Part shown: positions 1 through 64,000 of the stretch, in pieces
Numbering within the stretch: the stretch's first letter is position 1
Layout of the letters: the number at the start of each line of letters is the position of its first letter
Source: Biomaibacter acetigenes
GTDB lineage: Bacteria > Bacillota > Thermosediminibacteria > Thermosediminibacterales > Tepidanaerobacteraceae
Direction: 5' to 3'
DNA: 64,000 bases
Assembly: GCF_003691585.1 (NCBI RefSeq)
Contig: NZ_CP033169.1
Coordinates: forward strand, 3,162,001-3,226,000
Translations under genes and position numbers: made by a program
Notes under the pieces: generated by a model
The model's database searches: none
What the model was told of the DNA's origin: nothing
The model's input: the letters and a program-made list of their open reading frames with translations, nothing else

Positions 1-548
1 TCTGAGACTTCTTCTATATCCAATTCTTTTTTGTGAAACACCTTTTCTTGAACTACAGAAATCATCATTCCAAAAAAACAATTTGCGGCAAGTTCTGCAT
101 CTTTATAGCTTCGCATGCCCTTTTTTTCGGTTTTTTCAACGATTGTTTTTACAAGCAGGTCTGTTATTTTGTTTTTCCTGTCATACAACCATTTCAACAT
201 GCTTTCATCAATCAAGCTGCGGTGGCTTTCTATCATCTTTAATACGTCGCTGTGATTTTCTAAAAAGGAAAAGCTGAATGTTACAATTTTTTTCAGAATT
301 TGTTCAATCCCGATACAGCCCTTAATTTCGTTTTTAATGCCGATAGCGTATTGGTCGATACCTTCCTTTACAACCTGCTGAAAAAGGTGTTTTTTCCCTT
401 TGAAATACTGATAAATGGTGCCCTTGCCTATTCCGGCCTTTGTCGCTATCTCCTGCATCCTGGCATTGGGATAGCCTTCACGCGAAAATACAGAAACTGC
501 AGCCTCGAGGATTGACGAACGCTTTTCTAATTGTTTTTCTCTTTTCAA
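1..548 (-). CDS. TetR-family repressor, end of efflux operon (3' end outside window)
   Basis: The minus strand from 548 opens with a TTG codon eight bases after AGGGGTGA and stays open to the window edge. The product has a typical TetR DNA-binding domain in its first 50 residues (SILEAAVSVFSREG, then IATKAGIGKGTIYQYFKGKK) and a helical ligand-binding part. It is the last gene after the TolC-like gene, 27 bases downstream, so it is probably the local repressor of the pump. The C-terminus is cut by the window. The unusual start codon means a search limited to ATG starts would miss it. The ligand cannot be told from sequence. Confidence 0.9.
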   Translation of the reverse strand, partial: MKREKQLEKRSSILEAAVSVFSREGYPNARMQEIATKAGIGKGTIYQYFKGKKHLFQQVVKEGIDQYAIGIKNEIKGCIGIEQILKKIVTFSFSFLENHSDVLKMIESHRSLIDESMLKWLYDRKNKITDLLVKTIVEKTEKKGMRSYKDAELAANCFFGMMISVVQEKVFHKKELDIEEVS

Positions 549-575
549 AATGCTTCACCCCTGCAAAATGCAGGC

Positions 576-1775
576 CTATTCCAGGCCTTTGCCGGCCCAG
601 TTGTCGAGCTGCGCCCTTGCCACATTGTAATCGAACACTGAGGCGGTGTATAAAAGTTCGGCCTGCCTCAAGTTTTCCATGGCCTGAAGCACTTCTGCCA
701 TTGTGGCGACCTGTGATTTATACTTTAGATCTGTTATTCTGTAAACTTCCTGCGCCGTTTCTTTAGTTTTTTCCGCTGACTTTAGTTTTTCCGCAGCCTC
801 TATCACAGCGTAATGCGCCGACCTTACGGCAAGGGAAATCTGATCCTCCGCTTCCTTCACTCCTAAAACGGCTTTTTCCAGGTCTATCTTCGCCTTTCGA
901 TAAACGAAGGTGTTTTCCGCATAGTATTTCAGGGCGAGCTTGCAGTTCAGCTCCGCCACTTCCTTCGTTTCCCTTACGCTGATAACTTCCGGTCTGAGCG
1001 CCAGGGCGCTTTTTACCATTTCTTCAACATCGGGAATTTCAGCAGGTGTATAGGTGAAAGTAGTTGTGAGTTTCAGAGGAGCCGTAAGGTTGCGGCCCAT
1101 AATTTTATTGAGGTTCATCTTGGCAAGCTCCAGGTTTTTTTCAGCGGAAACCCTGTTGGCTTCAGCGCTGGCCACTGCAGATTCCACCGAAAGCATTGAA
1201 TCTTTTGCAATCATACCCTGTTTATAACTCACCTGAGCATTCTTCAATTGTTCCTGGACCCGCTGCAGTTGGACCTCTACATTTTTAAGGTTGTCCTGAG
1301 CTTTCAGCACATTGAAATAGGCTTTTTCCACCTCTATCCTCAGGTTCTGCTCATCAAGCGCAAGGTTCTTTTTAGCTATCAGCTCATTGGCTTCTTTCAG
1401 CCTGGGGGACAGGTCTTTGACCTGCGCTCCCTCAAAGCTGAAAGCTGTCGGTACATAGTCTCTAAGTATCTTGTCATCACGAATATCTGCAATCTGCTTT
1501 GACTCGTATTTTGCTTCTTCTCGTTCCACCTTTGCTTTTTCGTATTCCTGCCGTGAAATTTTTAAGCTTACATTGTTTTGAAGAGCGGTATTTACGCTTT
1601 CTTCAAGCGAAAAGCTTGTTTTTTCTTCAGCGTCAGGACTTCCGGACACACTGTTTGCGATTTCGGCGGTATCAGCGGAAACATCTCCCGTAGCTGTGGA
1701 TTCCGCAAAACCTGCAAGCGGCATTAAAAAACATACGACAGCCGCAAGGAATGATATAATTTTTTTATATTGCAC
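576..1775 (-). CDS. TolC-family outer-membrane-factor-like protein
   Basis: This 399-residue protein has an N-terminal signal peptide (hydrophobic residues 5-22, cleavage near AFAES), then long heptad-rich helices in two similar halves, the arrangement of TolC efflux proteins. It is shorter than E. coli TolC. The start is GTG, preceded by AGGAGG at good spacing. It follows the RND pump gene and has its own promoter and operator in the gap. In diderm bacteria such proteins form the outer-membrane exit duct; the rest of the window suggests a sporulating Firmicute with an S-layer, so whether there is an outer membrane here is open. Confidence 0.82.
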   Translation of the reverse strand: MQYKKIISFLAAVVCFLMPLAGFAESTATGDVSADTAEIANSVSGSPDAEEKTSFSLEESVNTALQNNVSLKISRQEYEKAKVEREEAKYESKQIADIRDDKILRDYVPTAFSFEGAQVKDLSPRLKEANELIAKKNLALDEQNLRIEVEKAYFNVLKAQDNLKNVEVQLQRVQEQLKNAQVSYKQGMIAKDSMLSVESAVASAEANRVSAEKNLELAKMNLNKIMGRNLTAPLKLTTTFTYTPAEIPDVEEMVKSALALRPEVISVRETKEVAELNCKLALKYYAENTFVYRKAKIDLEKAVLGVKEAEDQISLAVRSAHYAVIEAAEKLKSAEKTKETAQEVYRITDLKYKSQVATMAEVLQAMENLRQAELLYTASVFDYNVARAQLDNWAGKGLE

Positions 1776-1789
1776 TTTTCTTACCTCCT

Positions 1790-1809
1790 ATGAGTGAGTA
1801 TTCACTCAT
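1790..1809. promoter_or_regulatory. Palindromic operator upstream of tolC-like gene
   Basis: A perfect inverted repeat with eight-base arms ATGAGTGA and TCACTCAT around four bases. It lies about ten bases past the predicted transcription start and just before the ribosome-binding site, where a TetR-type repressor would block transcription. Its sequence is unrelated to the operator at 6295. Confidence 0.75.
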
Positions 1810-1825
1810 CTTTATATTTGTATTT

Positions 1826-1854
1826 ATTTTATATTGAGCCTTATATCATGTCAA
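1826..1854 (-). promoter_or_regulatory. Sigma-A-type promoter for tolC-like and TetR genes
   Basis: On the minus strand TTGACA and TAAAAT are separated by exactly 17 bases. The -35 box overlaps the stop codon of the RND gene, so the last two genes can be transcribed separately from the pump. Confidence 0.7.
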
Positions 1855-4800
1855 GCATATTTTTTAATCTTTATTTTCATTACCACCCTTGCTGACAGGT
1901 CTTCAAATATCGAGTAAAGAACGGGCACAACCACGAGTGTCAAAAGGGTTGAGACTGTCAATCCTCCCAAAACGGTAACAGCAAGGGGTGCCTGGATTTC
2001 GCTGCCTTCGCCAATCCCAAGAGCAAGGGGTAAAAGACCGAGAACTGTTGTAGATGTGGTCATCATGATGGGCCTGAGCCTTCTTGGACCGGCTTCAACT
2101 ATCGCTTCTCTGACCGTCTTACCCTTTGCCCGCAACTGGTTAATGTAATCCACCAGTACAATGGCGTTGTTGACCGCAATGCCCGCCAGCATTATAATGC
2201 CAATATACGCCGGCAAGCTGAACGCCCTCCTGCTTATCAGGAGGCCAAACACAACACCAGTCGTACAGAAGGGGATTGCAAACATTATGGTAAACGGATG
2301 CAAAAGCGACTCAAACTGCGCCGCCATTACCGCATAGACAAGGAACACCGCCAGCAGCATCGCCTGGAATAGATCCGCAAACGATTCCGTCATTTCTTTG
2401 TTCTGCCCTTCGAAACTTATACTGTAACCCTCCGGTAAATTGACTGAAGAAATTGCCGATCTGATGTCATTTATCACCTCTCCCAGGCTCCTTCTGTAAA
2501 TATCGGCCGTCACATATACTACTCGCTCCTGATCTTCACGATTAATTACATTTGGGCCTTCAGTGATTGTAAATCTGGCTATGTTTCTAAGTGGCACATT
2601 GACGCCCGTCGGAGACATCAATGTCATCCCTTCAAGGTCCTCAAGGGTCTTCCTTGAAAGCTCATTGAGCTGTACGTTCACTTCCACTTCTGTTCCGGCA
2701 ACCCTGTATTTGGTCGCTTCAGCCCCGTTTATTGCAATCCTTACGGTCTGCGCCACCTGGCTTGCATCCAGACCGTAGTATGAAGCCCTGTCCTTATCTA
2801 CTTTTATCCGGACTTCAGGTCTCCCTTCATCAATAGATGTCTCAACATCCCTGGTGCCCGGCACTTTTTTGACTATAGCTTTAATTTTTTCGGCAAGATT
2901 TTCAAGCGTAGCAAAGTCGTCTCCCTTTATGGCTACCTGGACCGGTTTGCTGCTTCCTGAAGTGGCGGAACTAATAGTGCTCATCGTTGTTGCGCTGTTT
3001 ATCTCGATTTTTGCCCCCGGGACTTCTCCTATTTTTTGCCTGATTTCTTCGACTACGTCTTTTGTGGACCTCTTCCTTTCGCTGACCGGGACAAGGCGCA
3101 CATCCATGCTGGCTATTTCACCGCTTCCAGCCGTCCCAAGGAAACTCTTTTTTGTGTCTGTTCCAACCTGTGACGAATACATTTGAACTTCCGGTATTGA
3201 AGCAACTATGCGCTCTATGGATTTAACCAGTTCATCTGTCTTTTCCACTTTTGTGCCAAGAGGATATTCCACTTTGATTGATATCCTGCCTTCATCGGTC
3301 TCCGGGAAAAATTCTGTCCCCACAAGAGGCACTGCAGCCACACTTATGACAAGAAGCACAACAATGGCAAGTATTACAATCTTCCTGTGCCGCAGGGCCC
3401 ATGCAAGAAGCTTTCCATATTTTTCATCGACACTGTTGTAAAATCTGTCCATTCCATCGAATATTCTGGCAAGAAAGCCCTGTTTTTTTTCTTCTGCAGC
3501 GGTTACTTTGACCAGACGGGAACTCAGCAAGGGCACTATTGTAATTGCAACAATCAGGGAAGACAAAAGAGAGAACGTGATGGTGAGACTCATTTCCTTG
3601 AATAATATTCCAGCAAGGCCTTTTACAAAGACTATCGGTAAAAATACGGCAACTGTAGTCAGTGTCGATGCCGCTATAGCAAGAGTAACCTCATTTGCCC
3701 CAACAGACGCTGCCTCCATGCCGTTAAGACCTAATTCTCTGTGGTGATATATGTTTTCAAGCACGACTATGGAGTTATCCACCAGCATACCTATTCCCAG
3801 GGCAAGGCCGCCAAGGGATATGAGGTTTAGCGTAATGCCGCTGAAATACATTATGACAAATGTGGATATAATTGATATAGGTATTGATATTGCAATAACT
3901 ATGGTCGACCTGAAATTATGCAAAAAAAGATATAAAACTACCACTGCAAGAATAGCGCCAACCAATGCATTTGACTTGACTCTGTTTATCGATCTGTTTA
4001 TAAAGTCTGATTGGTCCAATATTTGATATAGCTCTATGCCTTTCGGAAGCTCTTTTTTAATCGCTTCAAGTTCTTTTTTTACTCCATTTGCCACCGCCAC
4101 CGTGTTTGCGTCGCTGGATTTTTGTATAAGTATCCTTAATCCTTCATAGTCGTTTATCCTGGAATGGGTCTTTATATCTTCTGTGGCATCCTTAACCTCG
4201 GCTATATCGCTCAGTTTAACGATGGCTCCCTGCCTGTTCGCCACCGCAAGTTCTTTTATTTCATCAACACTTTCGAATTCGCCCGTAGTCCTCACTATAA
4301 GCTCTCTGCTGCCGTAGTCCACCGTCCCGCCGGGCAGGTTCAGGTTATTTGCCGCAAGCACCTGCATAACCTGGCCGATGCTTATCCCGTATCCGTTCAT
4401 CTTTTGAGGTGAAAGCAGGACCCTTATCTGGCGCTCTACTCCGCCCACAACCTGGACGCTTGAAACTCCCGCTACCCTCTCAAGCTTTTTTTCTATCATA
4501 TCTTCACCTATCTGCTTCATCAAAAGCGGGTCTCTGTCGCCGGTCATGCCGTAAATAAGCACCGGCATCATTGACGGGTCAAACTTAATTACCAGTGGTT
4601 CGTCTGCGTCATCCGGCAGTCTTTTTTTAACCATGTCTACTTTTTCTCTTACATCCGTTACCGCCGTATCAAGGTCTGTTCCCCAGTTGAAACTCACCGT
4701 AATCATGGAAACATTGGCTTCGCTTGATGAAGATATGCTTTTTATGTTTTCTACCCCGGCTATTTCTTTTTCTATAGGCTTTGTTATCATTGTCTCTATT

Positions 4801-4973
4801 TCTTCGGAGCTTGCCCCAGGGTATGTTGTTACAACAACAGCCGTCGGAAGCTGTATATCCGGCAGCAAATCGACCTGCATCTTGCTCAGTGAAACAAACC
4901 CGAGGATAAGGATGACAAGCACAGCCATGAATGTTGCCACAGGCCTTTTTACAACCGTCTCCGTAATTCTCAT
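1851..4973 (-). CDS. RND-family multidrug efflux pump (HAE1/AcrB type)
   Basis: This 1040-residue inner-membrane protein has the full RND layout: one N-terminal membrane helix, a large outer loop, a block of helices from about residue 335, a second large loop, and a C-terminal helix block. The helix-4 motif GMLVDNSIVVLEN (around residues 395-407) holds the proton-relay aspartate D399; the neighbouring position is Asn, whereas AcrB has two Asp. It begins 15 bases after the adaptor gene with GGGGTGA as ribosome site. With the adaptor and TolC-like protein it would form a tripartite pump driven by proton or sodium entry. Substrate unknown. Confidence 0.95.
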   Translation of the reverse strand: MRITETVVKRPVATFMAVLVILILGFVSLSKMQVDLLPDIQLPTAVVVTTYPGASSEEIETMITKPIEKEIAGVENIKSISSSSEANVSMITVSFNWGTDLDTAVTDVREKVDMVKKRLPDDADEPLVIKFDPSMMPVLIYGMTGDRDPLLMKQIGEDMIEKKLERVAGVSSVQVVGGVERQIRVLLSPQKMNGYGISIGQVMQVLAANNLNLPGGTVDYGSRELIVRTTGEFESVDEIKELAVANRQGAIVKLSDIAEVKDATEDIKTHSRINDYEGLRILIQKSSDANTVAVANGVKKELEAIKKELPKGIELYQILDQSDFINRSINRVKSNALVGAILAVVVLYLFLHNFRSTIVIAISIPISIISTFVIMYFSGITLNLISLGGLALGIGMLVDNSIVVLENIYHHRELGLNGMEAASVGANEVTLAIAASTLTTVAVFLPIVFVKGLAGILFKEMSLTITFSLLSSLIVAITIVPLLSSRLVKVTAAEEKKQGFLARIFDGMDRFYNSVDEKYGKLLAWALRHRKIVILAIVVLLVISVAAVPLVGTEFFPETDEGRISIKVEYPLGTKVEKTDELVKSIERIVASIPEVQMYSSQVGTDTKKSFLGTAGSGEIASMDVRLVPVSERKRSTKDVVEEIRQKIGEVPGAKIEINSATTMSTISSATSGSSKPVQVAIKGDDFATLENLAEKIKAIVKKVPGTRDVETSIDEGRPEVRIKVDKDRASYYGLDASQVAQTVRIAINGAEATKYRVAGTEVEVNVQLNELSRKTLEDLEGMTLMSPTGVNVPLRNIARFTITEGPNVINREDQERVVYVTADIYRRSLGEVINDIRSAISSVNLPEGYSISFEGQNKEMTESFADLFQAMLLAVFLVYAVMAAQFESLLHPFTIMFAIPFCTTGVVFGLLISRRAFSLPAYIGIIMLAGIAVNNAIVLVDYINQLRAKGKTVREAIVEAGPRRLRPIMMTTSTTVLGLLPLALGIGEGSEIQAPLAVTVLGGLTVSTLLTLVVVPVLYSIFEDLSARVVMKIKIKKYA

Positions 4974-4988
4974 GATTTCACCCCATCG

Positions 4989-6230
4989 CTAGATTTTCAC
5001 TGCTGAGCCTTCCGTCAGCATGTTCTGACCACTTGTGACAACCGTTTCTCCTTCTTTCAGTCCCTCCGTTATTTCCACCCTGCCTCCGTTTGTGACTCCG
5101 ATCTTAACAAGACGCTCTTCCGCCTTGCCTTCTTTTACAACATACACTACATTACCATGTTTTTTAATCAGCACAGCATCTTTTGGAATCGTAATCACAT
5201 TTTCCTTTATGCCCCTGACAACATTCACATTTGCAAACATGCCTGGCTTTAACCTGTGATCTTTGTTTTCCATCTCAATTTTTACCTGAAAGAGCCTGCT
5301 TGCCCCCGACGCCGGCGAAACGATGCTTATTTTGCTTTTTATCCGGCCTTCGTTCCCCAGAGCGTCTACATTCACCGTCGCTTCCTGGCCATCCTTTAAT
5401 TTGTTAATGTCCTCTTCCGGCACATTTATAACGACTTTGACCCTGTCTATATTAACTACTGCACCAAGCGTCGCTCCTGCCTGGCACATTTCGCCGGGCT
5501 GTATCTGTTTTGATGAAATCATGCCCGATACAGGCGCCTTTATGACTGAGTTTTCGATGTTTGTTTTTATAAGGTCCACCGCAGCCTGTGCCTGTGCCAC
5601 CTGAGCTCTCAGAGCTTCAACATTTTTTGGCATGCGCTCTTCGGTCAGCTTCAATTGTTCTTTTGCGCTTTCATACTGGCTCTTTGCCACTTTGTACTTC
5701 AGTTCCATGCCGTCGAATGCCTGCTTGGAAATCGCGTCCGCCTCATACAGCGCTTTCATTCGCTCATAATCGGCTTTGACGTTTAAATAATTTGCCTCGG
5801 CCTGTTCAAACGCCGACTTTACCTGATCAAGCTGCTGCGGCAGCGACCCCGATTCATTGGCGGCAAGGTTTGCCTTTGCCGACGCTAATGTTGCCTCCGC
5901 TTGGGAAAGCTGGTCGTATAACTCATCGGTTTCCAGTATTACAAGCGGCTCACCTGCTTGCACATAGTCCCCTACTTCAAAATTTACTTCTTTTACCCTG
6001 CCCGATATCTTACCTACAACTTTTACTTCATCGCCCGCCTCAATCTGGCCTGTAAAAGTAACTATGTCTTCTATATTGCTTTTAGCTGTTTTCATTACTT
6101 TCACCGGCACCGCAGCTTCCTCTTTCACCTCCTCTTTCTTTTTCGAGCATCCGGCAAGAAGGAATACTGACGCCACAAAGAAAAACAGCAATAGCGAAGC
6201 TATTATTTTGTTTTTTCGACCCAGGCTCAT
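4989..6230 (-). CDS. RND efflux adaptor (membrane fusion protein), lipoprotein
   Basis: This 413-residue protein has a lipoprotein signal with lipobox LLAGC and lipidated Cys28. It continues with a biotinyl-lipoyl-like half (VVGKISGRVKEVNFEVGD), a long helical hairpin of Ala/Glu/Gln-rich heptads (about residues 105-215), the second lipoyl half (VIKAPVSGMIS), and a beta-barrel region. This is the HlyD/AcrA adaptor layout. It is the first gene of the pump operon and would bridge the pump to the TolC-like protein. It is preceded by AAAGGGG and an operator about 65 bases upstream of its start. Confidence 0.94.
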   Translation of the reverse strand: MSLGRKNKIIASLLLFFFVASVFLLAGCSKKKEEVKEEAAVPVKVMKTAKSNIEDIVTFTGQIEAGDEVKVVGKISGRVKEVNFEVGDYVQAGEPLVILETDELYDQLSQAEATLASAKANLAANESGSLPQQLDQVKSAFEQAEANYLNVKADYERMKALYEADAISKQAFDGMELKYKVAKSQYESAKEQLKLTEERMPKNVEALRAQVAQAQAAVDLIKTNIENSVIKAPVSGMISSKQIQPGEMCQAGATLGAVVNIDRVKVVINVPEEDINKLKDGQEATVNVDALGNEGRIKSKISIVSPASGASRLFQVKIEMENKDHRLKPGMFANVNVVRGIKENVITIPKDAVLIKKHGNVVYVVKEGKAEERLVKIGVTNGGRVEITEGLKEGETVVTSGQNMLTEGSAVKI

Positions 6231-6294
6231 AAATTGCGCCCCTTTCGCTTTATTGATAGGTTTATTATTTTTATTTTTTTTAGAATATTAGAAC

Positions 6295-6308
6295 CGACCG
6301 TTCGGTCG
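6295..6308. promoter_or_regulatory. Palindromic operator upstream of efflux operon
   Basis: CGACCG, two bases, CGGTCG: a perfect inverted repeat of the kind bound by TetR-family efflux repressors, just upstream of the adaptor gene. No clean -35/-10 pair is visible beside it. Confidence 0.65.
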
Positions 6309-6324
6309 ATTATATTTGAATAGA

Positions 6325-6347
6325 AAGCAGGGAATAAATCCCTGCTT
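6325..6347 (-). terminator. Probable intrinsic terminator of SLH gene
   Basis: Nine-base arms AAGCAGGGA and TCCCTGCTT around five bases, 30 bases after the SLH stop codon. The T-run that follows is weak. Confidence 0.55.
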
Positions 6348-6376
6348 AACAAAATTTATTTTATATTCGGTTGCTA

Positions 6377-9145
6377 TCAATATGGGCTCTGATTGTTTAG
6401 TACTTTTTGTTTCTCATCATCTATTAATCTCTCGATTACCCTGGCGTTTACACCATCTTCTACTATAACGTATACAGCGTCATCCTCATGCAGGTTGGAG
6501 GTGGACTTCTTGGTGTCTTCTTCATATACCAGGGTGCTGCTGTTGATCCTGAACGTCTTCTCACCAGAACCGTATACTTCAACGGTTATGGTACTGCTGT
6601 CTTTGTCAGTGATTATGCCGTAGTATGCTGCAAAGTCAGTGCCGGAAACTACCTCCAATTCACCGTCAGCCTGCACTTTTGCAATATACGGCCTTTCATC
6701 CTTAAATCCGGATTCAGAACCGGAATCTACAACTATATCTTCGACATCTTCACCGTACCTTTGTATCTTGGCATACAGGTCTCCGCCCTTATACCACTTG
6801 TCAATGACGTATATTGCTTCTTCATCTTCTGCTGCATCGCTTACACCATCCCCAAAGAACACGATGGCCTTGACGTCTACTCCATTGTCATCCAGAAATA
6901 CGTAGAACGGTGAAGTGTCTATGTCATCCTCTGCTATGTCTTCCCAATCAATTACAGAGAAGTTATCATCAACAGATTCAAAATTACCCTTTGCATCTAA
7001 TTTTGTAGAACCAGCTGCTTCCTCCAGATACTTTGCATCTATAATTACAGTGCTGCTGTCAACAGAGAAGCTTTCGGCAGACCCTGATTTGTTATATTTT
7101 GCGGTAATGCTGTCTTTACCGAAATCCTTCGTCAATACCCATGCGTTGGTTCCATCAGGACTCGATGGTTTCGGGAATACATATATCTCATCTTCTGCAA
7201 TTTCTCCGTCTTTGTTGAGTTTGAATTTTACAACGCTGCCGGGTTCAATAGGCTGAGTAGCCTTGTCGCTGGTTTCAATTCCGTATTTGTCAACAGGTAT
7301 GCCGAATTCTATATTGTCGGAATCCTCAACGGCATATGTGATTTCATCACCTTCGCCGTTTTCGGTTACAGTGTATATTTTCAGCTTATCGCTATCTGTA
7401 TAGATTCTTGTAACAATACCGTATTTGTAACCGGATACAGCTTCTGCTTCGGTTACGAAGTATGAGATCCTTCCTACCGCATCGGTATAAGCCTTGATAG
7501 TCTGATTATCGGCGTCTTCCATATCAGCCTGCACATCGGGATCGTTGTCGAAGTCGAAAATTGTTATGGTATCACCGTCGTCTATGCTGTAGCTTGCCCG
7601 AATATCACTGCCCACTTTAGTGAACTTGATTTCTTTGTCGTCAATTGTTATTCTATCATTTTTAACTTTTTCCAGAGTGCCTTCCAAAATGTTGTTCGTC
7701 ACAACCCTGACTATTGCGTAATCATCGCCGTCAATATCCGCCTTAGCTACATAAAGAAGATTATCTTTTTCAATGTCATCAACCGAAAGGATATTGCCTT
7801 CCAGGTCGAGGATGATGACTCCATCATAGTTGCCGTCTTCGGTCAGGTCTAATTCCATGCTGTCATCATCCATGGATATACCGCTTATAATACCATCTTC
7901 ATTGTCTTTTACAATCATCCAGTTGTCGATTTCTTCGGTTACATCCATGAAATCAGCAAATACTATCTTGTCGTTCTTCATTACGACCTTACCGACCATA
8001 CCGTTGAAAAATCCGCTTTCTTCATCTTCCGGTGTAACTTTTGTTGTTTCTCCGCCCTGAGTTACATAAACCACTGCATTATCATCAAATTCATAGTCAT
8101 CATCGAATTTTACAAGGCTTACCTTGTCAACTTTACCGCTTTTTGCCACATCGCCTTCAACGTAGTCGAATTTTGCATCATCATCGTATTCTCTTTCGGC
8201 GTAAATTATCTCATCATCATCGTTCAAGTATATCGTTACTTCTTCGCCCATTATTGTTTCCGGATTAAATCCTTCGATAAATTCAAAGTCAGCATCATCT
8301 TTGCTTTCATATTTACCATCTTCAGTATCTTTTATAAAATAAACCGAAACTTCATTGTCGTCGAGGCTGTCATCCAATCTGTTGTTTGCAATGATTCTGG
8401 TATTTTCGTATTTTGTAATATTCAGCTTGTCTTCCAGGAGTGTCTTATCGGATTCATAGTATTTCGTGCCGCTTGCCTCATAGGTGTCGACTTTAACCAC
8501 ATTGGCGTCCAGGGTGTTGTTCACGAGGATCGCCACATCACCTCTGTTGGCCCCACCACTGACATCATTGAACTTAACGTATTTTGTGATTTCTTCTTCA
8601 GCGGCTTTTGCGAGGTAGTTGCCGGGCCAGTCTCCGGGCAGGAAAGAATCTCTGTAACTCAGAGCCCTCACCAGCATGGTGATCGCTTCGGCGTAGCTTA
8701 CCTGTTTTGCAGGCTGGAAAGTCCCGTCGGGATAGCCCTTAATCAGGCCTTGGCCTGCAGCCACGCTTATGTATCCTGCGGACCACCTGCTGGCCTCCAC
8801 GTCTTTAAAGCTGCTGCGGCCTGTTGCGGCCTTCGCTGCGTTATCCATCTTCAGCGAGGTGACCAGTATCTTTGCAAACTGTTCTCGTGTTACTACATCA
8901 CCGGGATGATATTTTCCATCCTCCATGCCGTTAATAATACCGAATGCTGCAAGCCTCAATACAGCATCTTTTGTGTCTTTGTCGGTGATGTCGGATGTCA
9001 GCTTCTTTACATCGACCGAACTTGCCGCATTGTCATTGCTCGCCGCCATCGCGACTTTCGGAGCTCCGGTGCTCGCTATTCCTGCAATAAATACGAAGAT
9101 TGTAAGAATAGCAAACAGTTTTTTCATGCGTTTGAGATTGTACAT
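6377..9145 (-). CDS. Large acidic S-layer-homology (SLH) protein
   Basis: This 922-residue protein is probably exported and bound to the cell wall. A signal peptide spans about residues 1-35 (ends VAMAAS). Three SLH repeats follow at about 50-210, seen as VTREQFAKIL, GYPDGTFQPAKQVSYAEA and GANRGDVAILVNN. The rest is very rich in Asp and Glu with repeated beta-strand patterns, as in many S-layer proteins. AGGAGG sits seven bases before the ATG. It is a paralogue of the protein at 41975-44500. It may be a major S-layer subunit, but only wall anchoring is supported directly. Its promoter carries an operator shared with the divergent small gene. Confidence 0.88.
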   Translation of the reverse strand: MYNLKRMKKLFAILTIFVFIAGIASTGAPKVAMAASNDNAASSVDVKKLTSDITDKDTKDAVLRLAAFGIINGMEDGKYHPGDVVTREQFAKILVTSLKMDNAAKAATGRSSFKDVEASRWSAGYISVAAGQGLIKGYPDGTFQPAKQVSYAEAITMLVRALSYRDSFLPGDWPGNYLAKAAEEEITKYVKFNDVSGGANRGDVAILVNNTLDANVVKVDTYEASGTKYYESDKTLLEDKLNITKYENTRIIANNRLDDSLDDNEVSVYFIKDTEDGKYESKDDADFEFIEGFNPETIMGEEVTIYLNDDDEIIYAEREYDDDAKFDYVEGDVAKSGKVDKVSLVKFDDDYEFDDNAVVYVTQGGETTKVTPEDEESGFFNGMVGKVVMKNDKIVFADFMDVTEEIDNWMIVKDNEDGIISGISMDDDSMELDLTEDGNYDGVIILDLEGNILSVDDIEKDNLLYVAKADIDGDDYAIVRVVTNNILEGTLEKVKNDRITIDDKEIKFTKVGSDIRASYSIDDGDTITIFDFDNDPDVQADMEDADNQTIKAYTDAVGRISYFVTEAEAVSGYKYGIVTRIYTDSDKLKIYTVTENGEGDEITYAVEDSDNIEFGIPVDKYGIETSDKATQPIEPGSVVKFKLNKDGEIAEDEIYVFPKPSSPDGTNAWVLTKDFGKDSITAKYNKSGSAESFSVDSSTVIIDAKYLEEAAGSTKLDAKGNFESVDDNFSVIDWEDIAEDDIDTSPFYVFLDDNGVDVKAIVFFGDGVSDAAEDEEAIYVIDKWYKGGDLYAKIQRYGEDVEDIVVDSGSESGFKDERPYIAKVQADGELEVVSGTDFAAYYGIITDKDSSTITVEVYGSGEKTFRINSSTLVYEEDTKKSTSNLHEDDAVYVIVEDGVNARVIERLIDDEKQKVLNNQSPY

Positions 9146-9251
9146 TTGTAAACCTCCTTATGATATTGTTTTGTACCACTGTTTTTAAAATTTAAAAAAA
9201 GCCTTATACTTCACCTCCCGCTGTAATATAATAAGCGTTTTTTTCTAAAAC

Positions 9252-9282
9252 CCCTCCCTTCGGCAAAAAGGTGAAGGGAGGG
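9252..9282 (-). other. Hairpin in the SLH leader RNA
   Basis: Ten-base arms CCCTCCCTTC and GAAGGGAGGG lie between promoter and start codon. On the minus strand the hairpin is followed by GTTTTAGAAAAAAA, an imperfect T-run, so it could be an attenuator or an mRNA-stabilising stem. Confidence 0.45.
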
Positions 9283-9346
9283 AAAATCAAAAAGAAGGAT
9301 TTGAGTACCCCTCTTTTAGAGAGGCCATGAAGATATTTTTACATTG

Positions 9347-9394
9347 AGTGATTACTTACATTTTTAGTATAGTAGTGAAGGGCAGCTTTGTCAA
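9347..9394 (-). promoter_or_regulatory. SLH promoter with overlapping operator
   Basis: On the minus strand TTGACA (9389-9394) and TATACT (9366-9371) are 17 bases apart. Immediately downstream at 9347-9360 is TGTAAGTAATCACT, repeated exactly on the other strand at 9484. The position at the transcription start suggests repression of the SLH gene. Confidence 0.75.
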
Positions 9395-9483
9395 TACGTT
9401 TTTGGTTTTTGTAATATATTTGTAATAAATATATATCACGTGTTGTTGCAGGGTTTTATGGCTATGCAGCTTTTATTATTATT

Positions 9484-9497
9484 TGTAAGTAATCACT
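9484..9497 (+). promoter_or_regulatory. Second copy of the operator
   Basis: TGTAAGTAATCACT, identical to the site at 9347-9360 but on the opposite strand, so the two form an inverted pair 123 bases apart. It lies between the divergent promoters. Confidence 0.6.
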
Positions 9498-9544
9498 TAT
9501 TTTATAGCGATTAAAAATATATATTTTATTTTGTTTGATTGTGG

Positions 9545-9574
9545 TATAATTTATACATATAGTGATTAATCACT
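9545..9574 (+). promoter_or_regulatory. Promoter -10 box and palindromic operator of the 82-residue gene
   Basis: TATAAT at 9545-9550 is followed by the perfect palindrome AGTGATTAATCACT at 9561-9574, which shares the half-site AATCACT with the SLH operator. No good -35 box is visible, which fits a weak or activated promoter. Confidence 0.65.
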
Positions 9575-9593
9575 TTTTATTGGGGGTCATGTT

Positions 9594-9842
9594 ATGAATA
9601 GTGATTTTGTGGAGAAACAAATAGAACAGGTTGAAAGAAGTGTCAGGATATATCTTAAACGAAAGGAAAAAAAGGGAACTAACTTTAAAACAAAGCCGGA
9701 GGTTCTCTCCGGGTTGATGACGCTTTCTTACTTCGGTATTCTGTTTAAATCATTGCTTAAAGGAGATACATGGAACTTCAAATCGGAAGAAAAAGAAATA
9801 AACGAGATGGTGGACTTCTTTTTAAAGGAGTTTATAAATTAA
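9594..9842 (+). CDS. Small charged protein of unknown function (82 aa)
   Basis: I do not recognise this protein. It is 82 residues, lysine- and glutamate-rich, with no signal peptide or membrane helix. One short hydrophobic patch (LSGLMTLSYFGILFKSLL, about residues 40-57) could be a buried or amphipathic helix. It is preceded by GGGGGT and by its own promoter and operator. Its stop codon overlaps that of the convergent TetR gene by four bases. The shared operator ties it to the SLH gene and suggests a role in surface regulation, but that is inference. Confidence 0.65.
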   Translation: MNSDFVEKQIEQVERSVRIYLKRKEKKGTNFKTKPEVLSGLMTLSYFGILFKSLLKGDTWNFKSEEKEINEMVDFFLKEFIN

Positions 9843-10449
9843 TTCCGCTTCTTTATCCCGTTAAAGAGGATGTCCAGAATTAATGATATTTTTTTATCTT
9901 CATCATGGATGCTTTCATTTTCTTCAACCATGGTCTGTACCATGATTATCCCCAAGAATATGCCCAACAGTGTCTCTGCGGCCAGGTCAGAAGGTATGTC
10001 ATCTCTTATATTGTAATCGGCTATGTTTTTCTCAATTATGGCCAGCACTTTTGAGACAACGTTTTTATAAAAGGCCTCTCTTAACTCTTTGTGAAACTGT
10101 ATCTCATAAAAAACGGTTTTTAAAAGCTGATAGTTCTGGGTCATCATGTTGTAATGCAGTTTCAGCATGTGTTTTAACGCCTCACCTGTGTCAAGGCCAT
10201 TTTCTATCTCTTCGATGAACTTGAATAGCGACTTTTCCGTCAGGATATTTATAAGATTTATTAATATGTCTTTCTTGGTTTTAAAATATCTGAATATTGT
10301 ACCCTCTGACACTCTGGCTTTTCGGGCAATTTCTTTTGTAGTAGAACCTTCGAATCCCTTTTCCGAAAAAATTTTAATGGCAGCTTCCAGTATCTGGTTT
10401 TTTCGCCTTTCAATTAAGTCCTCACTTTTCGTCCTTTTTTTCTTCTCAC
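9839..10449 (-). pseudogene. TetR-family regulator with a one-base frameshift near its start
   Basis: The body encodes a clear TetR protein: QILEAAIKIFSEKGFEG, then IARKARVSEGTIFRYFKTKK, then a helical ligand domain. The frame holding the DNA-binding helices has no ATG, GTG or TTG before an upstream TAA. A well-placed GTG at 10449, nine bases after AAGGAG, is out of frame by one. The frames join if the A7 run (minus strand; 10435-10441) had eight A. This is a mutation, a sequencing error, or a gene read by slippage on the A-run. It is the likely regulator of the operators at 9347-9574. Confidence 0.8.
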
Positions 10450-10485
10450 TCCTACTGTCTCCTTTTTAATATTTTTTCACTTTAC

Positions 10486-10514
10486 ATTATAAATTATTAA
10501 TTTATTCCGGTCAA
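10486..10514 (-). promoter_or_regulatory. Promoter of the TetR gene
   Basis: TTGACC and TATAAT with 17 bases between on the minus strand, followed by TGTAAAGTGA, which resembles part of the TGTAAGTAATCACT operator and may allow self-regulation. Confidence 0.65.
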
Positions 10515-10550
10515 TTATTTGAGGGATATATCCATCAGACATGCTGAAAA

Positions 10551-10584
10551 AACAGGGGATATACTTCCTGGTATATCCCCTGTT
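10551..10584 (-). terminator. Intrinsic terminator of nrdJ
   Basis: Perfect 14-base arms AACAGGGGATATAC and GTATATCCCCTGTT with a six-base loop, followed on the minus strand by TTTTTT, 44 bases after the nrdJ stop codon. Confidence 0.88.
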
Positions 10585-10627
10585 TGTCCGCTTCAGACCT
10601 CTACATTCTGACCGACGGCATCTGAAA

Positions 10628-13600
10628 TCAGCCGCACTTTGAGTAGCCGCAGCTCCTGCACATGACGCAGCCGCTCTCGTGTTCCAGAGGACTTCCGCAC
10701 TCGGGGCAGTCGGCGCCGTTTTTCTTATGGGTTGAAAGGTCGCCGCATATGCAATCCTCACCGGAACAGGCTGTCTCATCATGATCCGGACCCGGTTGAC
10801 GGTCATTATTGTCATTGGCATCATCATTTTCGATGTAAGTCTTGTCTATAATCTCTATAGAGCTTCCATTCGGCACCAGTTTCTTTCCAATACTCCTTTC
10901 AATGGCTTTGCCTATGGCATCGGGACATGACAGCACCTTTATCTCCTTGTTGTGGGCCATTTGCCGCAGAGTGGAATGGCACCTGATGCCTTTTAGCTGC
11001 TCCACTATGGATTTCACGTTGATTCCCGAGCGCAGCGCCAGAGAAATTAGGCGGCTGGTGGCTTCCGACTGAGACGGACATCCGCCGGCTCTGCCCAGGT
11101 TAGTAAACACCTCGCAGATGCCGTTTTCATCGGAGTTCACCGTGATATACAGGTTGCCGCAGCCTATCTTTACCTTTTCGGTGTTGCCGTAGGTTATGCC
11201 GGGCCTGGGCCTGGGCTTTATTTCCCTGCGGTATTCACAGGTTTCACAGTACGGGCCGTAAAGCCCCGTTTCTTCGCCGGATTTCCCGCCTGAGGCGCCA
11301 GAATCTTCTTTTGGCTGCGTGACGGCAGAAACGCCGCCGGCTTTGCCAGCCCTTACCTGCTTGCCGTCTCCTCCGGAAAGCCCGCCCCCGGCAGGATTCA
11401 TCTCAGGATTTTGGGCATGGGCCTGGTTGTCGGTCTTGACCGCTCCCTTGTTCAAAACCTGTTCTTCCCGGCTGCCATCCCTGTATATTGTAACACCTTT
11501 GCAGCCCAGTTCATAGGCCATGAGGTACACATTTTTCACGTCCTCCCTGGTGGCGCTGTGGGGGAAGTTTACGGTCTTGGACACGGCATTGTCTGTATAT
11601 TTCTGGAAAGCCGCCTGAATTTTTATGTGCCATTCCGGCGAGATGTCATGGGCTGTTACATATATTTTCTTTACATCTTCCGGTAATTCTTCTATTTCCT
11701 TTAGAGAACCCGCCGCAGCTACCTTTTCCATGAGTTTTCGGCTGTAAAGGCCGCGTTTTTTCATTTCTTCCTCAAAAATCGGGTGCACCTCCACCAGCCT
11801 CTGGTTGTCCAGCACATGGCGCTCGAAGGCCAGGGCAAAAAGGGGCTCTATGCCGCTGGAGGCGCCGGCTATGATGCTGATGGTACCGGTGGGGGCAATG
11901 GTGGTGGTGGTGGCGTTTCGCAGCTTCCTGCCCCCGGGAGATATGCCGCCAGGTCCGTATATACTCTTTTCCCAGTTGGGGAAGGTTCCGCGCTCTTTTG
12001 CCAGTTCTTCGGAAGCTTTTTTGGATTCCTCCTGGATAAAGCCCATGACTTTTTCGGCTATCTCCACTGCTTTATCTGAATTGTAAGGAATGCCAAGCTC
12101 AATGAGCATGTCCGCAAATCCCATAACCCCCAGGCCTATCTTGCGATTTGCCAGTGTCATTTTTTCAATCTCCGGCAGCGGGTAGCGGTTTACGTCGATG
12201 ACATCGTCCAGGAAACGGACGGCGGTGTGCACCGCATATTTTAAGCCTTCAAAGTCAATTTCCTTTTGGCCTTCATCGCCGGTCTTTACAAATTTTGCAA
12301 GGTTTATAGAACCCAGGTTACAGTTATGCACAATCATCCCTTCGGCAATCAGGGAATGAGTCACAGGCTCGGAAACATCATATACGTAAGCCCGACCAGC
12401 AGGAGTCACGGATTTGACGCGACTCCGCTGTCTTTCCATCAAACACACAAAGTCCTTTTCTGTAAGCGAATCAGCCGTCACCCATCCCCGCTGGGTAAGT
12501 ATTTTATGGTCTGGGGTAACTCGCAAACGCTGGCCATTTTGAAGTTCTACAGTTACAATATCTCTTTCTCCTATAGGTACCACGGTGGCAGGTCGAAGCG
12601 CTAAATCTTTTTCATTTGTCATAAGGCCGTCCGTATAAACCGACACTAGTTCTCCACGGCTTTGCCTTTCATAGGCTTCTTCCACCGTTTCCCAGCCTTT
12701 ATCGGTCATGATACGGGTATCAGAGGCAAAACATGATTCATATGGTAGAAGTGGCTGCTCGCCACAATCATAAGATACAAAACCATTAGTAATCCAGGTA
12801 AAAGTCTCAGGTTCCGTAACATCGAAAACCTCTTCTTGCCCAATGAATTTTATGGATTCTACCTCATCCCAAGATACACCTTGGATCTCACTATTTTCTA
12901 TATTATTATGTTTACCTGCACGTCTTTCAAACAAAGTCAGCACCTTTCTAGTAGATGCCATCCCTACTTCACTCATAAACTTTATACTGAACGAAGGCGG
13001 AATGAGTATTTCGTAGTAATCTCCAAAAGTATAGGTATGTTCTTGACCGGAGATATCACGATAAGAGCCAAAACTTGAAGCTTTTTTCATTGATTGCTGC
13101 CGAATCCTTGACTTAATGCCAAGGCCTTGCAACAAGAGTTGAATCTCCTGGACAAGTTCCCCGGAGGCTGAAGTAGCCCTAATGCCTCCCTCATTGTCAA
13201 CAGAACCAGAACACGCAAAGAAAGCGGACAAAAAAGCTGTAACAACAGACCTTGGGGCCTGGAAAATTGCCTTCGGCACTCTCCGGTTCCGAGAACGGCC
13301 AGGAACAGCTCCAAAGGCCTTCCATACTCGCCTTATACCTTTAGGAAGTTCCAGAACAGTGGTCTTATCTCGCATTCTGATATGGTATTGAATTCGCCAA
13401 GAGTCAAGGATGCCTTTAGTTTGTTCAAGCAAATCTGCTTCATCTTGACCGAAATACATGGCACTTGCAGTGCTATAATAACCGTTACCAACCAAAATAC
13501 CGAGGATAAATCCATATTCATCGGAAAACTCAAGAGGCAGGAGCCAGCCTGTCCTCTGCCTTAAATTTATCACTTCAAAGTCCTTAGGAAGCACCTGATT

Positions 13601-14701
13601 CTCCGGAAAAGCAAAAGTGCCAAATATTCTTAGCCTATCTCCCGGTTTAAGCTGCTCTACAGGCACCCATTGTCCGTCCACAGTTTGCAGCTTATGGTCT
13701 TTCGTAGCCTTGAGGCTAAAACCATTTTTCATCTTAACCTCAAAGATATCCTGAACTCCATAGTTATACACCGCCGTGATAGGCTTTAGTCCTAAAGGTG
13801 TGACGATTTTATCTCCTACTTTTAGGCTTGCTGCCGGAACAAGACCGTGCTCAGTAGCCACCCACGTATCTCCGGTAACACAGGGATTTGTGCTTTCTAT
13901 CTCCCCCGCTTCCGGCGTGGGGTTTTTTTCGTTCATGCGGTCGATGAAGATGATGCCGGGTTCGCCGTTGTTCCAGGCCATGTCCACTATGAGGTCAAAT
14001 ACCTCCCGAGCCTTCAGGGTGCCTGTGACCTTCCCGGTATGGGGGTCTATGAGCTCATAGTTTTCATCCTTCTTCAACGCTTCCATGAACTTATCGGTGA
14101 TGGCCACACTTATATTGAAATTGGTGATATCCTTATCGTTTTTCTTGCACTGGATAAACTCCAGTATGTCCGGATGGTCCACCCGCAGGATGCCCATGTT
14201 GGCCCCGCGTCGCGTCCCCCCTTGTTTAACAGCTTCAGTGGCGGAGTTGAACACCTTCATAAAGGATATGGGGCCGGAGGCCACACCCCCCGTAGACTTC
14301 ACCGTAGCTCCCCTGGGACGCAGGCGGGAAAAGGAAAAGCCAGTACCACCACCTGACTTATGTATCAGCGCCGCTGATTTTATGGAGTCAAATATGCCCT
14401 CCATGGAATCTTCCACCGGCAGCACAAAGCAGGCCGAAAGCTGGCCCAGGTCCCGGCCCGCATTCATGAGGGTGGGGGAATTGGGCATGAATTTTAAGTC
14501 CGCCATTAGATTATAGAATTCTTCAGCCCTTTTTTCCACATCCCCGCCGTATTTTTTCTCAGCCTCGGCTATAGCTTTAGACACTCGCTCCAGCATATCT
14601 TCGGGGGTTTCTATGATTTTGCCCTCGGCATCTTTTGCGAGATAGCGTTTTTTCAGGACAATCCTTGCATTTTCCGTGAGGTTCAGTTTCTTTTTTCCCA
14701 C
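10628..14701 (-). CDS. nrdJ: Class II (B12-dependent) ribonucleoside-diphosphate reductase with two inteins
   Basis: The enzyme reduces ribonucleotides to deoxyribonucleotides using adenosylcobalamin. The 1357-residue precursor contains the extein motif [20 protein letters not shown], interrupted twice. Cys646 (CGEQ) corresponds to the thiyl-radical cysteine; Cys91 ([12 protein letters not shown]) and Cys794 (CNLGSIN) correspond to the redox pair. After the barrel come a glycine-rich linker and a TSCPD-type domain (about 1140-1270, ending [12 protein letters not shown]). A C-terminal zinc-ribbon-like cysteine set follows ([20 protein letters not shown]). Removing both inteins leaves about 848 residues, usual for the family. 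Start is GTG after AAGGGGTGA. Expression is probably controlled by NrdR. Confidence 0.96.
   Translation of the reverse strand: [1357 protein letters not shown]
12323..12733 (-). other. Intein 2 of nrdJ (mini-intein, 137 aa)
   Basis: Precursor residues 657-793. It begins with Cys657 ([14 protein letters not shown]), has block B TPDH, block F [19 protein letters not shown], and ends in the canonical His792-Asn793 before Cys794. It lacks an endonuclease domain. All splicing residues look intact. The +1 residue is the redox-active cysteine of the reductase, so failure to splice would kill the enzyme. Confidence 0.92.
12767..13882 (-). other. Intein 1 of nrdJ (372 aa) with decayed LAGLIDADG endonuclease
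   Basis: Precursor residues 274-645. It begins CVTGDTWV and has block B TKDH. A two-motif LAGLIDADG region shows [10 protein letters not shown] and [12 protein letters not shown]. The usual catalytic Asp is Asn in the first motif and Ser in the second, so the endonuclease is probably dead. The C-terminus is unusual: it ends VSYD rather than VHN, so the cyclising Asn is Asp645 and the penultimate His is Tyr. The +1 residue, Cys646, is the radical cysteine. Confidence 0.9.
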
Positions 14702-14762
14702 TTTCTCACCCCTTGATTTTTTTCGGCAGACAATTTATTAATTCATTGATACGAACGGTAAT

Positions 14763-14812
14763 ACAATATATAGTGTTGATATTATTATATATTACTATAT
14801 ATTGGATTGCAA
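14763..14812 (-). promoter_or_regulatory. nrdJ promoter with two NrdR boxes
   Basis: On the minus strand TTGCAA (14807-14812) and TATAAT (14784-14789) are 17 bases apart. Two NrdR-box-like palindromes are present. ACAATATATAGTGT at 14763-14776 lies just past the start site, and TACTATATATTGGA at 14793-14806 fills the promoter spacer. Their centres are 30 bases apart, the usual three-turn spacing for NrdR, which represses reductase genes when dATP/ATP is high. The nrdR gene itself is not in the window. Confidence 0.8.
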
Positions 14813-15021
14813 ATGCTTTACAGGACAAAATCCTTATGTTCTTATCACTTATCACTATTAATTCTGTTTTTATCTCTAATTCTTTACAATTTTAACATAA
14901 AAATTACCTGTAGTGAATAAAAGTTGAGGAGAAGCTCCTGAAAATAAGCGGCTCTCGCCAGATGTAATAATATATATATAATATATATAAGTTACACTTT
15001 ATTGCAGTTATTTTGAAATAA

Positions 15022-15085
15022 TGAGTCAAAGAACCGTCCCCTGACTCAAATGAAATAATGAGTCAGAGAACCGTCCCCTGACTCA
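15022..15085. repeat. Two tandem copies of a REP-like palindromic repeat
   Basis: Two 27-base units (15022-15048, 15059-15085) have arms TGAGTCA and TGACTCA around an AGAACCGTCCCC core. A third copy is at 23158-23184. They lie between nrdJ's upstream region and the perR gene. Confidence 0.85.
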
Positions 15086-15117
15086 CCCAAGCCTGACCAC
15101 TATTGTCTTTCTGCCGT

Positions 15118-15540
15118 TTATTTTTCTTCTTCCTTGCAATCCCTGCACAATCCGTAAAATTCAGTCCTGTGAAAAAAAACTTCCACACCGTTTTCCCGAG
15201 ATACAGTTTCATCCAGCTGTTTATCTACAGGACACCCCTCTACATCCAGCACTTTACCACACCTGGTACATACAAAGTGGTAGTGATTCTCCGGATTTCC
15301 GTCAAAACGGCTGAACTTGCTGCCATAGTTGAGCTCCAGAATCTCACCCATTTCCTTGAGGGTTCCCAGATTTCTGTAAACGGTACCCAGACTGATGTTG
15401 GGCATCTCCTTTTTGACCTTTTCATAAATCCAATCAGCAGTGGGGTGAGACTTGGTGCTGCGCAGGGTCTTTAAAATCAGATCCCGCTGCCTTGTTTTTC
15501 GCACAAAACCCTTTTTTTCTTCCTGCATTGAATCTGCCAT
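15118..15540 (-). CDS. perR: Fur-family peroxide regulator, PerR-like
   Basis: This 140-residue protein has the Fur fold: an N-terminal winged helix (TRQRDLILKTLRSTKSHPTA, then ISLGTVYRNLGTLKEMGEI), the metal site HYHF, and two CxxC pairs (CTRC, CRDC) for structural zinc. PerR proteins sense peroxide through iron-catalysed oxidation of metal-binding residues and repress defence genes. It starts six bases after the rubredoxin-like gene, whose last codons supply its ribosome site, so the two are probably translationally coupled. PerR rather than Fur or Zur is favoured by this partner and by the upstream box; sequence alone does not prove it. Confidence 0.85.
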   Translation of the reverse strand: MADSMQEEKKGFVRKTRQRDLILKTLRSTKSHPTADWIYEKVKKEMPNISLGTVYRNLGTLKEMGEILELNYGSKFSRFDGNPENHYHFVCTRCGKVLDVEGCPVDKQLDETVSRENGVEVFFHRTEFYGLCRDCKEEEK

Positions 15541-15546
15541 GAAATC

Positions 15547-15672
15547 TTACTTTTCCTCCTTGGGGGCTTCAACCTTCACGAAAGTATCTTTTGCCTCGCA
15601 CTCGGGACATTTTCTGGGTTTGCAGCGGCTCTCCTTTTCATATCCACAAGCACTGCACTTGAAAACTGCCAT
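15547..15672 (-). CDS. RCKP-type rubredoxin-like small protein (41 aa)
   Basis: ATG at 15672, 41 codons. The protein has CSACGYEKES, then the signature RCKPRKCPEC: two CxxC pairs able to hold one iron or zinc. Such short rubredoxin-like proteins are commonly encoded just ahead of PerR in clostridia and are thought to serve in oxygen or peroxide handling. It is the first gene of the perR operon, behind a PerR-like box. Confidence 0.88.
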   Translation of the reverse strand: MAVFKCSACGYEKESRCKPRKCPECEAKDTFVKVEAPKEEK

Positions 15673-15700
15673 AAAAGGCACCTCCTGTTATTATAAAAAT

Positions 15701-15749
15701 AATAATCATTATTTATATTAATAATATAACATTTTGAGTTCAAAGTCAA
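15701..15749 (-). promoter_or_regulatory. Promoter and PerR/Fur-like box of the rubredoxin-perR operon
   Basis: TTGACT (15744-15749) and TATTAT (15721-15726) are 17 bases apart on the minus strand. AATAAT-C-ATTATT, a perfect 6-1-6 inverted repeat resembling the PerR box, lies at 15701-15713 just past the start site, pointing to self-repression. Confidence 0.75.
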
Positions 15750-16940
15750 TCAAAATCTACTAACCGCATTTTGCTCTGCCGACCGGGGATTTAAAGCCGC
15801 CACAGTGTAAGTATTGGCCGGGTCCCACAATATCCACTGGGAAAGTCCAGCATCATAGGTGGCTTTTATCTGTGCCCTCACCTCCCTGGCTCCGTAAGGC
15901 GGTGGGCCGAGCGTGAAATCCTGAAGCCAGGGACGGATTTCAGCTTTAAACCCATCAACCTTTTCAAGCCTTCTCACGGCATCGGAAAGGCTGCGGTATA
16001 CGGTCTCATAGGGAGCGGCATTGGGATTGGGCAGACCATAAGACCCCGGGGCATAATGAGATGGATAAACCATAGGAGAAATATAGTCTACGGTTTTGAC
16101 CACATCTTCAAGATACTGTCCTATCTTCATATCATCTTCGGCGGTGGTCACCAGTCCGAATATATCAGCCGACACGTAAACACCGTAAGGTTCCAGCCGC
16201 TTTCTTGCATAAGATAAAAAGGCTGAGATGGTTTCCACACGGGTCTTGCCGTTATTGGCGGGATACACTATATTGTTCAGGTTGCCGTCAGAGGGAAACC
16301 TCACATAGTCAAACTGTATTTCATTAAAACCTTTTCTGGCAGCCTCTTCGGCTATGGATACCGCATAATCCCAGACTTTGGTGTTGTACGGGTCCACCCA
16401 ACCCAGGCCTTTACGGGTAGCCCAGATTCCCCCGCTCTTGTTCTTTACGGCAAGGTCCGGTCGAGCCTTAGACAGCACCGGATCCTCAAACACTACGATC
16501 CGGCCAATGGCATAGATGTTATGCTCCCTGAGCGTCTTGAGCAAGCCATCTATATCGCGGATTCGGTTGGAATTGGCCCCCACCTGCTCCACCATGGGAA
16601 CCGATGACCTGTATGTAAGCTTCCCCGTGTTGTCCTTCACATCTATGACCATGGTATTGAGTTCGGTGGCATCTACCAGATTTAACAGTTTTTCAAACTC
16701 GGCAGAAATACCTGCTTTCCATCCGGTAAGATATATTCCCTTAACTTTAACAGGGGGGTTGTACAACTGCGGCATACGGTAAGGCTGGGCCAGGAAGTCC
16801 TGCTCTTTAGGACCCTCATAGACCTTTTCCGCCACCGTGGGCACAGTTTTAGCAGTGCTGCTGCATCCGGCTGTAAATAGTATTGCAGAATATAATGCGG
16901 TTAATACAAAAAATTTTGCTATAGTTTTTCGACAAATCAT
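15750..16940 (-). CDS. DUF4015 putative glycoside hydrolase, lipoprotein
   Basis: This 396-residue protein has a lipoprotein signal (LFTAGC, lipidated Cys26) followed by a TIM-barrel-like domain of the DUF4015/GH13-like family. Motifs are KGIYLTGWKAG, MVIDVKDNTGKL, AIGRIVVFEDP, WVDPYN, NEIQFDYVRFPSDG and YVSADIFGLVTT. The conserved acidic residues on strand ends fit a sugar-cleaving enzyme. The substrate is unknown; surface location suggests wall or capsule glycan. It stands alone between the perR operon and a small divergent gene. Confidence 0.85.
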   Translation of the reverse strand: MICRKTIAKFFVLTALYSAILFTAGCSSTAKTVPTVAEKVYEGPKEQDFLAQPYRMPQLYNPPVKVKGIYLTGWKAGISAEFEKLLNLVDATELNTMVIDVKDNTGKLTYRSSVPMVEQVGANSNRIRDIDGLLKTLREHNIYAIGRIVVFEDPVLSKARPDLAVKNKSGGIWATRKGLGWVDPYNTKVWDYAVSIAEEAARKGFNEIQFDYVRFPSDGNLNNIVYPANNGKTRVETISAFLSYARKRLEPYGVYVSADIFGLVTTAEDDMKIGQYLEDVVKTVDYISPMVYPSHYAPGSYGLPNPNAAPYETVYRSLSDAVRRLEKVDGFKAEIRPWLQDFTLGPPPYGAREVRAQIKATYDAGLSQWILWDPANTYTVAALNPRSAEQNAVSRF

Positions 16941-17057
16941 GCTGGCATTATCCCCCTGGTCTCCTCTATAAGATTATTGATGATATGTAAACATACCAAT
17001 CATAAGTATAAATTCGACAAAAACAACACATTTCCTTTAAAAAATATTTTATTTTTC

Positions 17058-17086
17058 TTGACTTGGATTGAATTTCGGTGTATAAT
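17058..17086 (+). promoter_or_regulatory. Strong promoter of the 37-residue gene
   Basis: TTGACT and TATAAT separated by 17 bases. The perfect palindrome ATACATGTAT at 17096-17105 lies at the start of transcription and may be an operator. Confidence 0.8.
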
Positions 17087-17132
17087 AAAACCATGATACA
17101 TGTATACAATAATTCAAAAAGGGGCGGTCTTC

Positions 17133-17246
17133 ATGAAGATCCGTTTTGAAGATGTGAATATGGTAAAAAATGATGATAAAGATGCAAAGAGCATTGAGGA
17201 ATATATACTTGACCTTTTATACGATTCAGGGTACATGGAACACTAA
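17133..17246 (+). CDS. Small acidic protein (37 aa), unknown
   Basis: ATG at 17133 to TAA at 17246, with AAAGGGGCGG upstream. It is rich in Asp and Lys, has no cysteine, and ends EEYILDLLYDSGYMEH. I do not recognise it. A consensus promoter before it and a strong terminator 15 bases after it make a separate, well-expressed transcript likely, so this is probably a real gene or a dual-function small RNA. Confidence 0.68.
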   Translation: MKIRFEDVNMVKNDDKDAKSIEEYILDLLYDSGYMEH

Positions 17247-17261
17247 AAACACAGCACCCTC

Positions 17262-17287
17262 AGAAGCCTATGGCTTCTTTTTTTTTT
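17262..17287 (+). terminator. Intrinsic terminator
   Basis: Arms AGAAGCC and GGCTTCT with loop TAT, followed by a run of T to 17287. Confidence 0.88.
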
Positions 17288-17348
17288 GCATATTTATTTC
17301 TCAACATGACATACTAAAAATACACAAAAAGTAATAGGAGGAAACAGA

Positions 17349-17429
17349 ATGCTCTATGAAGTTAAAAAAGTTGACAACCCATGTGAAAGCTGCGAGGGTG
17401 ATTGCCCAGTTATTGTCGGCGTCTGTTAA
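17349..17429 (+). CDS. Cysteine-rich mini-protein (26 aa), unknown
   Basis: ATG at 17349, preceded by TAGGAGG at eight bases, an ideal ribosome site. The product has four cysteines as CESCEGDC plus a C-terminal Cys: C12, C15, C19 and C26. This could hold a metal, form two disulfides, or be a modified peptide. No radical-SAM or other maturase lies next to it. No promoter is obvious; it may be read through from the upstream gene. Confidence 0.55.
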   Translation: MLYEVKKVDNPCESCEGDCPVIVGVC

Positions 17430-17458
17430 TTTTTTCATCAGGCTTTTTAGAAAATGAT

Positions 17459-18349
17459 TCAAGATATCTGTAAAAATCTTTTGATGTCTGGCAAAGCTTT
17501 TCTGGTTACATCCTCTCCATATTTTACGAAGTCAGGAATTCTCCGGAAATCCTTATATCCAACTCCCTGTAAATCCGGGTATAAATAATACCCCGGATAA
17601 TTTTTTTTAATATAGTATGACAGTTCATCCCCCATGATATCCACTGATGCCATCAATATTTCTACCATGGAATCGGCTTTTGCCCGGCCGGTTGTTACCC
17701 CCAGATCCACGGCCAGCACCTTTTTGGCGCCCTGGTGATGTAAAATATCCACCGGAATATTATCCTTTATACCGCCGTCTACCAACTTGTGACCTTTTAT
17801 ATGTTTGGGCACGAAAATTCCCGGCAGGGAAATGCTGGCCCTTACTGCTTCGGCCACCCTGGCATCGGTGATGAAAACCGTATTGAAAATTTTTTCTTTT
17901 GGCACATTTTTTTTGCTGCAGAAAATCACCGTCTCGCCGGTGTTTATATTTACGCTCACCACGAAAAGGGGTATCTTGAGGTCGTCAAATTTTTTTCCGC
18001 CCAGCACCCCGTCCAGATATTGTTCAATCTTTTCCCCCTTAAAAAGGCCGTCCGGAAAACTCCACATGACCATGGGCTTACTGGTCCAGTAGTAAAAAAG
18101 TAGCACCAATATATATGCGGGAGTAAAAGCCGGATCTAATAATTTCCAGGGCTTTATATTTTTTAATTCCTCCAGGAAATCTTCTATATCGACGCCAGCC
18201 GCAAAAAGAGCTCCTGCAATACTTCCCGCGCTGGTGCCGGAAATTATATCGGGATATATGCCGTTTTGGGTCAGCACCTTCAGTACTCCCAGATGCACCG
18301 CGCCCCGCACTCCGCCGCCGCTCAACGCAAGGCCTATACCGTAGCGCAT
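17459..18349 (-). CDS. Patatin-like phospholipase
   Basis: This 296-residue cytoplasmic lipid acyl hydrolase has the family signatures in order: oxyanion hole SGGGVRG (residues 10-16), nucleophile serine in GTSAGS, and the catalytic Asp in VDGGIKDN. I place the start at the ATG at 18349 because the family begins with MRYGIGLALSGGG; an earlier in-frame ATG would add 80 unrelated residues and run back into the terminator and end of porB. The ribosome site is next to a run of ten G, which may vary in length. Confidence 0.9.
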   Translation of the reverse strand: MRYGIGLALSGGGVRGAVHLGVLKVLTQNGIYPDIISGTSAGSIAGALFAAGVDIEDFLEELKNIKPWKLLDPAFTPAYILVLLFYYWTSKPMVMWSFPDGLFKGEKIEQYLDGVLGGKKFDDLKIPLFVVSVNINTGETVIFCSKKNVPKEKIFNTVFITDARVAEAVRASISLPGIFVPKHIKGHKLVDGGIKDNIPVDILHHQGAKKVLAVDLGVTTGRAKADSMVEILMASVDIMGDELSYYIKKNYPGYYLYPDLQGVGYKDFRRIPDFVKYGEDVTRKALPDIKRFLQIS

Positions 18350-18435
18350 GGTTCTCCCCCCCCCCTTTTTGAAACGGTCTTTTATTAATATAATATGTGG
18401 ATGGTTTAAAAAGTTACCTTGAGACAAAATTAAAA

Positions 18436-18460
18436 CCCCCCGTGAAATTATCACAGGGGG
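18436..18460 (-). terminator. Intrinsic terminator of the por operon
   Basis: A hairpin of GTGA/TCAC extended by a C/G run, followed on the minus strand by TTTTAATTTTG, shortly after the porB stop. Confidence 0.8.
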
Positions 18461-18479
18461 CCATATGGTATTCAGGACT

Positions 18480-19424
18480 TTATTTTGCGGGAAGCTCCTG
18501 GGGTTCTCCGCAACGCGAAAGGAGCGCCAGCCACCGGTTATCGATTTCTTCCTGGATGGCTTTGATGACATGTTCATTGCCCGGAGCAAACAGGTGGCGG
18601 AAACGTCCCTGAGGCTTCAGGAATTCTTCAATGGGCACATATTTCTTGGGTTTATAATTCAGCTTCCACTTGCCGTTTTCCACCTCGTAGAGGGGCCAAA
18701 AACGGGTTTCGACCGCTATTTTGGTGAGTTCCACAATGTCCGGAGTGTTGTACCTCCAGCCTCTGGGGCAGGGAGATAGAATGTTCAAAAATGCCGGGCC
18801 CTCCACATCGAAAGCTTTTTTGGCTTTTTTGTGCACATCCTGCCAGTTGCTGATGGATGTCTGGGCAGCATAGGGTATGTTGTGGGCCGCCATGATGGCG
18901 GTGAGGTCCTTCCTGGGCTGCTGCTTGCCGGGTATCACCTTTCCTGCGGGACTCGTAGTGGTATCGGCACCCATGGGGGTAGCGCTGGAACGCTGGATAC
19001 CGGTGTTCATGTAAGCCTCGTTGTCAAGACATACATATACCATGTTGTGGCCACGCTCCATGGCCCCTGAAAGGGACTGGAAACCAATGTCATAGGTTCC
19101 ACCGTCGCCGCCGAAAGCCACGAACTTGAAGTCTTTATCAATCTTACCCTGTCTTTTCAAAGATTTATATGCCGCCTCCACACCGCTGATGGTGGCACCG
19201 GCGTTTTCAAAGGCGCTGTGTATAAATGAGCAGTTCCATGCGGTATAGGGATATATAGTAGAGGCCACTTCCAGGCAGCCGGTAGCGCAACCCACCACCA
19301 CATTGTAATCTTCCGCCGCATTTAAAACCATCCTGACGGAAATGCCGTGGCCGCAACCGGCGCAGAGCCTGTGACCTCCTACAAATCTTTCCTCAAACTT
19401 TGAAAGTTCTTTCAATGTAGCCAT
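18480..19424 (-). CDS. porB: Pyruvate/2-oxoacid:ferredoxin oxidoreductase, beta subunit
   Basis: This 314-residue subunit binds thiamine pyrophosphate (FGGDGGTYDIG, then LDNEAYMNTG) and carries cysteines for a cluster (CAGCGHG, CATGC). It completes the four-subunit enzyme that splits pyruvate with CoA to acetyl-CoA and CO2 and reduces ferredoxin. It lies 11 bases after porA, with GGAGGTG as ribosome site. The substrate is taken as pyruvate from similarity to PorB of anaerobes; another 2-oxoacid is possible. Confidence 0.93.
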   Translation of the reverse strand: MATLKELSKFEERFVGGHRLCAGCGHGISVRMVLNAAEDYNVVVGCATGCLEVASTIYPYTAWNCSFIHSAFENAGATISGVEAAYKSLKRQGKIDKDFKFVAFGGDGGTYDIGFQSLSGAMERGHNMVYVCLDNEAYMNTGIQRSSATPMGADTTTSPAGKVIPGKQQPRKDLTAIMAAHNIPYAAQTSISNWQDVHKKAKKAFDVEGPAFLNILSPCPRGWRYNTPDIVELTKIAVETRFWPLYEVENGKWKLNYKPKKYVPIEEFLKPQGRFRHLFAPGNEHVIKAIQEEIDNRWLALLSRCGEPQELPAK

Positions 19425-19435
19425 GCCTGCACCTC

Positions 19436-20617
19436 CTATTCTCTTAAACCTAAATAGTTCACAAATTTGTCTGCTCTACCGGTCTTGATGATATTTGCAA
19501 GGTCATCATAAACTTTCTCCACATCCTCAAGCCTCAAATCCCTACCGCCAAGGCCGTATACATAGTTTACAACCTTGATGTCATTCTTGAGGTCATAGAG
19601 GGCTGTCCTCACATCGGCAAACATGGGACCTCCCAGTGTTGAGAAGGTTTCAGCTCTATCAAGGACCGCCACAGCCTTGACGCCCTTGAGTGCGTCCTGT
19701 ATGGCTTCAAAGGGGAAAGGTCTGAAAACCCTGGGTTTCAACACGCCCACCTTGAGGCCTTTTTCCCTCAGCTCATCGACAACGCCTTTTGCGCTGCCTG
19801 CCGCGGAGTTGAGCACAACTACCGCCATATCGGCATCATCCAGTTTGTATGCATCTATGAGGCCGTATTTTCTGCCGGAAATGGCTTCATATTCCCTGCC
19901 GACCTCCTCGATGACCTTCTTGGCGGCTTCCATGGCCGCCACCTGCTGGCGTTTGTGTTCGAAATAAAAATCATACAAGTCAAGGGTGCCCATAGTGACG
20001 GGATTTTCGGCATCCAGAAGATATTCCTCAGGCTGATAAGTTCCTACGAAATTCTTTACAGTTTCATCATCCAGCACTTCCAGCACATCCAGAGCGTGGC
20101 TGGTAATGAATCCGTCCAGGTTTACCGACACCGGAAGAAGTACATCGGGATGCTCGGCAATCCTTACCGCCTGAATCATGTTATCATAGGCTTCCTGGGC
20201 ATTTTCACAGAAGAGTTGGATGACTCCGGCATCTTTTATACCCATAGCATCGCTGTGGTCGCAGTGGATATTGATGGGGCCGCTCAGAGCGCGGTTTACC
20301 ACCGGAAACACGATGGGCAGCCTTAAAGATGACGCTATATATACCATCTCAAACATCAGGGCAAGACCCTGGCTGGAAGTGGCCGTCATAGCCCTGGCAC
20401 CGGCCGCCGACGCTCCTATGGTGGCGCTCATGGCGCTGTGCTCGCTTTCCACGGTGACAAACTCTGTATCCACCTGACCGTTGGAAACAAAGGAAGAAAA
20501 TATCTGGACCACTTCCGTCTGGGGTGTTATGGGATATGCCGCCACCACATCGGGGTTTATCTGTTTCATAGCCTGGGCGACAGCTTCATTTCCGGTAATG
20601 GCGACTTTATTCTTCAT
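19436..20617 (-). CDS. porA: Pyruvate/2-oxoacid:ferredoxin oxidoreductase, alpha subunit
   Basis: This 393-residue subunit has the TPP-facing motif AAYPITPQTE, the SEHSA segment with its catalytic-region Glu, and the transketolase C-terminal domain (VLDRAETFSTLGGPMFADVR). The start is the ATG at 20617, nine bases after AGGAGG; it overlaps the end of porD by 11 bases. The gamma-delta-alpha-beta order is usual for four-subunit PORs of thermophilic anaerobes. Confidence 0.93.
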   Translation of the reverse strand: MKNKVAITGNEAVAQAMKQINPDVVAAYPITPQTEVVQIFSSFVSNGQVDTEFVTVESEHSAMSATIGASAAGARAMTATSSQGLALMFEMVYIASSLRLPIVFPVVNRALSGPINIHCDHSDAMGIKDAGVIQLFCENAQEAYDNMIQAVRIAEHPDVLLPVSVNLDGFITSHALDVLEVLDDETVKNFVGTYQPEEYLLDAENPVTMGTLDLYDFYFEHKRQQVAAMEAAKKVIEEVGREYEAISGRKYGLIDAYKLDDADMAVVVLNSAAGSAKGVVDELREKGLKVGVLKPRVFRPFPFEAIQDALKGVKAVAVLDRAETFSTLGGPMFADVRTALYDLKNDIKVVNYVYGLGGRDLRLEDVEKVYDDLANIIKTGRADKFVNYLGLRE

Positions 20618-20975
20618 TTCTCTTCGCCTCCTTCTGTCTATCCATCTCGTCCTCGGAGAACATGTCAATGGCATGGACTGGGCACACGTTGGCGCATATG
20701 CCGCAACCCTTGCAGTGCTTGTAGTCAAAGGAATCAAACTTGCCATCGGTGGCTATGATGGAAGCGTCGGGACAGTAGCGCCAGCATATCAGGCAGTGAA
20801 TGCACCTGTCCTTGTTCCATACAGGCCTGATGGTCCGCCAGTCTCCCGTCTCATAGGTATTGGCATTGCCGGGTTCGTATACGTTTCCGGCTTTGGTTAT
20901 TTCTTCCCAGTTCATGTCGGGGCGTACTGCTTTCGTCCTTTTTCCCTGACCGAAATTCCTGTTAAACGGTGTCAT
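20607..20975 (-). CDS. porD: POR delta subunit, two 4Fe-4S ferredoxin
   Basis: This 122-residue protein has two 4Fe-4S motifs, CIHCLICWRYCP and CKGCGICANVCP. It carries electrons from the catalytic subunits to soluble ferredoxin. Its ATG overlaps the porG stop (ATGA). The N-terminal 50 residues are typical of PorD. Confidence 0.93.
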   Translation of the reverse strand: MTPFNRNFGQGKRTKAVRPDMNWEEITKAGNVYEPGNANTYETGDWRTIRPVWNKDRCIHCLICWRYCPDASIIATDGKFDSFDYKHCKGCGICANVCPVHAIDMFSEDEMDRQKEAKRNEE

Positions 20976-21547
20976 TCACCCTTCACCTCCTGATATGCCC
21001 TTTCGATGGCCTTTAAGTTGCCTTCGATGACCTCGGGTTTTTTCTTAAACTTCTTGGTAAGCTCCGCCTTCATGTTTTCCATGAACTCCTCATAAGGGAT
21101 GAGCTGCGTCGCTTTTACAAAAGCGCCCATAAGCGGAGTGTTGGGTATAACCCTTCCGATAGTATCAAGAGAAATCTGGTTGGCATCCACAGTATAGATC
21201 TTTCCACCGGTGATTTTGAGAATTTCCCTGACCTGCTGCGGGGTTTTTGTGGTATTGACGATATAGATGCCATCATCGGGCACTCCCGCAGTGACCTTGG
21301 GTCCTAGAAGTGTTGCGTCAAGCACGATGACAATCTGGGGATTGATAACATTTGAATGAATGTGAATGGGGTTATCACTTATCCTGTTAAATGCCAGAAT
21401 AGGAGCGCCCATCCTCTCAGGGCCATATTCCGGGAAACCCTGCACATATTTTCCCATCTCGGCGATGGATTCCGCCAGCATGAGGGCTGCGGTTTTGGCT
21501 CCCTGGCCTCCGCGGGCATGCCAGCGAACTTCAAGCACTTTTTCCAT
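20972..21547 (-). CDS. porG: Pyruvate/2-oxoacid:ferredoxin oxidoreductase, gamma subunit
   Basis: This 191-residue protein has the family N-terminus EVRWHARGGQGAKTAA and GFPEYGPERMGAPILAF. I chose the ATG at 21547, ten bases after GGGAGG, over a GTG seven codons earlier that lies before this ribosome site. It is the first gene of the por operon. The 300 bases upstream are A+T rich; I see no convincing promoter or regulator box there. Confidence 0.92.
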   Translation of the reverse strand: MEKVLEVRWHARGGQGAKTAALMLAESIAEMGKYVQGFPEYGPERMGAPILAFNRISDNPIHIHSNVINPQIVIVLDATLLGPKVTAGVPDDGIYIVNTTKTPQQVREILKITGGKIYTVDANQISLDTIGRVIPNTPLMGAFVKATQLIPYEEFMENMKAELTKKFKKKPEVIEGNLKAIERAYQEVKGE

Positions 21548-21826
21548 CTTGTGAAATCCTCCCTTCACTTACTTTTTGCATGGTACATTTATATTTTACC
21601 TAAAAAAATTAATAATACTCCGACCATTTCCAGCCCTTCAGGAAAAACCCAGTAACTTTAAAATCTGTTATAAAACAATAAACCATTTTAAAATACTGTT
21701 ATATTACAAAGACAGGGTTATGATGATACAGACGGGATATGTTCGGATGATATTATTAATGTAGGGTGTAACAGAAATCTAGTATAAAGTATAACAGATT
21801 GAAAAAAAGTAGTCAAGAAAAACATA

Positions 21827-21855
21827 AAATCCTTCGCACAAACCGCAAAGGATTT
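21827..21855 (-). terminator. Intrinsic terminator of the dnaX-bofA block
   Basis: Arms AAATCCTT and AAGGATTT after the bofA stop codon, followed on the minus strand by TATGTTTTTCTT. Confidence 0.7.
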
Positions 21856-21866
21856 AAAAATAAAAT

Positions 21867-22142
21867 TTATCCGGCAGATAGTATGTATTTTATGATTAGT
21901 AAAAGGATTATCCCCGGCACTCCCAGAAATCCCACCAGCAGTGCCGTTATGGGATTTATAGCTATGGAAAGCCCCATATACCCCCCGAAGAAGTTGAGGA
22001 TGACCAGCACGACACCGCCTATGATGGCATTGTATACCAGTTTCAGTACTAGTTTAAGGGGTACTATGAGGACCCGGCCCAACATATATAGCAGGATAAG
22101 GCCAAAGGCATATGCTATGACGGCTGCATAATCTATATGCAT
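21867..22142 (-). CDS. bofA: Pro-sigma-K processing inhibitor BofA
   Basis: This 91-residue membrane protein has three hydrophobic helices and the family end FLGVPGIILLLIIKYIL. In Bacillus, BofA holds the SpoIVFB protease inactive in the forespore outer membrane until the sigma-K checkpoint is passed. Its place after recR and the DUF2508 gene is the conserved Firmicute order. It is good evidence that the organism or its ancestor makes endospores. Confidence 0.92.
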   Translation of the reverse strand: MHIDYAAVIAYAFGLILLYMLGRVLIVPLKLVLKLVYNAIIGGVVLVILNFFGGYMGLSIAINPITALLVGFLGVPGIILLLIIKYILSAG

Positions 22143-22175
22143 ACCAGCACCCCCGTGTTTTTTTAATATATCCTA

Positions 22176-22451
22176 TTACGGCCTTTCCGAAGATATGCCT
22201 TGTTCTTTAGCCTTTTTCAGGAGATAAATGTATTTTTTCTTGGCGGCTTCTTCCGCGAAAATAGCATGGTCCACAAGATCCGGGTCGGTTACGCACTCGA
22301 AATATTTCTGGGCTTTGAGCCAATCCTGGTGCGCTTTTTTGACCTCATCGGCCAGGCGTATCTCTACGGGCCTCACTGTTTCTTCGTCATCATCTACAAA
22401 AAACCTTGAAGAAACCTGTGACAGAAAGTGAATAATATCTTCTTTATTCAT
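22176..22451 (-). CDS. DUF2508 (YaaL-like) protein
   Basis: This 91-residue protein is mostly helical and hydrophilic, with VKKAHQDWLKAQKYFECVTDPDLVDHA typical of DUF2508. No function is known. The start at 22451 is chosen because GGAG lies nine bases before it; an ATG 11 codons upstream has no ribosome site. It sits between recR and bofA as in other Firmicutes. Confidence 0.87.
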   Translation of the reverse strand: MNKEDIIHFLSQVSSRFFVDDDEETVRPVEIRLADEVKKAHQDWLKAQKYFECVTDPDLVDHAIFAEEAAKKKYIYLLKKAKEQGISSERP

Positions 22452-22523
22452 AAAACTCATCTCCTCAATAGAAATTTTATCCATATTTTAAGTACAATAT
22501 ACAGGAGATGAGTTTCTGGAAAA

Positions 22524-23120
22524 CTAGATTTCTCGCCGGCCTTCCAGCGCCCTTGTCAGGGTTACCTCATCGGCATATTCCAGGTCTCCCCCTACCGGGA
22601 TACCGTGGGCTATCCTGGTCACCTTTACGCCCAGAGGCTTCAGGAGCCTTGCTATATACATGGCCGTGGCCTCTCCCTCCACATCAGGGTTGGTGGCCAG
22701 TATGATTTCCTTCACCCCCGAATTTATCCTGGACAGCAGTTCTTTTATTTTGATGTCATCGGGTCCTATGCCCTCCAATGGAGAAATGGCTCCGTGAAGT
22801 ATGTGGTAAAGTCCCTTATAATCCCGGGTCTTTTCCAGGGCCACCACATCCCTGGGGTCTTCCACCACCATGATAGTAGTCCTGTCCCGGTAAGACGCCC
22901 GGCAAATCCCGCAGGGGTCCGTATCGGTGAAATTGCCGCAGACTGAACAGTATATGATGGATTCCCGGGCTCTGGTAATGGCTTCGGATAAATTTGCCAC
23001 CCGTTCTTTGGGCATTTTTAATATGTAAAAAGCCAGACGCTGGGCGGTCTTGGGCCCTATACCGGGCAGTCGGGAAAGTTCATCGATGAGGTGCGCTAAA
23101 GGTTCGGCATAATAAGACAT
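22524..23120 (-). CDS. recR: Recombination mediator RecR
   Basis: This 198-residue protein has the helix-hairpin-helix [20 protein letters not shown], a four-cysteine zinc finger ([16 protein letters not shown]) and a Toprim domain ([24 protein letters not shown]). With RecF/RecO it loads RecA at gaps. Start chosen at MSYYAEPL, nine bases after AAGGA. Confidence 0.96.
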
Positions 23121-23157
23121 TAAGATCATTCCTTACTTTAATATAGCAGTGAGTCAG

Positions 23158-23184
23158 TGAGTCAAAGAACCGTCCCCTGACTCA
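23158..23184. repeat. Third copy of the TGAGTCA...TGACTCA repeat
   Basis: Same 27-base unit as at 15022, here in the 82-base gap between ybaB and recR, preceded by an extra partial GAGTCAG. Confidence 0.85.
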
Positions 23185-23202
23185 CACCACGGTGCTCTCA
23201 GT

Positions 23203-23523
23203 TTAGAAAAGGCCGGGAATGTTAAGTCCTCCGGTAAGTTTCCCCATTTCACTGGCGACCATTTCTTCCGCCTTCTGCAGAGCTTCATTGGCCGCCGCTA
23301 AAATGAGGTCCTGGAGCATCTCCACATCGTCGGGATCTACGGCTTCGGGTTTGATTTCTATACTCAACAGTTGCTTTTTGCCGCTAGCCACCACCTTTAC
23401 CACTCCGCCACCGGCGGTGGCTTCCACAGTCTTTTCCTTGAGTTCTTCCTGGAGTTTCATCATGTCCTGCTGCATTTTCTGAACCTGTTTCATTAGTTTG
23501 TTCATGTTGCCCATACCGTTCAA
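23203..23523 (-). CDS. YbaB/EbfC-family nucleoid-associated protein
   Basis: This 106-residue DNA-binding protein has a Met/Gln/Lys-rich N-terminal helix ([20 protein letters not shown]), the core [18 protein letters not shown], and a C-terminal helix ending LTGGLNIPG. The start is TTG, eight bases after GGAGG. It lies between dnaX and recR as in most bacteria. Confidence 0.93.
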
Positions 23524-23648
23524 TATAATCGCCTCCTATAAAATTTTTACGATATCCTTACCAAAAATTTTTATTACGCTCTGATAAAATTCTTCATCAG
23601 AAATCTCACCATCTTTTTTAACTTTACCATCTTCGCTGCTATTTTTAT

Positions 23649-25340
23649 CTAGGAGTTTTTTTTTTCGTCTTCGACTGGCAGAGATTGTTGGAAACCTTTT
23701 ATGAAAATTTCCATACCGGTTATATTCTTCACTACATCTTCTATTATATTTTTCCCTGATTCTATAATTTCCTTATATTCCGGAGGGCAGAACAGAAAAA
23801 CATTGTCTTTTTCAATTCTGCACGGCCTCACATTACCTTCTTTTATAAAGGTCTGAAGTCTTTTTTGGCGCTTTTTGCCCAGTTCCTCGATGACTCCAGG
23901 CCATGCCCGGATAAGCTGCTGCAGCTTTTGTTCGCTGCCGTCCAGGGTGGCCTCAGCCGAAGGAGAGTCATCGTTCCCATCTTCCCGGGAAGAGCCCGGG
24001 TTTTTAATATTATTTTCCGGCAAAATCTGTGAATTTTTCTGTCCGGCACCGATATCATAGGAAGAATCCGGATCCTTCGAGATATGTCCTGTCGCGGCTC
24101 CTGCTCCATCCGTTGCTCCGTCCGTATTAACCCCATTCGCACCGGCCCCAACGTGAGCCGCAGCCTCTATGACCCTTTGCACCTGCTCCTGAAGTAATGC
24201 CATCTGCTGCTCCAGGTTCTGGATGCGGCTTATATATCCCTGAGGTTCCTCCCATAGCTCCGGCAGGGTGAGCTTCACCATGGCGGCCTCCAGCACAATC
24301 CGGGGCTGGGAGGACCATTTCATGTCATTGGCGGCATCTTTCAATATGTCTATTATACTTAAAAGTTTTTCCCGGGAATAGCTTCCGGCAAGCTTTTGAA
24401 GCTCAGAATATTCCTCGTCTACCACATCTATGAGATAGCGGTCCGCACCTATGGCGGCCATCAGTATATTCCTGTAATGTTCCATGAGATCGTCTACGAA
24501 GCGGAAAAGGTCCTTGCCCTGAGCCGCCGCTTCATCTACGATGCCCAGCATTCTGCCTCCATCTTTTTGTAGCACAGCCCGGGATACTTCGTAAAATACC
24601 TCGTGGCTTACAGCTCCCAGAAGATTTAACACATCGCCGTATAAAAGCTTCCTGCCTCCGAAGGTCAGAGCCTTGTCCAGCAGGCTCAGGGCATCCCTGA
24701 CGGAGCCCTGGGAACTTCTGGCCAGTTGCGCTAAAGCCTCATCTTCGGCCTCGATGCCCGCATCCCCGGCTATTTCCTTCATGCGCTTCACCAGTTCTCT
24801 GGCCGAAACCCTACGGAAATCGAACCTCATGCACCGCGAAAGGATGGTGGGAGGCAGCTTGTTGGGCTCGGTGGTGGCCAGAATAAAAACCACATGCCGC
24901 GGTGGCTCTTCCAGTGTCTTCAAAAGGGCGTTAAATGCCTCGGTGGTGAGCATGTGAACCTCATCTATTATGTATACTTTATAGCGGCCTTCCGACGGCG
25001 GAAAGTTCACCTTTTCTCTGAGGTCTCTTATGTCATCGATTCCGCGGTTGGAAGCCGCATCCATCTCTATGACATCCACCATGCTGCCGCTATTTATAGC
25101 CCGACATGATGCACACTCGTTACACGGGTCTACCGTGAGCCCTTTCTCACAGTTGAGGGCCTTGGCAAAAACCCTGGCGGTGCTTGTCTTGCCGGTACCC
25201 CGCATGCCGCAGAAAAGATAGGCATGCCCGATTTTTCCGCTCTTTATCTGGTTTTTTAAGGTGGTGACAATGGCATCCTGCCCCACGATCTCATCAAAAT
25301 CCCGGGGCCTGTATTTCCTGTAAAGGGCAATATATGACAT
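23649..25340 (-). CDS. dnaX: DNA polymerase III subunit gamma/tau
   Basis: This 563-residue clamp-loader ATPase has Walker A GMRGTGKTSTA, a four-cysteine zinc module (CNECASC with flanking Cys), Walker B YIIDEVHML and sensor-1 LATTEPNKLP. After about residue 370 there is a variable Gly/Asp-rich linker, then a domain that would contact the polymerase. I start at MSYIALYRKYRPRDF; ten extra residues upstream lack a ribosome site. Confidence 0.96.
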   Translation of the reverse strand: MSYIALYRKYRPRDFDEIVGQDAIVTTLKNQIKSGKIGHAYLFCGMRGTGKTSTARVFAKALNCEKGLTVDPCNECASCRAINSGSMVDVIEMDAASNRGIDDIRDLREKVNFPPSEGRYKVYIIDEVHMLTTEAFNALLKTLEEPPRHVVFILATTEPNKLPPTILSRCMRFDFRRVSARELVKRMKEIAGDAGIEAEDEALAQLARSSQGSVRDALSLLDKALTFGGRKLLYGDVLNLLGAVSHEVFYEVSRAVLQKDGGRMLGIVDEAAAQGKDLFRFVDDLMEHYRNILMAAIGADRYLIDVVDEEYSELQKLAGSYSREKLLSIIDILKDAANDMKWSSQPRIVLEAAMVKLTLPELWEEPQGYISRIQNLEQQMALLQEQVQRVIEAAAHVGAGANGVNTDGATDGAGAATGHISKDPDSSYDIGAGQKNSQILPENNIKNPGSSREDGNDDSPSAEATLDGSEQKLQQLIRAWPGVIEELGKKRQKRLQTFIKEGNVRPCRIEKDNVFLFCPPEYKEIIESGKNIIEDVVKNITGMEIFIKGFQQSLPVEDEKKNS

Positions 25341-25400
25341 AATCAATTCTCCCGTCCGGATGAAAAACATTTACATGCTTTATTGCCGCAAATCCTAAAA

Positions 25401-25425
25401 TAGCCGCCGAATTTATCGGCGGCTA
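25401..25425 (-). terminator. Intrinsic terminator of the SRP RNA
   Basis: Arms TAGCCGCCGA and CGGCGGCTA around ATTTAT, just past the 3' end of the SRP RNA, followed on the minus strand by TTTTA. Confidence 0.8.
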
Positions 25426-25433
25426 AAATTGTA

Positions 25434-25700
25434 GCCGTGCACCCTCCGTCGATCTATCCCTCCGGGCGTTACAATGATAGTTAGCTCCGGCCAGGCTTCC
25501 CCGCGGCACATGAAAGGGCTTCCTTACCGCTGCTTCCTCCCGGACCTGACGGGGTTCGAAAGTTTCCATTGCGCGGGACCCAGCCCTCGTCACCACTTGT
25601 CAAAGCCAGACCCCACAGGAATAAGACCTCGGGAGGGAGTTCGACCCCACTGTAGCGGATTGTGGGTACAGGGCACCGCTGCCTCCCCGTCTAGCACGGC
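25434..25700 (-). ncRNA. ffs: Signal recognition particle RNA, large type
   Basis: About 267 nt. It contains the conserved SRP tip GTCAGGTCCGGGAGGAAGCAGC region (within 25520-25560) and complementary ends GCCGTGC/GCACGGC that close the long rod. The length shows that an Alu-type domain is present, as in Bacillus and clostridia, unlike the 114-nt RNA of E. coli. It guides membrane-protein synthesis with Ffh. Confidence 0.93.
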
Positions 25701-25730
25701 AAAATCTTTTTCTGTTTAAGGATATAAAAA

Positions 25731-25825
25731 TGGCGGAGAGAGAGGGATTCGAACCCTCGATACGGATTTTTGTCCGTATACGCGATTTCCAGTCGCGCGC
25801 CTTCGACCAGCTCAGCCATCTCTCC
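25731..25825 (-). tRNA. tRNA-Ser (GGA)
   Basis: Full cloverleaf with a long variable arm. Acceptor GGAGAGA pairs with TCTCTCC, CCA is encoded, and the anticodon loop is CTGGAAA. Confidence 0.95.
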
Positions 25826-25900
25826 ACGTTTAGAGGTCAGATGTCAGAAATCGGATGTCAGATTAGATGAAATTTGCTTGGGCAAATTTCTTATACTAAT

Positions 25901-25985
25901 ATCTGAGGTCGGATATCAGATGTCGGACTCGTTAGATTTGCCGAAGGCAAATCCTTCTATTCCGACCTCTGACTTCCGGCTTCTG
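25901..25985. repeat. Dispersed spacer repeat between tRNA genes
   Basis: A degenerate array of GATGTCGGA-like words followed by ATTTGCCGAAGGCAAATCC. The same block recurs at about 27070-27160. Both lie in spacers between tRNA-Ser genes, suggesting copying between spacers by recombination. Confidence 0.7.
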
Positions 25986-25997
25986 ACTTTTGTTTAA

Positions 25998-26087
25998 TGG
26001 CGGAGAGAGTGAGATTCGAACTCACGAGGCGGATTTACGCCCACTCGCTTTCGAGGCGAGCGCCTTCAACCTCTCGGCCATCTCTCC
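25998..26087 (-). tRNA. tRNA-Ser (CGA)
   Basis: Cloverleaf with long variable arm, encoded CCA, anticodon loop CTCGAAA between CTCGC and GCGAG. Confidence 0.95.
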
Positions 26088-26191
26088 GTATTCAGAGGTC
26101 GGATGTCGGAAGTCGGATGTCAGATGCAACATCCATCTCATATACCGACTCCTGACCCTTTTGCAATAAGGTCTACCTACATTATATCATA

Positions 26192-26656
26192 TTATCTTTT
26201 TTTCTTGAAAAAATCCTTCAAAATCTTGCCACATTCCTCGGCCAGCACCCCCGGCACCATCTCAGGCCGGTGGTTGAACCTCTCATCCTCAGGGATGTTC
26301 ATGAGGCTGCCGCAGGCTCCCGCCTTAGGATCATGGGCTCCGAAAACAACCCTGTCAAGCCTCGAAAGGACAATGGCTCCGGCACACATGGGGCATGGCT
26401 CTAAAGTCACATAAAGGGTGCAGCCTACCAGGCGCCATGTCTTCAAAGCTTCACAGGCCTTTCTTATGGCCAGCAGCTCTGCATGAGCCGTAGCATCCTG
26501 AGAGGTCTCCCTCAGGTTGTGCGCCCTGGCGATGACCTCATCGCCCATCACAATCAAAGCTCCCACGGGCACCTCATCAAACTCCAGAGCCTTTTCTGCT
26601 TCCTTCAAAGCTTCCTGCATAAAAAAAACATCAAGCTCTTTAATTTCTTCTTCCAT
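26192..26656 (-). CDS. tadA: tRNA-specific adenosine deaminase
   Basis: This 154-residue zinc deaminase has the catalytic HAE (ATAHAELLAIRKA) and PCPMC (TLEPCPMCAGAI). It changes A34 of tRNA-Arg(ACG) to inosine so that one tRNA reads CGU, CGC and CGA. The start is placed at 26656, because an upstream extension would run through the tRNA-Arg(CCT) gene. Its substrate gene tRNA-Arg(ACG) lies only about 230 bases upstream. Confidence 0.95.
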   Translation of the reverse strand: MEEEIKELDVFFMQEALKEAEKALEFDEVPVGALIVMGDEVIARAHNLRETSQDATAHAELLAIRKACEALKTWRLVGCTLYVTLEPCPMCAGAIVLSRLDRVVFGAHDPKAGACGSLMNIPEDERFNHRPEMVPGVLAEECGKILKDFFKKKR

Positions 26657-26677
26657 GAGATATTTCCAAATCACAAA

Positions 26678-26754
26678 TGGTGCGCCCGGGAGGACTCGAA
26701 CCCCCGGCACGCGGTTTAGGAAACCGCTGCTCTTTCCTCCTGAGCTACGGGCGC
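26678..26754 (-). tRNA. tRNA-Arg (CCT)
   Basis: 77-nt cloverleaf, acceptor GCGCCCG/CGGGCGC, encoded CCA, anticodon loop TTCCTAA. Confidence 0.95.
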
Positions 26755-26889
26755 CCAACAAGATGTGAGAGGCGTGAAGTTTGAGGTGAGATAGCTCTCG
26801 AGCCTCTCTTTTGTCCATCTCACTTTATTTTATTGAGGTCCAGGATGTCTTATTTCACACATCCAACATCCCGCATCACACTTCACATT

Positions 26890-26966
<77 letters not shown>

Positions 26967-26971
26967 ATAAA

Positions 26972-27067
26972 TGGCGGAGAGATCGGGATTCGAACCCGAG
27001 ATACGGATTTTAGGTCCGTATAATCGCTTAGCAGGCGACCGCCTTCGACCTACTCGGCCATCTCTCC
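26972..27067 (-). tRNA. tRNA-Ser (GCT)
   Basis: Cloverleaf with long variable arm (ATACGGACCTAAAATCCGTAT), encoded CCA, anticodon loop CTGCTAA. Confidence 0.95.
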
Positions 27068-27076
27068 GCGTTTCGG

Positions 27077-27160
27077 ATATCAGATGTCGGATATCGGACT
27101 CGTTGGATTTGCCGAAGGCAAATCCTTCTATTCTGACCTCTCATTTCCGACCTCTGACTA
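27077..27160. repeat. Second copy of the tRNA spacer repeat
   Basis: Same ATTTGCCGAAGGCAAATCC-containing block as at 25901-25985. Confidence 0.7.
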
Positions 27161-27168
27161 CCGCTTAA

Positions 27169-27255
27169 TGGCGGAGGGGGTGGGATTCGAACCCACGGCT
27201 CTTTCGAGACACTGATTTTCAAGACCAGCTCCTTAAACCGCTCGGACACCCCTCC
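27169..27255 (-). tRNA. tRNA-Ser (TGA)
   Basis: Cloverleaf with long variable arm, acceptor GGAGGGG, encoded CCA, anticodon loop CTTGAAA. Confidence 0.95.
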
Positions 27256-27448
27256 GTCCGATGACTATTCAAAGTATAGCATACAATTTACCCTTTTGTC
27301 AACCGACCTCAAAATGCCAACAAAGCCATTGATTTTGTAAGCCGTATTTGTTAATATTGTATTATCGTAATGTTAAATTTTTTATTTTACTGTTTCTCGA
27401 TATATATTATACTTTATCATCGAGGGAAAGTCGAGAGGAGAATAAAAA

Positions 27449-28642
27449 TTGAGACTTCCATATATTCCCCAGTGGCAGAGGAATCTATACCTCATATCGC
27501 TGGGCGTTTTTGTGGCTTCTATAGCCTTCAGCATCATTACCCCTTTTTTGCCCATCTTTTTAATGCAACTGGGACTTAAAAGCAATACTTCCCTCTGGTC
27601 CGGGCTAGTTTTCTCCATAAACTCCCTGGCCTTCGGCATCATGGCGCCCATCTGGGGCTCTATATCAGACAGGTACGGCAAGAAACCCATGATGGCCAGG
27701 GCGGGCCTGGGCATGGGTCTTACATATTTTCTCATGGCCATGGTTCACAATCATATCCAGCTTTTTGTGCTGAGGGGAATCAACGGCCTCCTTTCGGGAT
27801 ACATTCCCGCAGCCATCACACTGGTAGCGGCCAGCAGCAGACCGGAGAATCTAAATTATAGCCTGGGTATAGTGCAGGCCGCATCAGCCATAGGAAATAT
27901 CACCGGCCCTCTCGTCGGTGGCATCACGGCAAAACTTCTGGGAATTAGAGGAAGCATGGTTTTCACCGGCATTTTACTTTGTATTGCGGCCATCCTGCCC
28001 TTTGCCGCAAAGGTTAAGGAAGAAATTGTGCCCAAACCAAAAACTTCTATTTTAAAAGATATTGCAGCAACTTTTCAAAACCGGCAGTTAGTGATTCTAT
28101 ATACCGTATGGCTTTTGATCCAGGCCGCTCTCATGGCCGTTTTCCCCACATTGCCGCTCCTGATTGGCAGCATTTCCAAACAAAATGCTGAGCTTTACAC
28201 CGGAATAATCTTTTCCATAGTGGGGGTATCCACGGCCCTGGGTGCTCCACTGGTGGGTAGAATCCGCAATTACTCCACGGTTAATATTTTTCGATGGTCA
28301 CTGCTGGCATGCGGCGCGCTGACAGCCCTGCAGGGCCTTGCTACATCTATTTTCGCTCTGGGCGCTCTGAGGTTCCTGTTCGGATTTTTTAACTCCGCCG
28401 TGACCGTGGCAGGCAATGTGCTCATCGCAAAAAGCAGCGATCAGAACAACCAGGGCAGCTCCTTCGGCATGCTCAACAGTATCATGTCCATAGGCTTGGT
28501 TTCCGGCCCCATCATCGGCGGCTATCTTGGGGACCATCTGGGACTTTCATATTCTTTCTTCGGTGGAGCCGTATTACTGCTGGCAGCATATATCCTTTCG
28601 ATATTCGTCAGCGAACCCGGGGCCGGGAAAAACTACGCATAG
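27449..28642 (+). CDS. MFS-family drug/multidrug exporter
   Basis: This 397-residue protein has twelve predicted membrane helices and the MFS loop-2 motif GSISDRYGKKPMM. The motif RGINGLLSGYIPA resembles the antiporter motif of drug:proton exporters. The start is TTG eight bases after AGGAG. It is among the few plus-strand genes here. The substrate cannot be inferred. Confidence 0.9.
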   Translation: MRLPYIPQWQRNLYLISLGVFVASIAFSIITPFLPIFLMQLGLKSNTSLWSGLVFSINSLAFGIMAPIWGSISDRYGKKPMMARAGLGMGLTYFLMAMVHNHIQLFVLRGINGLLSGYIPAAITLVAASSRPENLNYSLGIVQAASAIGNITGPLVGGITAKLLGIRGSMVFTGILLCIAAILPFAAKVKEEIVPKPKTSILKDIAATFQNRQLVILYTVWLLIQAALMAVFPTLPLLIGSISKQNAELYTGIIFSIVGVSTALGAPLVGRIRNYSTVNIFRWSLLACGALTALQGLATSIFALGALRFLFGFFNSAVTVAGNVLIAKSSDQNNQGSSFGMLNSIMSIGLVSGPIIGGYLGDHLGLSYSFFGGAVLLLAAYILSIFVSEPGAGKNYA

Positions 28643-28689
28643 AATAACTTTCATAGAAAGCGACGGCCGCTTCACTTTCATTTCCAACC

Positions 28690-28828
28690 CTGGAGGAATT
28701 TTATCAATAAAATGTCGAGCAGCCTTTCACAAATTACAGATACACTAGGGGATATCTGCAAAAAACAAACCGAGGTAGCCGGTTCCTTAAATCAGAACAA
28801 CATCAGGATGGCAGAGCTTTTGAATTAA
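28690..28828 (+). pseudogene. Internally deleted copy of the Rossmann-chemoreceptor gene
   Basis: The leader ACCCTGGAGGA...ATCAATAA and the last 37 codons of the gene at 30006-30797 are joined here, with everything between removed. The join keeps a 38-codon reading frame (ATG at 28712, TAA at 28828, ending NNIRMAELLN). Identity to the intact copy is high, so the duplication is recent. Confidence 0.85.
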
Positions 28829-28846
28829 AAAAAGGATGGATAAAAC

Positions 28847-29128
28847 ATGATTATCGGCACAATGATCGTAGAGATTTCCTTAGGCGATACATTTTCATTA
28901 AAAGATAAAAGGCAGATAGTGAAAAGCATAATCGAAAGGTTGAAAAACCGCTACAATATATCCATAGCGGAAGTGGACAGGCAGGATGATATAAGGCGGA
29001 CGGTAATCGGCATGGCTTGCGTTTCTACTACCAGCGAACATGTAAACCGCCAGCTAGACCATGTCCTCTCATTTATGGAAAAGGATGGCCGCTTCACCGT
29101 GGAAAATGTGGAGAAGGAAATGCTGTAA
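28847..29128 (+). CDS. DUF503 (YlxP-like) protein
   Basis: This 93-residue protein is typical of DUF503: SLKDKRQIVKSIIERLKNRYNIS, then IAEVDRQDD and a C-terminal helix. In Bacillus the gene ylxP sits in the nusA-infB operon; function is unknown. Here it follows a deleted chemoreceptor copy. Its stop codon TAA abuts the first repeat of the cassette array. Confidence 0.88.
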   Translation: MIIGTMIVEISLGDTFSLKDKRQIVKSIIERLKNRYNISIAEVDRQDDIRRTVIGMACVSTTSEHVNRQLDHVLSFMEKDGRFTVENVEKEML

Positions 29129-29148
29129 ATAAGTGAGTGCCGGGTACC
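29127..29148. repeat. Cassette-array repeat, left boundary copy
   Basis: A short copy (GTGAGTGCCGGGTACCTA) of the REP-like unit, lying between the DUF503 stop codon on the plus strand and the DUF2442 stop codon on the minus strand. It supplies the TAG stop of DUF2442. Confidence 0.7.
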
Positions 29149-29405
29149 TAATGTTTAGCTTTTCTACCTATAAGCAACCCTTCAACTGAAATATCTTCAT
29201 CTAAATCTTCCCAGTGAATACCGATTCCATTCCCTATCAGCCGCCATTTCGACCTCTGATTATCATTTGCTTTTTTGAGCTTTGGAAACCAATCCAGTGG
29301 AACTCCTATCTCTCTACCATCACTAAGTAAAACATAAAATTTATCATCATCGAACCATAGTTCCATAGCATTTGCTTTAATTAAATCATTATCTAAAATA
29401 CTCAT
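29148..29405 (-). CDS. DUF2442 protein, likely antitoxin-like partner
   Basis: This 85-residue protein has ALELWFDD-like N-terminus, LSDGREIGVPLDWFPKL and GIGIHWEDLDEDISVEGLL, the DUF2442 signature. It overlaps the DUF4160 gene by 17 bases. The pairing of DUF4160 with DUF2442 is widespread and looks like a toxin-antitoxin module, but biochemical proof is lacking as far as I know. Confidence 0.86.
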   Translation of the reverse strand: MSILDNDLIKANAMELWFDDDKFYVLLSDGREIGVPLDWFPKLKKANDNQRSKWRLIGNGIGIHWEDLDEDISVEGLLIGRKAKH

Positions 29406-29622
29406 TCCATTGCCTCCTCATCATTTCCAGGTTTCTTTCAATGATTTTGCTTATCTCTGAGAGTTCATATGCTTTAAAGCCATATGAACTTGCTAATGAA
29501 ATATGATCCAACCAGAATTTAGCATATTTATTATCTGACTCAACATGAATGTGCGGAGGTTCAGTTCCTTCATTGCTGAAAAAGAAAAATCTATATTTAT
29601 CTTCTTTAAGAACTGTTGGCAT
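29389..29622 (-). CDS. DUF4160 protein, likely toxin-like partner
   Basis: This 77-residue protein has the DUF4160 motif FFFFSNEGTEPPHIHVE with paired histidines, then KFWLDHISLASSYGF. The start is one of two adjacent ATG codons after AGGAGAAAG. Transcribed ahead of DUF2442. About 290 bases beginning at its start codon and running upstream recur at 33535-33820, next to a RAYT relic. Confidence 0.84.
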   Translation of the reverse strand: MPTVLKEDKYRFFFFSNEGTEPPHIHVESDNKYAKFWLDHISLASSYGFKAYELSEISKIIERNLEMMRRQWNEYFR

Positions 29623-29905
29623 CATCTTTCTCCTTTTTATAATGCATAGGAAAGCAAAAATATACCTTATTGTAGAGCTTTCCGTATGCATTTCAAGAAA
29701 GCTACCGCTATTTAATTGCTTACAATAAAAGCTTTTTTATAATTCAAAGGGGATAAAAAAATCGTGATTTCAACATTTTTATAATATCATTTATAAAATA
29801 TTTTGTAAATATGTGATATTAAAAAGTAATTCCTGATGTATCTATGATAACAGAAGGTGTCTTAATTTTCAATAAGTGAATATGTGAGTGCCTGGCACCA
29901 TGGCA
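29618..29905. repeat. 290-base direct repeat (copy 1), includes REP-like unit
   Basis: Nearly identical to 33535-33820. Both end in GTGAGTGCCTGGCACC. Copy 2 directly follows the stop codon of a RAYT C-terminal relic, so copy 1 probably marks the 3' end of another lost RAYT element. Confidence 0.85.
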
Positions 29906-30005
29906 CCATTTTCTTATGCTTGCGAAATATTCCCAACCCTGGAGGATTTTTATCAATAAATGTCGAAAAAATATCGAATAAATATCTTACAAGGGGGATT
30001 ATTTC

Positions 30006-30797
30006 ATGAAAGTTGGAATAGTTGGCGGCGGAAAAGCCGGCACTGTATTTTTAAAATCTCTGTTGGAGCTGGAGAATGTGACTGTCGTGGGTATATGCGA
30101 TATCAATTCCGACGCGCCCGGCCTTGTGCTGGCCCGACAACACGGCATACCTGTTTGTACAGACCTTGAATCGTTTTTTTCAAACGAAATGGACGTGTTG
30201 CTGGAGCTTACGGGAAATCAAAGCGTCAGAGAAAAGATAAAGGGCATGATGCATAAAAAAACTCATCTGGTGGATTCCGATGCTGCGAAGCTCGTGGCTA
30301 TGCTTTCAGAACACCAGCAGAGCCTTAACGCCAGACTTCAAAACTATATAGACCATATGCAAACCCTTTTAAAACATCTGGCAGGGAATATTTCGGAGAT
30401 AAATGACACTGTAAAATCCATTGACAGTACCTCAAAGAAAATGGCAGAATCCGTTTCCAATTCTATGGAAAGTATAAAGCGAACAGACCAGATAATAAAA
30501 ATCATCAACGATATAACAACACGCATCAAAATCCTTGGTATCAACGCATCTATCGAAGCCGCCCGGGCCGGGGATTACGGCCGCGGTTTTTCGGTCGTGG
30601 CGGAAGAAATAGGCAAATTAACCGCCTCCAGCAAAAATGCCACTTCTGAAATAACAGACATTATTGAAAAAATGAAAACGGATATCAGCAGCCTTTCACA
30701 AATTACAGACACGCTGGGGGACATCTGCAAAAAACAAACTGAGGTGGCCGGTTCCTTAAACCAGGACAACATCAGGATGGCCGAGCTTTTGAATTAA
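30006..30797 (+). CDS. Soluble fusion of NAD(P)-binding Rossmann domain and chemoreceptor signalling domain
   Basis: This 263-residue protein has no membrane helix. Residues 1-95 form a Gfo/Idh/MocA- or homoserine-dehydrogenase-like Rossmann fold (VGIVGGGKAGTVFL, VVGICDINSDAPG, DVLLELTGN). Residues 100-263 form a methyl-accepting signalling hairpin with the conserved tip INASIEAARAGDYGRGFSVV. The tip normally contacts CheA/CheW; the Rossmann part would then be the input, perhaps sensing NAD(H) or a metabolite. It has a ribosome site AAGGGGG. No chemotaxis genes are nearby. Confidence 0.86.
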   Translation: MKVGIVGGGKAGTVFLKSLLELENVTVVGICDINSDAPGLVLARQHGIPVCTDLESFFSNEMDVLLELTGNQSVREKIKGMMHKKTHLVDSDAAKLVAMLSEHQQSLNARLQNYIDHMQTLLKHLAGNISEINDTVKSIDSTSKKMAESVSNSMESIKRTDQIIKIINDITTRIKILGINASIEAARAGDYGRGFSVVAEEIGKLTASSKNATSEITDIIEKMKTDISSLSQITDTLGDICKKQTEVAGSLNQDNIRMAELLN

Positions 30798-30800
30798 AAA

Positions 30801-30848
30801 AAGGATGGTCGCTTCACCGTGGAGAATGTGGAGAAGGAGATACTGTGA
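30801..30848 (+). pseudogene. Tail fragment of a second DUF503 gene
   Basis: Encodes DGRFTVENVEKEIL and stop, matching the last codons of the DUF503 gene at 28847-29128. The join is at AAGGATGG, a sequence present both before the DUF503 start and near its end, so deletion between these short repeats explains it. Confidence 0.82.
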
Positions 30849-30851
30849 TTA

Positions 30852-31967
30852 CTAATAACTGTAATCCCAGTCGAAGGTAACTTTCCCCGATGAGCTAACA
30901 TCGAAAGAGGCCATTGTATCGCCGTCCTGATTTATCACTTCTCCAGAAACATCGTAATTATCGTAATAATCAAGAACATAATCAACGATATCCTCAATCC
31001 ATTCTTCGGCATCGTCCGTTTCTTTGACGTCTTCCCACTCATATCCATAATAAGAGGTATCTATCTCTATGGTAATGAAAATTTCCTCATCGTCTTCGTC
31101 GCCGTCGATGCTTATATCCGCCGTCATATTCCCAAAATTATCGTTATAATCGTCGAGATTGTAGCCGTAGATATCGTTTAAATCATTTTCAAGTTCGTCA
31201 AAATCCACCGAACTGTATCTGAAATCCACAGTCAACTTACTGCCGGATGATTTGAATTTAACCAGAGTATCACCTTTATCGATGTCCTCAATGGTGCCTG
31301 AAAAATCGGTATCGGGGTACTCATCTTCCACATAATCGTAGATATCGTTGAGCCAGTCTTCTATATCGTCCTGGTCGGTAGAGTTCCATTTGCTTTTATA
31401 ATCGGAAAGGTCTATCTCTATAGTCAATTCCAGTTCTTTTTCGTCGCCTACCACATCGTAATCGAATTCCATGCTCTTCCATTTAGAATATTCGTCGTAC
31501 AAATAATCTTCCAGGTCTCCCGACGGATCCGATTTGTTTTCTTCTTGCTGTTTCTTTAAGGTCGCTTCTAGATCGATGATCCTTATATGCAGATAAGAGT
31601 TTTGCTGGGTAAGTTGAGTTATCTGGCTGTCCTTTTGCGAAAGCTGACTTTTCAAATCGGCAATCTGCTGCTGCAGGACCTGATTCGCCTCCGCTTTACT
31701 GTTTATAACCACAGCATTTTTGGCGGCATCCCAGGATACGCTTGCCCCCAGGGCGGTGCTTACCAGTCTGATGGGCACATATGTAACATTATCATAAACA
31801 AAAGGCTCAGGGGTAGCCGCCTGCTGTTTCCCGTCCACGTATATCCTGATTCCGCTAAAGTACGCCTTTATGTTTTTCATGTTCCCGCCCGCCGCCATGG
31901 CCGCCGAAGTGAATATAAATACGCCAGCTATGAGGGCGGCAAATAAAATATAAAACTTCCTTTTCAT
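30852..31967 (-). CDS. Secreted stalk-domain protein with coiled coil and repeated acidic domain
   Basis: This 371-residue protein has a signal peptide (to about residue 26), a copper-amine-oxidase-N-like stalk domain (YVDGKQQAATPEPFVYDNV, TYVPIRLVSTALGASVSWD), and a coiled coil (about residues 95-145). Two related acidic domains then follow, each with a TIEIDxSxY strand, a DxxEDWxxDIxDYV helix and a closing SGKVTFD-like strand. Extracellular and probably wall-associated through the stalk. Function unknown. It convergently faces the Rossmann-chemoreceptor gene. Confidence 0.82.
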   Translation of the reverse strand: MKRKFYILFAALIAGVFIFTSAAMAAGGNMKNIKAYFSGIRIYVDGKQQAATPEPFVYDNVTYVPIRLVSTALGASVSWDAAKNAVVINSKAEANQVLQQQIADLKSQLSQKDSQITQLTQQNSYLHIRIIDLEATLKKQQEENKSDPSGDLEDYLYDEYSKWKSMEFDYDVVGDEKELELTIEIDLSDYKSKWNSTDQDDIEDWLNDIYDYVEDEYPDTDFSGTIEDIDKGDTLVKFKSSGSKLTVDFRYSSVDFDELENDLNDIYGYNLDDYNDNFGNMTADISIDGDEDDEEIFITIEIDTSYYGYEWEDVKETDDAEEWIEDIVDYVLDYYDNYDVSGEVINQDGDTMASFDVSSSGKVTFDWDYSY

Positions 31968-32149
31968 AACAAAACCTCTAGATTGTTAATTTTATTTTCA
32001 TTACATGATACTGTAATATCAGTTCTACATGTGAAATAAAAATCCTTCAAGATATATATATTTATCTCCAGACTAATTTGGTTCACATTTATGGCAAAAT
32101 AAAGTGTCTCACTATATTATGTATATTTGTAAGCCCGACCCCATTACTC

Positions 32150-32237
32150 CCATAAAAAAACACTCTCTGTCATTTCCGTAATAACAGAAAGTGTCTTAAT
32201 TTTCAATAAGTGAATATGTGAGTGCCTGGCACCATTT
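32150..32237. repeat. Cassette-array repeat copy b
   Basis: Minus-strand order: REP palindrome GGTGCCAGGCAC, then TATTGAAAATTAAGACAC, a hairpin covering the ribosome site, and ATGGGA of the transposase start. The REP part encodes the end of MazF. Confidence 0.85.
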
Positions 32238-32565
32238 CAACAAATCCTATTAAAATATCTACCACTTCCTCTACGATGTCTTTTGGTGCTTTTTCACGAA
32301 AAGATACATCTCTGGCATATATGTCTAAAGCTTTCACCTGTTCACACATAATAACACCTGTCGTTTTAGTTCTTTCATCAAGTTCTACATGAAGTGGAAA
32401 ATTTCTGTTTGTGTTAGTAATCGGACATACCATGGCTAATTTAGTGAATTTATTATAGGTATTATTGCTAACAACTAATGCAGGTCTTTTCCCTTTTTGC
32501 TCATGCCCTGTTTGAGGATCAAATTCTAAAAAAATAATATCGCCTTGTTCCGGTATATATCCCAT
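32203..32565 (-). CDS. mazF: MazF-type mRNA interferase toxin, copy 1
   Basis: This 120-residue endoribonuclease has the PemK/MazF fold: GDIIFLEFDPQTGHEQKGKRPALVVSN and MVCPITNTN. The start overlaps the mazE stop (TAATG). The last ten residues, MVPGTHIFTY, and the stop codon are encoded by the adjacent REP-like repeat, so the original C-terminus has probably been replaced. A nearly identical copy lies at 40787-41149. Confidence 0.92.
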   Translation of the reverse strand: MGYIPEQGDIIFLEFDPQTGHEQKGKRPALVVSNNTYNKFTKLAMVCPITNTNRNFPLHVELDERTKTTGVIMCEQVKALDIYARDVSFREKAPKDIVEEVVDILIGFVEMVPGTHIFTY

Positions 32566-32804
32566 TAAAACACCTCTTTACCTTGTGGCTTTCCGGTATC
32601 CCATTCGCTGCATTTATAATCCCCTTTATATTCTGCAATTCTTTCTTCCAGAGTTTTATGCTTTTTAACAGGTATAATAACCAGATTGCCATCTTTAACT
32701 TTTATTTCCACCTTGTCATTTTCATTTAATTTAGCCATTTCGAGAATAGCCTTTGGAAGTCTTACAGCCTGACTATTTCCCCACTTTTGTATTGTGGTAT
32801 ACAT
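32565..32804 (-). CDS. mazE: MazE antitoxin, copy 1
   Basis: This 79-residue AbrB/MazE-type swapped-hairpin DNA-binding protein has TIQKWGNSQAVRLPKAIL and ends with a flexible acidic tail that should neutralise MazF. On the minus strand it is preceded by TTGACA, 17 bases, TATACT (32824-32852). Confidence 0.93.
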   Translation of the reverse strand: MYTTIQKWGNSQAVRLPKAILEMAKLNENDKVEIKVKDGNLVIIPVKKHKTLEERIAEYKGDYKCSEWDTGKPQGKEVF

Positions 32805-32823
32805 ATCATCACCCCATATTTAA

Positions 32824-32852
32824 AGTATATACTATGTATCTACATCTGTCAA
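32824..32852 (-). promoter_or_regulatory. mazEF copy 1 promoter
   Basis: TTGACA and TATACT separated by 17 bases. The second copy has the same promoter at 41408-41436. Confidence 0.8.
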
Positions 32853-32919
32853 TGTATATTATCTAGTAAATATGTGAGTACCTAGTATCAATCGGCTGAA
32901 ATGATTTTATTCCTCTATT

Positions 32920-33065
32920 TTACCCAGCTGTATGACATGACAAATTGCACTTTCCAACTCTATCCTCGGTTTTCTTCCCATAAAAAAACACCTCCTGTTA
33001 TTTCCATAATAACAGAAGATGTCTTAATTTTCATTAAGTGTATAAGTGAGTGCCTGGCATCATTT
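32920..33065. repeat. Cassette-array repeat copy c (RAYT 5' relic)
   Basis: Contains REP palindrome, hairpin AACAGGAGGTG, start ATG and about 18 codons resembling the RAYT N-terminus (MGRKPRIELE, then QLVMSYS-like decayed). Confidence 0.85.
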
Positions 33066-33118
33066 TCATAATTCTGCTTCCAGCCGGGAAATAACAACCG
33101 ATAAGGTTGAATCTTTCA

Positions 33119-33490
33119 TTAAATTATCTTCCCTTCTTTTAATATCTTTTCCTTAAGCTCCGAAGTTATTTCTTTATCAGTAATTACACTTACGGCAAAC
33201 GGCATCGCAATTTTCTCAACTTCTATATACATAGTCCAGTAATTCAGAGCTTCGTTCCAGCCGTCTATAAATAAATCTATGTCAGAGTATTTATCAAAGG
33301 GACCTTCCCTGGAAAGAGAACCATACAAGTATACTTTCTTTATCGCATATTTATCTTTAAGAAATTTCGCTATTTTACCGGCCCTTTCCATAGCTTCTTC
33401 TTTCATTGTTTTCTCTTGGGCAATTGCCAATTCGCGCCTTTTTGCCCAGGTTTTCCGAATGTTATCTCTTTCAGTGTCAATAAGAGACAT
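33119..33490 (-). CDS. MNT-type nucleotidyltransferase, orphan antitoxin-like
   Basis: This 123-residue protein has the nucleotidyltransferase motif LYGSLSREGPFDKYSDIDLF (GS followed by DxD). Such minimal nucleotidyltransferases (MntA type) usually pair with a HEPN toxin and inactivate it by AMPylation. No HEPN gene is adjacent, so it may be an orphan or act in trans. Confidence 0.85.
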   Translation of the reverse strand: MSLIDTERDNIRKTWAKRRELAIAQEKTMKEEAMERAGKIAKFLKDKYAIKKVYLYGSLSREGPFDKYSDIDLFIDGWNEALNYWTMYIEVEKIAMPFAVSVITDKEITSELKEKILKEGKII

Positions 33491-33534
33491 GACATCATCC
33501 CCATTTTTTGATGAATTACAATATTTTCATCCTG

Positions 33535-33820
33535 CTGGCATCATTTTTCTACTTTTTATAATGCATAGGAAAACAAAAATATACCTTAGTGTGGGGCTTT
33601 CCGTAATGCATTTCAAAAAAGCCACCGCTATTTAATTGCTTACAATAAAAGCTTTTTTATAATTCAAAGGGGATAAAAAAATCGTGATTTCAACATTTTT
33701 ATAATATCATTTATAAAATATTTTGTAAATATGTGATATTAAAAAGTAATTCCTGATGTATCTATGATAACAGAAAGTGTCTTAATTTTCAATAAGTGAA
33801 TATGTGAGTGCCTGGCACCG
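33535..33820. repeat. 290-base direct repeat (copy 2)
   Basis: Matches 29618-29905. It includes a decayed start region of a DUF4160 gene (ATGATGCCAGCA, then stop) and ends in a REP-like unit right after the RAYT relic's stop codon. Confidence 0.85.
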
Positions 33821-34331
33821 TTAAAACTTGTATCGCTCTTTGATGTTGATTATAGCTGGTGTGGTGGAGTTTATATGTTCCGCAATTTCCTTCGGTAAAT
33901 ATCCGTTTTCAATGGCTTTTTTAATATATTCTATTTTATATGGAGTAAGGCTCCTCTTTCTGGACCCGCTTTTAATGAGTTCAATATCGACCTTGCTTGC
34001 TCCTGTTTCTATCAATATCTCCTCCAGCGTTTTTGTAAATGTCAGGATTTTCTCATCCTTTTTTACCGTCGGGCCTTCTCCAATAACTTCAATGTTTTCA
34101 TAATCGCCTGTTTCCTCATCCTTCATGAATTCTTTGTATTTATTAATGGCGATTTTTCGATCATTTGATATCATATTCAGAATAAAATCTATATCTACAA
34201 AATCTGTTTTGTTATTTCTGTAGTAACGATCGCTGCTCCACTTATAATCTTCTACTTTATTTGTCATGTTTGCCCTTAATGGATTTTGATGTATGTACCT
34301 TAAAATGCATATACCGATTCAAAAACTCAAT
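33821..34331 (-). pseudogene. C-terminal relic of a REP-associated tyrosine transposase (RAYT)
   Basis: The reading frame upstream of 34267 gives CILRYIHQNPLRANMTNK, followed by VEDYKWSSDRYYRNN, the conserved end of the RAYT/Y1 transposase catalytic domain, then a helical tail with an HTH-like end (YLPKEIAEHINSTTPAI). The catalytic HUH motif is missing. The relic stops at an IS21-family element at 34332; the N-terminal relic is on its far side. Confidence 0.82.
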
Positions 34332-34406
34332 TGTTCCGGACGGGTGGTTACAGCCCGTCCGGAGAATGGTTACAACCGTTCCGGTTGTAAGTTTCATCGA
34401 TAAATG

Positions 34407-35165
34407 TTATCTACCTTTTCCATTAATGCCGTATACCTCTCGCATGGAACGATCTGATCCGTCACCAATCTCTATGGTGTAAGAATCATGTACGATTCTA
34501 TCAAGGATCGCATCTGCCAGAGTTGCTTCTCCAATCTTGCTATGCCAACCGGCAGGCGAAAACTGGGAGCAAAAAATTGTGGATGCTCTTTTGTGGCGTG
34601 CATGGATGAGTTCAAGCAAATCTCTGGCTTCCGTTTCCGTAAGAGAAACAAGCATCCATTCATCCAGTATAAGAAGATCAACTTTGCGGTATTGGCTTAA
34701 CACTTTTTTATAGACGCCTTCACCTCTAGCAATTGCTAAATCGGTCAACAACTCAGGTAAACGGACATATTTTACCGTATAATACTGTTTACAGGCTTCC
34801 ATGCCGAAGGCACATGCCAGATAGAATTTACCGGCTCCCGAAGCACCCATAATAATTATGTTATGCTTATCCGTGATAAAAGTACAGGTTGCTAACCGAT
34901 CAATCAGTGCTTTATCCAGCTTTCTACCAGCGCTGTAGTTGATATCGGCTATACAAGCATAGCTTTGGTCAAAGTTGGCATTTCGAATCAGTCGTTTAAG
35001 ACGGTTGTTTTTACGGCTGGTATATTCGATATCAACGAGCAGACCTAATCGTTCCTCAAAGGAAAGATGGTCTAGTGAATGCTCTTTTAACTGCATACGG
35101 TAAGCATCCGCCATGGCCGTGAGCCGCATTTCAATCAGTTTGTTGATGGTTGTTTGATTTGTCAT
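34407..35165 (-). CDS. istB: IS21 helper ATPase IstB, Walker A altered
   Basis: This 252-residue AAA+ protein assembles on DNA and selects targets for IstA. The Walker A region reads GASGAGKFY (residues 107-115). The residue after the Lys is Phe114, where Ser or Thr normally binds magnesium. TTC could arise from TCC by one base change. Walker B LLILDEW is intact. ATP hydrolysis may be lost. It follows istA after 62 bases. Confidence 0.93.
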   Translation of the reverse strand: MTNQTTINKLIEMRLTAMADAYRMQLKEHSLDHLSFEERLGLLVDIEYTSRKNNRLKRLIRNANFDQSYACIADINYSAGRKLDKALIDRLATCTFITDKHNIIIMGASGAGKFYLACAFGMEACKQYYTVKYVRLPELLTDLAIARGEGVYKKVLSQYRKVDLLILDEWMLVSLTETEARDLLELIHARHKRASTIFCSQFSPAGWHSKIGEATLADAILDRIVHDSYTIEIGDGSDRSMREVYGINGKGR

Positions 35166-35227
35166 AATCTATTTCCTCCCATAATAGTCTGCTCCGCGGG
35201 TAAATCCGTATTGGGCAGAATCGATAC

Positions 35228-36706
35228 TCATTTTGTAGGCTGTTCATCGGTTACTTTGTCTTGACCGGTCGAAAGGATGGTCTTGACGCTTTTTAAGCTG
35301 GGTTTTGGCGTGTAAGATAGCGCCCTTTTACAGGCGGCTTCCAATCGCAAGACAGAATATTTATCTGCCAGTTTTAATAACGCAAGACAGCTTCTGTAAC
35401 CCTGTTGCTCCACTTTTTGGGAGGAAAGGATTGACTTTACTGTTATTGTTGTATTAGGGCCGATTTTCTGAGCCCAGGAAATAAATCGATCGGCATTCCA
35501 CTTTATATAGCTTTGATGGTCTTCCGGCATATGTGCCTCATTGGTACTGTATTGCCCGGGACGACCATAAAGCCTTGGATGAGAACAGATACGATGATTA
35601 TTGTAAAAAACTTCAATGACGTTACATGTTACCCTTACATCGACCTTGTGTTTTATATACTCATACGGAACTGAATAGTGCATTTTATCTACAGATATGT
35701 GATAATTAAACTGAACGGTGGCTATTTTCCAGACAGCCAGTTCATAAGGGGTAGCAGGTAACGGCATGAGAAAAGGTTTTTCTTCCTCAAGAAAGACGCT
35801 GTATCTGCTGCCTCCTTTCTTTTGGAAGGGTTTGGAGTTAAATGACTCAAGCTTTTCTTTAATGGCTTTATTCAGTTCTTGCAGACTGAAGAATTTTTGA
35901 TGACGCAGGGCAGCGATAATCCATGTAGATATATTTCCAACCGTACCTTCAGCGTTGGGTTTGTCTTTAGGCTTGCGGACACGTGCAGGGATCACCGCTG
36001 TATCATAATGCTCTGCCAATTCATGATAAGTTTTATTGATGACCGGAGTGTACCATGAAGGCTTTTCTACACCAGTTTTAAGATTATCGGGCACGAGGAT
36101 TCTGGTTACACCGCCAAAGAAACAGTACATGTTTACGTGAGCACTAATCCAGCTTTCCTGATCCTGCGATAAAAAAGCTTCTACATAAGCATACTGGCTG
36201 TAGGAAAGTACGGCTACAAATACATAGGCAGGAATGATTTCACCAGTATCCTGGTCAACAATCGAAGCAGTTTGACCAGCCCAGTCCACTTCAATCTGCT
36301 CACCCGGTTTTCTTGGAATATGCATGCTAGCTCTTTTGGTTTCCGCGAACTTTTGATAGTGATAGCAGAACTGAGAATACATGAGAGGAAGCTCATTGCT
36401 GCGTCTGCATTCCTCACAGTATTCGGTCCATAAAAGCTTAAGAGTAACGCCGTCTTTCATAAGTTCCTTATGGATATACTCCAGATCCGGATAGTGGCGT
36501 TCAGGGGATACTGCCGGCTTGGGAAAAAACATTTTTTCCAGCTCACCGTCGGTCATTTCTTGTTTTAGCGGCCACGTGATATTAAGCTCTTTTGCCCTGT
36601 CAAGAACTTTTGTAACTGTCTTGCGAGCACATCCACAACTGGCAGCTATACCGCTTTTACTGATCCCGTGACTGTAAAGTCGCAGGATTTCTCGATATTT
36701 GGTCAT
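35228..36706 (-). CDS. istA: IS21 transposase IstA
   Basis: This 492-residue DDE transposase has an N-terminal helix-turn-helix (LYSHGISKSGIAASCGCARK) and the catalytic residues in VDWAGQ, VPDNLKTG and KPNAEGTV, then a beta-barrel and C-terminal tail. The reading frame is intact. It starts 139 bases inside the right end. Confidence 0.95.
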   Translation of the reverse strand: MTKYREILRLYSHGISKSGIAASCGCARKTVTKVLDRAKELNITWPLKQEMTDGELEKMFFPKPAVSPERHYPDLEYIHKELMKDGVTLKLLWTEYCEECRRSNELPLMYSQFCYHYQKFAETKRASMHIPRKPGEQIEVDWAGQTASIVDQDTGEIIPAYVFVAVLSYSQYAYVEAFLSQDQESWISAHVNMYCFFGGVTRILVPDNLKTGVEKPSWYTPVINKTYHELAEHYDTAVIPARVRKPKDKPNAEGTVGNISTWIIAALRHQKFFSLQELNKAIKEKLESFNSKPFQKKGGSRYSVFLEEEKPFLMPLPATPYELAVWKIATVQFNYHISVDKMHYSVPYEYIKHKVDVRVTCNVIEVFYNNHRICSHPRLYGRPGQYSTNEAHMPEDHQSYIKWNADRFISWAQKIGPNTTITVKSILSSQKVEQQGYRSCLALLKLADKYSVLRLEAACKRALSYTPKPSLKSVKTILSTGQDKVTDEQPTK

Positions 36707-36845
36707 ATGATGACCCCCTTGTATAATGTATTTACACCATTAAAGTTGTATAAATACATTATACAGGATGGATTTTTGGGGGGTAACCAATGACCGGAGC
36801 ATGTGTAACCATTTGTCGGAACGACTGTAACCTCTCACCGGAACA

Positions 36846-37065
36846 GGTGGGAATTTTGCTCCGGATTATTCATAAAAGGGAGAGGAGATATTTATCATCT
36901 TCGAAAATGTATTTTTTGTTATTCCCCCGCTGTATGACGTGGTAAACCGCACCTTCATACTCTATCCTCGGTTTTCTTCCCACAAAAAAACACCTCCTGT
37001 TATTTCCATAATAGCAGGAGGTGTCTTAATTTTCAATAAATGAATAAGTGAATGCCTAGCACCAT
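36846..37065 (-). pseudogene. N-terminal RAYT relic with its REP and hairpin leader (copy e)
   Basis: Minus strand: REP-like GGTGCTAGGCATTC, leader, hairpin 36991-37023, then GTG start at 36983 and GRKPRIEYEGAVYHVIQRGN, NKKYIFEDDKYLLSLL, an in-frame TGA, and IIRSKIPT up to the IS21 end. This is the standard RAYT N-terminus, damaged by a nonsense change and cut by the insertion. Confidence 0.85.
36991..37023 (-). promoter_or_regulatory. Hairpin sequestering the RAYT ribosome-binding site
   Basis: Fourteen-base arms CACCTCCTGTTATT and AATAGCAGGAGGTG (one G-U pair). The minus-strand right arm holds AGGAGGTG, exactly seven bases before the start codon. The same hairpin recurs in copies c, f, h and j. 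Confidence 0.8.
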
Positions 37066-37073
37066 TTCTGGTG

Positions 37074-37361
37074 TTACTTTTTTACGATTTTAAGTTCCAG
37101 TCCTAGACTGTCAACATATTTTAAAAAGTTTCTTAATGCAGGCGAATGACCTACAGTCTCAATCCTTGATATCATCTGTTGTGTTAGACCGGAGCGTTTA
37201 GCTAATTGTTGTTGAGATATATTCATTCTTTTTCTGTAACTAACTAGATTCTTTATAACTTCATATTCCAATTGGGATTTAATATAGTCTGCTTTAAGTT
37301 CTTCATCATTTGCTATTCTTTTATTTATTTCTTTGTTAACATTTATTTTTTTAAAGGGCAT
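37074..37361 (-). CDS. HTH antitoxin of a HigBA-like pair
   Basis: This 95-residue XRE-type protein has the helix-turn-helix NISQQQLAKRSGLTQQMISRIE. It is the second gene, 22 bases after the toxin gene, the toxin-first order usual for HigBA. It probably binds the palindrome in the shared promoter. Confidence 0.9.
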   Translation of the reverse strand: MPFKKINVNKEINKRIANDEELKADYIKSQLEYEVIKNLVSYRKRMNISQQQLAKRSGLTQQMISRIETVGHSPALRNFLKYVDSLGLELKIVKK

Positions 37362-37383
37362 TTAGATTACTCTCCTTTCCTTT

Positions 37384-37728
37384 TTATAATAATTTTCTGC
37401 CTGTGACCTTTTCAAGTTCTTTCAATCTTCTTATAGCTTTACCAATCTCAAACTTTTCGGCTTTCCCTTTTTGTTTTTTACAAGCATGAAGCAGATATAT
37501 ATTATTCCCATCAGTTACTACAAACATAATACGATTATTTTTGTGTTTAATTTCCCATAATTTACCGATTAGTTGCCTAATATCAAGGATATATAATGCC
37601 TTTAAACCTTCTTTTTCAAGCCTTTGTAAGATTGTTAACCATTCTGCCCTTTCCTTTTTTGGCAATTCATCTATATAACTTAATATTAAGTCTTTTCCTC
37701 CCGCAGTTTCATAAGTATGTACATTCAT
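37384..37728 (-). CDS. RelE/HigB-type toxin
   Basis: This 114-residue protein has the phage-derived Gp49-like/HigB fold: LILSYIDELPKKERAEW, IGKLWEIKHKNNRIMF, NIYLLHACKKQKGKA. Such toxins cut mRNA on the ribosome. Ribosome site GGAGAA lies before the ATG. Confidence 0.9.
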   Translation of the reverse strand: MNVHTYETAGGKDLILSYIDELPKKERAEWLTILQRLEKEGLKALYILDIRQLIGKLWEIKHKNNRIMFVVTDGNNIYLLHACKKQKGKAEKFEIGKAIRRLKELEKVTGRKLL

Positions 37729-37780
37729 AACATTTCTCCTTTTGGCAGATTATACATCCTATTTGATGTGACTATTATTT

Positions 37781-37809
37781 ATTATACATCAAAATTGATG
37801 TAATCTCAA
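37781..37809 (-). promoter_or_regulatory. HigBA promoter with operator in the spacer
   Basis: TTGAGA (37804-37809) and TATAAT (37781-37786) are 17 bases apart. The spacer is filled by the perfect palindrome ACATCAA-AA-TTGATGT (37786-37801). A further half-site CACATCAAAT lies downstream. This fits autorepression by the antitoxin. Confidence 0.82.
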
Positions 37810-37844
37810 TTAAAAAAAGGTGAAAAATTTATATGAATCAATAT

Positions 37845-38041
37845 TGAATGTTCAACGGTTTCTTGTCTTCTGCTTTCTCAAAAATTTATTTTTTATTGTT
37901 CCCCCGCTGTATGACATGGTAAACCGCACCTTCATACTCTATCCTCGGTTTTCTTCCCACAAAAAAACACCCCCTGTTATTTCCATAATAGCAGAAGGTG
38001 TCTCAATTTTCAATAAGTGAATATGTGAGTGCCTGGCACCA
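37845..38041. repeat. Cassette-array repeat copy f (RAYT 5' relic)
   Basis: REP, hairpin, and about 38 codons of RAYT start (GRKPRIEYEGAVYHVIQRGN, NKK, stop, IFEKAEDKKPLNI) before fading into the promoter of the HigBA-like pair. Confidence 0.85.
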
Positions 38042-38941
38042 TTAGTATTTATTCAAATCTTCAAGTTTTTCTATTGTAAATATATCATCAAGAATTTTGT
38101 CCAGTGTTTCCTTATTTGCTTTAAGTATCTTTTCTTCCGCCTCTTTTGATAATGTCCCAAATTTCTTTTTCAAAAGTCTTATTGCTGTATCCGCCTTGCC
38201 CTCCTTTAGACCTTCTTTAATTCCTTCTTTAATTCCTTCTGTCAAGCCCTTTTTCTTGCCTTCTTCAAGTATTAATCTGTAGAAGGATGATTCTTCCAGG
38301 TTCAGCATCCTTACCACCTCCTCAAAGGCTTTTTTTACTTCTTGTTCGTTAAACATCAAACCCGAGAAAATGCCCGCATAAAATGCTATATCTTTTTTCC
38401 TGTTTATGTTCATCGGCATTTTTAGTATTGCATCAGCGCATTCTTTTATATATTTTTCCCCTTGCTTTTGTCTTCTATTTCTATCTACCAGAGGTAAGAG
38501 TGAATATAAATCATAATATCCTGTGTTGATTATTTCCTCAAATTTTATTTCTCCAAGATCTATTAGTTTATATCTGTAATCCAGCCTGTTTGTATCTTCA
38601 TATTCGTATGTTAGTTTTTGCTGCATCCTGGGTTCTTTTTTACCCATATATATTACTATCTGGTAAGGGGGAAGTTCGTATTTTTCCATGATTTCTATGG
38701 AGTATCTGAGCATCCTGTACGGCAGTTTGCTGTCATTGCCCGATTGAAATTCTATATGTACTGGCATGTCTCCGGTGTCGGTCTGGCATTTGAATATCAT
38801 ATCGCTTTGTCTTTTTTCTACTATAGTGAATTCCAGGTTGAGTTCCTCTATTTTCTTTAGTTTCAGCTTCAGGAAGTATTGTATTATATCATCTGCCAGA
38901 TTGGAGAATATATGTTTTATGGTTATATCATATTGCCCCAA
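38042..38941 (-). CDS. Rpn-family recombination-promoting nuclease (PD-(D/E)XK)
   Basis: This 299-residue protein has the Rpn/transposase-31 nuclease core VEKRQSDMIFKC, VHIEFQSGND and MLRYSIEIM, where Asp, Glu and Gln form the PD-(D/E)XK site. After residue 215 come repeats of EGIKEGIKEGLKEGK and a DUF4351-like end. Such enzymes nick DNA and promote recombination. The start is TTG after AGAGGTG. Its TAA stop is directly followed by a REP-like unit. Confidence 0.88.
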   Translation of the reverse strand: MGQYDITIKHIFSNLADDIIQYFLKLKLKKIEELNLEFTIVEKRQSDMIFKCQTDTGDMPVHIEFQSGNDSKLPYRMLRYSIEIMEKYELPPYQIVIYMGKKEPRMQQKLTYEYEDTNRLDYRYKLIDLGEIKFEEIINTGYYDLYSLLPLVDRNRRQKQGEKYIKECADAILKMPMNINRKKDIAFYAGIFSGLMFNEQEVKKAFEEVVRMLNLEESSFYRLILEEGKKKGLTEGIKEGIKEGLKEGKADTAIRLLKKKFGTLSKEAEEKILKANKETLDKILDDIFTIEKLEDLNKY

Positions 38942-39049
38942 TTTATCACCTCTTTCTGCCTTGATTATACATTATCTTGCTTTTAACTTCAATATTTATG
39001 CGGTGTTGATCAGGAAGATTTGTTTGCGATTTCTCAGTATCCCACTCTG

Positions 39050-39123
39050 ATAAAAAAAATTGTCGCTATCATCGCAGGTAATGTCTTAATATTCAATAAG
39101 TGTTTAAGTGAGTGCCTGGCACC
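39050..39123. repeat. Cassette-array repeat copy g (short)
   Basis: GTGAGTGCCTGGCACC and the conserved TCTTAATATTCAATAAGTG leader, with the hairpin decayed. It directly follows the stop of the RAYT deletion relic. Confidence 0.7.
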
Positions 39124-39716
39124 GTTAAAACTTGTATCGTTCTTTTATGTTGATTATAGCTGGTGTGGTGTAGTTTATATGTTCCGCTATTTCCTTAGGT
39201 AAATATCCGTTTTCAATGGCTTTTTAATATACTCTATTTTATATGGTGTGAGGTTCCTCTTTCTGGACCCGCTTTTAATGAGTTCAATGTCGACCTTGCT
39301 TGCTCCTGTTTCTACCAATATCTCCTCCAGTGTTTTTGTAAATGTCAAGATTTTCTCATCCTTTTTTACCGTCGAGCCTTCTCCAATAACTTCAATATTT
39401 TCATAGTCGGCTGTTTCCTCATCCTTCATGAGTTCTTTGTATTTATTAATGGCAATTTTTCGATCATTTGATATTATATTCAGAATAAAATCTATATCTA
39501 CAAAATCTGCTTTGTTATTTCTGTAGAAACGATCGCTGCTCCACTTATAATCTTCTACTTTCTTTGATATGTTCGTCTTGTATGACATGGTAAACCGCAC
39601 CTTCATACTCTATCCTCGGTTTTCTTCCCATAAAAAAACACCTCCTGTTATTTCCATAATAGCAGAAGGTGTCTTAATTTTCAATAAGTGAATATGTGAG
39701 TGCCTGGCACCATTTT
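39124..39716 (-). pseudogene. Internally deleted RAYT (miniature element) with repeats at both ends
   Basis: The first 17-18 codons of RAYT (start at 39633, GRKPRIEYEGAVYHVI) are joined out of frame to the C-terminal part VEDYKWSSDRFYRNN found also at 33821-34267. REP-like units lie on both sides. The central catalytic part is absent, so it could only move in trans. Towards the end one base is lost from a T-run (near 39224), breaking the last helix. Confidence 0.83.
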
Positions 39717-39721
39717 CCTTT

Positions 39722-40611
39722 TTAAATCTTTTTATATACCTCATCTAATGAATCACTTTTAATTACTGCTACAAGAAGGCTATCCAGCTTCTTTTCATCA
39801 TTTATGCTTGCTATCTTATCTTTCAGGTCATCGGGTATTGTTTCAAACTTGGCCTTTATGGCATCCAATATTGACTCCTGTGCCTTTCTTATTCTGCCTT
39901 CTATTCTACCTTCTATTCTACCTTCCTCAATCAATGCTGCACCTATTCTGGTCATCCTGACCACCTCCTTTAATCGGTCTATATATTCTTTTCTCACATA
40001 CTTATCTGCCAGCCCAAGCACCGATGCAATGACAATAGACTGCATTTCTTCATCTTTTATTTCTTCAGCTAACTCCAGGACTTTTCTTGCTGCCTCATCT
40101 TCACCCCACTTGTTCTTCATTAAGGGTAAAAAGATTAGATCCATTATGTCTTTATTATCAAGCGGTATGTCATTTTCTATTTTATATTTTATGGCTTCAT
40201 ATCTTTTATCTCCATCATATTCTACCATGAATACCTGTTCTACTTTGTAGTATATGGAACCTATATCAATACTTTTATCAGCCTTATGAATGTTACCTGA
40301 ATATATTACTACCGTATGTATTTTCTTTTTTCTTTGAGGTATAATGCTGAATCGTATATGAGAAATCTCGGAAGATCTGCCAGTTTATTTGTTGTTTGAA
40401 ATTCTATATGTAAAAGAGAACCATCTTCGAGTTCAAATACATAGTCCATTTTTCTATCGGATAGATGTATTATGGGCAGTTCTGTGGGCTTTACGTTAGT
40501 TATCCTTGGCAGCTTAAGTCCATAGTATTCTAATGTCTCGTTTCTAAAAAATTCTGCCATGTATTTATATATAATGTCCTGATTTTGGTGTGGGATCTTT
40601 GCATCGCTCAT
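39722..40611 (-). pseudogene. Rpn-family nuclease with a -1 frameshift
   Basis: Two overlapping frames together make a 296-residue Rpn-type nuclease. Part one (40611-40309) carries KMDYVFELEDGSLLHIEFQT and RFLIYDSALY. Part two, shifted by -1, reads VVIYSGNIHKADKS, then continues to EEGRIEGRIEGRIRKAQ and the C-terminal helices. The shift is needed at an A6-G tract (minus strand; 40326-40331), resembling the slippery A-AAA-AAG. It could be mutation, sequencing error or programmed shifting. Confidence 0.85.
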
Positions 40612-40717
40612 TTAGCAACCCCCTTCTGATTTAATTATATCATAATTTATGATGGCATTGTTAATAAAATATTTTCTTTATTTATATTTAATAAAGGTCC
40701 TGATCCTAAAGTTTCTT

Positions 40718-40816
40718 ACAAACTCTATCCTCGGTTTTCTTCCCATAAAAAAAACACCTCCTGTTATTTCGAAGATGTCTTAATTTTCAATAAGTGAATA
40801 AGTGAGTGCCTGGCAC
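40718..40816. repeat. Cassette-array repeat copy i
   Basis: REP unit, hairpin shortened by a deletion of one arm, and the start ATGGGAAGAAAACCGAGGAT of RAYT. Overlaps the 3' end of mazF copy 2. Confidence 0.85.
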
Positions 40817-41149
40817 CATTTCAACAAATCCTATTAAAATATCCACCACTTCCTCTACGATGTCTTTTGGTGCTTTTTCACGAAAAGATACATCTCTGGC
40901 ATATATGTCTAAAGCTTTCACCTGTTCACACATAATAACACCTGTCGTTTTAGTTCTTTCATCAAGTTCTACATGAAGTGGAAAATTTCTGTTTGTGTTA
41001 GTAATCGGACATACCATGGCTAATTTAGTGAATTTATTATAGGTATTATTGCTAACAACTAATGCAGGTCTTTTCCCTTTTTGCTCATGCCCTGTTTGAG
41101 GATCAAATTCTAAAAAAATAATATCGCCTTGTTCCGGTATATATCCCAT
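40787..41149 (-). CDS. mazF: MazF-type mRNA interferase toxin, copy 2
   Basis: Almost identical to copy 1, including a repeat-encoded end (MVPGTHLFTY, one change). The two copies sit about 8.6 kb apart in the same orientation and context. Confidence 0.92.
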   Translation of the reverse strand: MGYIPEQGDIIFLEFDPQTGHEQKGKRPALVVSNNTYNKFTKLAMVCPITNTNRNFPLHVELDERTKTTGVIMCEQVKALDIYARDVSFREKAPKDIVEEVVDILIGFVEMVPGTHLFTY

Positions 41150-41388
41150 TAAAACACCTCTTTACCTTGTGGCTTTCCGGTATCCCATTCGCTGCATTTA
41201 TAATCCCCTTTATATTCTGCAATTCTTTCTTCCAGAGTTTTATGTTTTTTAACAGGAATAATTACCACATTGCCATCTTTAACTTGTATTTCCACTTTGT
41301 CATTTTCATTTAATTTAGCCATTTTGAGAATAGCCTTTGGAAGTCTTACAGCCTGACTATTTCCCCACTTTTGTATTGTGGTATACAT
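41149..41388 (-). CDS. mazE: MazE antitoxin, copy 2
   Basis: Differs from copy 1 at a few residues (LKMAK for LEMAK, IQVKDGNVVI for IKVKDGNLVI). These lie outside the acidic tail, so cross-neutralisation is likely. Same promoter at 41408-41436. Confidence 0.93.
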   Translation of the reverse strand: MYTTIQKWGNSQAVRLPKAILKMAKLNENDKVEIQVKDGNVVIIPVKKHKTLEERIAEYKGDYKCSEWDTGKPQGKEVF

Positions 41389-41499
41389 ATCATCACCCCA
41401 TATTTAAAGTATATACTATGTATCTACATCTGTCAATGTATATTATCTAAGTAAATATGTGAGTACCTAGTATCAATCGGCTGAAATGATTTATTCCTC

Positions 41500-41646
41500 T
41501 ATTTTACCCAGCTGTATGACATGACAAATTGCACTTTCCAACTCTATCCTCGGTTTTCTTCCCATAAAAAAACACCTCCTGTTATTTCCATAATAACAGA
41601 AGATGTCTTAATTTTCAATAAGTGTATAAGTGAGTGCCTGGCACCA
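41500..41646. repeat. Cassette-array repeat copy j, right boundary
   Basis: Same content as copy c, about 8.58 kb away. It joins directly to the intron-like fragment at its far side. Confidence 0.85.
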
Positions 41647-41649
41647 TTT

Positions 41650-41913
41650 TCATATTGCATCCAAGTTCTTCACACATTCCATGGGCTTCGCCCGTGCGTC
41701 AGAGGCTCGTCATCCTCTATTCTCCCATATGGGTTTTCTAACAGCGCTGCAGAGTTCACTTTATGTCACGGTCTGAAGTCTTGCATATTCAGGGCGCTCT
41801 GACCGTATCATTTCTGACACAACCAGCCCTGAAGCTAACCAGCCCCTTGGCGGCTACCGGTACCGGACTTTCACCGGCAAGCAAATTACGGCTTTGCTGG
41901 GCACGCGGCGCAC
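41650..41913 (-). mobile_element. 5' fragment resembling a group IIC intron
   Basis: The minus strand from 41913 begins GTGCGCC, the conserved 5' end of bacterial group II introns, and soon has CCGGTGAAAGTCCGG, a typical domain I element. It begins ten bases after the terminator hairpin of the SLH gene, the insertion habit of class C introns. No reverse transcriptase or domain V/VI remains; the fragment ends at array repeat j. I have not folded it. Confidence 0.55.
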
Positions 41914-41924
41914 CTACAAAAAAA

Positions 41925-41946
41925 CCCGATGGAATCTTCCATCGGG
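41925..41946 (-). terminator. Intrinsic terminator of the second SLH gene
   Basis: Arms CCCGATGGA and TCCATCGGG around four bases, followed on the minus strand by TTTTTTT. Confidence 0.9.
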
Positions 41947-41974
41947 TTTTTTAATTTACTAAAGTTCAATAGTT

Positions 41975-44500
41975 TTAGTGTTTAACTGTGATGTAAATTA
42001 TTTTTACTAAGCTATTTTCAACAACAGCTTTTACAGTATCACCGTTACGTACATCTCTGTATGCTGCAGTATCGATATTTGATAAACCATCGGTTACGTC
42101 AAAAACTAATGTCTTGCTATTAACTTTATATGTTGTACCGCCAATCTTAATAGAATCACTGCCCTTTTCAGATACAGCACCCGAGGCAATTGATACAGTA
42201 TTATGAACAGCATCGATTGTGTTATCTGAGCCATAAATTACATCAGATACAGTCAAATCACCATCGGCATTTACTGTGAAGAAAGTAATATCTCCAACAG
42301 ACTGAGCAGTTCTTGAATTTAGCTTATAATCTTTCTCTTCGCCATTGTATACTTTGACTGTTGCTGCCCAATCGCCATCCGCATCTTTAAATTTGTCTAA
42401 TACTACACCAAGTTCTTCGTCTTCTTCTGCGATTGAATCATATCCTGCTGTGAATACGACAAATTTAGCATCTAAACCATCTGCTACGATTATTCCTTTG
42501 CCTCCAGTAATATCTTTATCCTTAATGTTATCCCATTTTACTAAATCGATGTCATCGAGTTCATCTACTATAATGGTATTTTCATCTACGAAATAATGGT
42601 TAGAACCTGAATTGATAACATCATCATCTTTGTCGAACGAATCTATAGCAGCTGCACTGGGAGTTACAGTCCATGTTTCATCGGCTTGTTTTGCGGCAGT
42701 TGCATAAACCCACATCTCATTGATAACACCGTCTTTATCCAATGTGAATTTGACAATAGCATATTGATTATTTGTATCATTTACTAAAGCCTTTAGACCG
42801 CTCAATGTGAGATCTGATGCACCAGCTGTTCTAAGATCATGAATATCCGCATCGATATCGTAGCTCTTAGATTCGCCCTTTACATTGACTTTAACTGTTT
42901 CATTGTAATCATCAACTTTTAATGCTACACCATAATAATCATCGGAAGTTGTTTCAACATCAGATATTAGATGGCGCACATCTCCGGCAAGATCTAATAC
43001 AGCCGTTGTATCCTCGTTCAGTAAATCATCAAGAGCTGAAGCATCGACGCTGTAAGAATAAAGATCATCATTTTTATTCGGTGAGAAGGTTGCCATTATT
43101 GTATCGTCAGCAGCTTTAGCTACATCATATGTTGTGCCGTCGATTTTCAATTCATCAGATTTTACTCTTTCGAGTTTGCCTTCTACTGTCTTCCTTACTA
43201 TGACGATATGATAAATATCATCATAATCTGCTACGTACATTACGTCATTTGCTTTAATATCCTCAAGTTTAGCAGACTCACCGTTTATTGTGATCTTATA
43301 ACTATCAGGATCAGTGAGGTCGAGTTCATCTTCTGAAGTTCCATCATAGTAAGTAATGGTTTCGTCTTTAGTGTCTACTTCTTTGACTAATACAGCATCA
43401 TAATCCCAGGACATTAAGTTCATAAATACTATGTCACCTTTATCAAACGCAAAGGTTCCATAGACACCTTTCTTTAGTGCAGCCTTTATAGCATCTTTAC
43501 CTGTTACTTTTGCTCCATCAACATAAATAGTTGCATCATCGGCTACATCATAAGTGTCATCTGCTATCTTAAGGTCAATTTGAGTAAGTTTCGTTCCATC
43601 GAAATCTTCATCTGTCACATCTTCAGAAATGATATCATTCTTTAGCTGATCCTTATCATAATCAACAAAGAAGATTTCATCATCGTCATTTGCCCATGCC
43701 GTAACTTTCAAGCCCAACAAAGCTTCAGGATCGATGCTATCTACTACTGAATAAGTATCTACCGCACCATCATCATCTTTAATAGTTACTTCTTGTCTAT
43801 CTGCATCTACCTCTATAACTCTTCCTTCAATTTCTTTAGAATCCATCTTTGAAAGGAAAGTTTCTGTTCCTTCTTCATACTGTTTTAAATCACCATAACC
43901 AGTCTGTTTCAAATGCTTTACGGTGAGAGAATTGTCGATCATTTCAACAACAGCACCGCGGAGAGCGGGAACATTGGGAACTGCATTTACACCATCAAAC
44001 AGGCCAAGGTCATCGGCTTTGCCCATGACACCAGCCGGCCAAGGAGCGCCTTCAACTGTTACGCCGTAGTTCATGGCATACAGCAGCATTTTTGCCATCT
44101 GGGCATATGTGACATTATCATTGGGCTTGAATGTACCATCAGGATAGCCATTGACTATACCCTGGCCAACTCCCAGGTTTATGTAGCCCGATGCCCAGTG
44201 ATCGGCAGCCACGTCTGCAAATTTGGTCTGACCTTTCATGAGGTCTGCAGAACCTTCGAGACCGGAGATTCTGATTATAAGAGCTAATGCTTCTGCACGG
44301 GTAATGGGTTTATCAAGATTGAGATTACCCTTTTCATCACCCCTTAGTATCCCCAGAGCCTGAGCTCTTATTACTGATGCGGGTGTCTTGGTATCAGCCG
44401 CAGTGGTGGTATCGGCTGCGAACCCTACGCTCACGGTGCTGAGCACGAAGGTGAGAATAAGTAGGGTTATAAGTAGTTTTCTGGCTTTCTTCATACTCAA
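41975..44500 (-). CDS. Large acidic S-layer-homology (SLH) protein 2
   Basis: This 841-residue protein has a signal peptide (to about residue 29, ends SVGFAAD) and three SLH repeats at about residues 40-200 (ITRAEALALIIRIS, GYPDGTFKPNDNVTYAQM, ALRGAVVEMIDNSL). A long Asp-rich beta-strand region follows. It is a paralogue of the protein at 6377-9145 with the same layout. GGAGG lies before the ATG. A 400-base leader and strong promoter suggest an abundant S-layer component. Confidence 0.88.
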   Translation of the reverse strand: MSMKKARKLLITLLILTFVLSTVSVGFAADTTTAADTKTPASVIRAQALGILRGDEKGNLNLDKPITRAEALALIIRISGLEGSADLMKGQTKFADVAADHWASGYINLGVGQGIVNGYPDGTFKPNDNVTYAQMAKMLLYAMNYGVTVEGAPWPAGVMGKADDLGLFDGVNAVPNVPALRGAVVEMIDNSLTVKHLKQTGYGDLKQYEEGTETFLSKMDSKEIEGRVIEVDADRQEVTIKDDDGAVDTYSVVDSIDPEALLGLKVTAWANDDDEIFFVDYDKDQLKNDIISEDVTDEDFDGTKLTQIDLKIADDTYDVADDATIYVDGAKVTGKDAIKAALKKGVYGTFAFDKGDIVFMNLMSWDYDAVLVKEVDTKDETITYYDGTSEDELDLTDPDSYKITINGESAKLEDIKANDVMYVADYDDIYHIVIVRKTVEGKLERVKSDELKIDGTTYDVAKAADDTIMATFSPNKNDDLYSYSVDASALDDLLNEDTTAVLDLAGDVRHLISDVETTSDDYYGVALKVDDYNETVKVNVKGESKSYDIDADIHDLRTAGASDLTLSGLKALVNDTNNQYAIVKFTLDKDGVINEMWVYATAAKQADETWTVTPSAAAIDSFDKDDDVINSGSNHYFVDENTIIVDELDDIDLVKWDNIKDKDITGGKGIIVADGLDAKFVVFTAGYDSIAEEDEELGVVLDKFKDADGDWAATVKVYNGEEKDYKLNSRTAQSVGDITFFTVNADGDLTVSDVIYGSDNTIDAVHNTVSIASGAVSEKGSDSIKIGGTTYKVNSKTLVFDVTDGLSNIDTAAYRDVRNGDTVKAVVENSLVKIIYITVKH

Positions 44501-45137
44501 ATCCTCCTTTTTGATTTTGAAAAAAAATAGACTTACTAAAAAAGGCCTTGCCTAATCCTCCTGGTGTTCATCACCCCTTTCAAAGGATTTTATGGGAATT
44601 TAATTTTATCCTTTTCTTTCAATCTCCTCCGGGACCGCGGCCGCCGCATTTTTGAAAGTTGAACACGCAAGAGGCTGCCGGGAGTGCGGGAGGTTGAAAG
44701 ATTGCAGGCTCCGGAAATTTACATCATCCTATATTTTTTATATCCTATAATTACAATTATTATTTATTATTTCTATAAAAGGATGAAATTTCCTGCTGGT
44801 TTTGAGTAATTTTAAAGAAAATTTTATCTAATAATGAGTTCATCTTGTCTTACTTCCGGATTTGAGTATGAGTCTTTGAACTCATTATTTAGTTGTCAAA
44901 GTTCGAATTCTATAGCTATTATAGCTCACGGTCAACTTGCCGTCAATATAATTGGTTGAATTGTAATATAAATGTAATATTGGATGGGACAACGTTTGTA
45001 ACTACATTTTTCATTATATGCCGGCTTTTTTTATTTATTACATAAAATGGATGCAGGCTATAATAACTACAGAAATTTAGCAAGTATATATATTCGAGAG
45101 ATATGGTAGAAATTCCTCTTTATTTTATAAATTTTTT
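44501..45137 (-). promoter_or_regulatory. Promoter and long leader of SLH protein 2
   Basis: On the minus strand TTGACC (44930-44935) and TAGAAT (44907-44912) are 17 bases apart, giving a leader of about 400 nt. It contains an inverted repeat with 12-base arms ATAATGAGTTCA (44831-44842) and TGAACTCATTAT (44877-44888). A GC-rich stretch follows at about 44630-44700. A possible 11-codon open frame starts at ATG near 44567. No known riboswitch is recognised. Confidence 0.65.
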
Positions 45138-45944
45138 TTAGAGCATGTTAGGAATTAAGGGTGCCGCTACAGTTAGCAGCATGATTATCATCACCAGTAT
45201 CACGGCTAGGCCGACAAGGGGCAGAGCGAAGTAGGCGAGCGCCGCCCGACCGGTAGTAAAACCGTGGGTTTCCCGGACTGATATTACCTGAAGCACCACT
45301 ACCCAGAGCCGGAGCAGTATGCTGGAAAGAAGGCTCAGGTTTATCCCGGTGAGTGTAGACAGCAGGTTTACGGGCACCATCAAAATCATAGGCAGGGTAG
45401 CAAAGGCCATAGAGGTAAACAGTCCGACACCAGTGGCGGATGCAGGAAGCTCATGGGACCTGACCTGTATTTGAGTCATAGGATTGACGTTGCTATCCGG
45501 CACAGTCTCGCCGGCATTAACGGCATTTTGTTCCGGGACGTCGTCGGAGGTATCCGGGAGCGTATTTCTGGCTTTGCCCGGGGTCAGGAACTGGCAGGCC
45601 AGTTCCACTACAGCAGTAAATATAAAGTGGAGCAGGGGAATTATAAGGATACCGCTTATTATCATAAAGGCGACGATATACGGCATGGCCCGGGTCAAAG
45701 CGGGATATACGCCGTCAAGGCCAGGAAAAATATCCCTGGACACAAATGGCCTGAGGATGTTTTCGTTCATGGTGTGTCGGTAGCCTGATATGTCCGGCAG
45801 AAGGCCGGAGAGAAACAGGATGATGACGGCCTGCAGGACCTTCTTTTCCCCGGCTATCTTTTTCAGGGCGGCCGAAGGCGTGAAAAGCACTCCGGATATG
45901 TCGTCCAGGAAATCTTTGAACCAGTCTTTCATTCTTTCATTCAT
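45138..45944 (-). CDS. Yip1-family membrane protein
   Basis: About 264-268 residues. A short cytoplasmic N-terminus (WFKDFLDDISGVLFTPSAAL, like other bacterial Yip1 proteins) is followed by five or so membrane helices, with a Pro/Asp-rich loop at about residues 125-165. Function unknown. The start is uncertain: AGGAG touches the first ATG (45944) and is 12 bases from the next (45932). It lies just after sppA and may be cotranscribed. Confidence 0.8.
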   Translation of the reverse strand: MNERMKDWFKDFLDDISGVLFTPSAALKKIAGEKKVLQAVIILFLSGLLPDISGYRHTMNENILRPFVSRDIFPGLDGVYPALTRAMPYIVAFMIISGILIIPLLHFIFTAVVELACQFLTPGKARNTLPDTSDDVPEQNAVNAGETVPDSNVNPMTQIQVRSHELPASATGVGLFTSMAFATLPMILMVPVNLLSTLTGINLSLLSSILLRLWVVVLQVISVRETHGFTTGRAALAYFALPLVGLAVILVMIIMLLTVAAPLIPNML

Positions 45945-45986
45945 CTCCTCGGTAAATTTGGTAGTAAAAATTACGTCCTGCGCTTT

Positions 45987-46973
45987 TTACGGATACAAGT
46001 AGCTCTGTGCAACTTTATCCGGAAGGTAATCCAGAAAATAAGAATGGTGGGAAAAGTCCCGCCATGTAGGCAGGGTGGTGCCGGGATCTGCCGGCAGACG
46101 TATGCCGAAGGCGGGATCCAAAAAGGTGTTTACTATAGATTTTACTCCGGAAAGCAGGGCTTCCAGGGTAGATTTTTTGCCGTATTCTTTTATGACGGGT
46201 TTACCTTTGATGCCGGCCAGATCAGCGGCGATTTTTATGGCGTCGTAGTAGTTTCCTATTTCATCCACAAGGCCCAGTTTTTTTGCCTGGGTGCCGGTGT
46301 AGACCCTGCCGTCGGCAAGTTTTTTTACTTCTTCTACATCCATATGGCGGCCTTTTGCCACGATGTCTACGAACTGGCCGTACATCTCATTTATCATGTC
46401 CTGCAGTATGGCCCTTTCGTCTTCGGTCATGGGGCGGGTGGGAGAGCCGATGTCTTTGTGAGGAGCGCTTTTGATGACATTTTCCTTGAGGCCCAGTTTG
46501 TCATACAGGCCTTCTATGTTTTGAAACTCCATGATCACTCCTATGCTGCCGGTGGTGGTGCCGGGATTTGCTACTATCTTATCGGCGGCGCAGGATACCA
46601 TGTAGCCGCCGGAGGCCGCCACATCTCCCATGGATACCACCAGTTTTTTGCCTGATTCCTTCACCCTTAGGGCTTCCTGGTAGAGTTCCTGGGATGCGGC
46701 CACGGTGCCGCCGGGGCTGTTTATCCTGATGACCAGGGCTGCTATATCGGGGTCTTCGGCGGCGTCATGGAGCTGTCTTAATATGTCGTCGGTACCGGCG
46801 GCGGAAAGAAAGCCCGAGGAGCCCGACATGATGACACCTTCCAGGGTGATGACACCTATCTGTTTTTGCGGAAGGGCTGACTTGCGGCCGGGACCTCCCG
46901 GCATTATGGTAAAGGCGGCGATGAGGGACGCGGCGACTATCAGGATAAGGATGATGGTTATGATGCGTTTCAA
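45987..46973 (-). CDS. sppA: Signal peptide peptidase SppA (S49)
   Basis: This 328-residue membrane-anchored serine protease has an N-terminal helix, RINSPGGTVAASQEL, the nucleophile serine in GDVAASGGYM, and the general-base lysine region SAPHKDIGSPTR. It digests cut signal peptides in the membrane. The start is taken as TTG at 46973, eight bases after AAAGGAG; an in-frame TTG six codons earlier overlaps that ribosome site. Confidence 0.93.
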   Translation of the reverse strand: MKRIITIILILIVAASLIAAFTIMPGGPGRKSALPQKQIGVITLEGVIMSGSSGFLSAAGTDDILRQLHDAAEDPDIAALVIRINSPGGTVAASQELYQEALRVKESGKKLVVSMGDVAASGGYMVSCAADKIVANPGTTTGSIGVIMEFQNIEGLYDKLGLKENVIKSAPHKDIGSPTRPMTEDERAILQDMINEMYGQFVDIVAKGRHMDVEEVKKLADGRVYTGTQAKKLGLVDEIGNYYDAIKIAADLAGIKGKPVIKEYGKKSTLEALLSGVKSIVNTFLDPAFGIRLPADPGTTLPTWRDFSHHSYFLDYLPDKVAQSYLYP

Positions 46974-47053
46974 GGGTATCGCTCCTTTCAAATAAGTTTT
47001 TTATTCGTTTTTAAGTCCTCCTTCATAAAGTATGCATTTTATGAATAAAAATT

Positions 47054-47071
47054 CCGACCGGGGCGGGTCGG
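47054..47071 (-). terminator. Intrinsic terminator of the coiled-coil gene
   Basis: CCGACC and GGTCGG arms followed on the minus strand by AATTTTTATT. Confidence 0.75.
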
Positions 47072-47128
47072 ATCGTTTTAGCCTCATAAAATTTATCAAA
47101 AAATATAGGGCGGATTTCTCCACCTGGC

Positions 47129-47815
47129 TTACTTGAAATAAATTGCAGCAAAACCTATGATAACTGTCGCTATTAATGCAAAAGCCCATCTCTGTAAGCC
47201 ACTGATTTCTCGGTGAATTGCATCGAACTTAGAATCTATTTTGTCAAATCTTGCATCGGTTTCTTTTTTTGCTGTATCAAACCTTGCATCTATTTTGTCA
47301 AATCTTATATCGGTTTCTTTTTTTGCTGCGTCAAACCTTGCATCTATTTTGTCAAATCTTGCATCGGTTTCTTTTTTTGCTGCATCAAACCTTGCATCTA
47401 TTTTGTCAAATCTTGCATCGGTTTCTTTTTTTGCTGCGTCAAACCTTGCATCTATCTTATCTGCGAGGTCTTCAATTACTTTATAAACCGCATCGAATTT
47501 AGCATCAATTTTGTCAAATTTAGCATCGCTTTCCTTGCGAGCTGCTTCAAATCTGGCATCGCTTTCTTTGCGGGCAGCTTCAAATCTGGCATCCATTGTA
47601 TTAGATAAATCTTTGATTTCTTTGTGGACCTCTGCAAATTTGCTATCTACTCTATCAAATTTTGCATCCATGCTGTCCTTTAAAGCGCTAATTTGCTGCG
47701 ATAGGAAAAAATAACCCGATTCATATATTTTAGGTTCGTGCGGGGGAATATTATCCTCACTTGCGGCTATCTCATTTTTTGTTTTGTTTGCTATATACTC
47801 TTCCGCCATGCTCAT
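47129..47815 (-). CDS. Repeat-rich coiled-coil protein with C-terminal membrane anchor
   Basis: This 228-residue protein has a long charged helix built from near-exact 18-residue (54-bp) repeats of the type FDKIDARFDAAKKETDAR, about four copies between residues 125 and 200, preceded by related units (FEAARKESDAR). The C-terminus is one membrane helix (WAFALIATVIIGFAAIY). It resembles DUF1640/CCDC90-like anchored coiled coils. AGGAGG lies seven bases before the chosen ATG. The DNA repeats may vary in number between strains. Confidence 0.82.
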   Translation of the reverse strand: MSMAEEYIANKTKNEIAASEDNIPPHEPKIYESGYFFLSQQISALKDSMDAKFDRVDSKFAEVHKEIKDLSNTMDARFEAARKESDARFEAARKESDAKFDKIDAKFDAVYKVIEDLADKIDARFDAAKKETDARFDKIDARFDAAKKETDARFDKIDARFDAAKKETDIRFDKIDARFDTAKKETDARFDKIDSKFDAIHREISGLQRWAFALIATVIIGFAAIYFK

Positions 47816-47993
47816 CACCCTTCCTCCTTGTCTCAATTATATAAAATTTCCAACTGAACTTCAATGCTTTTAACAAATTTTTTACCAGTCTTTTCCGCGA
47901 CGGATCAGGGTGATTTTGCTTATGGCAATATATAGCATCTTGCAATTCTCGTGAAATATTTAAGTAAAAGATATATTTTTGAAATAAAAATTA

Positions 47994-48011
47994 CCGACCG
48001 CTGCGGGTCGG
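47994..48011 (-). terminator. Intrinsic terminator of the Lon-like gene
   Basis: CCGACC and GGTCGG arms, then on the minus strand TAATTTTTATTT. Similar to the terminator at 47054. Confidence 0.75.
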
Positions 48012-48024
48012 AAAAGTTTTGAAT

Positions 48025-50403
48025 CTATTTTTCTTCGTCCATGAATTCCCGGGCGGTTTCGGCCATTTTCTTGAGGGAGGCTTTTACCTTTTTATGAAAT
48101 TCTTCGGCGGAAATGCCGGTCATTATCTCGATGGCGTCGTCGATGGTCTCGGCGGAATATATGTGGAATTTGCCCTGTTCCACGGCTTCTACCACTTCGG
48201 GCTTGAGCATAAGGTTGTCGATGTTCTGGCAGGGGATGACCACACCCTGGGTGCCGGTGAGGCCCTTTATCTTGCAGGCATGGTAAAAGCCTTCTATTTT
48301 ATACGTGGTGCCTCCAACGGGCTGGACATGGCCGTGCTGGTTTAAGGAACCGGTGATGGCCAGGTCCTGGCGTATTGGGATACCGGAGATGCTGGACAGC
48401 AGCGCTATGAGTTCGGCGCAGGTGGCGCTGTCGCCCTCGATGCCGCCGTAGTTTTGCTCGAAGGCTATGCTGGCGGATATAGTGAGGGGCATGTCTTTAG
48501 CGTAGCGCTCGCCCAGATATCCCGTGAGGATCATGACGGCCTTGTCGTGGATGTGGCCGCTCATCTTGGCCTCCCGCTCAATGTTTATGACTCCCTCGTC
48601 TCCCAGATAGGTCCTGGCGGTAATGCGGGAAGGCTGGCCGAAGATATAGTCTCCCACGTCCAGCACCGAAAGTCCGTTGATCTGACCCACGGCGGCACCC
48701 CGGGTATCCACCAGTATTTCGCCGCGCTCTATCATGGAAAAAAGCTTTTCTTCTACCCTGTTGGAGCGGTAGACTTTTTGCTCTATGGCTTTATCTACGT
48801 AATCGCGGGTGACGGAGGCACTGCCGTCTATGGCAGCCCAGGCGCTGGCCTCGTAGAGCACCTCCACTATTTCGTTAAACCGGGTGGAAAGCTTCTTCTT
48901 GTCTTCAGCCAGGCGGGAGCTATAGTCCACCACCCTTGCCACTCCGGTAGGATCGAAGTGGATAAGTCCTTCATTCTGGCATATGTGGCATATGAAGGCC
49001 GCATACCGTTTGAGGTTCTCGGGGGTGCGGTCCATCTCCACATCGAAGTCCACCTTTATCTTGAAGAGCTTGCGGAAGTCCTCGTCATAAGCATTTAATA
49101 GAGAATAAATATACGGAGTGCCGATGAGTATGACCTTCACCCTTACGGGTATGGGTTCGGGCTTCAGTGTGACGGTGGGCACCGTGCGGTACTGCTCGCC
49201 TATGTTTTCCACCCGGGCCTCGCTGTTTTTCAGGGTGCGCTTTAAAGTGTCCCAGGCGTAGGGGTCTTTGAAAAGGTCCGCCGCCTGGAGTACTAAGTAC
49301 CCGCCGCTCGCCCTGTGGATGGCTCCGCTTTTAATCATGGTAAAGTCGGTGGTGATGGCGCCAAATTGGGCTTTGCCCTCGATCTTACCGAACAGGTTAT
49401 AATAGGTGGGGTTTGTCTCAAAGATTACCGGAGCACCTTTTGTGGCCCTGTTGTCTACAAAAATATTTACCCTGTAGCGCAGGAAAAAGTCTTCATGGGG
49501 CACATTCGGGGCGAGGTTCAATATTTGCTGGCTGTCCCCGTCGGTTTTTTCCCGGCGCTCGGTGCGGAACACGGACAGGTTTTTGATGATGTCTTCTTTC
49601 ACGGATTTAAGGTAAGATATGATTTCGGCAAATTCGGCATATTTTACGGCCACTTCTTCGAAGAGGGGGTTTATGGTGGCAAGGGCGGTGTCTCTCTCCA
49701 GGTGGGCGAGTTCCTCCCGGGCCTGTTTGTCCAGGGCTCTAACTTTGCGTAGAGTTTCATCGATCCTACCCTGGAGGGTACGGCCTTTTTCTTCCAGGGC
49801 TTTCCTTTCCTCATCGGAAAGATCCTCAAATTCCTCCTGGCTCATGGGCTTGCCGTCTCTTAACGGGATGGTTATGATGCCCTGGGGTGTCCTCTGGAGA
49901 GTGAAGCCCTCGGCTTTTGCGGTCTCGTCCAGCTTCTCAAAAAGCCCCATGGATGCCCGCTGGTATCTATCGATAAGGGCCTGCTTCTGGTTTTCAAAGT
50001 TCTCGTCGTCAAAGACCCGGATTATCTCCCGCCGCACCTCGGCTATGAGTTTCTCCATATCTTTCGAAAATTCCGAGCCTTTGCCTGCCGGGAGGTTTAT
50101 GGCTATGGGCTTTTCGGGTCTTGTGAAATTGTATACATAGAGGATATCGTCGGGAATGGGCTTGCCTACGGCAGCTTTTTTCACCACAGCCCGGGCATAG
50201 CTGGTCTTGCCGGTGCCGGTGAGGCCGGTCATGAATATGTTGTAGCCCTTGTGGTCGATCTTCAGGCCAAACTCCATGGCTTTCACGGCCCGCTCCTGGC
50301 CTATGATGTCGGAGAGGGGTTCCAGGTCTTCGGTGGAGCGGAAGGAAAACATGACCGGGTCGCAGGTTTCCCGGAGCTCGAGGGGGGAAAGTTTTTTAAG
50401 CAA
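48025..50403 (-). CDS. Lon-like ATP-dependent protease (S16 family)
   Basis: This 792-residue protein has Walker A TGLTGTGKTSYA near residues 59-70, a long inserted coiled-coil region, a second ATPase half (RASGGYLVLQAADLF), and an S16 protease domain. The catalytic Ser is in EGDSATCAELIALLS and Lys in GGTTYKIEGFYHA. This layout matches the Lon-related (LonC/YcbZ-like) group rather than classic LonA. The start is TTG seven bases after GGAGG. Confidence 0.9.
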   Translation of the reverse strand: MLKKLSPLELRETCDPVMFSFRSTEDLEPLSDIIGQERAVKAMEFGLKIDHKGYNIFMTGLTGTGKTSYARAVVKKAAVGKPIPDDILYVYNFTRPEKPIAINLPAGKGSEFSKDMEKLIAEVRREIIRVFDDENFENQKQALIDRYQRASMGLFEKLDETAKAEGFTLQRTPQGIITIPLRDGKPMSQEEFEDLSDEERKALEEKGRTLQGRIDETLRKVRALDKQAREELAHLERDTALATINPLFEEVAVKYAEFAEIISYLKSVKEDIIKNLSVFRTERREKTDGDSQQILNLAPNVPHEDFFLRYRVNIFVDNRATKGAPVIFETNPTYYNLFGKIEGKAQFGAITTDFTMIKSGAIHRASGGYLVLQAADLFKDPYAWDTLKRTLKNSEARVENIGEQYRTVPTVTLKPEPIPVRVKVILIGTPYIYSLLNAYDEDFRKLFKIKVDFDVEMDRTPENLKRYAAFICHICQNEGLIHFDPTGVARVVDYSSRLAEDKKKLSTRFNEIVEVLYEASAWAAIDGSASVTRDYVDKAIEQKVYRSNRVEEKLFSMIERGEILVDTRGAAVGQINGLSVLDVGDYIFGQPSRITARTYLGDEGVINIEREAKMSGHIHDKAVMILTGYLGERYAKDMPLTISASIAFEQNYGGIEGDSATCAELIALLSSISGIPIRQDLAITGSLNQHGHVQPVGGTTYKIEGFYHACKIKGLTGTQGVVIPCQNIDNLMLKPEVVEAVEQGKFHIYSAETIDDAIEIMTGISAEEFHKKVKASLKKMAETAREFMDEEK

Positions 50404-50484
50404 AATACCACCTCCATTATTTTACACACCATTCTTAGAAATATTTTATATAGAATATCCTCCCGTTATATTATTTAAATTGTA

Positions 50485-51571
50485 TTACGATTTCTTCCCT
50501 ATATTTCTTAAAAAGTTCACTATGTTCCTTCTCAAAGTTCTGTATCCCGGAATCACATGTTCCCACAGGTAATAGAAAAACGGCGAGAGGGGCAGGTCAA
50601 ATTCTCCTATGAACTCGGTAAAATCGCCGTTGAAGCCCTTCTTAAAGCGGTAGAGGCCGTATAGGGGGTTGTCGGGGGAAAGGTCTCCGGAAACGCCCCT
50701 GAAATCATACATGGTGCAACCATTTTTCTTGGCCCACTTTATCATTTCCCACTGGAGGGCGTAGTTGGGCATGACATTGCGGTGCTCGTTGGAGGAGGCG
50801 CCGTAGATATACCAGGCTTTATCGCCAAAGATGAAGGCCAGGGTACCGGCGATATATTTACCCTCATATTCTGCCATGAACAGCTTCGCAAAGCCTTTTT
50901 CCACCAGTTCTTCCCACAGGGCTTCAAAGTAATCGAAGCCTCTCACCAGGAATTTATCCCTTATGCAGGTCTCCTGAAGGATGTCGTAAAAGGGCTTTAA
51001 ATCCTCCCGGGTCCCTTCCTTCACCGTAACTCCTTTTCGGCTCGAAAGCCGGATGTTGTAGCGGGTCTTTTCATGGAAGGAAGCGAAAATATCATCTAAA
51101 GATTTATCCAGAGACAGGCGAAAGACGAATTTGGGCTGGACTCCCTCGAAGTTCTTGCCGCCTTCCCGGCATACAAAGCCCAGGGAGTTCAGGGTACTCA
51201 CCGCATCTTCATCCGGCGCTTTTATATCGGGGTCTATCTTGAGCATGATGGCGCCGTGCTTTTTTGCAAGAGCCTTTATGCTGGAAAAGAGGAATTTCAG
51301 AGTATCTTTATCGGAAAAAATCCGCCACCGGTCCCCGGGGAGCGTAGAAGATGCACTTTTTCAGGCCGGGGATGGGCAGTAGCCTCTTTAAAATGGAAAT
51401 GCCCGCCACCGGCTTTCCCTCATCCATCACCAGTACCCTTATGGGCTGCCAGCCGGTGCGGCGCTTGACTTCACCCCATTCGTAGGATTGAAGCACATGG
51501 CCTTTAGGGCCGTATGCCATGAAGTGATTAAATAAATCCTTCTCATCTTGTTTTATGATTTTTAATTCCAT
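50485..51571 (-). pseudogene. FemAB-family peptidoglycan aminoacyltransferase with a frameshift
   Basis: Two frames together make a 361-residue Fem/MurM-type protein, which would add amino acids to peptidoglycan cross-bridges. Part one carries LQSYEWGEVKRRTGW and IFYAPRGPVADF. Part two carries FHEKTRYNIRLSSRKGV, YIYGASSNEHRNVMPNY and GLYRFKKGFNGDFTEF. They join as ADFSDKDTLKFLF if the A6 run at 51315-51320 (T6 in the gene) had five bases. Start placed at MELKIIKQ after GGAGG. Real loss or sequencing error cannot be told apart. Confidence 0.87.
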
Positions 51572-51761
51572 TATATGAAAAACCTCCAGAAAAATTGTAG
51601 TCACTCTGCCCTATCTTTTATTATACCTTAATTTGTGATGAAGGGAAGGAAAAATTTGATGATAAATAAAAGCAGGCCCGGATATTTTCGGCCTGCTGTT
51701 CTTTGAATGTATTTTATGAAAGTTTGTTCCATAGTTGTTTCGGATATTTTTTCTGAACATT

Positions 51762-51793
51762 CCATAAGTAAATAAGTGAGTGCCTGGCACCTA
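51762..51793. repeat. REP-like repeat at the chemoreceptor stop codon
   Basis: Copy of AAGTGAGTGCCTGGCACCTA. Its minus-strand TAG is the stop codon of the chemoreceptor gene. Unlike the array copies it has no RAYT sequence beside it. Confidence 0.8.
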
Positions 51794-53047
51794 GATTTTT
51801 ATCCCCGCCATGGATCTTTTGAGTTTGTCGGCGGTTTCGTTGAGCATCTCGGCAGAAGCGGCTATCTCGCCCAGCAGCATGTGCTGTTTTTCCACGGAAC
51901 CTGCGATGTCCTGAGCCTGGTTGGAGGTATCCACTGTTATCTCGGCCATTTTCTTGAAGGATTCGTGGGTGTCTTCGGTGCTGGCGGCCATTTCCTGAGT
52001 AGCGGCGGAAATCTCCTGCATCTGTTCGGATACCTTTTGTACGGCATTTAATATCTTGTCAAAGGTCTCCCCTGCGGTTTTTACGGCCTCTATACCTTTT
52101 TTGACATTTTCGCTGCCCTCTCCCATGGCAGTAACCGCATTTTTGGTCTCCTCCTGGACCGATGCGATGAGGTCCGCTATCTGTTTGGCTGCGTTGCCCG
52201 ACTGCTCCGCCAGCTTCCTGATCTCATCCGCCACCACTGCGAAGCCCCTGCCCTGTTCTCCGGCCCTGGCTGCTTCGATGGCGGCATTCAATGCCAGCAG
52301 GTTGGTCTGGTCGGCGATGCCTGTAATGGTCTCTACTATCTGGCCGATGGTTTCGGAGCTTTCCCCAAGTTTTTTTATTACGTCACCGGTGTGTTTGCTG
52401 GATTCTTCTATTTTTTGCATCTGCTCTATCACCTGATGCATGGCGCCTTCACCGGCATCGGCCAGCTGGGCGGCATTGACGGCAGTGGCCGATGCATCGG
52501 AGGCGCTGGAGGCTATTTGCTCCACGCCCGCGCTCATCTGGGAAAGCATGTCGGAGATAGAACTTACCAGGGATTTTATTTCTTCCATTTTATCGGAGTT
52601 TTTCTTAATACTTTCTTCTAGAGAGCTGGAAAACTCATTTGATGCCTCTTCGCTTTCTTTTGCTATGTCCCTTAAGGAGTTGGCCGATGATACCATTTCA
52701 TCTATAGACTTTTTGATATCCACCAGCATAGATTTCAACCTTGTCATGGAATCATTGTAGATATCCGCCAGTTTCCCCACATCATCATTGGCCACTTTCT
52801 TAGCCCTGACGGTAAAGTCTCCTTTAGCTACGGCTTCCAGGCTTCTGGCTATGCTGTCCACGGGTGCCGATACGGTCTTTGCCACGGCGAAAGAAATGAT
52901 GCCCGAAATGATTACGGCAGCCGCCGCCATGATGAGCACATCCTGTTTTGCAAGGTCCTCCCCGTGGAAGTAAAACAGGTATCCGCCAAGCGACAGCAAG
53001 ACCATTAGCATTGTTGTTGCTACCATCCTGAATTGAATGCTCTTCAA
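51791..53047 (-). CDS. Methyl-accepting chemotaxis protein
   Basis: This 418-residue receptor has two membrane helices (residues 8-27 and 38-57) with only about ten residues between them, so almost no outside sensor. A HAMP domain follows (about 58-110), then a long signalling coiled coil with the tip [27 protein letters not shown] (within residues 245-275). It may sense membrane state or an internal signal. The start is TTG after AGGGGG. Its stop codon lies in a REP-like repeat. Confidence 0.92.
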
Positions 53048-53113
53048 GTTTTTTCCCCCTTCATTAAATTTATGATTTAATTGTAAAAAGTAGCCTTTCT
53101 ACTGGGAGATGGC

Positions 53114-53165
53114 CCAGCACCTCCGATGAGACCTACTATCTAAAAACAATAATAGGTAATGCTGG
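53114..53165 (-). other. Structured leader of the chemoreceptor gene
   Basis: Outer arms CCAGCA and TGCTGG enclose an inner stem (ACCTA.TAT with ATA.TAGGT) and the loop sequence CTCATCGGAGG on the minus strand. The nested form suggests a regulatory RNA, but it matches no riboswitch that I can name. Confidence 0.4.
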
Positions 53166-53286
53166 AAAATTATATAATATATATTAGACATTTTTTGACT
53201 TTTTCCTGCCAAAATCAAAAAGATGTCGAATCATATTTAAATAACCTCCCGAGGGCGGCCTAGAGTATAAGAGTTTTATCAAAAAA

Positions 53287-53307
53287 CCCCTGAACTTTTT
53301 TCAGGGG
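53287..53307 (-). terminator. Intrinsic terminator of pyrG
   Basis: Arms CCCCTGAA and TTCAGGGG, followed on the minus strand by TTTTTTG. Confidence 0.9.
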
Positions 53308-53364
53308 ATTTTTTATTAATCCTTGATCAATGTTTTCTTATCTTTTTATATATTCCGCTTATAT

Positions 53365-55038
<1,674 letters not shown>

Positions 55039-55191
55039 TTATGCAACTTGAACGCGGGTTGTCAAGAGCAGGGGAAGGTTTTGCAGGTTTTTAAAAAATG
55101 CCGATATAGTTAGTCGCGCATCGAATCAGCGGCCGCCTCGACAGTGGAGACATTATGGAAGATGTGGTAGCAGGGTATTTTGAGGATATGT

Positions 55192-55670
55192 AAAATATTA
55201 TTGAAATTAATAAAAAAAGTCATATATATTTAAAGCTGTCAAGTCAGTTTGCCGATTATCTGCATGGCAAGCCATGTAGAGCTTTTGCGGCTCCTTTTGA
55301 TCTTAGACTACCTGAGGAAAACGAGAAAGACGAGGATACAAAAAATGTCCTCCAACCCGATCTTGTTGTTGTTTGCGATAAAAAAGGTCTTAAAGGAACC
55401 GGATATTACGGAACTCCTGATCTTGTAATCGAGATAACTTCATCTACTACGTCAAGGAAAGATAGACTGCTGAAGTTCAACAAATATGAAAAAGCCGGTG
55501 TGAAGGAATACTGGATAGTAGATCCCGAGGGAAAGTTCGTCAGCGTATTTACATTGCAGGAAAATAAAAGATATGGCAGGCCGGAACTGTATAGCGAGAA
55601 AGATAAAATCAAGGTTTCGATTTTCCCGGACCTTGTGATAGATCTTGGGCCGGTGTTTGAAGGAATTTAA
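55192..55670 (+). pseudogene. 5'-damaged Uma2-family endonuclease
   Basis: The frame gives LHGKPCRAFAAPFDLRLPEE, VLQPDLVVVCDKKGLKGTGY, GTPDLVIEITSSTTSRKDR and KYEKAGVKEYWIVDPEG, the Uma2 (DUF820) PD-(D/E)XK nuclease core. No start codon is present after an in-frame TAA at 55191; the usual first 35 or so residues are missing. A short frame MEDVVAGYFEDM from 55155 runs into that TAA. Confidence 0.82.
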
Positions 55671-55676
55671 ATATGT

Positions 55677-55711
55677 AAAACAAGGCTGTGGAAATTCCAC
55701 AGCCTTGTTTT
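55677..55711. terminator. Bidirectional terminator
   Basis: AAAACAAGGCTGTGG, AAATT, CCACAGCCTTGTTTT: a long perfect hairpin with A-run and T-run. It serves the Uma2 relic on one strand and the SLH gene on the other. Confidence 0.88.
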
Positions 55712-55718
55712 CAAAATT

Positions 55719-55750
55719 CCATAAGTGAATAAGTGAGTGCCTGGCACCTA
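55719..55750. repeat. REP-like repeat at the SLH stop codon
   Basis: Same short repeat as at 51762. Its minus-strand TAG ends the SLH protein gene. No RAYT sequence is attached. Confidence 0.8.
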
Positions 55751-57190
55751 TATTAGCCCTAGGTTCATCAGCAGGCGTTTCAGGACTATGACGTTTTCTG
55801 CGCGGGTGGCGTTTTCGTTCGGCGCAAAAGCTGTAGTTGTCCGCCCCTGCATGATGCCTTCACCGATACATGCGGCCACCGCTTTGTCGGCCCATGCAGC
55901 GATGCTGCTTTTGTCGGCAAAGGAGCCGAGCAGCCGACCTATATCACTATCTGCAACATTCAAGGTTTTATTCTTATATTCCATGGCCCTTACCATCATA
56001 ACGGCCATTTCCTGGCGGGTGATATTCTTATCCGGAGCAAAGTTCCCGGCTGCTATACCGCTTACGATGCCTGCTTTATACGCAGCTTCTATTGCCCCGA
56101 AGCTCCAATCGCCGGGTTTTACATCTTTGAATGTGGCTTCCTGGGGTCTGTATTCCTGGATACCCAGGCTCCTCACCAGAAGCGCCGCAAATTGTGCCCT
56201 GGTTATACTGGCCTGGGGTGAAAACTTGGATTCTTCGGTACCCCTGGCTATACCCCGGGCTTCCATGAAAAGTATGTCCTTTTTGGCCCAGTGGCCGGAG
56301 ATATCCATAAATTTGCTTTCAAATTTCATGACGGCATATTTGCTGAGGTGGTTTAGATCCGCACTCAATCCGATGACATTGCCGCCAGCGTCTTTTACGA
56401 TTTCTCCGCCCACACATTCTAAGGTGCCATCGTCATTGATGCGGTAGACGAAGTAATTGCCACTTTCTTCGACTCTGGCAGCTACTACCAGCCTTATGCG
56501 CTTGGTGAAGGCGGTCTGGGCCGTATTTTCTACAGCAACCGTGACGTCTACGATATTTCCAACGGGTTTAAGGTTTTCAGGCAGTTTTTCCAGAACTTGA
56601 GCGACTTCCTGCTGTTCGACCTGTTTCACATTTATGCTCACCCGAGCATTTTCACCGGCACCTTTGGTATTGATGGCACCGGCATCGACGGTAATCTGGG
56701 CCCAGGGGCTTTCTACCGTTATGCTGCCACCCTTTTCCGCAAGTTTTTCTATAGATGCTGTGCCTACGCTTACTTTTGCCTGGATCCCTTCGATATCTTT
56801 AAGTTGAATGACCGCATTGGTAGCACCCTGTCTCAGGACTTTTTCTATGCCTTCATCGGATACCGTAACAATGGCGGTCCCGTCCCTTGCTTCTACTTTC
56901 ATGTCGATGTCCGATATGACCCTGGAACCACCTGTAGGAGGTGCCGGCGGCTGTTCACCGGGTTTAGGAGTGCCGCCTCCTCCAGCCCCACCGCCTCCGC
57001 CGCCGGAGGAAGCAGGATTTACAACTATGGTGCCCTGCAATTGGTTTGAAATTACCGTTGAGCCGGTTGGTGGAGCCGCCAGTGCAGGTATTGTCAATAA
57101 TATGAGTGCAATACTCAAAACCAGGGTTTTTAAAATAACTTTTCTCAAAACTAAATACCCTCCTTTACAAAGAATGTCAATAAAAAACAT
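55748..57190 (-). CDS. SLH-anchored surface protein with glycine-rich linker
   Basis: This 480-residue protein has a signal peptide (to about residue 37), a short conserved motif PTGSTVISNQLQGTIVV, a Gly-rich linker (GGGGGGAGGGG), a beta-rich middle (about 95-290) and three C-terminal SLH repeats (FMDISGHWAKKDILFME, ITRAQFAALLVRSLG, NATRAENVIVLKRLL). The N-terminal motif recurs in the next gene (GSTVISNELGGTITV), so the two probably act together at the surface. Confidence 0.88.
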   Translation of the reverse strand: MFFIDILCKGGYLVLRKVILKTLVLSIALILLTIPALAAPPTGSTVISNQLQGTIVVNPASSGGGGGGAGGGGTPKPGEQPPAPPTGGSRVISDIDMKVEARDGTAIVTVSDEGIEKVLRQGATNAVIQLKDIEGIQAKVSVGTASIEKLAEKGGSITVESPWAQITVDAGAINTKGAGENARVSINVKQVEQQEVAQVLEKLPENLKPVGNIVDVTVAVENTAQTAFTKRIRLVVAARVEESGNYFVYRINDDGTLECVGGEIVKDAGGNVIGLSADLNHLSKYAVMKFESKFMDISGHWAKKDILFMEARGIARGTEESKFSPQASITRAQFAALLVRSLGIQEYRPQEATFKDVKPGDWSFGAIEAAYKAGIVSGIAAGNFAPDKNITRQEMAVMMVRAMEYKNKTLNVADSDIGRLLGSFADKSSIAAWADKAVAACIGEGIMQGRTTTAFAPNENATRAENVIVLKRLLMNLGLI

Positions 57191-57325
57191 AAAATCTCGG
57201 CGGCCTGGTAATTTTAATATAGGGCAGCGGCATAAAGCCGCCTGGGTATTGATTTTATGGGAAGGTACCGGAAGGCAGTCCCGACACCTTCCCTTAATCT
57301 TAGATTCTAATGACTACCATAAACT

Positions 57326-58216
57326 TTATGGTAGGGGCAGCTGAACGGCATATATCTTTACAGAATATGTTCCTGCGTTATTAAAGGTAACAGTAAAGGT
57401 CGTGGAAGCATCAGCCGTGCTGAATGGGAAACCGTTGCTGGGCCCCCAGAAGAAATATTTTTCTGTATCGTTATAACCTAAAGCCTGCCCATCGCTAGCT
57501 TTAATTGTAACATCTGCCGACGTTGCAGGGTTATTGTCTTTGGTTAACTCCATGATATAAAGGCTACGCTCTATGGTAGCTTGGGTATTGTCTAGATTTT
57601 TATAGTTATTTGTCGCTTTTATTGTTACATCAAAGTTACTACCCTTTTTAACTGTCGTAGGCAATTGGGTAGTGTAGTTCAGCGAAATAGGTTCTACTAC
57701 ATCAACGGTTTCAGAGTGTTCTGTAATAACAGCATCACCGTTATTTTTATCTACTAATTTGGTCGTAATTGTATATGTTCCCGCCATGGAGAATCTTGCG
57801 GTGATATCCGTAGTCGCTGAATAATCTGCTGCTATTGGGAAACCTGTGGGGGGACCCCAATAGCCAAGGTCGGCTATATCAAATACTTGTCCATTCGTAT
57901 CTGTTGCCAAAAGATCTACTTCTGCACCATCGGGCTTTGTAATATCAACTGTTACTAAAACATTATTATAACCTGTACTTCCCATGGTATTATATGTTAG
58001 AGTCATCTCAATTTTATTGTCCAGATGCGCCACGATGGTTTCTGGTTTCGATACTTCAAATTTATATGTTGATACTGTAGGTGCTTCTTGCACTGTAATT
58101 GTACCGCCAAGCTCATTGGATATAACTGTCGAACCCGTCGGCGCGGCCATGGCCGTTGCCGAAAAGGCCAGAATCATCATTATTGCCAGCGCAAGGGCTG
58201 TTATTTTTTTTGTCAT
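57326..58216 (-). CDS. Secreted Ig-like beta-sandwich protein
   Basis: This 296-residue protein has a signal peptide (ends ATAMAAP) and the motif GSTVISNELGGTITV. Two repeated Ig-like domains of about 125 residues each share YWGPPTGFPI / FWGPSNGFPF and a closing FxxAGTYxxxxxxV strand. It has no SLH domain, so it may bind the SLH partner encoded 135 bases downstream. Confidence 0.82.
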   Translation of the reverse strand: MTKKITALALAIMMILAFSATAMAAPTGSTVISNELGGTITVQEAPTVSTYKFEVSKPETIVAHLDNKIEMTLTYNTMGSTGYNNVLVTVDITKPDGAEVDLLATDTNGQVFDIADLGYWGPPTGFPIAADYSATTDITARFSMAGTYTITTKLVDKNNGDAVITEHSETVDVVEPISLNYTTQLPTTVKKGSNFDVTIKATNNYKNLDNTQATIERSLYIMELTKDNNPATSADVTIKASDGQALGYNDTEKYFFWGPSNGFPFSTADASTTFTVTFNNAGTYSVKIYAVQLPLP

Positions 58217-58985
58217 TTTATGTTACCCCCCTTAGTTTTTTATTAACATTTTTTTAAGATATCTTTCTTATTGTTCGACAATAAAATTAATGGTATAATT
58301 TATATATAATTTTTTTACTTATTTCTCCCGGTTTCTGTTTCATAGAAACCGGTTTTTTATACGGCTAATACCAAATATCCAAAATACACTCTGACAAACT
58401 ACGGTTGCTGCTTTTCACACCACCTTTCATGTTTTATGATGCGACATACTTTATTTATTTCTTACGTTTTTGCGCCCACCTCCTATTTTTGATGTTTTTA
58501 GATGTCCAGACCGCCGGTAAATCTAATTTCTATTATACAAATAAAAAGCAGCAGCTTGCCGAAGGAAAGCTTCGGCCAGTGCCGCCGGGCGGTTGCACCA
58601 TTTTCTTCGTCCGGTCCAGGTGCCCATATAAAGGCCGGACATCATCGAATCCGACGATGAAACTATGTCAGATTTATACTCCAGGATTATTTTTTTCTAA
58701 CTTCAGTATTATATTCTACATCTGTTCAATTTTCCCTGCTACTATTTGTATTTTTTTTTGTGGTATTTTTATACTTTTTTCGACATTTTTCGTGACTACC
58801 GTTTTATTTTTTAATCCCGGAGAACCCCTTTTTTAGGATTTTTTATATCTACAAATAATATATCACCATTTCTACCCACAGCAGGGGTATGATAAAAAAA
58901 CTAATACAAATTACAAAAAAATACCCGAAGTGTTGATGACTTCGGGTAACTATATGAGAAAAGACTATAGGAAATGAGAATTTTA
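58217..58985. other. Long intergenic region with clustered hairpins
   Basis: No gene seen. A plus-oriented hairpin GGTTTCT/AGAAACC followed by GGTTTTTT lies near 58330-58357. Three further GC-rich stems lie within 58555-58665: GCCGAAG/CTTCGGC, GTCCGG/CCGGAC and CATCATCG/CGACGATG. The rest is A+T rich. ATTGTTCGACAAT at about 58270 is a small palindrome near the secreted-protein promoter. Confidence 0.6.
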
Positions 58986-60884
58986 TTATTTACATTCTGC
59001 AGGATCTTCTCCTCCAGGCTGTGTTCCTACTTCCGCGGGGTCTTCCCCGGTAGGGCCTCCTGTGGATGGCTGTTCGCTTGCGGGAGGAATTTCCGGCTCT
59101 TCCGCTACTGGCTGTCCGCCGGATGGGGCATCCCCGGGTTCCAGCGGCGGTGGCTGCGGTGTTGCAGGCTCACCGGCGGGAAGCTGTTCTGCTGAAGGCA
59201 CTGCCGGATCTTGCTGCGGAGGTTGCTGGTCTTCGGTTGGTGGTGGCTGTACCGGCGGCACTACCGGAGGTTGCTGGCCTTCGGCCGGGGGCTGCTCGGC
59301 CCCGGGGGTTCCCTGGGTCGGAGGCGGTGTTTCTGTGGGAGGAACCTGCCCTTCGGAGGGCTGTTCCCCTGATACTCCTCCGGCGGGGGGTTGCTGGCCT
59401 TCAGATGGTGGCTCGGTTCCCGGTGTTCCCGACGCCAGAGGCTGTGTCCCTGTCGGCGGATCCTCTACCGGGGGTTGTTGTCCTTCGGGAGGCTCGCCTC
59501 CGCCGTTACCTTCAGAACCTCCCGGGGCAGCATCACCGGACTCTCCACCGGACGTAACGGAGTTCTTCAGGTTTTCAAGTTCCTTTTTAAGGTTCTCATT
59601 TTCTTCTTCAAGCTTCTTTATTTGCTCTTCCAGGGAGTTATTTGAAGATTTAAGGTTTTCTATCTCGTCATTTAAGCTGCTGTTTTTGATTTCAAAGCTG
59701 TCGATTTCGTCTTTCAGGTCATCGATCTTATCCTTTAATCTTTGGTTTTCCTCTTCCAGTTTCAGCTTTTCTTCTGCCAAGGAAACTTTTTCCTGCTCCA
59801 GAGCAGTATATTTTTGTGTTAGCTCATCTATGGTGGTGTTGAGGCTCTGTATCCGGGTATTCATATCTTTGATCTGGAGATTCAGTTCTTCGATCTTTGC
59901 AATCTTTTCGTTGAGCCGGGCTATAAGGTCTTCTACGAAGCTATAAAGCTCATCCACATATTGCCTTAGCCCGGGAGCTACGATGTCTATGATGGATTGC
60001 TGTTCTTTTGTCAGTTCTATCCTGGTAAAGGAATTTGATAAGGTTTCGATTCTAGCCCGTGCCATTGTAGCTTCGCTCATTGTGATGAGAGGTTTTTCGA
60101 TGGTGCCGCTTTCATCATTATTTCCGGAAAAGGCCGCATCGGAAGTAGTTTCACTTACAGAAGCTCCCGCGCCATACTTCTGAGCCCTGCCGGATGAGGC
60201 TATTTCCTTCCACTTGATGTTTCCTGCGATATCGGCCATGATGTCTACCATACAGGCTTCCAGCTGTTCCCTATTGCCTGTTCTTATCCTTTTCATATCC
60301 CTCGTTTTTCCGCTTTTCGCCGAAGTAAGGGAATCGAAGCCCATACATAATAGATACCAGTTATCAAAGCTTATTTCCCTTTGCTCGATGATGAAACCGT
60401 TGAGGTAGCGGAGAGTCAATATGCCTGTGGTTTTGCCGTCAATATCATTTAATAGATACAGCAGATCTCTCCAGTTGAATTTTAATTCAAGCGGCACCCG
60501 CACTTCGTTTTCACCATTTTCCTCGATCTCTGCGGGATTTATATGCAACACATATGCTCTTAATCCATGGGCGGAATCTTTATCGGGATCGGTATTTTCA
60601 AGAGAAAAATATACCGTCATCTTGCCGGTGAAACCAGGTGCTCTTTTTATAACAATAGTGTCGGGATTTTCAACGTTTTCTTCTCCATCACTTTCGGTAT
60701 AAAAGTCCTCAATGATGTCCTCTTCCGATGCCGCCTGGACCTCAAAGTTTCCCACCACTCTGGATGAAAACCATGCCAGAGTATCCGTATCGGCTAAAAG
60801 TGCCATGCTTACGAGGATCCCTGCCAGGAAAAATCCGATGGCTTTAAAAAGTATGCTGCCGAGGACTTTGGTTTTGTATCCCAA
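58986..60884 (-). CDS. Surface protein with SipW-like N-terminus, coiled coil and proline-rich tail
   Basis: This 632-residue protein has an N-terminal membrane signal followed by DTDTLAWFSSRVVGNFEV, reminiscent of SipW-processed TasA-type proteins. A globular domain follows (about 50-200), then a coiled coil (about 300-440, with IQSLNTTIDELTQKYTALEQ), then about 180 residues of Pro/Gly/Glu/Gln-rich repeats (PPxEGQQPPxxx). The tail would span or embed in the wall. Start TTG after AGGAGGTGA. Confidence 0.82.
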   Translation of the reverse strand: MGYKTKVLGSILFKAIGFFLAGILVSMALLADTDTLAWFSSRVVGNFEVQAASEEDIIEDFYTESDGEENVENPDTIVIKRAPGFTGKMTVYFSLENTDPDKDSAHGLRAYVLHINPAEIEENGENEVRVPLELKFNWRDLLYLLNDIDGKTTGILTLRYLNGFIIEQREISFDNWYLLCMGFDSLTSAKSGKTRDMKRIRTGNREQLEACMVDIMADIAGNIKWKEIASSGRAQKYGAGASVSETTSDAAFSGNNDESGTIEKPLITMSEATMARARIETLSNSFTRIELTKEQQSIIDIVAPGLRQYVDELYSFVEDLIARLNEKIAKIEELNLQIKDMNTRIQSLNTTIDELTQKYTALEQEKVSLAEEKLKLEEENQRLKDKIDDLKDEIDSFEIKNSSLNDEIENLKSSNNSLEEQIKKLEEENENLKKELENLKNSVTSGGESGDAAPGGSEGNGGGEPPEGQQPPVEDPPTGTQPLASGTPGTEPPSEGQQPPAGGVSGEQPSEGQVPPTETPPPTQGTPGAEQPPAEGQQPPVVPPVQPPPTEDQQPPQQDPAVPSAEQLPAGEPATPQPPPLEPGDAPSGGQPVAEEPEIPPASEQPSTGGPTGEDPAEVGTQPGGEDPAECK

Positions 60885-60917
60885 TGTCTCACCTCCTTGT
60901 CAGGATTTAATTTTGAC

Positions 60918-62105
60918 CTATTTTAAATGTTCGCTGTGGTATCCAAGCAATTTACATATCATGGTAAAGGCTTCCGCCCGGGTGACACTGTCTTTGGGCT
61001 TGAAGGTGTTGTCGGGATAACCTGTGATGATGCTGTTGTCGACGCCGGCTCTTACATATTCTTCAGCCCATTTTCCGATATCATCCGTGTCCTTAAAAAT
61101 AAGCTCTGTGCCGTCTATTGCCTTTTTGTCGAAAGCCCTTATGAGCACTGCGGCCATTTCTTCCCTGGTAATGTAGCTGTCCGGGTTGAATACATTGCCA
61201 GGATAGCCCTCAAATACGTCTTTTTCCGTAGCGGACAGTATATATCCTTGAGCCCATGCAGGAATGGGATCAACGTAGGGGAGCGTACCTTCCTTTTCCC
61301 CAAGTTTGAGTGCATTGGCCACCAGCACTGCGGCTTCGGCTCTGGTTATGTAATTGTCGGGCCTTATGGTGCCGTCGGGATAGCCGTGGATTATTCCGTG
61401 CTGCAACAATGCCGTTATGCAGTATTGAGCCCAGTGGCTTCCGATGTCCGGATACTCCTCCAGGGGTTCTTCCACTAGTTCATTGTTATTATTCCTGTCT
61501 TTATGCTCCGGCACGGGATTTTCCTCCATATTAACCAGGAACGCCACCGTGGCCTTCAGGCCCTGCATGTCGTTGCCGGCTTCTTCATACATGTGCACCG
61601 TATATTCCAGGTCGATGGAGCCATTTTCATCGATATTAAATTTGGCCGTTTCCGGCAGGGAATATCCCCTGTAAGTTTCATCCCCGCTTCTGTAGAGCAG
61701 ATCAAAAAAGCTGCCGTCGAAGACGATATGCGAAAATGCCAGAAGCCTGCCCCTTTTTATTGTAAGTTTCATGTTTTTTGCAAAAGTTTCGTATAAAGGT
61801 TCACCCGGGGCAATGATTTCGGCCCTGTCGTTGAGAAGCTCCATGGAAAGGCCCAGGCTGTCCACCCGCACCCTTTCGGTATGGTTGTTGTTGAGCCTCA
61901 ATGTGCCCGTCTGGCTCATTCCGGGAGCCCATAGCCCTCCGGTGAACATGTGTCCGGCCGTTGAACCATTTCCGGAAACATCCAAAGTAACGTCCGGATC
62001 GGGATTCGTTGCAAGCGATACGGCCGCACCCCAGAAAATCGAGAAAAATATTATGATAATCACCATGAGCATTATACCCGGGGCCAAGCTTTTTTTATGC
62101 TTCAA
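60918..62105 (-). CDS. TasA/camelysin-like protein with three C-terminal SLH domains
   Basis: This 395-residue protein has a signal helix, an N-terminal region like the TasA/camelysin family (GHMFTGGLWAPGMSQTGTLRLNN), and three SLH repeats at about 215-390 (ITRAEAAVLVANAL, YITREEMAAVLIRAF, SVTRAEAFTMICKLL). It could be the wall anchor for the TasA-like proteins encoded upstream. Start TTG after GGGGGG. The gap to the next gene is 33 bases. Confidence 0.85.
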   Translation of the reverse strand: MKHKKSLAPGIMLMVIIIIFFSIFWGAAVSLATNPDPDVTLDVSGNGSTAGHMFTGGLWAPGMSQTGTLRLNNNHTERVRVDSLGLSMELLNDRAEIIAPGEPLYETFAKNMKLTIKRGRLLAFSHIVFDGSFFDLLYRSGDETYRGYSLPETAKFNIDENGSIDLEYTVHMYEEAGNDMQGLKATVAFLVNMEENPVPEHKDRNNNNELVEEPLEEYPDIGSHWAQYCITALLQHGIIHGYPDGTIRPDNYITRAEAAVLVANALKLGEKEGTLPYVDPIPAWAQGYILSATEKDVFEGYPGNVFNPDSYITREEMAAVLIRAFDKKAIDGTELIFKDTDDIGKWAEEYVRAGVDNSIITGYPDNTFKPKDSVTRAEAFTMICKLLGYHSEHLK

Positions 62106-62258
62106 TTTCTTTATTCCCCCCTTTCACAGATTACTAAAGTGCTGTTTTATGGAATTCAAAAAAGTTCTAAATAAACCTTGCTTTAGAACATTTATGGATA
62201 CCATAAAACCGCTTCTGCCCATGATGGGCAGCAGGAGCCTCATGCAACATCAGAAAAC

Positions 62259-62295
62259 GGGCGGCTGTAGGCAGCCGCCCCTACGAAACACATCA
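62259..62295. repeat. GGGCGGCTG palindromic repeat, copy 1
   Basis: GGGCGGCTG...CAGCCGCCC hairpin followed by CTACGAAACACATCA. A second copy at 63602-63636 lies on the other side of the TasA-like gene. Confidence 0.8.
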
Positions 62296-62333
62296 TGAAT
62301 GCTATGAAAAAACAAGCGAGTTAAGATACTTAT

Positions 62334-63536
62334 TTAATGAATGTTTGTCACCTGTCCGGCCACGACGGTGGCAATCTCGTTGGGGTTGCCGTCGCTAAAT
62401 CTGAATACGCACGACATGGGCAGGAGTTCTATGTCCTGCACGAAATTCGTCCATGAACCTCCACCGGACTTGTAGAAAGATACGCACTTCCCGCTATCCG
62501 AGTGGACTTTGCCGGTCTGGAAGGTTATAACAGGATGGTCTGCAATATTATATGAAATCCCGTTAGTGGTAGCGTTTTTATAACTCATCTGGAAGTAATA
62601 ATCATACGGCAAAAGCTCTGCCTTGACCTCACCGTTCTCATCGGTCGTGCCCAGCGCCCTGTAGCTGCCGTCCGTGGGGCCTGGATAATCCGGCGCATAG
62701 CTCACATATGCCACTGCACCGGGTATCGGCTGGCCGTCACTGCCAACCAGCTTTACAGTTACCGGAGCAGTCCCGAATACGAAAAATGACTGATTCTGGA
62801 TATTCTGATTAACTGTCCTTGTATATCCTCTATATGTAATTTGGACGTGGGTGGTGGTCAGGTTGGGCGGAAGGATTGACCCTATGCTGCCGCTGCTGTC
62901 GGTAGTGCCCAGAGAAACCCACTTCTGGCCGTTCCAGTAGCTGAAATACGCTCCTTCCAGCGGGCTTCCCAGACTGTCCATGATCATGACCGTGGTCTTA
63001 TTCGTTTGAACCGCATTCAGCATCAAATCGCATGTCAAACTATTATTCTGGTATGTATCATCGGCCAGTTCATCCATGTGAATATCAACAGTCATGCTTG
63101 TAACAGCATCGGGTGCCAGTTTTTGTTCAAGTGTGAAAAAGCCTTTTGAATTGACGAACAGGTCCGAAAGCCTTCCCGTATATACTGTGGTACCGTCAAA
63201 TTTGACTTCTATTTCCAGCATCCCTGCCAGTTCCAAATTTCCTTCAGGATTTGCGGCATTTATTCTGTAAATTTTGAGCGGCAGGGTTCCCATATTTTTC
63301 AGCTCCACGGGGCCTAATGTCCTGGACTCGTTAGGCTGCATGTTCTCAAGGTTCAGAGTGGCAAACTTCTCCTTTTCGAAGGTGCCGTCGATTTTTCCGC
63401 CAAGGCGCAGGGTACCCGTTACGAATGTATTCTCATTGCTTTCGGCTCGACTGGTAAACCATGCCATGGTGCCCATTCCCGCCAGACCAAAGATCAATAT
63501 CACACTGAGGGCGGCTAAAATAAATCTTTTTTTCAC
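62334..63536 (-). CDS. TasA/camelysin-family protein fused to Ig-like domains
   Basis: This 400-residue protein begins with a SipW-type signal (MGTMAWFTSRAESNENTFVTG). A TasA-like domain follows to about residue 185, then two carboxypeptidase-regulatory-like beta domains (DSLGSPLEGAYFSYW; GSDGQPIPGAVAYVSY) and a C-terminal beta domain. TasA forms biofilm fibres in Bacillus. The extra domains suggest a decorated or adhesive subunit. The start is GTG after AGGGGAGGG. Confidence 0.84.
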   Translation of the reverse strand: MKKRFILAALSVILIFGLAGMGTMAWFTSRAESNENTFVTGTLRLGGKIDGTFEKEKFATLNLENMQPNESRTLGPVELKNMGTLPLKIYRINAANPEGNLELAGMLEIEVKFDGTTVYTGRLSDLFVNSKGFFTLEQKLAPDAVTSMTVDIHMDELADDTYQNNSLTCDLMLNAVQTNKTTVMIMDSLGSPLEGAYFSYWNGQKWVSLGTTDSSGSIGSILPPNLTTTHVQITYRGYTRTVNQNIQNQSFFVFGTAPVTVKLVGSDGQPIPGAVAYVSYAPDYPGPTDGSYRALGTTDENGEVKAELLPYDYYFQMSYKNATTNGISYNIADHPVITFQTGKVHSDSGKCVSFYKSGGGSWTNFVQDIELLPMSCVFRFSDGNPNEIATVVAGQVTNIH

Positions 63537-63601
63537 TCCAGTGTCCCTCCCCTCTAGTGGTTAAAGTCTTGAGACATTATCCAGACTAAGTTTTAGAGAA
63601 T

Positions 63602-63636
63602 GGGCGGCTGCCGACAGCCGCCTCTACAACACATCA
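63602..63636. repeat. GGGCGGCTG palindromic repeat, copy 2
   Basis: GGGCGGCTG, CCGA, CAGCCGCC then CTACAACACATCA; same orientation as copy 1. Confidence 0.8.
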
Positions 63637-63708
63637 CCTAAAAAGATAGATTTTCACTCATGAGTGTTCTGCCGAAAAGTCTCAGGAACAAATTGTAGCT
63701 TTTATTAA

Positions 63709-64000
63709 TTACTGCTTTGCGATCTGTACGTTCAACCAGGCAAGGTGATTCGTGAGACCGGCGTATTCAGGATGCTGATTGTCCAGAGCTTCAAGGGCAC
63801 CGAGGTCAATCTGCGTAGCATCCACGGCGTAAGAAATGTTGACGGGGTTGATGTCTTCTGCATCGGCCTGATACTCATTGCCGGCATTGGGCGCGAAGCC
63901 GAGAACGAAAGTGAATTTATAATTGCTGCCGGGCTTCAGAGCTCCCATCTGAACTCCCGGACCTGCCCCCATGGCGTTGGCTTCAAGGAAGCTCTTTAAC
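63709..64000 (-). CDS. TasA-family protein, C-terminal part (gene continues beyond window)
   Basis: The frame is open to the window edge. It encodes the end of a TasA/camelysin-like beta-sandwich: LKPGSNYKFTFVLGFAPNAG, DINPVNISYAVDATQ and NHLAWLNVQIAKQ. It is the first visible gene of the TasA-like cluster. The signal-peptidase gene (sipW type) expected for this system is not in the window and may lie just outside. Confidence 0.85.
   Translation of the reverse strand, partial: LKSFLEANAMGAGPGVQMGALKPGSNYKFTFVLGFAPNAGNEYQADAEDINPVNISYAVDATQIDLGALEALDNQHPEYAGLTNHLAWLNVQIAKQ

What the first reader, a model, noticed from the sequence alone, without database searches (positions are those of the whole stretch)
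29127..41646. Cassette-like array of toxin, nuclease and antitoxin genes bounded by one-orientation REP/RAYT relics
Seen in sequence: DUF4160/DUF2442, mazEF, an MNT gene, a HigBA-like pair, an Rpn nuclease, a frameshifted Rpn and a second mazEF lie on the minus strand. Each is separated from the next by the same unit in the same orientation: GGTGCCAGGCAC palindrome, a conserved leader, a hairpin over a ribosome site, and the first codons of a RAYT gene. Stop codons abut or fall within the unit. The layout resembles an integron cassette array, but the joining sequence derives from a REP/RAYT element. Inference: a RAYT acting at these repeats, or recombination between them, may capture and move small self-maintaining genes. 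I know of RAYTs moving REPs, not of RAYT-bounded gene cassettes.
Basis: partly seen in the sequence, partly recalled or inferred. Interest (0 to 1): 0.92.

Follow-up and report, generated by a model that had tools for sequence, protein, structure and literature searches.

The report
REP-bordered cassettes of toxin–antitoxin genes
A run of small toxin–antitoxin genes in this bacterium is cut into gene-sized pieces by copies of one short palindrome left by an old "REP/RAYT" transposon, and in related bacteria the same pieces turn up in other orders with their edges at that palindrome, which suggests a so far undescribed route by which such genes spread.

Summary
Eleven copies of a 28-nt REP (palindrome GGTGCCAGGCAC plus two 8-bp iterons) lie at 29133-41645, all minus strand (chance 0.2). 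They separate mazEF twice, MNT, HigBA-like, two Rpn genes and DUF4160/DUF2442. Most start a 5'-anchored RAYT fragment. The genome has no intact RAYT; intact relatives exist in G005, G139 and G040.

Interpretation: partly supported. In relatives the same genes lie beside the same DUF503 gene in other orders, 93-96% identical where nearby core DNA is 77-86%. Of 49 homology-block ends, 22 fall at a REP (1.7 expected). mazEF is duplicated as a REP-bounded unit, and its native extent in REP-less relatives ends flush at the REPs. REP clusters with Rpn, NTase, Abi_2 or antitoxin genes recur in other Bacillota families; 10 of 47 Rpn genes end at a REP (about 65-fold enrichment).

Not shown: that RAYT itself moves genes. 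Recombination between direct REPs in a TA hotspot explains much. The array is a relic, not integron-like, and its single orientation is expected because REPs follow gene and replication direction throughout this genome. New variant of the RAYT/REP (TIRYT, subclass 2.1) kind.

The parts
29133..29148 (-). REP at the 3' end of DUF2442 (TAG stop shared with the REP); leads directly into the DUF503 end
29148..29691 (-). DUF2442 (29148-29405) and DUF4160 (29389-29691) pair; cassette between REP 29899 and REP 29148, 93% identical in G004 with different neighbours on both sides
29884..29899 (-). REP; G004 homology begins exactly at its first base; preceded by a stuttered ATGGTGCC
32218..32233 (-). REP fused to the end of mazF copy 1; homology to REP-less mazEF of G002/G007 stops at 32234-32236
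32203..32804 (-). mazF (32203-32565) and mazE (32565-32804), copy 1
32865..32890 (-). degenerate REP' (GATACTAGGTACTCACATATTTACT) on the 5' side of mazEF copy 1
33046..33061 (-). REP starting a leader plus RAYT 5' fragment (18 codons); truncates a HepT-like gene that is intact in G004
33119..33490 (-). MNT-type nucleotidyltransferase (antitoxin-like); its HepT partner is cut off by the REP
33804..33819 (-). REP directly after the stop of a RAYT C-terminal fragment
33821..34267 (-). RAYT C-terminal fragment, 52% identical to the intact RAYT of G005
34407..36706 (-). IS21-type istB/istA inserted in the RAYT relic
36890..37063 (-). REP (37048-37063), leader, ribosome-site hairpin and RAYT 5' fragment (start GTG at 36983)
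37074..37728 (-). HigBA-like pair: HTH_3 antitoxin (37074-37361) and Gp49/HigB-like toxin (37384-37728)
38025..38040 (-). REP 2 nt after the Rpn stop; starts a leader plus RAYT 5' fragment (24 codons)
38042..38941 (-). Rpn nuclease (TIGR01784/PF04754/DUF4351), 93% identical in G004
39108..39123 (-). REP between the deleted RAYT and the Rpn leader
39124..39711 (-). REP (39696-39711) plus an internally deleted RAYT, N-terminal 18 codons joined to the C-terminal part
39722..40611 (-). frameshifted Rpn gene
40802..40817 (-). REP fused to the end of mazF copy 2; starts a leader plus 8 RAYT codons
40787..41388 (-). mazF (40787-41149) and mazE (41149-41388), copy 2; the duplicated block runs from about 8 bp before REP 41645 to about 46 bp into REP 40817
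41450..41475 (-). degenerate REP' before mazEF copy 2
41630..41645 (-). REP at the outer edge of the array
51776..51791 (-). solo REP forming the TAG stop of an MCP gene; absent at the orthologous sites of G001, G004 and G009
55733..55748 (-). solo REP forming the TAG stop of an unrelated gene

Best explanation
This is a toxin-antitoxin hotspot next to a DUF503 gene that was colonised by a RAYT-type HUH transposon and its REPs and then reshuffled in REP-bounded pieces. The REP is a 12-bp palindrome followed by two 8-bp iterons; the RAYT (Y1 core plus an HTH-like C-terminal part, closest to subclass 2.1/TIRYT) probably nicks at it (inferred). New copies start at the REP and end at variable points downstream, so they often carry only part of the RAYT and sometimes the next gene (seen in sequence; the one-ended mechanism is inferred). 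They land at gene 3' ends, often supplying the stop codon. Once small self-maintaining genes sit between direct REPs, whole REP-gene-REP units are duplicated, lost and exchanged between genomes, by RAYT action or by recombination between REPs (which one is not shown). In this genome the RAYT is dead and the array is a relic.
For: 13 same-strand REPs against 0.21 expected. All ten units aligned begin at the REP and lose RAYT similarity at variable points. Homology-block ends coincide with REPs 22/49 against 1.7 expected. mazEF in REP-less G002/G007 corresponds to 32234-32853, flush between REP' and REP. The DUF4160/2442 block in G004 runs from REP base 1 to 23 bp into the next REP, with other neighbours. 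mazEF is duplicated as a REP-bounded unit. Cassettes are 93-96% identical where core DNA is 77-86%. A G139 RAYT pair, 99.6% identical, starts at the REP and carries the first codons of the neighbouring comM-like gene. Clusters with Rpn, NTase, Abi_2, RelB/YafQ, ThsB-TIR or HepT genes occur in G144, G139, G270 and G005. 10/47 Rpn matches abut a co-oriented REP, p about 7e-16.
Against: There is no intact RAYT in G000, nor a clear one in G001 or G004. No recombination product was observed, only comparisons between species; no strain pair showed a single clean gain or loss. Several block ends (33542, 39021, 38912, 39833) are not at REPs. REPs also abut many ordinary genes, so insertion at stop codons followed by ordinary recombination accounts for much of the pattern. 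The Rpn figure treats paralogues as independent and uses an estimated gene count.
Confidence: 0.6

Rival explanations
1. Decayed insertions in a TA hotspot. REP/RAYT copies inserted at gene 3' ends in an island already rich in TA genes; afterwards ordinary homologous recombination between the repeats, plus deletions and horizontal transfer of the island, produced the mosaic. RAYT never moved a host gene.
For: REPs also sit at stops of housekeeping genes. A solo REP insertion at an MCP gene end is absent at the orthologous sites of three relatives. No intact RAYT here. Some breakpoints lie outside REPs. IS21, a 110-bp repeat and duplications show a generally unstable locus.
Against: It does not by itself explain the Rpn-REP enrichment in several families, nor the G139 RAYT copy that begins at the REP and carries flanking DNA. 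Shared bases 5' of the REP in the mazEF duplicate are not expected from REP x REP recombination.
Confidence: 0.32
2. REPs are kept at these 3' ends by selection, as stop codons, terminators or mRNA stabilisers for TA operons, and mobility is secondary.
For: REPs supply stop codons (VPGT*, VPGTHLFTY*, GARHLSC*) and abut stops. REPs in other species lie mostly downstream of coding regions (PMC3733652).
Against: The palindrome is short and weak as an RNA hairpin (-4.4 kcal/mol). REPs cut genes (HepT at 33061) and come with RAYT 5' fragments of no evident use.
Confidence: 0.06
3. An integron-like array built by a site-specific recombinase acting on the palindrome.
For: Layout only: small genes, one orientation, repeated joining sequence.
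Against: No tyrosine or serine integrase was seen among the array ORFs scanned. The repeats begin RAYT fragments, and solo copies are scattered in the genome in the direction of genes and replication.
Confidence: 0.02

Closest known systems
REP/RAYT (REPtron) systems
   Same: HUH Y1 transposase with Y---NP motif (NF047646 match just under cut-off), short palindromes in many copies, 3'-of-gene location.
   Different: REPs in the array are single-orientation and border TA genes; the palindrome begins GGTGCC without a GTAG/GTGG foot; the RAYT has a long C-terminal HTH-like extension.
TIRYT / TnpA subclass 2.1 (RAYT group 1)
   Same: Same domain plan: Y1 core plus C-terminal HTH-like part; in G040 the RAYT is flanked by inverted copies of the repeat.
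   Different: [quoted passage not shown] here a palindromic repeat precedes them and two 99.6% identical RAYT copies lie 4.7 kb apart in G139.
Rpn toxin-antitoxin genes (RpnL/RpnS)
   Same: The Rpn genes here belong to TIGR01784/PF04754, which move horizontally by an unknown route (PMC10327210).
   Different: That paper found no inverted terminal repeats flanking rpn genes; in these Bacillota about a fifth of Rpn matches end at a REP.
Mobile insertion cassettes / passenger-gene ISs (from memory)
   Same: Transposon ends carrying passenger genes instead of a transposase.
   Different: Those have terminal inverted repeats of DDE elements; here borders are direct REPs of an HUH element, shared between neighbours.
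Integron cassette arrays
   Same: Several small genes, many TA, in one orientation with a recurrent joining sequence.
   Different: No integrase seen; joints derive from a transposon end plus transposase fragments.

Membership tests
RAYT (class 2 TnpA Y1) | Y1 HUH core with HxH and Y---NP motifs | tested here: met
   Intact relatives: NHYH and RYIHxNP, PF01797 3e-13 to 5e-10, NF047646 74-75 bits against cut-off 80. The window copies lack this core.
RAYT (class 2 TnpA Y1) | intact gene in the genome of the array | tested here: not met
   PF01797 gives only two IS200 TnpAs in G000; RAYT C-terminal search gives fragments only.
TIRYT / subclass 2.1 | C-terminal HTH or DnaA_C-like extension | tested here: inconclusive
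   About 120-residue conserved extension, only weak HTH-type hits; no tree was built.
TIRYT / subclass 2.1 | flanking terminal inverted repeats, often GGGGWSAS | tested here: inconclusive
   G040 RAYT flanked by inverted copies of the GGTGCCAGGCACTTA repeat; GGGGTCAG repeats beside Rpn genes in G012; array units have direct repeats.
Canonical GTAG REP | GT[AG]G foot 5' of the hairpin | tested here: not met
   Bases before the palindrome are TA, AAT, TAAC etc..
Integron cassette array | integrase gene with the array | tested here: not met
   No integrase among the array ORFs scanned.
Integron cassette array | attC sites | not tested
   No attC model was run; the joints seen are REPs with RAYT fragments.
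Mobile gene cassette bounded by REPs | same gene in different contexts with junctions at the repeat | tested here: met
   22/49 block ends at REPs against 1.7 expected; DUF4160/2442 and mazEF blocks.
Mobile gene cassette bounded by REPs | movement catalysed by RAYT | not testable with these tools
   Needs biochemistry or strain-level events.

The most novel reading that the evidence does not exclude
RAYTs of subclass 2.1 are active one-ended (rolling-circle-like) transposases: they start at a palindrome-plus-iterons origin (the REP), run through downstream DNA and stop at another REP or at random, and so package neighbouring toxin-antitoxin and defence genes, Rpn above all, into REP-bounded cassettes that spread between genera.
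Probability: 0.25. Interest if true: 0.9.

Novelty: new variant of a known kind. Interest (0 to 1): 0.72.

Why it matters
RAYTs are widespread but thought domesticated, with no evidence of own mobility, and subclass 2.1 was thought to lack REPs. How Rpn and other TA genes hop between genomes is open. A repeat that ends Rpn genes in several families, borders reshuffled TA genes here and starts duplicated RAYT copies elsewhere ties these questions together and gives a concrete, testable end sequence. The literature searches made here found no description of REP/RAYT-bordered TA gene arrays.

Tried and rejected
One orientation as proof of replication-coupled insertion: rejected as proof, because nearly all REPs are co-directional with the upstream gene and genes favour the leading strand. 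Phage carriage: no exact REP match in 2.9 million viral contigs. A full-length RAYT at C1:146002, next to a REP: it is an IS200-type TnpA, not a RAYT. REP as RNA terminator: weak hairpin. PADLOC gave only weak hits for the window proteins. Integron reading rejected.
Full report
What is there. The window lies at 3,162,001-3,226,000 of a single-contig 3.40-Mb genome (G000). Named records of related contigs carrying the repeat are Tepidanaerobacteraceae/Thermoanaerobacterales MAGs. GGTGCCAGGCACTCAC occurs 13 times in the window, always on the minus strand (0.21 expected), 11 times within the stretch reported. The consensus is the palindrome GGTGCCAGGCAC, then TCAC(T/A)TATTCACTTATTG, i.e. two 8-bp iterons (ACTTATTC ACTTATTG). 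In other families the iterons read AACTTATT AACTTATTG or AAGTTATT AAGTTATTG. The palindrome-plus-iterons reading is mine; it recalls origins of HUH replication proteins.

Units. After the REP comes a leader, a strong hairpin covering the ribosome-binding site (z about -3.6) and the first codons of a RAYT (MGRKPRIEYEGAVYHVIQRGNNKKY). All ten units aligned begin at the REP and lose similarity at variable points between 56 and 174 nt. RAYT 3' fragments also occur, ending in a stop directly before a REP: 33821-34267 (52% identical to the intact RAYT of G005) and an internal-deletion copy at 39187-39606. An IS21 sits in the first relic. No intact RAYT remains in G000: PF01797 finds only two IS200-type TnpAs.

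Genes between REPs: DUF4160/DUF2442, a copper-amine-oxidase-N protein, mazEF, MNT nucleotidyltransferase, HigBA-like pair, Rpn, frameshifted Rpn, mazEF. Stops abut or enter the REP: MazF runs on as ...GFVE|MVPGTHIFTY*, while MazF of REP-less G002 and G007 ends ...GFVEIL* and ...GFIE*.

Are these cassettes that move? (a) Order: in G004, another genus, the locus next to the same DUF503 gene holds the same DUF4160/2442, mazEF, MNT (with intact HepT partner) and Rpn genes in a different order. (b) Identity: 93-96% for these genes, against 86% for DUF503 and 77-85% for 46-57.5 kb. (c) Edges: of 49 ends of homology blocks with relatives, 22 lie at a REP; circular shifts of the REP positions give 1.7 on average and reach 22 in 0.08% of shifts, the scale expected for shifts of almost zero. 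mazEF of G002 and G007 matches 32234/32236-32853, flush between REP' and REP. The DUF4160/2442 block in G004 starts at the first base of one REP and ends 23 bp into the next. (d) Duplication: the two mazEF units of G000 match from about 8 bp before the REP to about 46 bp into the following REP unit. Some edges are not at REPs (33542, 39021, 39833), so deletions and other recombination also act.

Elsewhere. The exact core GGTGCCAGGCACTYA is rare: 11 of 300 phylum genomes. Where present it often forms same-orientation clusters. G144: seven REPs with RAYT fragments, a DUF2281 antitoxin-like gene joined through a REP to a RAYT tail, an Rpn and an NTase pair whose last codons are the REP (VPGT*). 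G139: two 99.6% identical RAYT copies plus Abi_2/AbiD, RelB-YafQ and a ThsB-TIR-like gene. G270: Rpn and HepT-MntA genes. G005: intact RAYT with DUF4258, MqsA-like antitoxin, Abi_2 and NTase genes. In G040/G157 the repeat forms classical inverted REPINs around ordinary genes, so the TA association is not universal.

Rpn. In 15 genomes 10 of 47 Rpn matches have a co-oriented REP at the end of the gene, against about 0.3% of genes carrying any REP (p about 7e-16; 5e-7 if only five are counted, one per family). The gene number is estimated from genome size and paralogues are not independent. In G012 two Rpn paralogues at different loci share sequence to about 53 bp past the stop, just beyond the REP, while a third without the REP diverges at its stop. 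[quoted passage not shown] this is a candidate vehicle in these Bacillota.

How new copies form. The second G139 RAYT copy begins at the REP and ends inside a copy of the first codons of the comM-like gene that follows the first RAYT: one precise end, one variable end, with flanking DNA carried along (the comM name is from memory). Together with the 5'-anchored fragments of the array this favours one-ended transposition from the REP; progressive deletion cannot be excluded. Short tandem stutters ending in GGTG before the G139 REPs look like repeated strand switching (inference).

Orientation. In G000 all REPs up to one mismatch are + at 0.15-1.01 Mb and - at 2.55-3.25 Mb with dnaA at 349: one direction relative to replication. 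This fits lagging-strand insertion known for IS200/IS605, but REPs are also co-directional with the gene they follow, so the two causes cannot be separated. Either way the single orientation of the array is no special feature of it.

Against the literature. [quoted passage not shown] it notes that in some E. coli the REPtron locus was replaced by a TA operon. PMC3733652 describes TIRYTs with terminal inverted repeats. None of the papers found describes RAYT/REP-bordered TA arrays.

Verdict. A real, decayed REP/RAYT-bordered TA array of a new variety. REP-bounded shuffling is shown by comparison; RAYT catalysis of it is a hypothesis.

Noticed in passing
window 29635-29745 and 33555-33665: A roughly 110-bp dispersed, MITE-like repeat with many further copies in the genome and its relatives; in the array it sits between the REP leader and the gene in two cassettes.
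   Followed up: no
L181 (G139) upstream of REPs at 4887, 9550, 13253, 7317: Short tandem 'stutter' repeats, each ending in GGTG, directly before the REP (e.g. GGTGAGCGAAAAGC), as if insertion had been tried repeatedly.
   Followed up: partly
L201, L208, L219 (G012): Rpn genes have the repeat ACACAAGGGGTCAGTCCCTCTG (fits the TIRYT motif GGGGWSAS) upstream and, in two of three, a REP (one degenerate) downstream.
   Followed up: partly
window 28718-29131 and 30687-30851: Complementary partial duplicates of an MCP-like gene and DUF503: one copy lost the first gene, the other most of DUF503.
   Followed up: no
L096 24-236 (G001): A group II intron reverse-transcriptase-like N-terminus reads into a REP (name from memory, not scanned).
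   Followed up: no
window 47219-47580: Tandem 54-bp repeats, not examined further.
   Followed up: no
L190-L192 (G040), L187-L188 (G157): Large secreted-looking proteins in series, several followed by a REP, beside a RAYT: a cassette-like row that is not TA genes.
   Followed up: no

Follow-up and report, generated by a model that had tools for sequence, protein, structure and literature searches.

Can a chemoreceptor without a membrane part read the redox or metabolic state of the cell from within, and does it pass what it reads to the kinase CheA? These questions are raised by a gene near the middle of the 64,000-nucleotide stretch analysed here (hereafter, the window), in which a dinucleotide-binding fold precedes the signalling hairpin of a methyl-accepting chemotaxis protein (MCP). 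On the sequence evidence, the gene encodes a genuine soluble chemoreceptor whose sensor is an NAD-type Rossmann domain predicted to bind NAD, and the protein is a member of a widespread family (Rossmann-MCP) for which no description was found. We consider it rather likely that the protein is an intracellular NAD(H)- or metabolite-sensing dimeric receptor acting via CheW and CheA, in other words an internal sensor of redox or energy state. Energy and redox taxis are known mainly via FAD-PAS and haem sensors; a receptor reading NAD(H) directly would, if true, couple metabolism to movement in the simplest way possible.

Domain architecture and predicted fold

The reading frame (Table 1) is evidently not a chance one, because full-length orthologues with ~60% identity occur in the same taxonomic family (28–46% in the rest of the order). 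Searches against Pfam returned DapB_N (residues 1–89, E = 5.6e-7) and GFO_IDH_MocA (residues 1–87, E = 2.1e-6), both above the gathering cut-off, as well as NAD_binding_3 (E = 1.2e-4) and MCPsignal (PF00015, residues 156–238, E = 5e-25). In the AlphaFold2 model (mean pLDDT 90.9, pTM 0.56), a beta-alpha Rossmann fold is followed without a break by the receptor helix, which begins at residue 90; the C-terminal catalytic domain of DapB, homoserine dehydrogenase and Gfo/Idh/MocA enzymes is absent, with the hairpin helix following directly after the Rossmann domain. No membrane segment was detected in the window protein (best 19-residue Kyte-Doolittle window of 1.32, and 0.89 past residue 90), and a membrane-like stretch downstream of the Rossmann domain was seen in none of 66 short homologues. 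Pfam, hydropathy and the model therefore agree with the sequence-only reading of this locus, which had proposed a soluble receptor with a Rossmann input domain fused directly to the hairpin.

Table 1 Features of the receptor gene and of the duplicated locus, in window coordinates
Feature	Position	Strand	Basis
Rossmann-MCP gene	30006..30797	+	ATG start, 263 aa + stop; Pfam, AlphaFold2 model
Ribosome-binding site AAGGGGG	29991..29997	+	8 nt upstream of ATG, read from sequence
Rossmann input domain, residues 1–90	30006..30275	+	Pfam DapB_N/GFO_IDH_MocA; model strands 2–6, 26–31, 64–67
GGGKAG (GxGxxG) dinucleotide loop, residues 7–12	30024..30041	+	Conserved glycines in receptor homologues
D32, acidic, end of strand 2, putative NAD-type ribose contact	30099..30101	+	Conservation
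E67-x-T69-G70 motif, after strand 4	30204..30215	+	Conservation of T69 and G70
Descending (N-terminal) hairpin arm, residues 90–188	30273..30569	+	Model helix from residue 90
Kinase-control tip, residues 170–205 (ITTRIKILGINASIEAARAGDYGRGFSVVAEEIGKL)	30513..30620	+	Tip alignment
Ascending (C-terminal) hairpin arm, 75 residues	30570..30794	+	Model, arm lengths
Remnant of second Rossmann-MCP copy: leader 28681–28719 joined to last ~37 codons, 28718–28839	28681..28839	+	
DUF503 (YlxP-type) gene, 3' of receptor remnant	28847..29128	+	PF04456, E = 4.9e-31
Tail remnant of second DUF503 copy, behind intact receptor	30799..30851	+	89–92% identity to 29079–29131

The best solved Foldseek matches of the model were soluble chemoreceptor structures (Tm14, Tsr and YfmS-CheW). 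The best of them, Tm14 (Thermotoga maritima, 213 aa, PDB 3g67), is soluble with a short hairpin like the window protein, but has no ligand-binding domain (PMC12871147) where the latter has its Rossmann domain. YfmS (Bacillus subtilis, 286 aa), the third-best match, resembles the window's family in being soluble, of similar length and short in the hairpin; the match spans the YfmS hairpin, and in PDB 9a72 YfmS is modelled bound to CheW. TlpD of H. pylori and HemAT of B. subtilis are two further cytoplasmic receptors whose input domain is globular, although their sensors are a zinc-binding CZB domain and a myoglobin-like domain, respectively, with no Rossmann fold (PMC12871147; PMC7542364). No methylation-site consensus, strict or loose, was found in the window protein; a strict site was present in 23 of the 66 short homologues. 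Membership of the MCPs does not depend on such a site, because Tm14 and TlpD are also without canonical ones (PMC12871147).

For the N-terminus, Foldseek recovered Gfo/Idh/MocA and acylating acetaldehyde dehydrogenases, with matches to dehydrogenases at about 1.5–2.7 Å over 70–92 columns. A profile of the Rossmann part compared with the PDB gave E-values from 5e-6 to 1e-3, led by an NAD-dependent CoA-acylating acetaldehyde dehydrogenase (5e-6) and including a dihydrodipicolinate reductase and inositol dehydrogenases. Enzymes of the acylating acetaldehyde dehydrogenase, Gfo/Idh/MocA and DapB types have the fold and the GxGxxG loop in common with the window protein, but possess a catalytic or substrate half that it lacks.

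Distribution of the family

We searched 399 sampled genomes of the window's phylum with a profile built on the Rossmann part alone, and the fetched loci were classified with separate Rossmann and hairpin profiles. The module was present in 108 of the 399 genomes, and 68 of the 399, about one in six, encoded a Rossmann-MCP. These counts contradict the earlier description of the architecture as rare, and rarity was rejected on the strength of the survey. The same description had called the architecture poorly studied, and this held: a literature search, with most subscription papers outside its coverage, turned up no account of a Rossmann or NAD-type chemoreceptor. Beyond the survey, the module was found in 4 of 21 genomes, namely a relative of the window's organism (L001), Desulforamulus, Desulfosporosinus and one further bacterium.

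Most of the receptors measure 280–290 aa; the short ones have 224–238 aa, and in the longest, at about 500 aa, an extra region is inserted between both parts. In the ~500-aa receptors L218–L221, ~220 residues separate the Rossmann domain from the hairpin, and the two that were scanned had no Pfam match in that stretch. Being soluble, compact (about 285 aa) and found in a named cultured species, Desulforamulus putei, the family lends itself to direct tests of binding and of CheA control. A 283-aa soluble-looking receptor with a Diacid_rec (PF05651) input in place of the Rossmann domain was also observed in the window's own genome, at about 2.185 Mb (L264:3222-4073).

Conservation of the dinucleotide motif

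Among 69 receptor homologues, G9, G12 and T69 were invariant (69/69 each) and G7, D32 and G70 were each kept in 68. Loss of the dinucleotide-binding residues in homologues, which the sequence-only reading had named as a refutation of its proposal, was not seen. Carriers of the module with other outputs (n = 19) kept D32 in 18 cases, and conserve the glycine and aspartate positions almost as well as the receptors do. A Rossmann fold whose second strand ends in an acidic residue normally selects NAD over NADP, and D32 would by this rule point to NAD as the nucleotide. We take NAD(H) to be the probable ligand and redox taxis the probable function.

The motif residues stay near-invariant though overall identity drops to about 30%. 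This pattern bears on a rival view in which the Rossmann fold has no ligand and serves purely as a structural cap for dimerisation. Soluble receptors such as Tm14 do exist without any ligand-binding domain (PMC12871147), but a cap would have no need for GxGxxG, D32 or T69-G70, and we regard this explanation as very unlikely.

The same module on other outputs

Also headed by this module are sigma-54 activators in which the number of PAS domains ranges from zero to two, a PAS-Fis protein and a PAS-GAF-PAS-HD-GYP protein; it also lies inside a receiver-containing histidine kinase of bacterium FK4.bin95 (L269). The two-PAS sigma-54 form is located between spo0A and ptb-bcd (L225, L227, L228; G286, G407, G191), a position that is the bkdR locus. 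BkdR-type activators therefore have the N-terminal Rossmann module in common with the window receptor but differ in output, which is PAS-PAS-AAA-Fis transcription activation in the former and a receptor hairpin in the latter. No Rossmann match was obtained by Pfam at E 1e-4 in the one BkdR-type protein scanned (L225), and one study's domain description of B. thuringiensis BkdR names PAS/PAC domains alone (PMC4428206). Placed at the N-terminus of BkdR, the module might serve this long-known regulator as its sensor.

One-PAS sigma-54 forms adjoin sucCD and fumarase genes. The window's own genome holds a paralogue near the contig start (G000:C1:33653-35350, L124:7654-9351), a Rossmann-PAS-sigma54-Fis activator ahead of FAD-oxidoreductase-like, transporter-like and amidohydrolase-like genes. 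The neighbours of the sigma-54 carriers fit a signal from central metabolism. Tentatively, the module might be a widespread, unrecognised reader of NAD(H) in this phylum and its kin, feeding redox state into chemotaxis, sigma-54-dependent transcription for organic- and amino-acid catabolism including BkdR, HD-GYP signalling and histidine-kinase signalling.

This genomic context is also what lends weight to a different ligand for the same soluble receptor, which might respond to NADP(H), to an acyl-CoA, organic-acid or amino-acid metabolite, or to a nucleotide plus a metabolite, and not to the NAD+/NADH ratio. A pathway metabolite is suggested by the ptb/bcd (branched-chain acids), sucCD and fumarase genes beside the sister sigma-54 carriers, and the closest enzymes bind NAD plus a substrate, the top profile match being the CoA-acylating acetaldehyde dehydrogenase. 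However, the domain is a minimal one without the substrate-binding half of the related enzymes, and the conserved D32 normally goes with NAD over NADP. We hold a ligand of this kind to be possible but doubtful, and keep NAD(H) as the preferred candidate.

Proposed link to CheA and the chemotaxis genes

The domain pair, the conserved nucleotide motif, the conserved receptor tip and the co-occurrence with CheA are all established from sequence. In the mechanism that we propose, the N-terminal Rossmann domain would bind a dinucleotide, most likely NAD+/NADH, without catalysis. Nucleotide occupancy or redox state, or a metabolite bound over the nucleotide, would then alter the packing of the Rossmann pair on the first coiled-coil helix; the change would be relayed through the four-helix bundle of the hairpin as far as the tip, and the tip would act through CheW on CheA, with swimming or another Che output as the result. 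By way of such a receptor, the cell would probably let its internal redox or metabolic state guide its course. The identity of the ligand, the rearrangement of the dimer, the sign of the response and the choice among the three Che clusters of the genome are the conjectural elements of this scheme.

CheA was found in all 68 genomes with a Rossmann-MCP vs 328 of the 399 overall (naive hypergeometric probability of 4e-7, uncorrected for relatedness, so that the kinship of the genomes weakens its value). The window's own genome has three CheA matches and three che clusters, one of which lies within a flagellar operon with genes reading as cheA, cheW, cheC, cheD and sigD. CheA and CheW were not found near the window gene, their nearest matches being outside the window; the earlier remark that no chemotaxis genes are close by is right in this sense, with another MCP lying 22 kb off (window about 51.8–53.0 kb). 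Elsewhere, homologues sit just ahead of cheB (L212 and L215) or beside cheY-cheR-cheD, adjoining flagellar genes (L217); cheB and cheR were confirmed by Pfam and the other che genes were read from sequence. Perfect sigma-D promoters (TAAA-N15-GCCGATAA) stand 62 bp ahead of the homologue in L217 and 73 bp ahead of that in L246, vs none in shuffled sequence, an excess that is limited to these two related members. No sigma-D promoter was found upstream of the window gene.

A conserved operon partner was considered and rejected, because the neighbouring genes change from one lineage to the next (parB/hydG, spmAB/rluB, cheB, cheY-R-D or others). In a sister family (L113, L114, L116, L117, L125), the receptor gene is placed between parB and hydG, which encodes an [FeFe]-hydrogenase maturase; in other lineages it has spmAB-like genes on one side and, on the other, a gene for an rluB-like pseudouridine synthase.

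The hairpin arms measure 93 and 75 residues in the window protein, compared with family medians of 100 and 88. From the shortness of the hairpin the sequence-only reading had drawn the idea of a partner other than CheA. This step was rejected: the length of the hairpin does not speak against CheA, because Tm14 and YfmS fall in a similar size range and YfmS has been modelled in complex with CheW, and the fold matches, the CheA co-occurrence and the che and flagellar neighbours all speak for the usual kinase. What does still speak, in part, for another partner is the altered tip of the window's own subclade.

The hairpin tip and a divergent subclade

Aligned to Tsr, the tip of the window protein keeps the pattern NAxIEAA(R/H)AG(E/D)xG(R/K/Q)GF, and homologous tips retain Tsr E385, R388, E402 and mostly R404. 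In canonical members (Tsr numbering), E402 is present in 62/64 and R or K at position 404 in 61/64; R394, like these two a CheW contact residue, is mostly R/K, and Q374 and T375 are mostly kept. In the subclade of the window protein (6 sequences), E402 is retained in all six, R404 is replaced by Gly in all six (Gly203 in the window protein) and position 394 is K, R or Q. The Q374-T375 pair is lost in this subclade, with Ile at 375 in 6/6 and position 374 taken by R, Q or M, while E385, R388 (or His), F396 and the remaining tip are conserved along with E402. The receptor tip is conserved across the family and modified in the window's own subclade.

In the E. coli core unit, E402 and R404 are CheW contacts, and R404, which pairs with CheW D107, is required for the CheA kinase-on state and for array cooperativity (PMC6954272). 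The substitutions raise the prospect that the window protein has been diverted from the canonical activation of the kinase, either as a partner that is kinase-off, of low cooperativity or limited to CheW, or by talking to another protein altogether. They are fixed in the subclade at positions that include the one needed in E. coli for CheA activation and cooperativity (PMC6954272), and all nine other MCP tips recovered from the same genome are QTN or QTH. Nevertheless, the subclade otherwise keeps the tip, with E385, R388 (or His), E402 and F396 in place, and Gly404 and Ile375 also occur in MCPs of other phyla, albeit in a sample that was collected by a pattern containing that Gly and is hence biased. 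We judge diversion improbable. Signalling through CheA remains the preferred reading: kinase control by the window protein is likely, but with the altered tip and no methylation consensus its strength or sign may differ from the canonical case.

Evolution of the receptor and of the duplicated locus

The tree of the Rossmann part groups the window protein with five other receptors (SH-aLRT 99); this tree alone is compatible with one or several fusions. A tree of 160 hairpin tips fitted best with all 71 Rossmann receptors as one clade (AU 0.884), which disfavours an independent Rossmann-MCP fusion for the window's subclade. Both halves have probably travelled together since one fusion, and their being kept together argues for the Rossmann domain and the hairpin as a working unit.

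The window also holds the remains of a second receptor copy (Table 1), which is 92–93% identical to 29929–29967 and 30687–30808, with the body between deleted. The simplest history would be a tandem duplication of receptor plus DUF503 (28681–29131 and 29929–30851) followed by reciprocal internal loss, in which copy one would have lost the receptor body and copy two the DUF503 body. The deletion of the DUF503 body in copy two runs between two 10-bp AAAAGGATGG repeats. A further DUF503-tail-like piece was noted at 28650–28675, and a DUF2442/DUF4160 pair lies between the duplicate copies on the minus strand (29148–29691). Six tRNA genes, four for Ser and two for Arg, are clustered at 25731–27255 of the window.
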